A stretch of 54,694 nt of DNA, taken from NCBI GenBank assembly GCA_016180425.1, contig JACPBF010000016.1:1-54694 (forward strand), written 5' to 3'. Below the pieces are notes generated by a model that did not search any database, was not told the DNA's origin, and saw nothing but the letters and a program-made list of their open reading frames with translations. Source of the stretch: Elusimicrobiota bacterium. GTDB taxonomy: Bacteria; Elusimicrobiota; Elusimicrobia; 2-02-FULL-39-32. Each line of letters starts with the position of its first letter. The stretch's first letter is position 1. The translations under genes were made by a program, and so were the position numbers. Of the stretch, positions 1-54,694 are shown one piece after another.

Positions 1-1
1 T

Positions 2-3000
2 CAGGCTACAGGCGGGATGGATCCAAATGAAATTACACCAGAAGAAGCTGGAGTGGATGGTACTCTCTCGGTATTGACTGAGGCGATTGTCCGCATCCAT
101 GCTAAACTTCGTTCCCAGAACATTCATCAGGATTCTAACAAGCAAGGAATAAAAGAGCGTGAAGAAGCGTTTCAAAAGATTGGAAATCCACAAATTTTCA
201 AACCAAAATCGCCTATATATAGGGAAGAGGTGTCTTATAAAGAAAGAGAGTACCAAGTCTTTAGCGCAGACAATGAGGATGAGAAACTAAATAAGAGACT
301 TTTAAATGATCCCATATCAGAACTAGAGGCGGAAGAGATATTAGATGGTGCAAAGAATGTATGGTCTGGGCAGATGAAGGATCCATTTACAGGAGAGGTT
401 GGTCAAACTTTTGCGGTTGGAGAGAAACCAGAAAATGTTTTAGCGCATAGGGCAAGAGAATTGTTTGCGCCTATTGCCCAAGAGATCAATGTAGAGTCAA
501 GCAAGTTTCTTAAAAAACAGGTTAGGGACATTATAAATAGGAAAGAGGATTTAACTAAAAATAAATTCAGATGGAAAAAGTGGTTAGGAGTAGCAGCCTA
601 CCTTGCAAGCGCTGGATTCAAAGCTGAGGAGTGGGTGGCTATTATTCTTATGGGAGTCTTAGCGGTCCTTTTCTTAATTGATAGTAGGTATTCTATTTTT
701 CATTTTTTTAAAGATTTATTTACAAATAGGGAAATAGAAAAAGCGGGTGTAAGTAAAATTAAAACTGCCCTAACAACTATATTAGGGAACGCTCAGAAAG
801 AAAAAGCTCTAACTCTTAAATTCAAGGATTTAAGAAAAGAAGATGTGGGGATTGCGGGCGGCAAAGGAGCTAATCTTGGTGAGATGGAAAGCCATGGAAT
901 CCCGGTTCCCAGCGGATTTATAACCACAGCTCACGCGTTTGTAAAATTTCTGGAAGAGAATACAGTGAAAGAAACCATTGAGGAGAAAGATGGCGTAGCA
1001 GTAGAGGATGGGGAAGAGAAGAAAGTGGAAGGGATGAAATTAGCTGATTTTATAAAGCAGATCACTTTAAATGTGGATGTTGGAAACGCGGAAGAATTAG
1101 CAGAAGCTTCGGAAAAAATTCAAGAGCAGATCAGAAAAGCAATTTTTCCTAAAGAGCTGGAAGAAGCTATTAAGGAAGAATACCGCGAACTTTGCAAGAA
1201 ATATGGCGTAGAAAATTTACCTGTTGCGGTTAGGAGTTCTGGCACCCGAGAAGATTTAGAGGAGGCTTCCTCTGCAGGCATTCAAGCTACTTACTTAAAT
1301 GTGCGCGGGGTAGAGGAGGTATTAAGAAGAGTCAAGGATGATTTTGCCTCGCTTTACTTGAGCCGGGCTATTTCTTATCGAGATACCACTTTGGTGAACG
1401 CTTTTGTGAAAAAATTAGGGGATCAAGGCTTTAAAAGATTGCTGGATAAAATTCGTAAAAATGTTCCAGACGGTCAATTGATTGCTGAATCTTTTGAACT
1501 TCCCTCAAGATTGCCTTATGCAAAATTAAAAAAATTGCTTGAAGATCATCCTATTTTCAGTCAAGAGTTAAAAATTCTCGAAGAGATTGTCCCAGTCTAT
1601 ACTGATCCAAACCAAGTTTCTTTAGCAGTGGTAGTGCAGGCCATGATGCAGAATAACAGGGCATTTACAATTTTTTCAGTTGAAAACCAAACAGGCTGGT
1701 CTGGTTTAAGTTTCCAAAAAGAAAATTTAAAGAATCTTAATCAGGGGAGAGTTTTCCGTATTGAGCTTACCCATGGTTTAGGAGAAGCTTTAGTGGGAGG
1801 AAAAACCAGCCCAGACTCTTATTTGGTGCATGTTTTTAAAGATTCCAAAGGAGAGCAGCATGTAAATATCCTTAATAAAGAGCTAGGCACTAAAAAGATT
1901 CAGGTGATACGTTTAGATGATGCTTTAAGACGATTAAATTTGACTTTAGATGAGATTCAGAATTTACCTTCATCTACAGGCTCAAGAGATGATGCTCTTT
2001 TAGCAGATGTTTTGCGGGAACTGCGGCATGATAGCTATGCCAAAACAGTTGAGACTTATGTGCCGGAGAGCATGGGAAAAAGTTTTGCGGCAACAGATGA
2101 AGAGATTAAGCAAATTGCTTTGGCTGCTTTGGGAACTACAGAATTTTACGGAGATCTCAGAGATATTGAAGGCGGATTGGTAAACGGTAAACCTGAATTT
2201 GTGCAGTCGCGTCCCTACACAGCCGCTAAAGAAACAGACCAGCCTAAGATTTTGAATTTAAAGAAAAGAGTGGTTCCTCAAGAGTCAGTGGATAAAACAG
2301 AGTTAGAAGGGAATCTTTTGGCCAGCGGTGTAAAAGGAAGAAATGCCGCTTATGGCAAGATCGTGATCATTGATGAGGATGGAAGCTTAATTGAACTTTT
2401 GAAATCTGTGGACCCTGAAGGGAAACTTCTTCAGGGATTAGAAGGAAAAGTAATTGCAAAAGAAAAGGTAACTATTAATGGCAAGGATTTTGAAAAAGGA
2501 GCAATTCTGCCGCTTGCTCATCAGATAAAGGCCATTCAAGATCAAGCGGAAGCAGCGCGTAAAACAGGAGAACATCTTATTTTGGTTACTCGTTTTACTA
2601 CACCAGATTATAATGATGCGATTAAAGTAACAAAAGGAATTATTGCGTTTGAAGGGGGAGATACCTCCCATGCAGCGATTGTTTCCAGAGAATTGGGAAT
2701 CTCCTCCGTAGTTGGCATGGGCGCGGATATGGATCGTTTAAAATATCAGGATCCAGCGCGATGGAATCAAGAGTTAAAACATCTTTTAAATTTTGGCAGT
2801 GAGGTTACAGTAGATGCAAATCGCGGCAAGGTTTTTAAAGGCAAGCTCCCTATAGAAGAAGAAGCTATAACCATTGATCTTGAAAAACTTCCTCCTCTGC
2901 ATTTCACTAAACCCGGATTAATTATCGCATCGGACAATGCCATGAGAGAAGTTTCTAAGTTAGGGCTTTATGATTCCCATTATGGAGTTAGTCTTGCTAG

Positions 3001-6000
3001 AGCAGAGTTTTTCTTAATGGAGATTGGAGTTCATCCTTTGGCTTTGGAAGCATACGATAACTTAATGCTTTTATATGAAAAACCTAATGCCCTGTTTCAT
3101 CCAGATTTAGGAATTCATGGTCTTAAAATGGAAAACGTGGAAAAACTTAAAAAACATCCAGAATTAATTGAGGTGATTCAGGATCGCATTCAGGGGTATG
3201 GAAGCGCAAAAGATTTTTATGTGCAAAAATTGTCTCAAGGGATCGCCTCGATTGCGGCAGCCAATGGAATAGATCAAAAAATGCTTTACCGTTTTACAGA
3301 TTTCAAACAGAATGAACTGAACAAAATGGTTGGAGGGGAAGAATTTGGAATGAAGGAAAGCGCTACCATGATTGGCCATCGAGGAGCAGGTTATCTACTA
3401 GACCCTGAGAACCGCATTACCTTTGCCTGGGAATTGGAGGCGATTAAACGCGCGATTTCCATGGGCTATTCAAATATTGGAGTGTTCTATCCTTTTGTAA
3501 GAACTCCAGATGAGCTGCGCCGGGGTTTAAAAAGGCTGCAAGATTTAGAGGTTCATGCAAAAAGTGTTGGGATGATGGTGGAGCTTCCTTCTAATGTGAT
3601 GCAAGCAGAGGAATTTATAAAAGAACTTGCTCTTTATGGAGAAAAAAATCCTCAAACCGAACTTTTCTTTTCTTTTGGCACAAATGACTTAACCCAACTT
3701 ACCTTACGGGTGGGAAGGGACGAATCAAAAGTAGCTGATCTTTTTAGAGAATCTGAAGAGTCTGTAATCGCCAGCATTCGGCATGTGGCCTATGCTCTTA
3801 ATAAAGCGAAAAAGAAATATAAAGATTTAAAACTTAGTTTGGGTTTGTGCGGCCAGGCGATTGTAAAACTGGCGAATCCGGATGAAACAGGGTATAACCC
3901 TCAAGCTGCTAAAGAGATTATTTCCATGCTGGATTCAGTTGGCACTGATGCGCTTGGATATTTACGAGCCGTAAAGTTAGCCGCAGAAGCGGAACTGGAA
4001 CATTCAGAATTAAGTGAAGCCGCCATAGCAGCAGCAGTTAGAGGGGAAGAATCAGGTAGAGGCGAATATGCTGATCGAGAAGCAGGTAGAAAAAGTAAAA
4101 AACTTGGAGATTTCAAATTAATTAGCGGACCAGAAGGTATTTCTTCCGGCAGGCGGTTAAGAGTCATTCGAAGCGAGAAAGAGTTAGATCAGGTTGGCAT
4201 TGGCGAAACTCTTTATTTTCCAATGGGTTTAAAATTGTCTGAGGATAAATTAACAGCAGCTATAGATCTGGCAGGATCAGTTCTTGTAAGCGAACTTTTG
4301 GTTGAAGCTGGTAACGATAGAGAGGGACTTTTTAAACAGCTGAATAAATTGCTTACAGAAGTTCCGCACAAGCCTTTTGGAAATGTGCCTGAACAGTTAG
4401 CGCCTAGGTTAGAAGATGGGAAAATTTATACGATTGATTTTGAAAATAGAATTATACTTTTAGGAGAGATTGTCCCTCAAAGAAAAGAGCCGGTCACTCC
4501 CGACATTTTGGAAACAGCTTCAGTTGCAACCAGTCCACTTGAGCCCTTATTAAAGCAAAAGCCGCAAATGACCGGCGCTGAGGCGCAAGAGCAGGAACAA
4601 CAGATTTTAGAGGATCGGCCAAAAACAGTGTTAGTTGTTAAAGCAGCAGAACTTTATAAAAAAATCGGAATTCATCCTCTTGCGCTTTTAGATTATGACA
4701 GGGGTAACAAAGGCAGGTTAAAAAATCATCCTGAAATTCTGGAAAAAATATCTGAGCTCTTAGAGCAAGCTGGGATTGATGAATCTAAAAAAAATAAAGG
4801 GAAAAAATATTTTAAATTAGCGCTCGTTAGAATCATGGCAGAAACATTGCAAAAGATAAGCTCTCCAGATCAAGCTGTGATCTATCAAACCAGTGATTTT
4901 ACAAGCGCAGATTTTAAAGAACTTATTGCAGGAAATCTTTATGAAGATACGGAAGAGGCAAATCCTCCTTTAGGTTTTAGCGGATTAGTGCGAATGATCA
5001 GTGAAGAATATCAGCCTATTCTACGCTGGGAAGCAGAGGTTTTGGAAGAGCTCTATAGAAGCCCTGGGATTGAAGAAGCGATTAAACCTCGTCTTGGCAT
5101 TCAATTTACGGATGTGCGTTTGATTCTTCATTTAAAACAGGCAATTTCTTTGATGCGAGATTGGGCTCTTCAGCAGCACATAGAGATTGGAATCCGCATG
5201 GATAATCCGGATAATTATATTCGAGCTAAAGATTATATGAAACTTGCGCAATTTTTCTCTGTAGATGAAGCAGTTTTATTTCAGCAATATTTTGCGGCAG
5301 ACACAAGCAACAAAGCAGTGCCAGTGGTTAAAAATATGAGTAAAGTCAAAAGAGCTTTAGAGCCTGTGATTGTACGAGTTAGGCGTTTTGCAAAACAAGC
5401 TGGAGTAAAAGAGGTGGAAATGGCTAGTAAAGCAGAAGCGCGCGCCCCTCCTTCAACTGTGGAAATTACACGCAATCTATTGAATGCTATTCCTCTATTT
5501 ATTTTTCCCTTTGCTTTTGTTTATGCTCTTCTGTATAAAACCAAATCTGTTGGCGCTAACCCTTTAGAATCCAATATTGTTCAAGTTGTTCAAGAAGTTC
5601 AACAGCCTTTATCCGATCAAATTTTTTCCTATTTATCCGCATGGTTCGTCAATTACGGTATCTTCTATATTATTGCCATTGCCGGAGGCGTGGCGTTGCT
5701 GTTGTTATATGTTTATAACAAGAATTTCCGTGAGGGAGTTGTTCGTAAGTTATCACAGTTGTTTAGGTCAGGCACTCCTCTTGGCAATGCGATTCGATTC
5801 CCATTATTGGGAGCACTCAGCGTGGGTGGCGGCGGTGCAGGCGGATTAGGCAGAGGGCTTGTTGGAGGTAGTGACGCGAGCCGTGGGTTTGTTGGGGAAG
5901 ATACACCAAAGTTAGGAGCTACTCATCCAGAGCTGGAAGATCTTTATAAAAAACAGGTGGAGGCAAGCACACCTGAACATGTTAAACAAAATAAGATTTT

Positions 6001-9000
6001 TGATATTACTGATCAAGGTAAGATTACTGTAACTTTAAAACAAGAACATTTAGAGCCTTATAGTGAAGCCAATCCAGAAGGTCTTGGGCTAGAGAAATGG
6101 CTGGAAGATTATGAAAAAGAGGCAAGGGTTGCAACAGCTGGAATTAGGTTCAGCCAAAATATTCTCTATCCTTGGGATACTAGATTCAGGCTTAATCTGG
6201 TAGGTGTTGGTTTAGCAACTTTAGCCAAGGCTTTAGTTGCGCAAGAGAGGTATCCGGATCATCAGATAGAAAAAATTGCTGGCGGAGAAGTAAGGTACAA
6301 TACTTCTCTTTACATAGATTTAATAGCCAGAATTCAAGCTGCTCAAGGCATTAAAACTTATTTACCTCGCGGCCGTCAAACCATTCCAGTTTGGATGGCA
6401 TCCTTCCTAACCTTTATGTATGACTTAGCAGGAGCAGAATATGTCACTTCTTCTCATGCAGTAAGTTCTTTTATTGCAACCAAAGATATTGACGAAGAGG
6501 GAAGTCAATACCTGCCAGAAGAATCATTGCGGTTTGTGTCCAAGATTCGGGAGATTTTTAATATCGCTAAAACTAAAGGTGAGTACCATTTTGAAATTGC
6601 AGCTTCAGATGATCCTTTGATTGACCCAGAATTCATGGAACAACTTCAAGATGGGACTGATCTCTATGTTTCTTATTTGAAAAATGGCGTAGCTACAGAT
6701 CTAAATTTAGAAAGAGTTAAATCAGTCAAAAATAAAATTATTGTAGATAATGTGGGTGGTGGTTTCCATAGGACTGCAAGCCAAATTTTTGAAAAATTTG
6801 GGATTAATAGCTCTTTTGAATGGTTACGAGTTAGAGAGGACTCTTTCTTTCATGGAATTGGAAAAGAGCTTAACTCTGACGGCAAAGTATATGACTATTC
6901 TCAAGATACCACCATTATTAAACGAGATAAGGAAACAGGTAAAGTTCTTTCTATTCCTGTAATGGAACGAATGGGGTATGACACGCTATTAAAGAATAAA
7001 CCTGTTGGCACTGTGGTTTTGATGGTGGATCCAGATGGAGATCGTTTAGTCACAGCGCAAATTGAGTCTAGGGAAAGAGCGGAATTTTTAAGTAAGATCG
7101 GCATTGATATTCTTGTTTTAGATGAGGATCGAATCTTAGCTCTTTATACTCCAAACCAATCTTTCTTTTTAACCATGGTTTATCAGGCAGAGGCATTGAA
7201 AGATGCCGGGTTATGGGAGCAACATCCGCGTTTTCTAATTATGACCACAGCATCTTCCCTTGCCTGGAGAGAATGGGCAGAGAAAAATGGGATTAATGTT
7301 TTGAATGTTCCTGTTGGATTTAAAGAGATTGCTGCAATGCAGAGAAAAATTGAAGCTCAAATTAAGAGGGACCCAAATTCTCCTGTGATTGTAAAAGATG
7401 TTTTTGGCAGAGAGGTGAATCTTGGAGTTCAGCCGCGCATGCTTTTTGCAGGAGAAGAATCCGGCGGAGCTGTGATGGGACCTGAAGAACTTATTCAAAG
7501 TAAACATGGAAGAATAGCGGTTGGCATGCGGGAAAAAAGCGATGGTGAAATGTTAATCATTCAAGCCGCTTTAGCCGCTAATCTTGCAAGTAAAAATCTT
7601 TTCTTGTCAGATTATTTAAATCAGGTTTTTGAACAATCTGAGATTAAAGGAAAATTTGACGTTAGGGAAGATGTGGTTTATTACAATCAAAATGAGACTG
7701 ATCCAGAACTCTTAAAACAGGAGAAAAAAGATGGGGAAGCGAAAAGAGAAAAGAATTATCTATTCTTTTTAAGCATGGCATTATCTTATAGGGATGGACA
7801 TACAAAGAAGAGAGAAATTATTGATATTTTAAATGAAACATTTGAAAAAGATGGCGTGAATTTTAATGATTTGAAAGAGATTTATTTTGTAGGGGACGGT
7901 GTTTTCTTTCAATTTCCTAATAAGGTTCTTGAGATTAGACCCTCAGGCACAGATGCAAAATCTAAATCTTATGCCATGGGGGACAATAAAGTAGAACTTA
8001 GCCGTTATGCGATTGTATTAGGCAATTATAGCGGAGAGATCACTTCCTTGCACAAGGCGTTTGTTCCAGAAGAATATGTAACGAATGGAATGGAAATTCA
8101 ATGGAACTATTATCAGGAATACTATCGGCAAGATTTGCCTGCCAAAGATTATGTTCCGCCAGGAAAGAAAGAGATAGAACAAAAATTGAGCCCTGTTAAA
8201 CCTCCAAGTAAAGCGGACAAAAGAACTCGAAATGTTAGACCAAATCAATCTGGACAGAAAGGAAATTCAATAGTTGTAGTTATCTTAGGTTCCGTTATGA
8301 TTGCTCTGCTCGCCGCGCTTGGGGTATTGGCATATCATTCGCCAGATGCAAGGGAGATGGTGATGCGTTTGATTACTCCCCACCCATTGGAATTAGCTTC
8401 GATTTTAACACTGCTTGGCGGATTTGTTTTATTCTTTTCTGGTTTGCTAGATAAACTGAAGTGGAAAAAAACAAGGGTTGTTTCTGGATTTTTGGTGTTG
8501 GCTTTAAGTTTATGGCTGCATAATCAATGGGTGACCCAAACGAAACCAGCATCGCCTCCCACGCCAACACCTAGCTCCGCTCCGCAACAAAAGGTTGGGG
8601 TCGCATCAACAGTGATTGTTGTTTTATCGGCGCTAACCGCGGCTCTGCTTTTTGGGTTTGGGATTGTGGATCCATCCTTCGCCGCGGGGAATGCGGCGGA
8701 TTTTGCCGGCAATGCCGCCTCGCTCGTGGGATGGCGTGATGCGGGATCGCCCCTTGCATTAGGGACCGTAACAGGGGGCGCTCTAGCTATCCTCCATAGA
8801 AAGATAAGAGAATTGCTGGGGAGGGATCTAAGAGCTCCGCGGGAAATAATAGAGGAAGGAGTGCTTGCGGTTTTAGGGGAACACGATTTCGAATTCACCA
8901 GCGAATTGGGGAGAATCTTTATTTTTCAACAGCTTGAACAAACCTTTGGTTCGGTTTTGAGCCAGTTGGCGCAAAGGAGTGAAACTCTTGAAACAATAAT

Positions 9001-12000
9001 TGGAGTTTCGTTAAGCAACTCTTTGGCTATTAGGAAAATGAAATTACAAGAGCAGATCACTAATGAATATCTCAATAAATCTGTGAACCTTATTTTCCTT
9101 GAGAGGAGAGGAGACCAATCCATTCGCAACCGAGTTACAGCAATTATTGAAAGAATAGATGATGGGTATATATGGATTAAGGAAAATCCTCAGAGCATCG
9201 CTCTGGAAGATATTCTTTTTATTGAATTAGCTGGGGAAGAGAATTCTAATTTCACTATAACTCGAGGTGATGATAGAGTCAATGCTAAGGAGTTAGAAGA
9301 GCGCTTGGGCGTGAAGATGTCTGATTATCCTTCTAACGTAACACGCGCGCTTTTTTCTGCTTTAAAGAAAGATGATTTATTGCCGTCAAGCGAGGGAGAA
9401 ATAGTAGTTGTGCTGGAAAGGGCTCGGAACGCGATCAAACTCGCTTTGGCACAACTCTCTTTTGAGGTGAAGCTGTTATCGCAATTATTTGAACAGAGCT
9501 TAAATCGTTTTTCTACCCAAAAGCAGATTGAATTTTTGGATAAATTTAACGAATATAAAGTTCAGGGGAGAGCGGTCGTGGTAACTGTAAATGACATTAC
9601 CCCTGATTCGAAGCGGCAATTGTATGCGGGGGAAATTCATTCGGTTGACGGATTCTCAAAAACGCTTCAACTTTATAATGTTCCGCCTATTCCTTTGCGT
9701 CAAATTGTTTCTGTTGACGCGCTTAGAATGCATGAGTGGAATCTCATAGAAATGTTTAGAAAGGTGGAGGGGAAGAACTTGCCGGTCACTATTTTACTAA
9801 ACGTTGCATTACCCTATGGTGAGGGCGCACATGCGTTTACGACTGTTCCCAAAACCGTAAATGTGCTCGGGGTTAATTTGGAAAATAAAACGGTTGGGGT
9901 TGAAGGTGTCAATGGCCAAAGAACTTCTTGGGATTTTTCTCAGATTGAAACCGCGTATGAAGTTCATGGTACGGATGGTTCTTTGTCGGATTTAAATGAT
10001 GTAGATCCTCAGTGGATAAGATTAAGTGAGAAAGGCAGGGGAAGCTCCGGGCATAAATCTACCCACAATGGGTTTACAGTTTTTGAAGTTTCATTTGTTC
10101 TACCAATCTTTGCGGCTCTGGCGGCGGTGCTTGCTGTTTTTGCTGCGCATCTCTCACCGTCTCTTCCTTTATTAGTGAGGCACTTCACAGCATATCCATC
10201 CGCTCTGTCCATGATTGCCGCAGGTGTTGGCAGTGCTATGTTTGTGTTGGTGTACATCTTCAACAAAAATTTCCGCAGTGGAGTGGTTAGTAAGTTAGGA
10301 AAGTTAGCGGGGTCAGAGACAAATCTTGGGAAAGCGATTCGAGTTCCTTTGTTGGGAGCGCTTGCTGTAGGCAGTAGTGCAGGCGGCAGTACGGGTGGAG
10401 CGGTAGGTGTGGGTGGCGGGAACATCAACGTTCCTGTGGAAAAACAGGCGGACCCTCAAATTTCCCAAGAGGGAAGACGGTATCAATATGTGCGAGATGC
10501 AGAAACAGGGGAGCAGCGCGTGGCTCGTCCCGGAGATATATATAGGGAAGAGTTCGCTTCTAAAGCTAAGACTGGTGAATCTCCTGTGGCTGTTTTTCCT
10601 AGCGGGTGGGTCTCTTCATCCATAAAATATTTCCGGGATATTAGAAAATTTGGGGAACGTGAAAAGAATGTGCCTAACTTTAGAGGGATTCTTAAAGGCG
10701 CTAAAGCCCATCTTCAACAAAAGTCTGGAATTAGTCAAGAAGAAGAGAAAATTATCAAATTTTTAATAATATTGGAAGGTGTAATGGATCGAACTGGATT
10801 AACGGAAGCACAATTAGCTAGGGATCGAACATTGCCTGAGTCTGAACATGTAGAAGCACAGAAACGCGCAGAAAAAGAAGTAAAAGATTACTTACAAGAA
10901 AACATAGAAATCCTTTCAGAATTTATTCCTATGCTTCAGAAAAGTTCCCAGTTGATAGATTATCTTGTGCAGGCTCAAGGTCTATATGGGGAGCAGGCGG
11001 TATTGGCCTCATATTTCCGCGCTTTCCGTCTTTTATCTTTTAGTGTTTTTAAGACCGATAGAGAAAGCATGCTTCTGGGTTTACGTTTTTATAGAGCGAT
11101 TGACAAAGCTCAAGTAGAGGTCAATGGAAAATTTGTGCCAGTCAGGGATTTGTTAGCTGAAGAAGAACACTATCTCTCAGATACTGGACGAAAGAATTAT
11201 GAGACCTCTTTCACAAATCTTCTTGCAAAGCAAGAAGATATTGTTCTAAAAGCTTTAGAAGTTTCAGATGAGAATTTAGAAGCCTTTGTAAACGATCATT
11301 ATGAAGAATTAAAGGAAAAATTAGAATACAAACCTTTGGTGGGACAATCACCAGAAGATGTAGATCAAGTTGGTCCTAGGGCAATGCCGGATGGGTTTAC
11401 TTTGTTGACCTTATCTGCTGCTTTGGATGGAGAGGAAATCCAACGTCGTGGAGATACCGCTATTAAGGCAGCAAAAACAATTGATGAGATGCACAAAAAA
11501 GTTGGAGCTCGCTATGAATGGATTCTGGAACTATTCTTAAAACTTACTGGGTCGAACTTTCAGACCGAAGCAGTTAAAACAATGGCTGAGAGTTTGAACC
11601 CGGAAAATATGACTCCTGTGGATCGGCTTTATAAATCCTTGGGTATCATGCTAGATATTGCTAGAACAAAATTTTCCGCGAGAACCTATGCTCTTTATCA
11701 AATGTTAGCTGTCTCTGATTTTGTTTTGAAAGCTGAGGAGACTATTAAAGCTAGAATGCCTGCAATGACAATGATGACACGCGGGATGCCTCGTCCAGAA
11801 GTTATTCCCACGGTCTATGTTCCTGCACTGCCTTCTGTCTATAAAGAGATGCATGAGGCTACACAAGCTGAATATGAACACCTATTCAGATATTTCAGTA
11901 ATATTTCCGGAGACGATCTGGATATGAAGTATGAAATGAATGATAAGCTTAATAAACTTAAAGAAATTGCGTTCATATTTCTTGGGTTATATGAAGAGAC

Positions 12001-15000
12001 CAAGAGCTATTTGGGTCAAGAAATTGAACAGCCAATCCCAGTTAAAAATGAGCAATTGAATAAAATTATTTTTAAGAATTGGATTAAAAGCGGAAAAATT
12101 GCCAACGCTAAACCTGTAAGCGCGCCCTTGCAGTTTATTTACAATGATAATCCAGCTTACTCTGCTTGGGTCAACTTTGTAGTTGGAGGCGCTTGGAAGG
12201 GAACAGTGAAGACTATAGATGGCAAGCGGGCAAACTTTAGTCTTTACCATATTATGCGTATCTTTAGTAAGGGAACCCAATCTATTACTACAGCTGATTT
12301 AACAGAGAAAATTAATGATGCGCAAAATGGGTCAAAGTTTGAATCTCCTGATGGGGTCAATCAGATATTCTCTGAACAGAATGTAGATTACGTGGATTTC
12401 TTTTTACCAATAGATGGAATAGAAGAAGATAGAGATAATAATTCTGTTACAACTGCTGCGGAAATCCATAATCAGGTAAAAAAATGGGACGATGATGCTA
12501 TAGAAAAAATTATAGGCATTAAGTTAACTCGAGTTTCAACCTTCGCGAGTTATATCCGCATTCAATTTAATGCATTGGAATCTAAGTATGGCGGGTCAAT
12601 ACTCGAACTTTTAAAAGCGATAGAAAGGGAAGCTAATTTAGCGATATATCACCCATTTAAGTATTTTAGGGTTTACAGTGTGCTTCAGGCAAACTTCTTG
12701 ATTGGTTCTTTAGAAGTAGCCATATCTAAGTTAGAGCAAAATATTTCGCACTCTCCTGATTCCAGACGACCTAAAGAAAAAGGGATTGGAGAACCATCTG
12801 TTCTGATTATGGCGCTGGCTGGCGCAGTGGGCGTGGCGGCAATTCCTGTGTTGGCAAACAGAATCCAAAAATCAGGCATAACTTTAGATTTTGTCATTCA
12901 ACTTCTTTTTCAAAATTTACCCTTTGCGCTGGTTGTTGGTGTCACAGCGTTTGTGTTGGTATTGATTCTCAACAAAAATTTCAAAAATGCTTTGATGAGC
13001 GGGTTAAATAAATTGGCTCTTGTTTCCGCGATGGCTGTTACGGGCATTCCGGGCGGTTTGGGCGGAGGAAGTTCCGGTAAGGATACAGATGGCAAATCTG
13101 ATGCGAAGAAAACAAATAAACAGCCTGTAGTTGCTCCGGGGTCAGGTTTCGTTGACGGACTACATTTTTATCAGGATTTGGTTGCGGTTTATGCGTCTGG
13201 ATACATTATTCGCTACATTGCAAAAGGAACGGGAGTGGCTGAGAATGTGGTTCGACAGGCGTTTGTTGACGGCGCTTTCCAAAGCATTGGTAAATCTAAC
13301 AAAGAAAAACTTAGCCGCTTTACTGCGAGAGTTCTGGAAGAGTTATCTCAAGTAACCATGTTCCCCGAAGATAAAGGGATGTTGGCTGAAGCGCGCAAGT
13401 TTTTATCTAATCATGAGCTTAAACCTGAGATGGCAAGGATAATCAGAAGGGAGATGCGTATTTCTCAAGAAGAATTTGATGGATTGATCTCGGGTGAACC
13501 CAGCCGAATTTCGCGGTTGGTGTTAGCCAGAGCGCTCACCTATGCCTTGATGAAAACTGGTTGGACGGAACCTTACCGCATCTTTAACTTGGAGATGATC
13601 CCATTCCAGTACCCGGGCTTGGATCATTTAGATGAAATGATGCCAGTAGGTTATTTCTTTGGCCTTAAAAATTTTAACACAGTGCAAAAAGATCGCGTGG
13701 TCGATCTTCTTTATTATGCCGCCTTGGTTCATAGAGCGCTGGAACGAAAGTGGAATAAAGAATCCGATGAAAAAAATAAAATCTCCATGTGGAAAACTGA
13801 TTTAACCAATATTTTAGCGCACAATAATCTAACGCAAATGTTCAATTCTGATCAGGTTCAAAAATGGAAGGATGAAGCCGCAGACATTAGCTCCGATGAT
13901 TTAGGAGAAGAAGAGAGGAAACTCACCAAATACGAAGAAATTGTTGAACGTTCGAGAGGACAAGAAATTTGGATTGCTATTGGAGATAGTTTTCAACTCA
14001 GCAAAAGGGCTGGCGATGCTCACTACAATACTGCCGTAAGCCTTTTGCTCGCTTCCATAAGAAAAGGAAAAGAAGATATCGCTTTTGAAATCAGAAATGA
14101 TCTGGTTGTAGATTTCTATAAATCGGATAAAGGAGGCGATCTTGATCAATATTACAGGGACTTGCCTAAAGTTTTTGTCGGCGCTATCGAAGCTGGTTGG
14201 GTCCGTTCGGATGTTGTGGATCAAGTTGTTTGGGAGCTTCTTGAAGTTGGACTTTTTTATCCGGACATCGCCACGGATATCGCGGTTTCGGCTATTAAAA
14301 ATGGTTTAATTACGGATTCTAAAGCGATCAAAGCGTGGACGGATCACTTAAGTGTGCGGGGATATCATATTTACGCGGCGCGCATCGCGGCCGCGGCTTA
14401 TGCGCGAAAGTATTGGGATCAAAAGGACGATTGGCATGATGTGGGTGGTTCTGCTTTGTGGGGAGCAGTTCGTTTCTTAAACAAGTTTAATGTTTTAGGT
14501 TTGGCCCGCACCCCGGAAATCATCAAGCAAATCATTGAGAAAGGGCAGGATGAATTTGACAGAATCTATAATAGCTTTACGAAAACTCTTCCTGGGATTG
14601 TTAAAGGACTATCCAGAGATAGTTTAGAATACGCCACAAGAAGAGAAGATTCTTTAGACCGCACTGCGTCTGATCAAATTGATCGTGTGGTAAAAGCGCG
14701 TTCTCCGCGCCTCTCCAAACGCAGTCCAAAAGGACCCAAGCAGAAGGGAATAGGAGACACACCTCTTATAATTATGGTACTGGTTGGTGCTGTAGGCGTA
14801 GCAGCCCTTTTTGTTTTTTTAAACAGAATGCCAAAATCACCATTAGATTTTGGCGTCTATCTTTTCTCTCATTATTGGCCCGTTGCCCTTATTGCCGGCG
14901 GCGCTTTAGCTCTGAGTTTATTGGCGGCGCTTGGAATCACTTTGTATCAAATGTATCTAATCGCAAAGATGCATGGAGAAAATAATGTTGAGGAAGTAAT

Positions 15001-18000
15001 CAGATATATTAATCATTGGAGGCCAGAAGTGCGCCGCGCTGCTGTCGTGAGGGCAGGAGAACTAAAGGATAAGAGGACATTAGAGCCGTTGATCGAGAAA
15101 TTGGACGATAGATATTTCCCGGTAGTGGAAGCGGCGGCGCATTCGTTGGGTGAAATAGGAGATAAAAAAGCTGTTAAGCATTTGATTAAAAGAAATGGCT
15201 GGCTCTATAGCGCGGTTATGGAAGCATTGATTAAGATAGGGGGTGATGAAGTCTTTGAGTATATTAAGGAGGGCTTAAACAATGAATCTTTTAAAATTCG
15301 CAATGAAGCAGCTGGTTTCTTAGCCCGTTTAGGATATAAAAGAGCTATCCCACCTCTAGTCGAGAGGTTAAAAGATGAAAGTGATGAGGTTCGTTTGTCT
15401 GCGGCTGTAGCCTTAGGGAGATTGGGAGACGAAAGATCCGTTCCACTATTAGGTGAGAGTTTAAAACAGCATGACCCTGATCCTACGGTTCGTTTAGCTG
15501 CGGTTGAAGCCTTAGGGATCGTTGGAGGCGAGAAATCTGTTCTACTGCTAGGTGAGCAATTAGTGCATGGCAAATTAGTGGTGCATGACGAAAGAACAAC
15601 ATTTTATGATCATGCTTTTCGTCCGGCTATTATAAATGCCCTGGGTAAGATTGAGGGTTGGGACAATAGAAACATCTATTTAGAAATTTTGAAGTTCTTA
15701 CGTGACCCTGACAAATCGGTAAGAGAAGAAGCACGTAAAACATTAGAGAAGAAATTAGGCGGAACTAAATATACTACCGATAGATATATATTTAAAATTC
15801 TCAGTGGGGTTTTAGACTCTGAGATGTCTAAATGGTTGGCTAAGTTAGGAATTGAAACAGCGATAGAATACTTGGAGTACTATATCCCTAAGATAGCGAA
15901 TGGTCTAAAAAATATTCCAAGTTCCAGATATGAACCTACCGGGGAATCTACATGGGAACAAGTCGATTATTTTGATAATTACGAATGGCGCCCTGTAATG
16001 AGAACTGTGCCCAATCCGGAATATGTTGAACTTTCAGACAAGATTGGGAAATTAGGAGACGCTTTAAATGAATTGAAAGCCAAAAGAAAAGCTCTCGATC
16101 GTTCCACGAATGCCGGTGAACAGTTAGAGGAATCTCCTTCCGAACCGGATGTTAAAGATTCTGGAGGTTCTGCAACACATCGTAAACCGACCAGCGAAGG
16201 CGGTTTTGGAATGACCGATGTTCTTCTCACTGTGGTGGTGGTCATTGGCGCTATGGTCATTCCTATTTTAGCGAACAGAATTTTAAAATCCGGATTAAGT
16301 TTAGATTTCGCCGTTCAACTGCTTTTTCAACATTGGGCGTTTGCGCTAATTGCCGGCGGCGTTGCGCTTGTGTTGGCATTGATTCTCAATAAAAATTTCA
16401 AAAATGCTTTGATGAGCTGGGTGAATAAATTGGCGCTCGTTTCCGCGATGGCTTTTACGGGCATTCCGGGCGGCACGGGTGGTTTTGTGCCTCAAATGCA
16501 GCCTCAGTTTAGGACAAGGGGAATGAAAGGGGCATTAGAAAGATTCGTAAAACTTTATGCAAGTAACAAAAATTCTCAATGGAGTTCTGATCAGTCAGAA
16601 CATGTTCCTGTAAAAGAGGGAATTCCAAGTTATCTTATTAAGAAAGGTAAAGTATGGAAGAGTTATAGTCCGGGGATTTTCCTTGAAAGCGGTATTGTTG
16701 GTGAAGAAGCGCATAAAATATTTGAATGGGACCAATTAGAGATTTTTTACAATCATGAAACCGGAGCATGGAGCATTGAAGGAAAACGGTTTGGAAAGAG
16801 AAGGAATTTAGGCGAGGACGGTTATCATACATACTCTGCCACTGATTTTAAATTGGAGTATGCTTCCGGCATCTTTAGCGTTTATATCTATGATGGTTCC
16901 AATAATCTCATCCAACATTTCCATGTTAGAACTGGTGATGATATCGTAGGTATTTACGAGATCCCTAGGTCTAACAAGCTAGGGGTTGGGTTGCCGGATG
17001 TAGTTATTGCCCAACTTATCCAACAAGGGCTTTCAGTGGATGGGCGCATCTCTACAAAGGGAGACTTTAAAAAAATTCCTATGCCTCACGGTATTTTATT
17101 TATGCATGAAACAGGAATTAATACAGGATCCCTGGGCGGCTTTCAGCAAATACAGGCGCCAAGAATTATTCGGACGTTGTGGCGTGGGGACACTGCTTAT
17201 GTGTTAAAGAAAGTAATGGATATTTTGTTTCCTCCTTTCCTTAGAAGAGCGCTGGTTCAAGGTTCTCAACTCATTGCTTTTGGAAGCATGGGCGCTTTGG
17301 GCGGAGGCGCGGGCGGCAGCATGGGTGGTGGGGCGGCTGGGGGCGCAGCAGGCGCTGGGAATGTAGGCGGAGTGGGAGGTGCGGGTGGTGGAGCAGCTGG
17401 CGGAGTGGGAGATGTAAGCGGTTCTGAAGGAGAAGGGGGATTAGTAAAGAAACAAAGAACAAAGAAAGTAAAACTAACTGCTCTCTTAGATGAGCTTTTG
17501 GAGAAGAAAGATTTAGAACGGCAAGAATTTTTAAGTGCGTTATCCGAAACACTGTTTACAATGAAAGAAACAGAGCTTAGAGAAATTGAGAAATTATTAA
17601 ATAAAATAGCGCGGTTGTCAGATCAGGTCTGGTCAGATGCAGAGTTAGGAGCAATGATCAAGAAGATTTTAGCTGATTCTTTGTCTTCCAGAAATCGTTT
17701 TTTAAGTAAAACAGTTGAAGAGTTTATAAATAAAATTTTAAAAGAACAAGCCATCCGCAAAAATTATAGGATTACCGAATCATTCCTTTCAATAGCCAAA
17801 AATCTAGTTGAACAAAAAAAATTACAAGAAGAGCTCTCTAATGCAGTGGCTAACGCTCTTGGTCTTTCCGAACTGCTTGATCCTTTAGAGTCTGGGAATT
17901 TGCCTGAAGATATGGATCAGCTAGTTGCGCAATTTCTAAAGGAACATCCGGAAGGAGAACAAGAAAGGCCGCCTCAAAGAAGTCAAGAAGAATTTTTGCG

Positions 18001-21000
18001 CTGGCTTCAAGTTTATGTAAGAGGTAAACCAGAACTTATTCCTTGGTTTAATAATTTAGGAATAGGAACTATTAGCGCAGCCCCTGTAACTGATGAGTCT
18101 GAGGGGTCCATAAGACTGGATGAAGTAAAACCCTATTTAAATCGTATCGCTCCAGAAAGGATTGAAGGGGAATTATTTGTCCCTGGACAAGCTCCTTCTC
18201 TTGGAATAAGAATCAGTGTTTTGCAAGAAAAGGAACTTGCTGCTTTAAGCCCAGAGATTCAACCTTTTTGGAACAAACATTATGTGGTATTTAAAATTGA
18301 AAATCCTTTTTTGGATTATGTTGCCTACATCGCATTTCAGGGTTTAAGAGAGTTTGAAACAGAAAACAGTCAGCTTCATGGCAAATGGGGCGGGGTTGGT
18401 TCTACTTCTTTTAGTGAATTTAGAGAACCAGAAAAAGAAGGATTCATCCATGCATTAAAAGGAGCGAGCGAAGCTACTGCATTTAGCGCTTCAGCAGGTT
18501 TAAATATTTTTGGAGCTCAAGGTGTCATTGGAATTAAACAAGGCAGTTTGGCAACAAAAAATTCAAAAGATGGGAAGAAAAGAAGAAAAGAGATTCTAGA
18601 ACATTATGCAGTTGCATTAAGTTATATCGCGGATCGTTTAGGCGGCGGATTTTTCACTTTCCCGGGAGAAGGACTTTTTAAAAAAGATATGGAGGTTCTA
18701 AGCTCTCTAGCTAAAGATTCTATTCTTTCTTCTAACCAAGTTCACTATTCAGCGCAAGGCTTAAAGTCCGCAAGTGAAGCTCTTATTTCTCAAGTTTTTT
18801 CTAGCAGAAGTTTAAGCTGGGAAGGAAAGGTAGTTCGCATTCAGGGTCTGGATGAAACAAAAGCGCTTCTAATTCCAGAACTTTTAAGAAATGGCGCTAA
18901 AGTAGTGGTTTCGTATAAAGATGATTTGGAGATGGAGGCTTTTAAAAAGAGATTTTCTCACTATTTTAGCGATCAGAGTTATCAAGATGTTTTTTATATT
19001 TTTAAGGAAGAAGATTTTAGTTTTGATTTATTAGGGCAGGTTCCTTTGGCTGTCAGGCAGGAGATGCGCATCGCCCATATTGATCTTGCAATTTTATCTT
19101 CTGACATGACTCAAGAATTAGATGAAGCTGCTTTTACTAATTTACGTTTGGCTGGAGTTAGAGGCATAGTAGGCCCAAAAAATGATTTTGAAGATAAGAA
19201 TAAAATTTCAGAAAGGCTGAATGGTTTTATATTTGAATACCATAGAAGACATAGTGACAGGATACCGATGCTTTATGTTCCAGGTTCTCTTGCATACGCA
19301 GGAGCTCTTGTGGCAGCTACTAAACCAGAAAAAGATGCAAGAGACACGGTGAGCTATGTAGATTCAGTACTTTATTTAAGGACTGTTGAATTATTAAAGA
19401 AAGCGGATTTTAACTATAGAACACCCTTAGAGATTATTAAAAATGAATTTGAAAAATTTTTGAATTTTGGATCCAGAAGCTCTTCCTGGTTAGGCAGGTT
19501 TATGACTGGATCTCCTTTCTTAAGTTGGATTGCAGTAGTTTTTGCAAGCTCTCCAATTTTAGAAAAGCTTTTAAGACTTACAAAGATGGTTTTAATGGTT
19601 ACAGCTATGGGAGCAACTGGCGGTTTGGGTGGACCTTATGGCAGTTCATATGGACAGGGAGAACAGGGAGAACATGGAAAACCTGAATCTACCACTCCTG
19701 AGCGCGCTCTAGACCCAGCTACCAATACCTATCCGCATCAAAATCGTTTTAGTTCTGAACAACAGGTTATGGATCTCCTAACCGTGGATGTGGTGTATAA
19801 AGCTATTCCTGAAGGAGAGGATAAGGAAGAATTGCGTTCTTACTTTGAGGATTTCGCTTATGATGCTGTTTTAAATGATGACAGTAAATTGCGAACCTAT
19901 ATTCAATCCACAATTCCGTGGCTGGCCAGAAATTATGGAGTAGCGGCTTCTTCTTTAAAAGCGTATTACAAAAAAATGGCTAATGGAGAAATAACTGGCA
20001 GAACTGTTCCTTCCATAGGTTTAGGGGTTAGTGGACTTTTAGCAGCTAGAGCAGCGTTTAGAGCAAGCGCAAAACAGAGCGTAGAAGCCATGGTGTTCCA
20101 ACTCTCTGATTTTGGCGGAGTGGAAGGAATAGAGGTTGACCCCCAAGCTTTTGCTTCTGAGGTTCTTTCCGCAGCAGTTTTAGAAAAACATGACGCGCCT
20201 ATTTTCTTAAAGTTAAATGTAAAAGTGAATGCGGATGAGTATCAGAGAAACCAAGAGAAAGAAATAAGGCGGGTTAAACTCTTGATAGAAAAAGCTTTGA
20301 TAGCTGGTTTTAAAGAGCTGGAGCTGGACGCGTTAGGCTCTTCCATGTTGTGGGATTCAGATAAAATTTTGATGGTCGCTCACTTAATTGAATTTGCCAG
20401 AAAAAGGGCTGCTGAAATTCAGGAAGAGAAAGACAATCTTGTGATCGCTTTGCATGTGGATTCCAGCGATTTGAGTGAATTGTATATATCTCAAGATGAA
20501 ATTGATAGGGAATTTAGTAGAGTTTCCTTATTTTTATCTAAATTAAAAGAGGTGTTTGATGCAAGAGGAATTTCTCTCCCTCAACTTTTAAATTTTGGCA
20601 TTGCTTTAGATTTGAATTCGGACAGAGTAAATGAAAAAGTTCAATTCCGTTTTGAGTTTTTAGATAGAATTTCTAGTTTTATAGAGTCTGCCTGGAATCA
20701 TCAAACAGCGATTTCTGTTCGCTTTAGAGAAAGTTTAGAGAATGAAGCTTTTACGAAAGCGTTAGAGGAAAATTTAGATTCTTTTTCCAATCATAAAATA
20801 GCTCAAGTGGATTTAGAAGCATTGGTTCAGTTGGAAACTTTAGAATTTAATAAGGAAGAAGATTCTAGCTCTTGGGGGTTAAGTGAAGTTATTCATAAAA
20901 GAGCGCAGCATTTGTTTACGACTTTAAGAGCGGCTTTTAAGGGACTAGGACTTGCTAGAGATGGTCGGCGAGATGCATGGGTGGGTTTAAGCCATGATCA

Positions 21001-24000
21001 GGAAATAGTCAAACTTTACCGAAACCTAACTTTTCAAAAAGCAGAGGCATTAGGAAATTTTCTTGAAAATAAATTTTTAGAATATTTTTCTAAACTCGCT
21101 GCAACTTTGTCAGCCATTGTCGTATCTCTCTGGTTTGTTATTGGCGCTCCTCCTTCGGCTTTGGCAGCAGTAATAACAGGCAGCGCGCCTTTAGCGTCAC
21201 CTAGCGCTTTAGCTCTAGGAACCGCTACTTCTCTGCCTATAGCATCCTCTAGCGCTTTGCAGGCTGCTCATAGTGTAGGTGTTTTAGGATTGGATCCGGT
21301 TATGATGTTATTACCGTTTGATTTTATGTTAGTTGTTCTAGTGATAGGACTAACCTTCTCGTTCAATAAGAAATTTCAAGAGTTTGTATTATCAAAAAAG
21401 TTTGGTTGGCCTGTTATGTTGCCGGTGGGCTTAATGGCATTGATTGTGGCACCTTTGGCTTTTAAAAATGCCGGATTATTTTTAATATCATTACTACCAG
21501 CAGATGTCAAGCAAACAGATATTAAACTTTTATACAGCATACATTATTATTTGATCATCCCAATGGCGGTAATCGCAGCGATAGCAGGTGCAGAAATCTT
21601 TTCTAGTCTATTTATAATGAAACGCATTAAAAATCATCCTGAATTTAGAATTGATACTTCTATTTTGATTCGTGCTCAAAATTGGTCCATGGCTGGTGTG
21701 CTTGTTTTAGCCTTGTTTGGAATAACATTGGGTTCTTTTGAAACGCTTTCTTTGATAGGAGGAGAGCCAGAAGGATTTTTCTCTCTCTTGTTCATTCAGC
21801 TTAAGTCTAACTTAAATTCTCTGACAAAGTTCTGGCCATTTGTACTTGCCTCTCTTGGTCTAATAGCTGCAATAGCAATTTTTTGGTTCAAGCGATTTCC
21901 CAAGATTCAGCCCACAGATGATCCTGAAAGGATTGATCCAAGAAACACGCCCAAATCCGGATTTACTCTTTTGGAAACTGTGGGAACGGTTGCGATCCTC
22001 TCCATTGGTATAGCGGCGGTTGCTGTTTTTGGTATTCCTCATTTTTCTTTCTTTAAATTCGATTTACACGATTGGATGGTGCCGATCTTGAATGTGGGCA
22101 TAGGAGCTCTTTTCCTTACACTGATCATTGCGGATAGAGTGAGGAGAAATCGTGCAACACGCCCTGAATTTCCATATCAGCTTGGTATGTTAGGCATTTT
22201 ATCCCTTCTCTTGTTTAATTGGCCGTACTATATAATACCTCCTTATACTTCACAGTTTGAGCCAGGGGTAGAATCTTCCAAAATCTTGCAATCTGAACAA
22301 GATCAGAGCAGAGAAGGTCAAATTTATGAGTCCGCTACTCCGTCAGCGTCTGAATCCGAAAATATAGCACTATGGATCTTATTTCCAAAGATATTCCCTG
22401 TTCCAATTTTTATTATTGGTTTGGCGGCAACGACTGCGGCGCTGCTTTTTGGTTTTGATCCATCCGCGGCTTTCGCGGATGATGGGAAAAGTCTGTCATG
22501 GCTCACCATTCTCGCTCAATATGGACCATTTGCGTTAGTTGCAGGAGGCATTGCGCTAGTGTTGGCAATCGCTCTCAACAAAAATTTTCGTGAGGAAGTT
22601 GTTCTTAATTCAGGACAGTTGTTTAGATTAGACACTGTTTTTGGCAATGCGCTTCGAGTTCCTTTACTGGGCATGATTGCTGCCAGTGGCGGCGCAGCAG
22701 GGGGTGCTGCGGGAGACAGAGGCATTCCAACAGGTGATGAAAATGAAGGAGTTTCTATTGTAGAAACAAGGAAACAAGAAGCTATTGAGCGCTTGGCATT
22801 TGAGTCAATAGATGCTTCCTTTAATTCCTTAACCGCTAGAGTTGCTTTACGTTTAAAACAGATTGCAGAGAATGGCGGATTAACTGAATTAGATGAGAAA
22901 ACTTTGGAAAATATTGCGGTAGAAAGTTTAAAGGATTTAAGAGCAGCGATTGAAAAAAGATTTAGATACTTATTTTCAGAAAGGTCTATTTCTATTAAGG
23001 AGAGTGGTTTCAACATTCTGGCATTAGATCATTTTCTAATTAGAGAGATTTTGGATTGGATGAAAGCAGCCTTTAATGCTCTGGAAGCTGTAGTTGAGTT
23101 AGCATTGAATCGAATTGATGGAGAAATTAAATCTAAAGCAAGCGCAAGTAGCGGCCAAACTTCAAAAAGTCTAGAAATTGATACACGACAAGATTTTGAG
23201 CAAATTACCATAAGAGAATTCAAAAAAGCTGGGTTAGAGACAAAATTAACCGTTATTCCCACATTTTCCAGAACGCCTCAATCAAAACCTCAATCCGGAT
23301 TTACTCTTACGGAAGTAGTTTCAACCATTGTGATTCTCATGGTTGCCGCAGTTTTTGCTCCTTTCATCTGGTATTTTGCGCAAATTGAACCAATTCAGTT
23401 TCTTTTGTATTCCGTAACAGCCATTGTATTGGCCCCGGTAGTTGCCTTACTATTTGCTCTTGGAACAGAGATGAAGCCTGGAGCAGTGAAGAATTTTAAA
23501 AAGAGCAATCCAAACCTTATTCTTCTTTTGTTCAAACTTTCTGTGTTTGGACTATTGATCTCTATTGAGATCGCTTTCGCATTGGTAATTGTAGGTTCTG
23601 CGCTGAAGAATACCTATGATCTTTGTATGGAACAGAATACAGATGGTGCATGGATGTTAATGTTTGGAGTTCCCATCTCATTTTTTTCGTTTTTACCATT
23701 CCTTACTACTGTATCTTTATTATACGATCCCAAAACTTCTCTTATTCCTGATTATGTGATCAATAGATTGAAAAAGACAAAGAATTTAGAAACAATTTTA
23801 GATAGGGCTCTTCGCTCTGAATTCAATAGGGTGAAAGAGTTCGCAATTGAAGAGCTGGGACGGCGTAAGGCTATAAATAAATTATTTATATTGTTTGATA
23901 ATGAAAGAGTGTTTGATAATAAAATGAGGCTGCATATATTTAGAGCATTAGTTGGATCAATAGGTGGAGATAAAGATAGGTTGGAAGATCTTATAAAAAG

Positions 24001-27000
24001 AGTAAATGGTGAAAAGGATCAAGCATATCCCCAATCCATGATTAATGCTTTAACTGCGCTGGGCTCAAGGGATGCGATGCTTCAAGCTTTAGAGCTGGGA
24101 GATGAACGCATTTTTGTTTTAGCTAAAAAAGTTTTAGAAGAATGGAATGACCCTGCTCATGAAATATCTTTGGTGCCTGTTTATACAAGGATCGCAGGAG
24201 ACGTTACTAAAAAAAATGAAGTTCGATTAGCTGCAATTCGTGCATTAGGAGAAGGTCAGGCATCCACTTCTACAGAAGATTTTTTGATCTCTCTTTTAGA
24301 CAGTTCAACTAATCAAATCCATTTTGCTGTGCAAGAAGCATTGAAAGGAAGAGAAAAGCTAGATAATTACTATTCTAATCTCTTAGATCATCCAGAGGAT
24401 GAACTGATTTTTACGGCGTTTGATTACTTTGCAAAACATAGAGGTCCTCTTTCTTTAGTTCCAAAGTTAGTTCGATTGTTAAAAGATGTTGAATTTCAAA
24501 ATGAGGATGAGAGACGTACATCAGGTGAAATTGATATTTTTGAGTTTGATGATTTTGATGTAGTGCTCCCACTAGCTAGGACAATAATTTTAAGTGGTGG
24601 TACGGAATATAATCCTTTGTTGATGAAAATACTGCGAAAGTATGGTGGTGGTAATGCATTGGATAGGTGGAGTCTAGATGAGAATGGCAACCGGAGTGAC
24701 AAAACTCTATTTGATGATATTGTGGATAGACTATTAAAAACTAATCGTCAGGAAACACTCTCTTTTTTTACAGAGATTGGAGATTTGAGATCCATAAAGG
24801 TTTTAGGTAAGCATGGCGGGAAAGATGAATTAAACTTTTTGGTACAACCCTTTATAGGAATATCTGATCACTTTTTTAAAGATCAGAAAGACTATTTTGA
24901 GTGGAAAGATATTTGTGTTGATAGTGCGATCAAAGCCATTTGTAAGCGTGAGAATCTGAAGTCTAGATCATATCTATCTGCCAGAAAAAAAAATCAGAAA
25001 GGGAGTTTCCCTAATCAGAAAAGTTCTGGTCCTAATAGTAGCTCCACCACCCAAAAAGGATTTACGTTATTAGAATCTGTTTTCGCAGTTACGCTTCTTT
25101 TGGCTGCCGCAGTTTTTGTACCAGTTCTCTGGCGCGGAACTACAATGAGCTCTTGGTTAAAAATCCTCATGCAACATTGGCAAATAACATCTATCACAGG
25201 AGTAGTGATTATCTTTGCGACGCTATTGGTTTGGAATTTATTCTCTAAGAGAAAGAGAGTAGAGAAGGGTTCAGCTTCTATTGCTGTGAGCAGGCTTAAG
25301 CGGTTAAAGGGAGAAACATCTAGAGAGAGGAAGTCAGTCACGACTCATGTAAACAAGTGGTGGTTAAGTGCTTTGGCGGTCATGAAAATCGCGGTTCAAT
25401 CAATCGTTTTTGGTCTTATGGGAACTGCAGGGGGCGGCGTTGGAATACCAATCAGTGGCGCTGGCAAAGGAGCAAAGAGAATCCAACTCCAACAAGAAGA
25501 TTTAGATTTAATTGAATCTAAAATTAGCAGCATAAAAATTCGAATGATGCTGGAGCGTTTAGGCGCTGAGGCGTTTCCTAATGGCAGCATGGTGTGGATG
25601 AAAAAATGGACAAAATCGTTTCCATATCGAAACAGCCGAGACAGTAGGATCGGACATTTGGTCACAGCTTATATTCGGGTTGAATATAATGCCAAGAATA
25701 ATTCATTGTCAGTCATGATTGATCGTGTTTCAGGTAAGTACAAGGATTACGGTTTAACTGTTGATATTCCAATACGGCTGGATGGTGGAACAGGACTATA
25801 TTTTTTCTGGGATGGAAAAGAACTTGAAATGCAAACATGGGAGAAAGATGATTCTCAACCAGAAGGAAGAATCGTTACTTACAAGGTCAAAACCACAAAG
25901 CCTCTGGAGACTTTAGCTTTGGATGAATCACAATCGTCCCCAATTTTCACAATAGGTTTATCCAAGGAAATTATTGATGGTTTTAAGAGCCAAGGGTTCA
26001 GTCGTTTTTCAATGAAGACAATTCCTAAACCGGGGTTCCCTTCCATAGCCATTGAATTAAAGGACGCAGAGATAATCAAAGCAGAAAAGCAAAGGGTTCC
26101 TGTGATGACTATTGTATCCAGTCTTCTTGTGATTGGTCTAGTTTCAGCGATTATTTTTGGATTTGGCTTAAGCGGTGTTAGTTATGCAATAGGTCCAGGG
26201 GATCAGCTTTTGGGCAAAGGGATGGGTGAAACTCTTATGGCAGCATCCCCGCTCCTTTCTGTGCTGTTAGGAAATTTAAGGCATTTATATCAAAGAATTT
26301 TTGGTGAAGTTTTTCCACACGAACAGGAAAAAGCGGTTGAAGAGATGCTGGATGTTTTAAATAAAAATCATGCTCAGTTTGAATGGGAACAAATCAATAT
26401 TAGTTCTCTTCTTCCCGATGATTACGTTGGAAAAGCATATATTCCTGTTCGGGAGATTCATGGTCAGGGATTATTTGAACATATTTCACGCGACGGCAAT
26501 ATAAAGATTGAAAGGCATAGAGAAAAGGGGCCTGTTTCTGCTTACAGAAAAGCAGAGAATGAAAATTGGGAACGTCTGCAAGTGATAGGATCAGCCATTA
26601 GCGCCAACAATGCTCTGCCTTATTATAAAGTTCGCAATTCGAATGTTGCAATTGGTTTGGATAAGGATTTAGTTAAGATTTATGAAATTTCTCATTTTCT
26701 GCCTCATACTAAAAAGAGTATTTATGTTTTGGAAACCAAACAAGTTTTAAAGATTGAAGATCTTCCTTTCAAGAGCGCTCAAGTTTTAAAGTTAAAAGGG
26801 TCTAATCCAGTATCAGCTGAAAGAGCCGGGATTCAATCGCTTGCTGCCCTAGGAATTGAAAATCAAGAACTTTATATAGATCTTTTAACAGTTTATGTGG
26901 GAGGATTAAGCACAAATCAAATAGCTGAAAAGTCTGGTGTTAGCGAGAATGTGATTAAAGCATTTTTAGCTAGGTCTTTTGTGCCTATTAAATCAGAAAG

Positions 27001-29929: not shown

Positions 29930-29940
29930 ATTATGGGAAT

Positions 29941-30306
29941 TTATTTTTTAGATAACTTATTTAGAAAAATCGTAGAAAAGGTGGAAAGAACGCGTTCCAT
30001 GTCCGTACTAGTAAGCGTTCCTAATTTAGCCAGAACTTTTTCTTTTGATAGCGTGGCTAGCTTAACTAAACGCACTGTTGATGGTAAAAGTAATCCAGCT
30101 TCTTTCCATTCATTTAAAGGAACATCTCCTAAACTAGGATTTGTGTATCTTAATATTCTGGAAGTTATTTGGCACAGGATTATGTCCGGAAGCTCTTTGC
30201 AAATTTTTTCAGATCCAAGGATTAGCGCTGGTCGCGGTTTAGATTCGGATAAGTCGGTAAAAGGAAAAGGGATGAGAACTACGTTACCTGGTTTGAAATC
30301 GGTCAT
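29941..30306 (-). CDS. MazF/PemK-family type II toxin (endoribonuclease)
   Basis: A 121-residue protein if started at the ATG at 30306. The N-terminus M-T-D-F-K-P-G-N-V-V-L-I-P-F-P-F-T-D then S-K-P-R-P-A-L-I-L is the standard MazF/PemK opening (GDIV...PFPFTD...KRPALV). An ATG at 30336 in the same frame would add 10 residues, but the family start favours 30306. Neither start has a strong Shine-Dalgarno sequence. The start overlaps the end of the upstream antitoxin-like gene by 23 nt, suggesting coupled translation. The known role of the family is mRNA cleavage neutralised by an antitoxin. Its stop is 11 nt from the stop of giant gene 1, so the genes converge. It may stabilise the locus; that is inference. 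Confidence 0.85.
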   Translation of the reverse strand: MTDFKPGNVVLIPFPFTDLSESKPRPALILGSEKICKELPDIILCQITSRILRYTNPSLGDVPLNEWKEAGLLLPSTVRLVKLATLSKEKVLAKLGTLTSTDMERVLSTFSTIFLNKLSKK

Positions 30307-30469
30307 AGATGGAGTCTTCAGAGGAAAGCCAGTCATCAGCGAACGATTTTTCAGAGAGTTGACTCCATCCCATGTCCTCTTCGTGTTCCAGATATGAAAG
30401 TAACTCTTCCCGTTCTTCTTCGGTTAAAGAGGCAATTTCTTGCAGAATGGTTTGTGTTCTTTGAGTCAT
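30284..30469 (-). CDS. Putative antitoxin partner of the MazF-family toxin
   Basis: A 61-residue acidic, helical protein (I-L-Q-E-I-A-S-L-T-E-E-E-R-E-E-L-L-S-Y-L, then E-H-E-E-D and an acidic C-terminus). It lies directly upstream of and overlapping the MazF-like toxin. The L-T-E-E-E-R-x-E-L-L pattern resembles small DUF2281/RelB-like antitoxin subunits; I cannot assign the family exactly. The assignment rests mainly on position, size and charge. A near-consensus promoter ends 15 nt before its ATG, with A-rich leader and only a weak AGAG for ribosome binding. Confidence 0.7.
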   Translation of the reverse strand: MTQRTQTILQEIASLTEEEREELLSYLEHEEDMGWSQLSEKSFADDWLSSEDSIYDRFQTR

Positions 30470-30484
30470 ATTTTTCTCTTTTTA

Positions 30485-30513
30485 AGTATATAGTTAGAAA
30501 GTGGTGTTGTCAA
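30485..30513 (-). promoter_or_regulatory. Sigma70-type promoter of the MazF toxin-antitoxin operon
   Basis: On the minus strand, TTGACA (30508-30513) is separated by 17 bases from TATACT (30485-30490). The -35 matches consensus fully, the -10 in five of six positions, and the spacer is optimal. It sits just upstream of the antitoxin ATG at 30469 and predicts a leader of roughly 9 nt. Confidence 0.8.
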
Positions 30514-30564
30514 GGGCACGAATTGCTCAGTGAGAAGGGTGTAAAGTCTTAAGATGATTATGGA

Positions 30565-30801
30565 TTATTTAAATAAGAGGGCGAGTATGGCAATCATTTG
30601 GGTAATCCAGAGAGTCACCATCCATTTAAGAATATCAATTTTTATTTCTTTAAGTTCAGCTTTAGTGGCGAGCTTTTCAAATATCGTTTTGCTGTTTTCT
30701 TCTAAAGCTGTTTCAATTGCAGAAGCTATTACTTTAGCTTGCTGTTCATCGAAACTCTTGCGGAGAACTTCAAATATTTTCAAGGTATTTGCTATCGCCA
30801 T
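30565..30801 (-). CDS. Small coiled-coil membrane protein, DUF1640/CCDC90-like
   Basis: A 78-residue protein. The N-terminal part (L-K-I-F-E-V-L-R-K-S-F-D-E-Q-Q-A) has the usual opening of this group, with 'aF-x-E-x-Q-A' before a helical region. Next come L-A-T-K-A-E-L-K-E-I-K and a coiled-coil stretch, then a C-terminal membrane helix (W-M-V-T-L-W-I-T-Q-M-I-A-I-L-A-L-L-F). Such proteins are common in bacteria and phages and usually of unknown function. The stop (30565) is about 95 bases upstream of the toxin-antitoxin operon on the same strand; each has its own promoter. The ATG lies only 9 nt past the -10 box, so the mRNA is probably leaderless or nearly so. Confidence 0.75.
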   Translation of the reverse strand: MAIANTLKIFEVLRKSFDEQQAKVIASAIETALEENSKTIFEKLATKAELKEIKIDILKWMVTLWITQMIAILALLFK

Positions 30802-30810
30802 ATAAAGCTA

Positions 30811-30839
30811 AATATAGCAGACAATTTTTAAAATGTCAA
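30811..30839 (-). promoter_or_regulatory. Sigma70-type promoter of the DUF1640-like gene
   Basis: On the minus strand, TTGACA (30834-30839), a 17-base spacer and TATATT (30811-30816). Full -35 match and five of six -10 positions. The start codon at 30801 is 9 bases after the -10 box, implying transcription starts within about three bases of the ATG. Confidence 0.8.
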
Positions 30840-31064
30840 TTTTGAAAAATGAAAGAGAATAAAGTGAGAAAATTAATCAAGATAGGGGTTGGTTTATGGA
30901 TGTCAATGAAAAAATTTTTTAGGTGTAGAAATTTTTAGGAATGATGAAAGCATAAAAAAATAAAACAGGAAGACTTAAAATAAAATTGAGTATTGACACA
31001 AGATTTTCATAAATGAAAACGTTATCAGTAAACGATTTAAATTAATAATTAAAGGAGAAGTAAA
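30840..31064 (+). promoter_or_regulatory. Intergenic region upstream of giant gene 2: ribosome-binding site, -35-like box and palindrome
   Basis: An AT-rich 225-base gap with no credible gene. AAAGGAGAAG (31051-31060; AGGAG at 31053-31057) is a strong ribosome-binding site seven bases before the ATG at 31065. TTGACA occurs at 30993-30998, but no acceptable -10 box lies 16-18 bases downstream, so the promoter is unresolved. A perfect 7-bp inverted repeat, TTTTCAT-AA-ATGAAAA (31004-31019), lies just after that box and could be an operator. The transcript is expected to have a leader of several tens of bases if this box is used. Confidence 0.5.
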
Positions 31065-31175
31065 ATGATTAAGTTCTGGAATAAGAAAAGCAATAAAAGT
31101 TGGAAGCAGCTAACAGCGTCGTTAGTTGTGTTTTGTTTTTTGTTTAGCACCCTGAGCGCGCCTTTTGCGCAAGCT
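31065..31175 (+). other. Giant gene 2: Sec signal peptide
   Basis: Residues 1-37: a basic start (K3, K7, K8, K11, K14), hydrophobic core L-V-V-F-C-F-L-F and end A-P-F-A-Q-A|S, a textbook signal peptidase I site. The start of gene 3 has the same length and layout, ending M-P-F-A-E-A|S. Both mature proteins begin S-(F/L)-W-S-E-R-R-K-A-V-E-E. Conservation between the two supports both start codons and the cleavage site. Confidence 0.85.
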
Positions 31176-34100
31176 TCGTTTTGGAGCGAGCGGCGCAAAG
31201 CAGTGGAGGAATATAAGAAGTCCAATTCACAAAACTTAGGTTTTCAGGTGGCTTCAGCTGCTGGGTTTTCTGGCGCTGAGACAGGAGCTTTGGGATTGAA
31301 TTCTATCAGCAATAAGCTGGAAATGAGCGGAATTGAATCTAAGCTTTCATCTCAGGTAATGAATCGGGTGATGGATAAAGTAAAGTCCAGGGGATCTTCT
31401 AGGATTGCAAAAAGAGATCGCGTTTCCCTTGGGCTTCCTTCTGAATTAGTGAACCGTATAGAAACTTATGGTGAGATTGAACAGGTTTATTTATCCAAAG
31501 GCATGAATTTAAAAATGGAGGTTCATAAACTTGCGCTTTTTGGGCAAGCTCTTTCTCCAGCTTCTAATTCCTCAATTTCTTCTAATCCTTTTGTGATTTT
31601 GATTCAAGAAGCGCATGACATTTATGGAGTGCAGGCAAATATCGCTTATCTTTTAATGGATGCGATAAAAATGGGTGTGGAGATTGTGGGTGTGGAAGGT
31701 TCCCGCGGGATTATGCAAGGGATTGAGAAGTGGAGAAATCATCCAGATAAAGAAAGCGTCATGGGAGTGGCTGGTTATTTGTTAAAAGAAGGGCTTCTAT
31801 CTGGAGTAGAGATAGCGGGGTTGTCCACTCAGGGAGGAGATAAGGCAATTTTTGGAAGAGAGAAAGGCTACGCGCAAGGGTTGTCCACTCACAGTGGAGA
31901 AAGGTCTGTGCAGTTTTATGGAGTGGAAGATAAAGAACCTTATTTAGAGCAGGTAAAGAGTTTTAAAGATACTTTAACTTTTAGTCAGGAAGTGAAAGAT
32001 TGGCAGTTGGGTTTAGAGAAGAAACTAGCTGAATTAAAAGAAGAAACCTATACGCCAGAACTAAAAGATCTAGACCAATGGAAGAACGATTACGAAGCTG
32101 GCAATAAAAAACTGGCTGAATGGGTTGAATTTCTTCAGGTGACTCATTCTTTATTGAACAATCATTATCCAAATGTCGCTAAATATTTGAAAGCATACAA
32201 GTTAGAGAAACAGATTGATTTTAAAAAAATTGAAGCGGATCAAAAAAAGATTTTGCAAGCTTTAGCTGAAAAATTAAACCGAGGCGAATTAACAGAACTA
32301 TTGGAAGATAGTTTGTTATATCGTTTAGGCAAAATGGGGTATGGGGAGTTTTATGAAAGCATAAGAGAAAAGTGCAAGAACGCAAAAATTAAAATAACTC
32401 CTGACATGGAACGCTACATTCAATATCTGGTTGGAGTAGAGGGAATAGAAAGAGTCAAACTTTTTCAAGAAGTAAAAGAGTTAGAAAATGAAGTTTGGAC
32501 TATGGTGGCTGGGACACCTAGTGGAAGCCACAACAATCAAGCAACTGCTCAAGTTGTGCAGGCTGACAAGGATTACAGATTAATAAAGAAAGGATTGGAC
32601 TTTAAACTCAATGTTGAGGAATGGAAAGAGTATGTGAGCAGAGCGGATGAAATTGAATCAGGAATTTCCGCGCTCTCTCTTAGTCCATTTACAGGCGCAG
32701 TGAAACAAGCTTTGGAAAATGTAAAAAGATTCAATCAGCTGTCTGAAGAAAGAAACGAAATTTTCCTTAAAAATTTATTAGGCGCGATGAACCCCAAAGA
32801 TTCCCTGAGAACGCCTGCGCAGATTGTAGCTTTGGTGGCAGGAGGGTATCACGCGAGCGGAATTGAGGAAAGGTTAAAGAAAAAGAACATATCTTTTATT
32901 ACTATTCGTCCTAAAATGCAAAGCAGTGAGATTAAGAAGGAATATCATCCATTAAATAGTTTTAAACGCGACTTGCTTCCTTTAGAAAAAATGTTCATGC
33001 ATGAGAAAGTAACGCTTGCTCCGCAAAGAGCCATGGGGACTGTGGTTATGGATGGCGCGGTCATAAGCGAAATTGGAGTGGAAGGCGCATTGCGCACTGT
33101 GGTTCCAGTTTTGGGTTTTGCGCATGGAAGGGCGGATGTAGAAAATCAGATTGAAAATGAGAGAAAAGAGGAAAATAGCGCTATAGGAGAGGTAAGTCTT
33201 GAAGATGGGTCTAAATTTGAAGTAAAGGTTTTTGGCGCTGAGGCTCAAGTTCAAGAAGCAGAGGCTAAAGGCGGCGCAATAGAGATAGAGACAGATTACA
33301 GTTTTGTAGAAAATCAAGGCAAACCAGAAAAGCTAAAACCAGAACATGTTGTGGTTAAGGGAGTGGGAGGAAAATTTGGACGTATCAAAAAAACAGTGTT
33401 AGCCGCAGGCACTTTTGCAGCCGCACTTGTTGCTGGAATTATTATGCTTCCATCTCCCGGAGATACAAAAGAGTTGGTTAAAGAAATGGCTAAAGCAACT
33501 GTAGAAAATGCGCAAAAACATCCAGAGCCAAACTGGTGGTTAGTTCTGCTTGTAGCCGGAGCAGTCATTGCTGCTATCGTTTATCTTATAAGAAGTTTTA
33601 GGGGAGATATTCCCGGATCTGAAACTTATGTTTTGCATGGGTATGAAGCTCGAGATCTTATTAAGTCAGGTAAAAAATCTTATGATCAAGGAGATTATGA
33701 TCAAGCTAATAAAATTTTTAACGCAGCGGAACAGTCTTTAGAACGCGCGATTGACTTAGATTCAAGAGGAATCTATGGACGGTCAAAAGGTTACGATGAG
33801 CTTGCTGGGGTTTATCGTGGAACTGGTCAGGAGGATAGAGCAAACTTAATTGCTGGTTATCGCAGCGATGCTTATAAGTATCACCATCCTTCCTTACAAT
33901 TTGAATCCGCAAAACCTAAATCTCGTGGACGGCTTTCAAGAATGTTTATGCTTGCCCTGACCCTTCCTTTAGGAATAGGGTTATCTATTGCGGGTACAGG
34001 CTCTCTGGAAGCTATTACAGAGTATAGTCTAGCTGAGCAGGAATATTTCCGCGCGGATCCAAGAAGAATCACTCAAGGAAAAAAAACAATTGAACTTGAA

Positions 34101-37100
34101 GGCGCGCAAGTTAGAGTGTTACGAGAGTTAAAAGATTTTGAGGACTATTTGGATAAGATGGGTGTGTCGCCTGAATTGCGTGAGCAGGTTTTAGAAAGAT
34201 GGGATCAACACTATGCGGTCTTTGAAATTAAAAATGAAAAGCTTGGATACACGGCCTATGCTTCCATGCACCGTCTTACAAAAATTGTAAGCTTTGCGGA
34301 TTCCATTGATGGAACTTTTCGCGCCATGGGCGGGGTGCGGGTAAAAATTGACGAGCTAGATGAAACAAATATTAAACGCGGCGTTTATCTTTCTGACGCG
34401 GATGCTCTGGGAGATGCTTTGGAATTGTCATCGGAGATGAGCTTTAAAACTGCAATGGCTAATCTTAAAGTGGGCGGGGCTAAAACCGCGATCCGCATGA
34501 AAAAATCTGTGGCGGATAACCAAGAAACCCGTAAAGCCGCTCTCTACAATTTTGCCGCGGTAACAGAAGCGTTGGTTCCTTACCTAAACGGCGGATTTTT
34601 AACTGGTAAAGATGAAGGAGTTACGGATAGTGATATTTTAGAGATGCATAAATTTGCTCCTACTTCCATTATTCCGCATGTGAGCGCTCACCTTGCGGAA
34701 GGCAAAGGGAAAGAGCCTTCGCGCCCGACCGCCATAGGAGTTTTGAGCGCCATGAAAACTCTGGCAGAACATCAATATGGTTCCAGCAGTTTGGTTGGTA
34801 AAGTCGTGGCTGTGCAGGGGCTTGGGGATGTGGGCGGGAGTCTTGTAGATTTTCTTATGAAAGAAGGCGCGATCGTTGTTTTTGCTGATTTAGAGAAAGA
34901 AAAGTTAGATAAATTTTTAAGTAGGTATCCACATTACAAAGGTTTATTAGGTGATCGCTTATTTCCGTTGATTGGGAAAGACGCGGATTATCTTTTTAAC
35001 CCACTTGAACAAGGTTCTCCAATTAAGGATCAATTGGAGGCGCGAGGCATTCACAAAATAAATATATTTTCGCCTTCCGCAGCGCGCTGGCAGGTCAATG
35101 AGAACACAATTCCAAGAATTGCAGCAGCAGGAGTAGATATTATCGTCGGCTCTGCGAACAATATGGTGAAAGACCGCAAGAAAGACTCCGAAACCTTGAT
35201 GAAGCTCAATATTACTCTTTTTCCGGATTATGGGGGTAACCCTGGTGGAGCGATTGTGGCGAACGGCCATTTAAAAGGAAACAATATTTCCAATGAAGCG
35301 ATTTACGGGTTAGTTAAAGATAACACCAACAAAATTATTGAGGAAGCAAAATTAAGAGGAGTGACGCTTCTCGTGGTTGCGGATGAATTAGCAAGAAAAA
35401 AATTCAATGAACTGCAAAAAAATGCTGGCGCGCCTTTGCCAATAGGACGTGAGACTTCCGATCTTGATAAAGATATGGAGCATGAAGAGTTCATTATTCC
35501 ACATGAGTTTACTGTGGCTTTAGGCCCTTTACCAGATAGAGATTTTAATAGTTTTGTGATGATGGTGAGGGATCAGGCTTCTTCCAAAATTAGGGCTATC
35601 TTAGAAGGGAACGATGTTGAAGATGGAGAGAAGGAAGAGAAAATCATCAAACATTTAACCAAACTATTTGCTTCCACAGGAAAGATCAAATCCATTCAAG
35701 TTCTGAATGAGGATCGTAAAGAGATTCTTGGACATTATGAATTCAGCTATCTTTCGGACGGCGGTTATTACCGCGTGGAGCTGCTTCAGGAGAAATTTGA
35801 TTTAGTGAACAAATCGAATTTAGCGGTTGGAACTTTTATAGCTATTTACGATTTGGAGAATAATTTGGTGGGTTCAATCGCTTTCATCAACGGGCCGATT
35901 ACAACCATGCTTGTTACAAACGGTAAAGATCAGATAAAACATTTTGCCTACAATGGCCAGGAATTTGTATTGCGCGAAGATAAGCTGGACTTATCTAAAG
36001 CAACGAATAAAGATAAATCTCCCGCTGCTTTAGGCGGTAACCTCATAAAATGGCCCGCTCCATTTCAACAATATTACTTAAGCCATGAGAGGGCTATCCC
36101 AGGATCTGATGGAGCCTCGTCACCGCTTAAAACGCGTTATGGCGGAGTACGCGAGGAAAATACCAACAGGCAAATTTCAGCGCTTGGCGCCAACCTTTAT
36201 GAAATTTTAATTAATAACGGGTTTATGGCAGAGGGGTTATCTCCGTCTGTCTCCAGACTTATTGCATCTTTTGTAAAGGCCGCTGGCGGCGACGCGGCTG
36301 CATTGACTTCAAAAGGGTTTCAAAAGATTGAGGACGTCCCTATGGATGAACCAGTGGTGCATCTCTATGCGGGCAACATGGGTGTGGTTCAAAAGATAGC
36401 GGAAGATCCAAAATTTAAGGAACCTGCGGACCTCAATCTATTGAGAGAGAGCCGAGCTCCGCCTGAAGAAGTGATAGATATGTTTAGCCCGATTGAAATA
36501 GAGGATTCTATTGAAGAAGATACTCTTGAATCAACCCTCCTCAAACTTCTTCCTTCAACAGAAGAAAATCAAGATATTATTAACGCCATGTTGGCTGTAG
36601 AGCAAGTTGCCGCGCTAGTTCCCGGTCTTTATGTTACCGGAGGCAAAGCAACAGGAGAGGTGGATTCCGGCGGGGCTGATCAAAGAGAAATAGACAATAT
36701 CACGGACGGGCTTTTTGCTTCCGCGGTAAAACCATATGTTTGGGCGTATCATTCTGAAGAGGGGATGATCAATTATGAGGATGGAGAAGGGAAAATTTTT
36801 GCTTTTATTGGGGATCCTCTGGACGGTTCTACAAAGGTAAAATCAAACGGAGGCGGGGGAACCATTGGCGCATTTTTACATCTTCCAAATTCACCGGATT
36901 CCGATGGAAAAAGAAAAGAAGGTCTTATAGAAAATGCAAGCGGAAGAGATATTGTTGCATCATTTTTTGTGACCTATGGAGTGGAGACAAAACTTGTGTT
37001 CGCATATAAAGGTTTAGGAGCGCGCGAGTTTGTGTTGAGGGGCGGAAAATTTCAGTATGTGGGGCAAGTTAAATTTGACTCCGCAGAAGATCAGAATAAA

Positions 37101-40100
37101 CCGATTCGCGTTGCATTGGGCGGTTCTCGATCCAAGTGGCCGCAAGGTTTCCCTGCTTTGAACGATCAATGGGAAAGTCAAGGGTGGGTTCAGGGTTATG
37201 CCGGAGCTATGGTTACGGATATGTATGGAGCGATCCAGCATATTCTAGGTGGAGGCAGGGCAGTATTTGCATATTTGGAAAATAAACTTAGGGTGCGGTA
37301 CGAAATCGCTCCCATGGCGTTTATTATGGAAGAAGCGGGCGGAGCGAGTCTTACGCACGATTGGGGCGAAGGAGATAAAAATCCACAGGCGGTGAATGTA
37401 AGAAGTGTGTTGGATATAAAATTTAGATTTGAGAAAGATCAAAAAGCTCAGCAGAAAGCTCCTGTGGCTTTAGGTGACCGCGCCACCATTGCGCAAATTC
37501 GCCGCGCCATTGAGAGAGATTTAAGCGAAATTTTGAGTTCTAAAGGTTGGCCCGAAGATATCGCGGCTGCCTATGCGAGCGAAGACTATCTCAAGATTGA
37601 ATCCATTGCGATGGATGAGAGTCGCGAATATGGGGAAGCGCATCGCAAAAAAGCTGATCAATCTGTTGAGGCTTTGGTTGAACTTATGAAATCTGGGAAT
37701 ACTAGCATGGAACCTGTTTTCTACCTTCAGGTTTCAAGAGCGATTTACAGAATTGCCACTAAAACCACGCTTGTTGGAACTCAAACCATGACAGATTTGC
37801 ATGGTATTTACGCTAATTTAAGAACATCCGGTAAACTGCCTGGAGATGTTTTGTTTTTTATTGCAAGGAATTTTAATTTGATTGTTTCAGTTAGAGGAAT
37901 CCGCGGAATAACTTTTAGCTCGCTTACAGGACCTCTTGATCCTGTTGAGGCAGAGAGAAGACTTGCCAATTTATTAAAACAATCTAATACCGGTCGTATA
38001 GTCGCTGGGGATAATGGTGAGGGTGGATTTACTTTTTCGGAATTTATTCCGGCTTTAACGGTTTTCTTTGCGGCAGTAGTTTTTGCGCCTCTTATGTGGC
38101 GCTTTGCATTAACGCACGCTTTCAATAAGAATTTCCGTGGAGCAGTAAACCAGTTGTTCTCTCTTCGTACATGGCAGATGGCGGTTCGGTTGGGTGCATT
38201 TGGGGCTATGGGTGCGGTGGGAGAATCAGGCTCGTCCGATAGCGGCGCGAAGCGATCGATTGCCCAAATTCTTGGATGGAGTGCGGAAGAACGCGGGAAT
38301 TTTCTGAACCTCCTATTCTCAATTTATTTGGTCCAAAGATTACTGAATTGGTCGGATAAATGGTATGAAGCTCCTCTCATGAGGGATTCAACCGAAGTTG
38401 AGGAATCAGCCAGGGTGGTTGCGGATGCCAAGAGGGCCGGTATGGCAGGAATTTATTATAGTAGGGATTTAAGGAAAATCTATGATAAATCGCTTGAGGG
38501 TGGACGCATTATTTCTGCTTTTGCCATTGCCTTGAATGGAATGGCGGCAGGGGTCGAGGGGTTTGCGGTAGACGATGCAAGAAAACCAATTGGGCTCGCG
38601 ATTGAAGAAAAAGATTTCCGATCGCTTGGGAAAATGGTGAGGTTGATCAATAGAGAAGGGTTGGTGGGTTTTAGCGATTCCGAGATAGAAACATGGAGAA
38701 ACCTATTGTTCCAAAATGGCATTACTCCGCAAGAGGAAGCGCCAATCGAACATAAGACTATCGATTATTATGATGAAGCGTTTTTGGGCCGCATCGATAG
38801 CGTTAGAAAAGTTAAAGAATTCAATGCGGAACAATTTAAAGATCTAATTGATCAACTCATAAAACAATCCAAAGAAGGTACTTGGTCCCCTGATAGGGAC
38901 ATAATTTGGGAAGCGCAAATCTTAATGCTCGCTGCGATAAGAGCGCGTAAGGAGGGCATCGCTGACGAAGATTATAAGAGATGGTACCTGAAAATCGTTG
39001 GCACCCAATATTTATATCATATGTATAAGTCCTTCTTTGTGCAACCGGCGGTGAATGCCATCTTAGAAGAAGCGGTTGATAACGGAATGTCGTGGGTAGA
39101 TGGCGAGGTGGTTGATTCGCTTATTGATTTTTGGATTCTGGAGACGGCCGATGATCCATGGTACGGCTTAGCATCATTCGATGAGTTCATTGAGTATCCG
39201 GAAATTGCAAGGAGAATGGGTACCGCAGACCCGTTGAAGATGAAGAGAATACTGCTTGGGCTAAATCAATTCGCTCTAATTCCTCAGGCCAGAGCAAGTT
39301 TTGCAGTTTCAGTATTTGGCAACCAGCGCGCACAACTGGCTCGTCCAGAAACAGATGCTCTTCTATCCAGGGCGATCGAATTGGTCTTTTCTCACAGAAA
39401 AAATCTCTTAGATTTTTACACCCTGTTTGTACAAGAGAACAGTAGCGAGGAAATCATAAGATTTCTCTCTAATTTGGAAGAGTTGGAGTCGCAGAGGAGC
39501 GTTGGAACTGCCGGAAGTGATGAAGGGACCGGATCAACAGCTGAGAAAAAATACGGTAGTTCTGGACCCAGTGTGCCCGGGAACGGTTTTACTTTGGCGG
39601 AATCTGTTACTGTGTCCGCACTTTTTATTACGGCTGTAGTTTTTGCGCCTCTTATCTGGCGCTTTGCATTAACGCAAATATCGTTTGTTGCTGGGGTTGC
39701 GCAGTTTGTCGCGCTTCATGCAGCGCCCATCGCATTGATTGTTGGCGGAGTAAGTGTAGCGCTTCTTTACGCTTTCAATAAGAATTTCCGTGGAGCAGTA
39801 AACCAGTTGTTCTCTCCACGTACATGGCAGATGGCGGTTCGGTTGGTAGCATTTGGCGCTATGGGTGCGGTGGGACGCGAAGGTACTGGCACATTGAGTG
39901 AGGATGTGAAAGAAGACTCTGCTGGAAAAACGGAAGTTGTGGAGACAGGAGTGCGAGTTGAAGTGCGGGTGGAGACTCAAGACAAGGGACAAACTATAGT
40001 GGCAGATAAAGTTGTTAAGACAACTGCTGCCAACAAGCATTTTTTAGGTATAAGTCAATTTCCGGATGGCGTCTATGATGCTGAATTTCCTATTACAAGC

Positions 40101-43100
40101 TTTTTAATAGGAGCAGGTGCATTGGCATCCAGCTTTATGCATGCGTTGCAGACAGCTTTGAAGTTGATCGTACTGGGCTCTTTGGGCGCTCTTGGTGGCG
40201 GCGCGGGTGGTATGCCGGCAGATGAGGCGGGATTACCAGTTGGTGATACGGGTGAGCCTACTGATAAGGGCGGTTCTCAAGAAAAGCCATGGAAAAAAAT
40301 TACGAGTTTTGAGGATGCGGTGAAGGCATGTGATATCTTTTATAGTGTAGTTAAGAGAAGAAAAGGGCTCAGTTCTACACTACTAGAAACTCAGAACGCA
40401 CTGGCAATCTTGAGGAATCTTACTTATACCTATCGTCCTTCACATCCGGCATATGAGTTTCGTCTTAGTTATCGGATAGAAGAGAATTTCATACTTTTAA
40501 TTGATGCTAACGAATTATCGGGTGAAAAACGTTTTAATATCACTTATGAGAATGGTTTTGGTGTTTATTTAATTGATGATCAAACCGTTATTCTGGAAAC
40601 GCCGCAAGGTACTGTAATGATTCAGAGGCAGAGCGAAGAAGGAGGCGATAAATTTAGGGTTGAGCTTATTCTAACCGCGGAAGGTCAGCCAGTAAATGCA
40701 GTGCCGACCGATTCGCAGATTGCTGAAGCAGAGACGTTCGCTAAGGAAGCCAATATTACTAGCGATGAAGATTTTAAGAATCTGGTAGCGATGGGTGTTC
40801 CAAGTGCGATGGAGATTTACATTGAAAGAGTTATTCGATCAATGGGGATGAGGGTTACAGATAGGGAAGCTTTTCATCTATTTGTTGAATCATATGAGGA
40901 TACGGTCGCTCGATTTGTCTCTTTGCATACGAAAAATCCTGACATGATATCTCATACTGTTCTTAAACAAGAGGAACGGTCTTTATTTATGTTGATGCTG
41001 ATGTTGGATTCTGGTCGAGGTAAGTGGCTGGCAGTGCCTTCTAGGGATCCGGCAGAAATGGAATCATCTGAAATAATGGATGACGAAATCGCGAGCATTG
41101 TTTGGCCGTTTCGTATTGGGAGAGTTCCATCAACAGCAGCTTGGGAAGTTTTAAGTGATGCGTTTTGGGTTTATGAGGGGAAATATTTTGATCAGGCTGT
41201 AAGTTCCTTTATGGAATGGTGGGAAAATGTGGAACTGGAGCTATTTCCTAGCGGTAGTTCTATGGATAGTTTCATGAAGTGGAAAAAAGACAAAGATAAT
41301 ACGGGAAAATCATTGATAGAGCTTTACGCGGAGTGGTGTTTTGAAATTGATCAGGAATATCGGAAAAATCCTGAGTACAACAAGTTAGGGTTCGTGACGT
41401 CGCTTTTTAACGACGGACGATCTCTTTATTGGCCGGTGCATGAAGCGCTGTTCGCAACATTAGAACGCAAATCAACGGAAGGAGACGAAAGAGCTGGAGA
41501 AATCCTTTCTGAAATCGTTGATTTGGAAAATGCAACCTTCAGGATATTTAAGGTTCAAGTAAAGGGTGGAGGTGAGGTAAGCGCAGAAAGAATGATTAAT
41601 ATTATGGGTAGAGGAAAAAGTTCCAAACCAAGGGCCACACCTGAGGGTGGATTTACTTTTTCGGAATTTATTCCGGCTTTAACGGTTTTCTTTGCGGCAG
41701 TAGTTTTTGCGCCTCTTATGTGGCGCTTTGCATTAACGCATGGGGTTGCGCAGTTTGTCTCTCTTAACGCAGCGCCCATCACCCTGACTGTTGGGGGAGC
41801 AGCTTTAGTTTTAGTCGCGCTTTTTGCAGTTAAACACCATTCCAACTTAGGAACCGCGCTTGCTCGATTCACAGCGCCAGACACGGCGTTTGGAAAGATC
41901 ATCCGCGTCCCGTTATTTGGCGCATTGATGATGGCTGGCGGCGGTATGGGCGTGCTTGACGCGGGTAGCCAGAAAACAGATGTTGCTTCCTTATTTCACA
42001 ACAGTGTTCAGTTGCCTGATCAGTATAAGGGCGATGCGGACTTATATGATTCTTTATTAAATTACTGGGAGAGACAAATTAAAGGGGAGTCCTCTGATAC
42101 GGCTAGAATTTTGGCGTTGGGCCACTTCATTTCGAAAACGGGCAGACGTTACAACAGAACCCAGTCTTCAATTGATTATCAGTTATCTCAGATGACGTAT
42201 AGAGAATTAGCTCAAATTGCCAATGCAGATTATAAATTGCGCGAAAAACTAAGAGAAGAACATTTAAGCAGCCATCTGAGCGCAGAAGATTTGGCATTGA
42301 TAACGGAAAAGGAGAAATCAATACAAAGCATGGCGGCTCAGACTCTTTTACAGCCGTATGAAAAGGTAGGAGTCCATCAAAGCTTAATTCCGGATTTCTT
42401 TAAACCGGTTGCCATAGACGCTTACCTGCTAGTAGATTCCGTGAAGTTAACTGTGGAATTTCGTCTTGTATTATTGAGAAAAGTAGTCCAAGAAGCTAAA
42501 AACTTATTTCGTGGTTTAAGACGCAAAGGCTCTGAATGGGTTGATAGTTTAGGGCAGCGCTACACTCAAAATCAAATGACTCAGCTTGGCAATTTTAGGT
42601 TTACCGGATATTGGTTTGATTGGGTCTCTTTGGCGATGGCCGGTCATATGAGTGGTTTTTCAAAAGGATTAGACCTTGGAATTAATGCTCCCGCAATTAA
42701 AGACTGGAGCGAAGAAGACCAGTCTCATTTTGCGAATCTTGTTCATTATATCTTAATAGTTCAAGATGAACTTAAGAGGTCTGGGATCAAGGAAGGAGAC
42801 GATGGGAAGTTATCTTTTAATATAGAGTGGGTTAGAGGTTATTTGGAGATCATGATTGATGTTAAACGGAATGGTATGGTTGGAGTCAAACTCCCTAACA
42901 TAAAAAGATTATTCGATGCTGCGCTTTCAAAATCTCATGATGTCCATGTAAATAATTTTGGGAAAATTGCAGAATCCGCTCAAAGAGCTGGCGTAGATGG
43001 ATTTGATGAAGAATATTTATCATCAGTAGAATCAAATGTTGCGAGTCGAACAAGATGGTTGCCAACCGACCTTAAGTACGTTGAGTATGAAAAATTCGTA

Positions 43101-46100
43101 ACGAACTCTAGTCCGCAAGAGGTAGAAAACCGCATTATGGAAGCCCTTCAAAAAACTCCTCGTAGTCTCGATGCCGCGGAGTATAGAGAAGCGCTGGATC
43201 TGATGGAAATAGCCGTTCAACAGCGTAAAGAGATTAGTGATGAAGGGTACTTGAGTCTCTATCAAGAGTTCCTTAAGACTGAATCTTGGTCCAACAAAGG
43301 TCATTCAAGGTTTGGGAGTGATTTCATAGTTCTAATTTTGGGAGAGGCAATCAGTTCAGGCAGGAAATGGATGAGCGTAGAAATGGTTAAGCGATGGGCT
43401 TTTGATCGCGGAGCTTTTACCAATACCGCTTGGACGGACAGTCTCCTTGTTCCTGCGGTTCAGCATGGAATTGTAAGCGATCCTAAAATAATTAGGGAGT
43501 GGATTAGCCGTTTAACATCTCTTGGATATCCCACAAGCGCCGCGAAGATTGCGGCCGCTGCCTATTCCAACGAACGGAAATTGATAAAACGAGACGATGT
43601 TGAAGAAACCCTTGAGAAGGCGGTTGGATCTTTACCAGCGGACGGGAAAGCAGATCTTTTGAGAATATTCAATACAAATGAGGCGCCAACGATCACCGCG
43701 GAAGGCAAGTCGCAGGGAAGTTCTGGTGCACAGATCGTTACCGGAATAGTTGCGCTTGTCGGTTTAACTGCCGTGCTTTCTGCTGGACTTATTTTGTCTT
43801 CACAACTTCCCGGTGGCGCTGAAGTTTTACACTCCGTTGCTTCTGTTGCCGGAGCAAAAGCGAGCGCGGCGGGCGCGATGGGCAACTTGCATTTTGATTC
43901 TTCGTTGATGAAATCAATTGGTTATGGCGCGGTGTTAGGTTCTCTCTCCTCTTTCTGGGGCGGCAAGTTTTGGAGTAAAGCGCCGTCCGAGGTTCAGTTG
44001 GACGTGCGTCAAGCGGATGAGGTAACTGCGATGTCGCAGGAAGAGTCTTGGGGAAGGCACCCAACTCATGTATGGTACGATGAAATCTACAAAGGTATTG
44101 GGTTAACCAGTATTTTGTTAACTGTTGGGGGAGTCTTGAGTATTAGCGCCATTCTTTGGGGATTTTCATTTGGAGATGTCGCGAATGCTATGGGGCTTGG
44201 CGGGGCTTTGCCTGTGGCACAGGCCGCGAGCTGGGGCTCTGGGGCGGTGCTTGCTGCTGCTTCTGGTTTAATTAATTTTAGGGAGCAGGCGCAAAAATTG
44301 GTGATTCGCGAAGATATTTGGAGAAAGTATCCGGAAATTTTTGGCAATAGAATTGTCAACGGGCGGCCTGTGGGAGTGGAAGACCTTATCAGGAAATTTA
44401 CTCTTCAATTTGGTCCAGAATTTTCCGATCGTTTAAAAGATCGCAGAGATTTCTTAAAAGCTGTTGCGAATGGAACTGCAAAATATGGTTTCCAGCCGCT
44501 GGATGAGGTATTTGAAGATCCAGATGGAGAAGAATTGACTGTAGAAGAAATAAGAGAGCGTTTAAAAAATAATTTCTATGGCGCTGAAGGCAAGGAGGGC
44601 TGGAGATTAAATGATAAAACTCCTGTGCCTCAAGAAGTTTTGCGCCCTGGATTGCAGGGAACGGGACCCGCGCACGCTTTAAGAATGATGATGAGCGCGA
44701 TCAACGCCAAGACCTCTTCTTGGATGTTCGACTGGGAAGACGCAGGAGACGACTATGATGATAAACTCTACCGGGCTTGGAAAAATTTAAAAGAAGTTTT
44801 AGCCGGAAAATGGGAAAACCGCGAATATACGGAAGGCGGAAAAACATCTTCGATAAAACTTCCGCGCGGGGAGTGGGGATCTATTTTCCACCGCTTGCCT
44901 GGTCTCGGCATTAGAAACAGGCAGATGTGGATTGGAGGGGAAAGAGTTCCAGCCACGATTGCGGCCATGGTGATTCATGTTTTAAATAATTATGAATCCT
45001 TAAAGAAGAATGGCTCTGGAATTTATTTCTATATTCCAAAAATTGAGACCCCGCAAGAGGCATTGCTTATCGGCAAATTGTTGAAAGCTCTGGAAGAAGA
45101 AATTGGTGTGCCTAGAGGGACTATAAAAATCGAGATGCTGCACGAACGCATTCGGTTTACTCAGAACCAAGAGATCATCATGTGGGTTTTGCGAGATTGG
45201 CTGATTGGACCTAATGTTGGACGTTGGGACTTTATTGCCAGCCGTGTTGAAATGGGTAAGGACGATCCTAAAATGGTTCTGCCTAATCCGCATGACATGA
45301 AGATGACAGAAGCCTCTATGACAGAATATACTCGCAGAAACGCGATTCTTACTGTGTTGGCTGCGGTAAAAAATGGGAAGATGGTGAACGGCATGCCCAT
45401 TGGCGGAATGTCCGCGGTGATGGAAAGAAATGTTCCTGAAGAAGGGGAACCAAGAGAAAAAATGCTTGCCGCAAACGAAAAAGCAGTTCGAGATATCTGG
45501 TTTGATAAACTACGCGAACGGTTAACGGGTTTGATTGAAATTAATGGCATTCAATACGACACCTATCGCCAGAGCTGGGTGGCAACCATTACGGAAAAAT
45601 ATGTGCGTTCAGGTGAAGAGCCTTTGATCGCTTCATTGGATGAATTGCAGGGATTGGTAGATCGGAGTGATGAGAGCGAACTGAAACGTTTAAAAGATTT
45701 GGGTTTGGTCAATGAGCTTGGCAGGATTCAATACTACGTTGTTACCAAAGAGGATATAGATAATCTCTGGTCACCTCAAAAGTGGGACGATCTCACTCGC
45801 GTTCCGAAGGGGGATATTTCCATTGACGGCATTGAGTACGCGGCCACCATGTCCGCAGAGTATGGTTTTGGTGTGCTGAATGGAAATCAAGCTGTTAAGA
45901 TTTTTGACTATAAGAGCGATAACGGAATGATGAACGACTTTGCCACGCACGAAATCTTTTGGCATTGGATGTGGACTCTTGCCAAACATGAAGTTGTCTT
46001 AACCAAAGATGGAACCATGCGGGATGGCACTGTAATAAAAGCTGGAACAAAAGTTACCCCTGAACTTCTTAAGATGGTGCTGGATAAAGTTTATGTTTCC

Positions 46101-49100
46101 GCTGAAAAGAAGATTGACTATCTTGAAAGCCAAGGGCTTTCCAAAAATGACCGTAGATTTTCTCCGCTCATCATGAAAATTTTGGAGCGCCAGCTTATTA
46201 TTGACAATGGAGACCACACCTATTCCATGCAGAATAAGTGGGTGACATACGGTTCCCGCATCCTTCTTTCTATCATCGAACTGGATCCAGAAAAAGACGC
46301 GAAACTCATTGACCAAATCTTGGACGCGGTTTACAGCGATTCCAGAAAAGATGTGGCAGAAAAAGTAAGGTCAGGCGAGTGGGATAAAAAAACTTTGGAA
46401 GCTTATGATTATGTGTTTGATAATCCGGACGCAAGAGAATTCGGTTCTGTTCAAGGAATAGCTAGAAGAGTCTATTCTCATTTTGTAGGCGGGGCTAAAA
46501 TTGCGGGCATGACTTCTTGGATTATGAAAATGAGACAAAATATCTCTACGCTTGATCAATGGATGAAATCAGACCGATTTATCCGTATCCATAGGACTCG
46601 GCCTTATTCAGCTCGAGAAATTTATGCTATTCGCGGCGCTGTGTTAGACGATACAACTTTTCATGATCTTATGACAAGAAAACTTTTCTTCCTTATGGGA
46701 GAAGCTCAAAGGACTGGTATCCCTATTGTAACAGGAGGGGTGATGGACGGCCCTTCTGCCGCTGCAATGGCGCAAAAAGGAATGAAAGCTCTTTACTTTA
46801 GCGGCTGGCAAATGTCGCATCACTGGGGTGAACCAGACTTGGCAAAGTATCCGGACGATACAGTTCCAAATAAAATTTACGAGATCAATCATTATTTGCG
46901 CAATCAGCACGAAGACCAAATAGGTCGTTATAAAGAGATGTCTGATAAGCTGGAGGATATTTTTAAGGAATTCTATAGAACCCTTCCTAGAACTAAAGCA
47001 GACGATTTAGTGCTGCGCACGGAAGTTAGAGATGAGTTCATAGAAAAGTTTATGAACGCAGTGAAAGACGATCTTCCGATCTTTGTGGATGAGTTAAGAG
47101 AAGATTCAGAAACCGTGCTTTACAATCTTTTTTCAGAAATTGTGGTGCAGGCAATCGCCCAGTATGTAAGCCAAGGAAGGATCGCTCATGAACAAAGAAA
47201 TGCTCTGAGGGAAACAGTATTCCAAACTTTGGAAGGCTACCTGATTGATTATTTAATTCCGTTTTATGCGGATGGAGACACCGGACATTTATCGCCGGAA
47301 AAACTGGTTCAATATTTTGTTCGGGCTGGGGCAGCAAGCATACATTTAGAAGATCAAGCTGATGGGGAAAAGAAGTGCGGCCACATGGCTGGTAAAGTTT
47401 TAACTTCCATGAAAAAGCATTTTCAAAGACTTTTGATAACTAGTAAGGAGAGGGATCGGCTCCATTCAGAGCTTCTGATTATTGCCCGAACCGATGCCCA
47501 GGCCGCAAAGCTCTTGCAGAGCAATGACGATCCCATGGACCATTATTTTATTCTTGGCTCATCAGTAAAAAATCTTCCTTCCTTAAAAGATGTGATCCGT
47601 TTGGCAAGAGGAGACATGCCTGAGTATGCTTATCGCGGGGATAACGAAGCGCTTATTGACCGAGCCAAAGATTTAATGGCCCGGGTCAATCATCAAGAGC
47701 TTGAGAATATCTTGCTTCCCAAAACTCCTGCGCAGGTTTTAGAGATGTGGGAGCAAGAATTTCCTGAACTAGCTAAAACCATTCGTGATATTTGGAAATC
47801 TACAGGAAGAATAGATGGAAAAAGATTGGAAACTGATGTTTATTTTCTTAAAGTCAAAGATCCTCGGTCAACTGAAGATGGCAATTTGTTAACTTACAAT
47901 ACGGTTTGGGTGCATCGGGAACTGATTGAACATGGAGAATATCCTTATCTTGAACTCGACACTTTAATGGAAGATGAAAACGGCAAAGAGGTGACTGTTA
48001 AAGAACTTTTAGAAAGGGAACCAGTTCATCTTGCCAAAGAAGAAGCTGCCTTGCAAAAATTGACTGAAATCTGGAGGGCGGAAGCTAAACTTAAAACTTA
48101 TTCTCAAGCAGTGGGGGAGAAGATTCTGGAGATGAGAACATCCCGGTTTATTTCTGAACAGGGTAGAGAAAATATTAAGAAATGGTGGGAAGATGCCACG
48201 AATCCTTTAACCAACACTCTTTCTCTTAATCAGATGAAGTCTCTTGCTAAAACAATTGGAATTGAAATTGATTGGGATTGGGATAAGCCAAGGGTTTATG
48301 AAGGTTTTTATCAAATTGACAGTGGGTTAGGGGTATTAAATGCTTCTATTCGGATGAGACAGTATGCAAAGATTGCGGATGTGGCATGGATGGAACAGGA
48401 CAGACCTAATATTAAGCATGCCAGAGAATTCCATGACAATGTGGTAAACGATCCGCACAACCCTGAGTCAAAAAGTATTATTTTTGCTCTAAATCTTTCT
48501 CCATCTTTTAACTGGAGCGATCCAGAAGGATGGTCGGCTGTTCTAACTAAAGAACAGATTGAGAATATAAAGAAGGCAAAGTTATTAAAAGGGTTTAAGT
48601 GGAACAATCCAAATAGTTGGGGAGAATATGGAGATGATGTTTTAGTGATGTTAGAAGCGATTGCTAATTTTAGCATAGATATGGGCAGAGCTGGTTTTGG
48701 ATTCCAGTTTGTCACTATATTTCAAGATCATACCAGCACGCTTCATATCTCTAGAACCGCAAAGGAGATGTTACGCTTAGGCGCAGCAGGATTTGTCTTT
48801 AATGTTCAGCAGATGGAACAGTTAGATGGGGTTATATTCGAAAAGCATCAAACTGCGGCTGGAGTGAAAAGAGTCAGCAAAGGAGAACGTGTTATCATGC
48901 GAGGCTCTAATGCTACTGGAGCGGCCGGCAAAGATTCCACAGAAAATCAGTTTGGGGCAGGCGATGATTCTAATAAAGTAAAACGCGGATTGATCTCGAT
49001 GGATGATGCCAGCTTAAAAGAGTTTGCGGAAAATTCTCTGATGGTTGCTTCTTGGCTGGGAACTGTGGGATTGCCTGCGGCAATTGCTTTTGGAATTATA

Positions 49101-51857: not shown

Positions 51858-51894
51858 TTTGCCTGATTGTTCAGGAGTTTGAATGAAGAATCAA

Positions 51895-51934
51895 AAGGAA
51901 ACGACAGCTGTTATTTTACAGCTGCCTTTTCCTT
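51895..51934. terminator. Intrinsic (probably bidirectional) terminator between giant gene 2 and the zinc-finger antitoxin gene
   Basis: AAGGAAA and CAGCTGT are mirrored by ACAGCTG and TTTCCTT around a TATTTT loop, giving two stacked 7-bp stems with a small internal mismatch. It begins 38 bases after the giant gene 2 stop and ends 17 bases before the stop (51951) of the opposing minus-strand gene. A-rich and T-rich flanks occur on both sides, which suits termination from either direction. Confidence 0.8.
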
Positions 51935-51950
51935 AGTTCAATGAAAGCTT

Positions 51951-52175
51951 TCAATAAACTGGCACACTTACTTTTTTATGCGGTTTTATTTTTCCTTGAA
52001 TGGCTTGATCCATTCGTTCAGCTTCACGGCCTGGGATCCAAATTTCATTACATTGTTCGCATATTTGAACGGAAACCTTCTCAAACAAATATACGTGTCC
52101 TTCTACCATTCGATCAATGGTTGTTTTTTTATTTTGGAGTTTTCCTCCGCATATGGCGCATAAATTATTTTTCAT
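51951..52175 (-). CDS. YgiT-type zinc-finger antitoxin-like protein
   Basis: A 74-residue protein with C-A-I-C-G-G-K-L near the N-terminus and I-C-E-Q-C-N-E-I-W about 30 residues later, the four-cysteine zinc-binding layout of YgiT-type (MqsA N-terminal-like) proteins. Such proteins commonly sit beside DUF4258 or MqsR-like toxins. Its ATG overlaps the stop of the upstream DUF4258 gene by 4 nt (ATGA), indicating coupled translation from one mRNA. It lacks an obvious helix-turn-helix DNA-binding part, so the antitoxin role rests on the family pairing. Confidence 0.82.
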   Translation of the reverse strand: MKNNLCAICGGKLQNKKTTIDRMVEGHVYLFEKVSVQICEQCNEIWIPGREAERMDQAIQGKIKPHKKVSVPVY

Positions 52176-52480
52176 GGTCGTTTCTCCCTTCTTGTTTTAG
52201 GATCAAGCCATTTTTCAGGGTCTAGCCAGTGTACTGTAATAATATGAACGATTTCACTCAAGCCACAAAGTACGTAAAGAGGACGATGATATCTTACATA
52301 TCCTAGAATTAAGTAAGTTGGATAGGGTTTATCATGAAGATAGCTTTCGATAATCTCTCCCGTGAGGATAACATGTTTGATTTCTTGTAAAGTTATTTCT
52401 CGTGTGTCACAACGATTTTGAGCATGTTTGGTAATGCGATATTTGCTATGAATAATTTTTTGTTGAATCTGTTCTATCAC
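52172..52480 (-). CDS. DUF4258-family putative toxin
   Basis: A 102-residue protein. Y-R-I-T-K-H-A-Q-N-R-C-D-T-R-E-I-T-L-Q-E-I matches the DUF4258 opening (HA...R...R-x-I-x-x-x-x-I). G-E-I-I-E-S-Y and P-T-Y-L-I-L-G-Y, then I-V-H-I-I-T-V-H-W-L-D-P-E-K-W, match its later strands. DUF4258 proteins are related in fold to MqsR/RelE-like toxins and are typically paired with YgiT-type zinc-finger proteins, as here. The start is GTG (52478-52480): an in-frame TAG lies 6 bases upstream and there is no ATG nearby. AAGG about 11 bases before it may serve as ribosome-binding site. Confidence 0.82.
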   Translation of the reverse strand: MIEQIQQKIIHSKYRITKHAQNRCDTREITLQEIKHVILTGEIIESYLHDKPYPTYLILGYVRYHRPLYVLCGLSEIVHIITVHWLDPEKWLDPKTRREKRP

Positions 52481-52503
52481 TTTCTATGATGCCTTTTTTA
52501 AAA

Positions 52504-52532
52504 AGTGTAGCAGAGATGAATTATGAAGTCAA
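52504..52532 (-). promoter_or_regulatory. Sigma70-type promoter of the DUF4258/YgiT pair
   Basis: On the minus strand, TTGACT (52527-52532), a 17-base spacer and TACACT (52504-52509). The -35 matches consensus in five of six positions and the -10 in four. It lies 23 bases upstream of the GTG start. Its -35 box is only a few bases from a plus-strand TTGACA (52537-52542) pointing to the third giant gene, so the two are back to back. Confidence 0.75.
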
Positions 52533-52573
52533 TTGCTTGACATGAGAGTCGAGAGGTAGTCTTTACAAAAACT

Positions 52574-54694
52574 ATGATTCACTTTTGGATTTGTAAACAT
52601 AATAGGAGCTGGATGCAACTCACGGCAGCCGTGATTGTATGCAGCTTTTTATTTAACATCCTTAGCATGCCGTTTGCTGAGGCTTCTCTATGGAGCGAGA
52701 GGCGAAAAGCAGTAGAGGAATTAGCTTCTAGGAGGAGTGGGGGGTATCAAAGGAATAAAGGAACTGGAGGAGTTGTCAATAACCAGTCTTCTAGCTCCGA
52801 TTCTTCAAGTTCAGATGCTCATCTTCAGTTGGCTTCTGCCGCAGGTTTACCGATCTATCAGAGGTCATTGCTACAAGGACTTGAAACTCAATTTTCTTCT
52901 GAGCTGATGCAGCAGGTGATCGCTAAGGTACAAAACCGAACATCTCAAACCAATCACACAAAAAGCCGCAAACAGTTAGCCCTTCCTTCAGAATTAGTTT
53001 CTCGCATTGAAGGTTATGGGGATATAGAAAGAGTATATCTTACGAACCATAAACATCTAAAGCTTGAAAAAGGAAAACTTCAGATTGATTTTCAACCATC
53101 AGTTTTTGGGATTCACCAAGAGCTGAACAGCCCTCAAGTTACAGATACTAAATCCCAGCTCAACTCTTTAGTTATCTTAGTTCAAGACGCGCATGGTATT
53201 TATGAGGCGCAAAAGAATATAGCTCATTTAGTAAAAGAACTCACAGGGATGGGTGTGGGGTTGGTAGGAGTAGAGGGGTCAGTAGGAAGAATGGAAGGAT
53301 TAGAGAAATGGAGAGGATATAAGGATAAGAAAATATTGATGGGGATTGCAGGCTGCTTAATGGAGAAGGGTCTGCTTACTGGTGTAGAGGTAGCGGGTCT
53401 GGCAAGCGGGGTTGAGGGAGTAGTTTCTAGCGCTAGTTCTGTTGAGTTTTATGGAGTAGAAGATAAAGATAAATATCTGGATCAAGTAAGGTCATTTAAG
53501 GAGACGCTCACGCATAATAAAGAAGTGGAAAAGTGGAAGGAACAAATAAAGAAGCAGATTGCAGCTTTAAAGGAAAAAATTTATACAGAGGAACTTAAAG
53601 AATTTGACGATTATAAAAATAAATTTGAGAATGGTGAGATTAAGTTAGGAAAATGGTTGGAAATTTTATCTGCCCAATTTATTGAGCAAAGAAGCCCAAA
53701 TATTAAGCGATATTTAGAGGCTTATAGATTGGAAAAAGAAATCGAGTTTAAGAGAGTGAGTGCGGAGCAAAAAAGGCTTTTAGAGCAGTTATCAGCTAAA
53801 CTCAATAAGAATGAGTTGATGGGTTTATTGGAAGAGAGTGTGGCTTACAGGTTAGGGAAGATTGGGTATGGGGAGTTTTATAGCGGAATTAAAGGAAGAT
53901 GTGATAAAGCGGGTATTAATATCACCCCAGAGCTAAACAAATACATAAGGTATGTGGCGGGAGTAGAAGGGATTGATCGGGATCAGTTATTCGTAGAGGT
54001 TAAGGATTTGGAGGATGAGGTTTGGAGGAAAGGAGGACTAGAGGGTTCTAAAAGTAAGAATTCCTTTAAAGGTAAATTGCTGGAACTAATCCGGATTGAC
54101 AAAGACTATCGTTTACTAGAGAAGGCGATTAATTTTAAGTTAAGCCCAGAGGAGTGGGAGGAGTATAACAGCAGAAAACAAGAATTTGAGAATATAGCGC
54201 AGAGGATAGGCGCGCTTATTAGAGATGAACAATCTGAGAGTCAAAAGTTGGAGACAAAGAATTTAGGCAAGGGCTATTCAAAGATAGGTTCTGTGAATGA
54301 GAAAGAAAATAGATTTTCAAAAGAGATGAATCAGGTACTTGCTTTAGCTAGGAATGAAAGTATAAAGAAAGTGATGAAGAGCGTGGCAGATTTTAATCGT
54401 TTGTCGCATGAGAGGAACCATATTTTTGTAGAGAAACTTCTTTCTAAGATTGAACCCAAAATCATAAATAAAGAGTCCAATTCCTTGAATCTTGAATCCA
54501 GAAATTTAGCTGATAAAAGAGGGCTAGAAGAAGGAGAAAAGCAAGGCAGTTACAAAAATCGTGTAGGCAGCCTATCCATTCTTGTAGCAGGCGGGTATCA
54601 CTCAAGAGGGGTAGAGGAGCTGTTAAGGAAGAGGAATATCTCTTATATCACGATTCGGCCGCATCTGAACACAGGGGAGATTGCTAAAGATTAT
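52574..54694 (+). CDS. Giant gene 3 (start only): signal peptide + ChaN/TraB-like domain, 3'-truncated by the window edge
   Basis: The frame is open from ATG 52574 to the last base of the window, 707 codons with no stop. An in-frame TGA at 52538-52540 limits the start. Residues 1-37 form a Sec signal peptide ending M-P-F-A-E-A|S, and the mature protein begins S-L-W-S-E-R-R-K-A-V-E-E. The rest aligns with the N-terminus of giant gene 2: I-L-V-Q-D-A-H-G-I-Y (about 53173), L-V-G-V-E-G-S-V-G, Y-G-V-E-D-K-D-K-Y, Y-R-L-G-K-I-G-Y-G-E-F-Y, A-G-G-Y-H-S-R-G-V-E-E-L-L and T-I-R-P-H. A Ser-rich insert after the mature N-terminus (about 52780-52820) and a longer insertion near 54200-54330 are not in gene 2. 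No good ribosome-binding site is seen; GAGAGG lies 17 bases upstream. By analogy this is probably the start of another giant gene. Confidence 0.85.
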   Translation, partial: MIHFWICKHNRSWMQLTAAVIVCSFLFNILSMPFAEASLWSERRKAVEELASRRSGGYQRNKGTGGVVNNQSSSSDSSSSDAHLQLASAAGLPIYQRSLLQGLETQFSSELMQQVIAKVQNRTSQTNHTKSRKQLALPSELVSRIEGYGDIERVYLTNHKHLKLEKGKLQIDFQPSVFGIHQELNSPQVTDTKSQLNSLVILVQDAHGIYEAQKNIAHLVKELTGMGVGLVGVEGSVGRMEGLEKWRGYKDKKILMGIAGCLMEKGLLTGVEVAGLASGVEGVVSSASSVEFYGVEDKDKYLDQVRSFKETLTHNKEVEKWKEQIKKQIAALKEKIYTEELKEFDDYKNKFENGEIKLGKWLEILSAQFIEQRSPNIKRYLEAYRLEKEIEFKRVSAEQKRLLEQLSAKLNKNELMGLLEESVAYRLGKIGYGEFYSGIKGRCDKAGINITPELNKYIRYVAGVEGIDRDQLFVEVKDLEDEVWRKGGLEGSKSKNSFKGKLLELIRIDKDYRLLEKAINFKLSPEEWEEYNSRKQEFENIAQRIGALIRDEQSESQKLETKNLGKGYSKIGSVNEKENRFSKEMNQVLALARNESIKKVMKSVADFNRLSHERNHIFVEKLLSKIEPKIINKESNSLNLESRNLADKRGLEEGEKQGSYKNRVGSLSILVAGGYHSRGVEELLRKRNISYITIRPHLNTGEIAKDY

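Follow-up and report, generated by a model that had tools for sequence, protein, structure and literature searches.

The window analysed here is a whole stretch of 54,694 nucleotides, the complete contig C33 of an Elusimicrobiota bacterium with a genome of 2.6 Mb (98.5% complete). The region 35480–37440, carrying two adjacent copies of a class I fructose-1,6-bisphosphatase (FBPase) domain, was found within one uninterrupted frame of 6,930 aa and 20.8 kb, designated ORF2. By its size, ORF2 is a giant ORF in the sense used for Elusimicrobiota and Omnitrophota (one frame >20 kb or 5,000 aa). Its upstream neighbour ORF1, spanning 9,970 aa or more, is also of giant-ORF size, and a third frame lies downstream and continues past the contig end. 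The features of ORF2 around the FBPase pair are as follows:

31065–51857, forward strand: giant ORF (ORF2) housing the FBPase pair, 6,930 aa, opening with a signal-peptide-like segment MIKFWNKKSNKSWKQLTASLVVFCFLFSTLSAPFAQA
31182–32984, forward strand: N-terminal domain common to many giant ORFs of the lineage (sequence matches across genomes)
34161–35384, forward strand: glutamate/leucine/tryptophan dehydrogenase-like domain directly upstream of the FBPase pair (PF00208 and PF02812; NF035922, E 5e-34)
35520–36410, forward strand: FBPase copy 1, a full-length homologue predicted to be catalytically dead (NF006786, hhalign, Foldseek, VIA, dN/dS)
35793–35819, forward strand: degenerate metal-site loop of copy 1, KFDLVNKSN replacing FDPLDGSSN (sequence)
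36135–36140, forward strand: Arg-Tyr of copy 1, candidate for Arg243-Tyr244, alignment-dependent and kept in both species
36570–37352, forward strand: FBPase copy 2, a class I FBPase homologue with metal and catalytic residues kept (NF006786, PF00316, PF18913, residue table)
36813–36833, forward strand: DPLDGST metal-site motif of copy 2 (sequence and residue table)
37194–37196, forward strand: Gly in the Arg243 position of copy 2 (Gly in two species)

An orthologue of ORF2 with a length of 6,139 aa was detected in Elusimicrobia bacterium RIFCSPLOWO2_02_FULL_39_32 (MGUU01000016.1), a second species of the same genus, where the order of the giant frames was identical to that in the window. The search for the same pair in related genomes, recommended in a first-pass annotation of this DNA, was thus successful: the second species carries the FBPase pair with 84% identity and without any stop or frameshift, the identity for the copy 1 segment being 88%. 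Across the phylum, PF00316 scored above its cut-off in 2 of 294 genomes, both of this genus, so the FBPase was probably gained from elsewhere. Within the genomes searched, a pair common to the whole phylum was rejected; it is known from two genomes of a single genus.

Copy 2 was readily recognised by PF00316 (E 4e-12, 46.6 bits at a cut-off of 34.8), PF18913 (E 9e-11, 42.2 bits at a cut-off of 27), and NF006786 (E 5e-19). Its residues were compared with those of 16 reference enzymes and E. coli FBPase. Human-FBPase residue numbers were given to both copies through known FBPase motifs. The metal and catalytic set (D74, E97, E98, D118, D121, and E280) was complete, and Y244, G246, M248, Y264, K274, R276, and Y279 were retained as well. 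The pocket for the 6-phosphate (N212/R243/Y244/Y264) was reduced to Y244 and Y264: in both species, Asn212 is gone and Arg243, which is Arg in 16/16 reference enzymes and in E. coli FBPase, is replaced by Gly. After DPLDG, copy 2 has STK, not SSN. The earlier description of copy 2 as intact therefore holds for the metal and catalytic residues, but not for the pocket. The N-terminal part, in which the AMP site of canonical FBPase is situated, is shortened. Although copy 2 is homologous to class I FBPases, its substrate pocket is non-canonical, and its exact substrate is uncertain because of this alteration.

The first-pass annotation also proposed that a diverged FBPase-like segment immediately precedes the recognisable FBPase. 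Profile searches, comparison with shuffled sequences, and the second species all spoke for this. The only NCBIfam matches of copy 1 were three class 1 FBPase models, with NF006786 as the best (E 4.1e-6). This match, which falls far short of the naming cut-off, covered residues 98–292 (window 35811–36395) and profile positions 97–280 of 286, and the NF006786 score climbed from 68.5 to 85.9 bits, in two stretches, once the whole region was scanned. With an FBPase HMM built in this work, copy 1 scored 14.0 bits and its counterpart in the second species 13.2 bits, compared to 3.6 bits or less for 2,000 shuffles. No Pfam match to copy 1 was obtained even at E 10, and FBPase was not among the matches of a single-sequence search of the PDB. 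By hhalign, copy 1 aligned to FBPases with P 1.3e-4, a value that leans on copy 2 since it was only 0.033 with copy 2 omitted. An AlphaFold model was built from an alignment of the two copy 1 sequences alone, with no FBPase inside, and was of poor quality (pLDDT 41). Searched against the PDB with Foldseek, this weak model placed FBPases at ranks 1, 3, 4, and 5 (E 0.1 to 0.3), and in VIA structural alignments four FBPases reached Z 9.0, 8.8, 8.6, and 8.5, followed by 6.3 for the next structure, over residues 1–160 at most. Given the low quality of the model and coverage of just its first half, these structural matches are supportive rather than conclusive. Copy 1 is therefore best described as a predicted full-length, very diverged class I FBPase. 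Its C-terminal sugar-binding part, previously reported as missing, is degenerate, not absent, as the NF006786 match runs to profile position 280 of 286.

The residues required for catalysis are gone from copy 1, which lacks D74, P119, D121, R276, Y279, and E280. D74 is substituted by I/L and D121 by N/K (its absence was obtained in all three alignments), and E280 has no counterpart, in agreement with the earlier claim that the DPLDGS metal site is lost. Almost none of the substrate-binding residues is left. Copy 1 is consequently predicted to be catalytically dead.

Between the two species, copy 1 had a dN/dS ratio of 0.14 (at dS about 0.5) and copy 2 one of 0.18. The neighbouring domains spanned 0.10 to 0.31, which includes both values; the dehydrogenase-like domain of ORF2 had 0.10. 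The dead copy is under purifying selection similar to that acting on the live one. The beta block (94% vs. 89% identity between species for copies 1 and 2, respectively) and the C-terminal part (92% vs. 85%) were even slightly more conserved in copy 1, which fits a structural role. Copy 1 as pseudogene debris was ruled out by its dN/dS together with the absence of stops. It is also very improbable that copy 1 is a relic in the course of being lost and retained only since a deletion must preserve the reading frame. Its dead state and the variable loop after ALGG (62% identity between species, with a 6-residue indel) are in line with such decay; however, the low dN/dS at this degree of divergence, the uninterrupted frame, and core blocks no less conserved than in copy 2 largely refute it. 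The giant protein contains two adjacent full-length class I FBPase copies, the second with the metal and catalytic centre and the first without it, yet maintained by selection.

Most other FBPases carry a NEGN-like motif at the site where both copies share ALG(G/S)...KWP. The pairwise score of copy 1 was 74 against copy 2 and 50–68 against other FBPases. In the second species, the score between the two copies was 54, under the shuffle maximum of 63. The common motif and the slightly higher mutual score suggest that tandem duplication is the simplest origin of the pair, the signal being weak.

The live-plus-dead arrangement was not confined to FBPase. Further enzyme domains were located in ORF1 and ORF2:

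851–4100 (end approximate), forward strand: PEP synthase, ORF1 (PF01326, PF00391, PF02896; NF005057, E 2e-142)
4658–5407, forward strand: second, degenerate PEP synthase C-terminal domain, ORF1 (TIGR01418, E 6e-20; motif loss)
18242–19219, forward strand: degenerate dehydrogenase copy, ORF1 (27% identity to the ORF2 dehydrogenase, E 3e-21; motif loss)
27392–28051, forward strand: degenerate malate synthase copy, ORF1 (TIGR01344, E 4e-13)
44883–45530, forward strand: malate synthase TIM-barrel domain, ORF2, retaining Mg ligands and the catalytic Asp (PF01274; alignment to the free-standing enzyme)
46545–48953, forward strand: isocitrate lyase (ICL), ORF2, with the KKCGH motif at 47370 (sole ICL detected in the genome)

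Across ORF1 and ORF2, one copy with catalytic motifs and one lacking them were found for each of PEP synthase, the dehydrogenase, and malate synthase. The parallel with PEP synthase drawn in the first-pass annotation was confirmed, its live and degenerate copies sharing ORF1. Sequence comparison supports extension of this scheme to the dehydrogenase and malate synthase over two neighbouring giant ORFs. The better-kept partners of the degenerate dehydrogenase and malate synthase of ORF1 are in ORF2, so location in the same chain is no strict rule. Malate synthase was confined to ORF1 and ORF2 in this genome, and PF00208 dehydrogenase domains were present in giant frames only, the strongest in a frame of 8,039 aa on contig C10. 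Neither a free-standing ICL nor a free-standing PF00208 dehydrogenase was found in this 98.5%-complete genome. ICL and malate synthase are encoded by ordinary stand-alone genes in one neighbouring genus (g3) and lie inside longer frames in two related genera (g2 and g4). The genome also has a free-standing PPDK-type gene (926 aa). As for other FBPase types, the GlpX type and PF01950 were sought in the genome, and neither was found. Three free-standing PFK genes are present, and a reversible PPi type may be among them.

Class I FBPase is active only as a dimer or tetramer, and this led us to consider the dead copy as a covalently attached pseudo-subunit that partners the live copy. This is our preferred explanation, held tentatively, at a little less than an even chance. 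The copies would have been born by tandem duplication, and copy 1 would pair with copy 2 within the chain, giving one active site per chain with no second giant chain required. The FBPase pair would then provide the sugar-bisphosphate step beside PEP synthase, malate synthase, and isocitrate lyase on tandem giant ORFs, a set that may correspond to gluconeogenesis and the glyoxylate pathway. PEP synthase, glutamate-family dehydrogenases, malate synthase, and class I FBPase are oligomers in many organisms, and we count the three additional oligomeric enzymes with live and dead copies in favour of the pseudo-subunit. For a dead twin that selection retains within the chain or beside it, a partner subunit would be the simplest role. 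An AlphaFold model of the two copies together had a pLDDT of 31.6 and contained no usable interface.

A more specific form of the pseudo-subunit explanation concerns the residue split between the copies: metal and catalytic residues are in copy 2 only, and Arg243 is absent from copy 2. In normal FBPase, Arg243 participates in FBP binding of the adjacent monomer (PMC5777782). The conserved Arg-Tyr of copy 1 could substitute for the missing Arg243. It is paired with Arg243-Tyr244 by hhalign, and by hmmsearch for the copy of the second species, whereas MAFFT puts non-conserved residues of copy 1 at this position; the donated Arg therefore stays a candidate. The stretch after this Arg-Tyr differs in length by six residues between the two species. 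The nearby Arg of NRQISALGAN was also considered as the counterpart of Arg243 but rejected, as it is not retained in the second species. An obligate composite enzyme, in which the inter-subunit Arg comes from the dead copy as part of a general design of gluconeogenic/glyoxylate giant chains, with most enzymes having a dead twin, appears distinctly unlikely.

Alternatively, the dead copy could have turned regulatory, by analogy with tandem eukaryotic phosphofructokinase or hexokinase, its old active site binding an effector that controls the live copy. A fold conserved in tandem copies of which one is dead is compatible with this, as is the shortening of the N-terminal part of copy 2 that holds the AMP site in canonical FBPase. 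On the other hand, a sugar-phosphate effector is unlikely because copy 1 retains almost no substrate-binding residues, and no ligand-site motif was recognised. We consider this regulatory role quite improbable.

The predicted location of the protein counts against the pseudo-subunit. A crude hydropathy and positive-inside calculation read the dehydrogenase–FBPase segment as extracytoplasmic, and this reading, together with the signal-like start, is unfavourable since FBP is not expected outside the cytoplasm. The topology reading partly conflicts with itself: the positive side of a hydrophobic segment at residues 777–795 faces the N-terminal domain, which the signal-like start would export. 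An extracytoplasmic position would suit a giant surface protein in which captured enzyme folds were duplicated, the dead copy being a structural or spacer module and the catalysis of the pair metabolically irrelevant. Giant ORFs are numerous in this genome, as indicated by 38 matches of the shared N-terminal domain (present in 20 of 60 genomes searched), and those published for Omnitrophota are interpreted as surface proteins (PMC10066038). Moreover, the divergence of copy 2 and of the malate synthase far exceeds that of free-standing relatives. Nevertheless, the live copies keep all tested residues (FBPase; E/D/D of malate synthase; KKCGH of ICL) where the twins lost theirs, and the lack of free-standing ICL and PF00208 dehydrogenase genes in a nearly complete genome also argues against a purely structural function. 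We regard the surface module as somewhat unlikely and retain the pseudo-subunit as the preferred explanation.

Most giant proteins of Elusimicrobiota and Omnitrophota either lack an explanation or are taken for surface weapons. In this genome, class I FBPase, ICL, and PF00208 dehydrogenases were recognised only within giant chains. Dead twins accompany FBPase, the dehydrogenase, PEP synthase, and malate synthase, with selection on the dead copy shown for FBPase and the dehydrogenase. The proposal of giant metabolic chains with built-in pseudo-subunits thereby becomes concrete and testable on this locus, whose FBPase pair, at about 650 aa, is short enough for expression and assay.

Compared to known class I FBPases (PF00316/PF18913; NF006786), both copies are homologous across most of the domain, and copy 2 shares the metal ligands, DPLDGS, Y244, Y264, K274, R276, and E280. 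The locus differs from them in the tandem pair within a 6,930-aa chain with a dead first copy, and copy 2 differs in Gly at Arg243, the lack of Asn212, and the shortened N-terminal regulatory part. The next-best solved relatives of copy 2 are sedoheptulose-1,7-bisphosphatases (5iz3, 7b2o), which also lack the NEG motif but retain Arg at the Arg243 position. Mammalian hexokinase and eukaryotic phosphofructokinase are tandem duplications with one non-catalytic half. The FBPase pair resembles them in duplication and loss of catalysis from one half; however, they differ in fold, and here the pair is embedded in a giant multi-enzyme chain, with the substrate residues missing from the dead half as well. 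Giant ORFs of Omnitrophota and Elusimicrobiota are already known from three reports (PMC10066038, PMC11573180, PMC12057145). In the open-access literature searched, no central-metabolism enzymes with dead twins in giant ORFs were found. As far as the accessible parts of the three reports describe them, the published giant ORFs resemble ORF2 in their very long frames, occurrence in many copies per genome, and transmembrane segments, but carry adhesion, carbohydrate, or unknown domains, whereas those described here carry enzymes of central carbon metabolism together with their dead twins.

The terminal part of C10, another contig of the same genome (110577–112706), carries a giant ORF whose N-terminal region is similar to the start of the ORF1 orthologue in Elusimicrobia bacterium RIFCSPLOWO2_02_FULL_39_32, a second species of the genus. 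Because of this similarity, C10 and the start of the window contig probably adjoin in the genome, and the cluster therefore probably comprises at least five giant ORFs, counting C10 and the window together. The enzyme blocks of the giant ORFs were collinear between the two species, with approximately 80–91% identity. Residues 2723–5826 of ORF1, unlike the enzyme blocks, were shuffled in order and variable in sequence relative to the orthologue.

The remaining PF00208 dehydrogenase domains of the genome were all located inside giant frames as well, on C10. One of these frames, 8,039 aa long, holds a strong match (E 6e-53), and the frame that follows it, of 3,567 aa, holds two weak matches. Giant frames with enzymes also occur outside the genus, since a PEP synthase-type domain lies within a 6,078-aa frame of G010, a genome that falls in the same class but in a different family.

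C10, 93751–94530 and 98170–101520: PF00208 domains outside the window (loci L055, L056, L059, L060)
G010, contig C13, 87375–88337: PEP synthase-type domain (locus L051)

A prepilin-like motif, G-F-T-[FL]-x-E, followed by a hydrophobic stretch, was repeated within ORF1 and ORF2. Two of the ORF2 motifs were nearly identical (GGFTFSEFIPALTVFFAAVVFAPLMWRFALTH), and one ORF1 region reached the Pfam N_methyl cut-off.

Window 38022–38120, 39582–39680, and 41640–41750: prepilin-like motifs of ORF2
ORF1 residues 7320, 7766, and 8353: prepilin-like motifs of ORF1
Window 29941–30336, minus strand: 131-aa ORF between two giant ORFs (NVVLIPFPFTDLSESKPRPALIL)

Judged by eye from its sequence, this 131-aa ORF resembles toxins of the MazF/PemK type and is a candidate member of that group.

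Follow-up and report, generated by a model that had tools for sequence, protein, structure and literature searches.

Membrane-hinge repeats as probable recombination points between in-frame modules of two giant genes in an Elusimicrobiota genome

Results

Two giant genes and their sister orthologs

Copies of a membrane-hinge junction very probably recombine with one another and, in doing so, shuffle whole in-frame modules of two giant open reading frames (ORFs). Both are encoded in the window, i.e., the stretch of 54,694 nucleotides analyzed here. Comparison with the closest relative shows that one junction is chimeric, that a cassette was gained or lost at a junction and that one module has moved; some paralogous junctions are nearly identical. 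On this comparative sequence evidence, hinge repeats appear to have added, lost and moved in-frame segments since the two species split, and the locus would illustrate one route of giant-gene growth.

The window is one contig (C33) of an Elusimicrobiota MAG that comprises 43 contigs (2.6 Mb). The two giant ORFs, of at least 9975 aa and of 6930 aa, are:

2..29929, + strand: ORF1, giant gene of at least 9975 aa, truncated by the contig start (the sister ortholog has 10747 aa), with modules resembling PPDK and phosphomannomutase, HEAT modules and hinges
31065..51857, + strand: ORF2, giant gene of 6930 aa (the sister ortholog has 6139 aa), with a Sec-type N-terminus and with modules resembling glutamate/leucine dehydrogenase, FBPase, malate synthase and isocitrate lyase, set apart by membrane hinges

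The reference for comparison was the closest relative, sister species RIFCSPLOWO2_02_FULL_39_32, in which the giant ORFs are orthologous (84-92% identity) and collinear outside variable zones. A search of 98 relatives with the FBPase-K1 region (E ≤ 1e-10) gave no match outside the genus, and a scan of genome contigs with the K1-K4 protein sequence found no relatives. Because the locus is present in two genomes only, without an outgroup, several events could have run in either direction. A gene for RecA was also identified in the genome.

Layout of the junctions and modules

The junctions share a layout in which a prepilin-like helix with the motif GFxxxE is followed by a second helix, a basic hinge of the NKNF type and a tail rich in glycine, and they stand between modules of both giant ORFs. 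All copies are in the same frame, thus recombination between non-equivalent copies can insert, delete or move modules without breaking the ORF. Spacings between repeat copies are all multiples of three. The hinge presumably tolerates such joins because it serves as linker and membrane anchor. In ORF2, junction copies (K1 to K4) flank modules M1, M3 and M4:

38018..38116, + strand: K1 helix 1, GGFTFSEF and a hydrophobic helix, an exact copy of K4 helix 1
38117..38222, + strand: K1 right half, NKNFRGAVNQLF... hinge, 95% identical to the K2 right half, without the 93-bp helix 2
38247..39569, + strand: M1 cassette, a predicted all-helical module with paralogs in both giant ORFs
39585..39659, + strand: K2 helix 1, GFTLAES..., containing the crossover interval 39642-39650
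39677..39769, + strand: K2 helix 2 segment of 93 bp, missing in K1 and retained in the sister K1 ortholog
39770..39875, + strand: K2 right half, ortholog of the sister K1 right half
40080..40200, + strand: K3 hydrophobic/glycine-rich hinge, collinear with the sister to about 40200
40260..41639, + strand: M3 cassette, without a counterpart at the sister locus
41642..41740, + strand: K4 helix 1, identical to K1 helix 1
41741..41960, + strand: K4 helix 2 and hinge
42675..43649, + strand: M4, a paralog of M1

M1 has no Pfam match and only insignificant sequence matches in the PDB; the best Foldseek matches to its all-helical structure model were no better than E 0.04. A mobile element (transposon or integron cassette) was considered as the cause of the rearrangements and rejected, as no inverted repeats of at least 40 nt, including terminal repeats of modules, were found in the 36-44 kb region at the settings used.

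A chimeric junction resolved to nine base pairs

Left of 39641, K2 matches sister K2 at 29 of 30 informative sites, whereas right of 39651 it matches sister K1 at 30 of 31 (Fisher P = 4e-15). The switch point is confined to 9 bp, 39642-39650 (TTTGCGCCT), within helix 1. By these matches, K2 is a clean chimera of two sister junctions. With only 9 bp identical today in this one resolved interval, microhomology joining and homologous recombination are not separable, and the crossovers may have taken place without the long homology of the classical mechanism.

One intact sister junction (K1) corresponds to the left flank of window K1 together with the right half of window K2 and K3. The right halves of window K1 and K2 are 95% identical to each other and approximately 85% identical to the sister, and a 33-bp stretch of the sister junction is missing from both; this points to a duplication in the window lineage.

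Loss of a helix in K1

The first-pass annotation described K1 as a near-copy of K2 that lacks one helix, and this was borne out. K1 38116-38222 aligns to K2 39769-39875 with 95.3% identity, and the K2 segment 39677-39769 (93 bp, 31 codons, with the second membrane helix inside it) has no equivalent in K1. The sister K1 ortholog retains the 93 bp (diagonal shift from 17745 to 17838), thus the loss is derived, a deletion in the window lineage. The ACGC microhomology proposed for the breakpoints did not hold up: both ACGC copies are kept in K1 (TTAACGCACGCTTTC), where the join overlaps by a single nucleotide. Had the two ACGC motifs been the breakpoints, 97 bp would have gone and the reading frame would have shifted. 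The first-pass annotation took K1 itself for a chimera of K4-like and K2-like junctions, but the cleanest recombinant is K2. K1 is the orthologous junction, with a 93-bp helix loss and with a helix 1 apparently homogenized with K4.

The 99-bp repeat shared by K1 and K4

As first reported, 38018-38116 and 41642-41740 are identical at 99 of 99 positions; the match is maximal, extending by 0 nt on either side. It is the longest exact repeat of the window, where simulated sequences yield 15-18 bp, and only these two exact copies were found in the 2.6-Mb assembly. K2 helix 1 is related at only 79% DNA identity. The sister has junction pairs of its own, at 89-91% identity.

Selection for an identical membrane segment, rather than recombination, is barely credible as the reason for the K1/K4 identity. 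The GFxxxE motif and helix are conserved across junctions, as such selection would predict, but the identity extends to every one of the 18 fourfold-degenerate sites (0/18 differ, compared with 26-30% between species; P 0.002-0.004 under an age equal to the species split), and the helix 1 DNA of K2 has diverged from that of K1. Protein-level constraint therefore cannot account for it.

Local gene conversion among junction copies, with the modules static and differing by ordinary divergence, would make the 99 bp a conversion tract. The unrelated outer flanks of the two identical helices agree with this, as does the finding that K1 helix 1 matches one of the sister's ORF1 junctions better (82%) than it matches its ortholog (approximately 73%). 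Conversion alone leaves unexplained, however, the exchange of flanks at K2, the changes of module order and the presence or absence of cassettes in both ORFs, and M3, so we consider it unlikely as the whole account.

That the assembler produced the 99-bp identity or the chimeric K1 is less probable still. The MAG is fragmented, the final 2 kb of the window are 93-97% identical to the end of another contig (C10), and 99 bp is near a short-read k-mer size, so that a consensus could hide a few true differences. Nevertheless, two direct copies and one linear path with all flanks leave FBPase-99-M1..M3-99-M4 as the sole possible order, and the 1-nt overlap at the K1 join is too little for a k-mer misjoin. 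In addition, the K1 left flank and the start of helix 1 are orthologous in the separate sister assembly, and the same process is visible in ORF1.

Cassette and module differences in ORF1

The following ORF1 features bear on module exchange:

10070..10399, + strand: junction with the motif GFTVFE
14881..16320, + strand: module in a different order in the sister (counterpart g1rc 26698-28005)
21959..22034, + strand: junction with GFTLLE, PF07963 above cut-off
22590..25241, + strand: cassette of 2652 bp (884 codons), missing from the sister, where its flanks adjoin
23297..23371, + strand: junction with GFTLTE, PF07963 and TIGR02532 above cut-off
25058..25132, + strand: junction with GFTLLE, TIGR02532 above cut-off

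Sister positions 41234/41235 adjoin, and their window equivalents are 2652 bp apart, in frame and at a hinge. Together with the placement of M1 and K2, this cassette exhibits the gain or loss of modules bounded by junctions that the first-pass annotation had proposed looking for between strains, here seen between species. In a breakpoint list compiled by hand from the synteny map, 9 of 15 breakpoints are within 60 nt of a membrane helix (14% expected, P = 4e-5); breakpoints 17325 and 17416 are far from any helix. Of the idea that junctions serve as recombination substrates without frame loss, the chimeric K2 and the gain, loss and movement of modules in both ORFs speak in favor; its microhomology component is the part that fails.

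Less likely than gain here, though possible, is that the sister lineage lost cassettes by junction-to-junction deletion; the order in the window would then be the ancestral one, with no gain in its lineage. The sister join at the ORF1 cassette, an LNKN half-junction followed by a KRKRVE half-junction, resembles a deletion product. Against loss alone stand the duplication indicated by the K1 and K2 right halves and the derived state of the 93-bp deletion. Because loss would itself need recombination at junctions, it is a variant of the main explanation.

Under junction recombination with gain, K1-M1-K2 would have arisen in the window lineage when a junction downstream of M1 crossed over unequally with the one that follows FBPase, which would have left a tandem duplication and a chimeric K2. 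Trimming deletions, including the helix loss in K1, may have followed, and helix 1 of K1 and K4 may have been homogenized. A tandem-duplication history requires later losses.

Prepilin-like motifs within giant ORFs

Seven junctions begin with the motif of type IV prepilins, GFxxxE plus a hydrophobic helix, a feature that the first-pass annotation of the repeat does not mention. GFxxxE motifs stand directly before a helix in 15 of 23 cases (4% background, P = 4e-16). K1, K2 and K4 score below the curated PF07963/TIGR02532 cut-offs. The motifs are internal to the giant ORFs and not near the N-terminus of a pilin-sized protein. One prepilin peptidase gene (PF01478) was identified in the genome. 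None of 11 sampled ORFs of at least 2000 aa from other Elusimicrobiota has GFxxxE before a helix, thus the prepilin-type junction is not a general feature of giant genes. It is conceivable, although doubtful, that the junctions are working prepilin-peptidase sites at which cleavage between G and F would release membrane-anchored enzyme modules from polyproteins, the same segments doubling as in-frame recombination points. Within the literature collection searched, no paper dealt with internal prepilin sites in giant proteins.

Discussion

The locus bears on how bacterial genes grow to tens of kilobases. Here, two species display the steps in between: a chimera narrowed to 9 bp, a cassette that only one of them has, a moved module, and recently homogenized junctions. 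These make module shuffling at defined hinges directly testable, and the recurring prepilin motif raises the question of post-translational processing of giant ORFs.

Modular NRPS/PKS genes are also giant and are rearranged in frame via recombination of homologous stretches. There the homologous stretch is a catalytic domain, whereas in the window it is a short prepilin-like membrane hinge between modules of unrelated kinds. The hinges resemble type IV prepilins (PF07963, TIGR02532) in having GFxxxE followed by a hydrophobic helix, and some pass the curated cut-offs; type IV pilins, however, are short proteins with a single copy of the motif close to the N-terminus, whereas in the window ORFs it recurs internally and a second helix often comes next.

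The tandem Giant1-5 surface-protein genes of Apilactobacillus kunkeei owe most of their diversity to intragenic recombination, whose hotspots lie in regions of helical repeats (PMC12863079). In that system, the recombining copies are positional homologs in different strains, and between genes of the same cluster recent gene conversion was not observed (PMC12863079). In the window, by contrast, membrane hinges form the junctions, non-equivalent copies within the locus would recombine, and module content changes.

Very long ORFs that encode many transmembrane helices are likewise known from candidate lineages: from Omnitrophota, with a Velamenicoccus ORF of 39,678 aa (PMC10066038), and from Elusimicrobia, whose giant genes are cited in PMC12057145. 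The portions of these reports considered here interpret them as adhesive or surface proteins in which few domains are annotated and describe no module-exchange mechanism (PMC10066038, PMC12057145); the window ORFs differ in carrying domains like enzymes of central metabolism. Intragenic recombination between repeats is known, but the shuffling of giant-gene modules by prepilin-like membrane hinges looks new.

Sister genome and giant ORFs

The only same-genus genome found is taken to be that of Elusimicrobia bacterium RIFCSPLOWO2_02_FULL_39_32 (the sister). RecA is 96% identical to its counterpart there and 78-80% identical to those of the next MAGs, which places the organism in the Elusimicrobiota. 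The sister locus encodes three tandem giant ORFs (10747, 6139 and 8021 aa) and is collinear with the window outside variable zones, at 84-92% DNA identity. Sister positions prefixed g1rc refer to the reverse complement of contig C16, 200001-300000. The adjoining window ORFs are:

2-29929: ORF1, at least 9975 aa, truncated by the contig start
31065-51857: ORF2, 6930 aa, carrying both 99-bp repeats

Domain matches in the window are to PPDK, phosphomannomutase domain III, HEAT repeats, Glu/Leu dehydrogenase, FBPase, malate synthase and isocitrate lyase (ICL); where tested, most lie far under equivalog cut-offs. PPDK, phosphomannomutase, FBPase, malate synthase and ICL are spread across both ORFs (2-8161, 33801-38000, 44100-48500) and fit one pathway logic, in which acetate would feed gluconeogenesis through the glyoxylate shunt. 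Both the KKCGH motif of ICL and the DPLDGS motif of FBPase are retained. ORF2 begins with a Sec-type signal peptide, however, which would direct soluble enzymes out of the cytoplasm. The ORF2 N-terminal domain (31065-33254) is a member of an extensive paralogous family that has 19 matches in this genome and 22 in the sister; a search of 98 genomes recovered it in 19, frequently within ORFs of 2,000-12,000 aa.

Prepilin-like junctions

The membrane-hinge junctions within ORF2 (K1 to K4) separate modules such as M1 and M3. Helix 1 starts with a GFxxxE motif, which is GFTFSEF in K1 and K4, GFTLAES in K2, and GFTVFEV, GFTLLET, GFTLTEV or GFTLLES at ORF1 junctions. In most junctions it is followed by helix 2, then by an NKNF-type basic hinge and a glycine-rich tail. 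Of 23 such motifs in the four orthologous giant ORFs, 15 stand immediately before a helix (background 4%; P 4e-16); the arrangement is absent from 11 giant ORFs of other Elusimicrobiota genera. PF07963 scores above cut-off at junctions 21959 and 23297, as does TIGR02532 at 23297 and 25058. Neither model matched K1, K2 or K4, so what likens them to prepilins is the shared motif and how they align with the other junctions. The genome has one prepilin peptidase gene, for which the junction motifs are candidate cleavage sites. Among the papers searched, none combined prepilin peptidase, internal sites and a giant protein.

Window and sister giant ORFs both contain members of the helical-module family to which M1 belongs. 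AlphaFold2 models M1 as all-helical (mean pLDDT 76), and structural comparison gave no significant match. No counterpart of M3, or of the sister-specific stretch, was found at the other species' locus. A further giant ORF of 10906 aa (G000:C18:580001-640000; L040/L041/L042) has one internal prepilin-like segment (RRGFTIVEVVVSGLAFF) and an M1-related stretch.

Age of the 99-bp repeat

The first-pass annotation had reported that 38018-38116 (K1) equals 41642-41740 (K4), and nucleotide self-comparison of the window shows this repeat to be exact and maximal. It is the window's longest exact repeat; with one copy removed the longest is 47 bp, and Markov simulations give 15-18 bp. Apart from the two exact copies, the 2.6-Mb assembly contains only one further match, K2, at 79%. 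All 18 fourfold sites agree between K1 and K4, whereas 26-30% differ between window and sister in collinear ORF2. Had the copies existed since the two species separated, such agreement would have a probability of only 0.002-0.004, so their homogenisation or duplication is recent. Constraint at the protein level cannot account for identical synonymous sites.

A repeat-induced misjoin cannot have given a false order, since two direct copies with four distinct flanks permit a single linear order. The 3.6-kb loop may still have a different copy number, and the assembly may hide a few differences between the copies. The contig end (52979-54694, in the last 2 kb) shares 93-97% identity with that of contig C10, which suggests that the assembler halted at hard repeats instead of joining across them. 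The starts of ORF1 and ORF3 are nearly identical. The window start probably follows on from C10, and the window end may continue into C6.

Helix loss and probable recombination at K1-K3

K1 (38116-38222) and K2 (39769-39875) are 95.3% identical, and K1 does lack 93 bp of K2 (39677-39769, 31 codons), encoding ISFVAGVAQFVALHAAPIALIVGGVSVALLY, the second membrane helix. The ACGC microhomology proposed for the breakpoints proved wrong. K1 retains both ACGC copies, so the two parents overlap by one base at the join (...TTAACGCA/CGCTTTC...); a deletion from one ACGC to the other would take out 97 bp and disrupt the reading frame. The alignment diagonal against the sister shifts by exactly 93 within window K1. 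The sister K1 therefore has the 93 bp, and on this alignment the loss is derived in the window lineage. A single predicted helix is left in K1 (38018-38222), which would flip the membrane side of all downstream parts relative to two-helix junctions, unless helix 1 is non-crossing.

A single full junction comes after FBPase in the sister (from g1rc 55763 onward). On the left it carries the flank seen at window K1; on the right, its second half and the subsequent K3 are the ones found at window K2 (diagonal 16185, mostly 85-91%). K2's own left half is instead 92-97% identical to another sister junction (g1rc 59062-59240), matching it at 29 of 30 informative sites up to 39641; from 39651, 30 of 31 match the post-FBPase junction (Fisher P 4e-15 for the switch). 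This parental switch falls within 9 bp (TTTGCGCCT). The K1 and K2 right halves are 95% alike, compared with about 85% for either against the sister, and the sister junction has a 33-bp stretch that neither contains; their duplication thus apparently dates to the window lineage. Sequence just past K1 resembles the sister K3 end (78% over 75 bp), a likeness that is weak by itself. We infer that one unequal crossover could have produced a tandem duplication, later trimmed, a history that would account jointly for K2, for the duplication of the right half and for the K3 remnant.

Probable module shuffling elsewhere

The proposal that junctions mediate module shuffling is supported by the second genome, with events read from the two-genome comparison. 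In ORF1, a 2652-bp stretch (884 codons) lies between window positions 22589 and 25242, whose sister counterparts, 41234 and 41235, abut. At that join in the sister, an LNKN half-junction runs directly into a KRKRVE half-junction. The sister counterpart of window 14881-16320, at 26698-28005, occupies another place in the order. Among 15 breakpoints taken by hand from the synteny map, nine lie at most 60 nt from a predicted helix (14% expected; P 4e-5); the breakpoints at 17325 and 17416 do not fit this pattern. Near-identical junction pairs also exist within the sister (91% over 137 bp, 89% over 106 bp). Order swaps also occur between ORF1 and ORF2, where 29938-30514 and 30565-30707 are swapped relative to sister 48378-48954 and 48222-48364, and comparably at 51905-52175 and 52567-52656.

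PMC10066038 describes the giant ORFs of Omnitrophota as surface or adhesive proteins whose function is unclear, and Elusimicrobia giant genes are mentioned in PMC12057145. Although recent conversion between genes of one cluster is absent in Apilactobacillus kunkeei, its giant genes have been shaped by intragenic recombination (PMC12863079).
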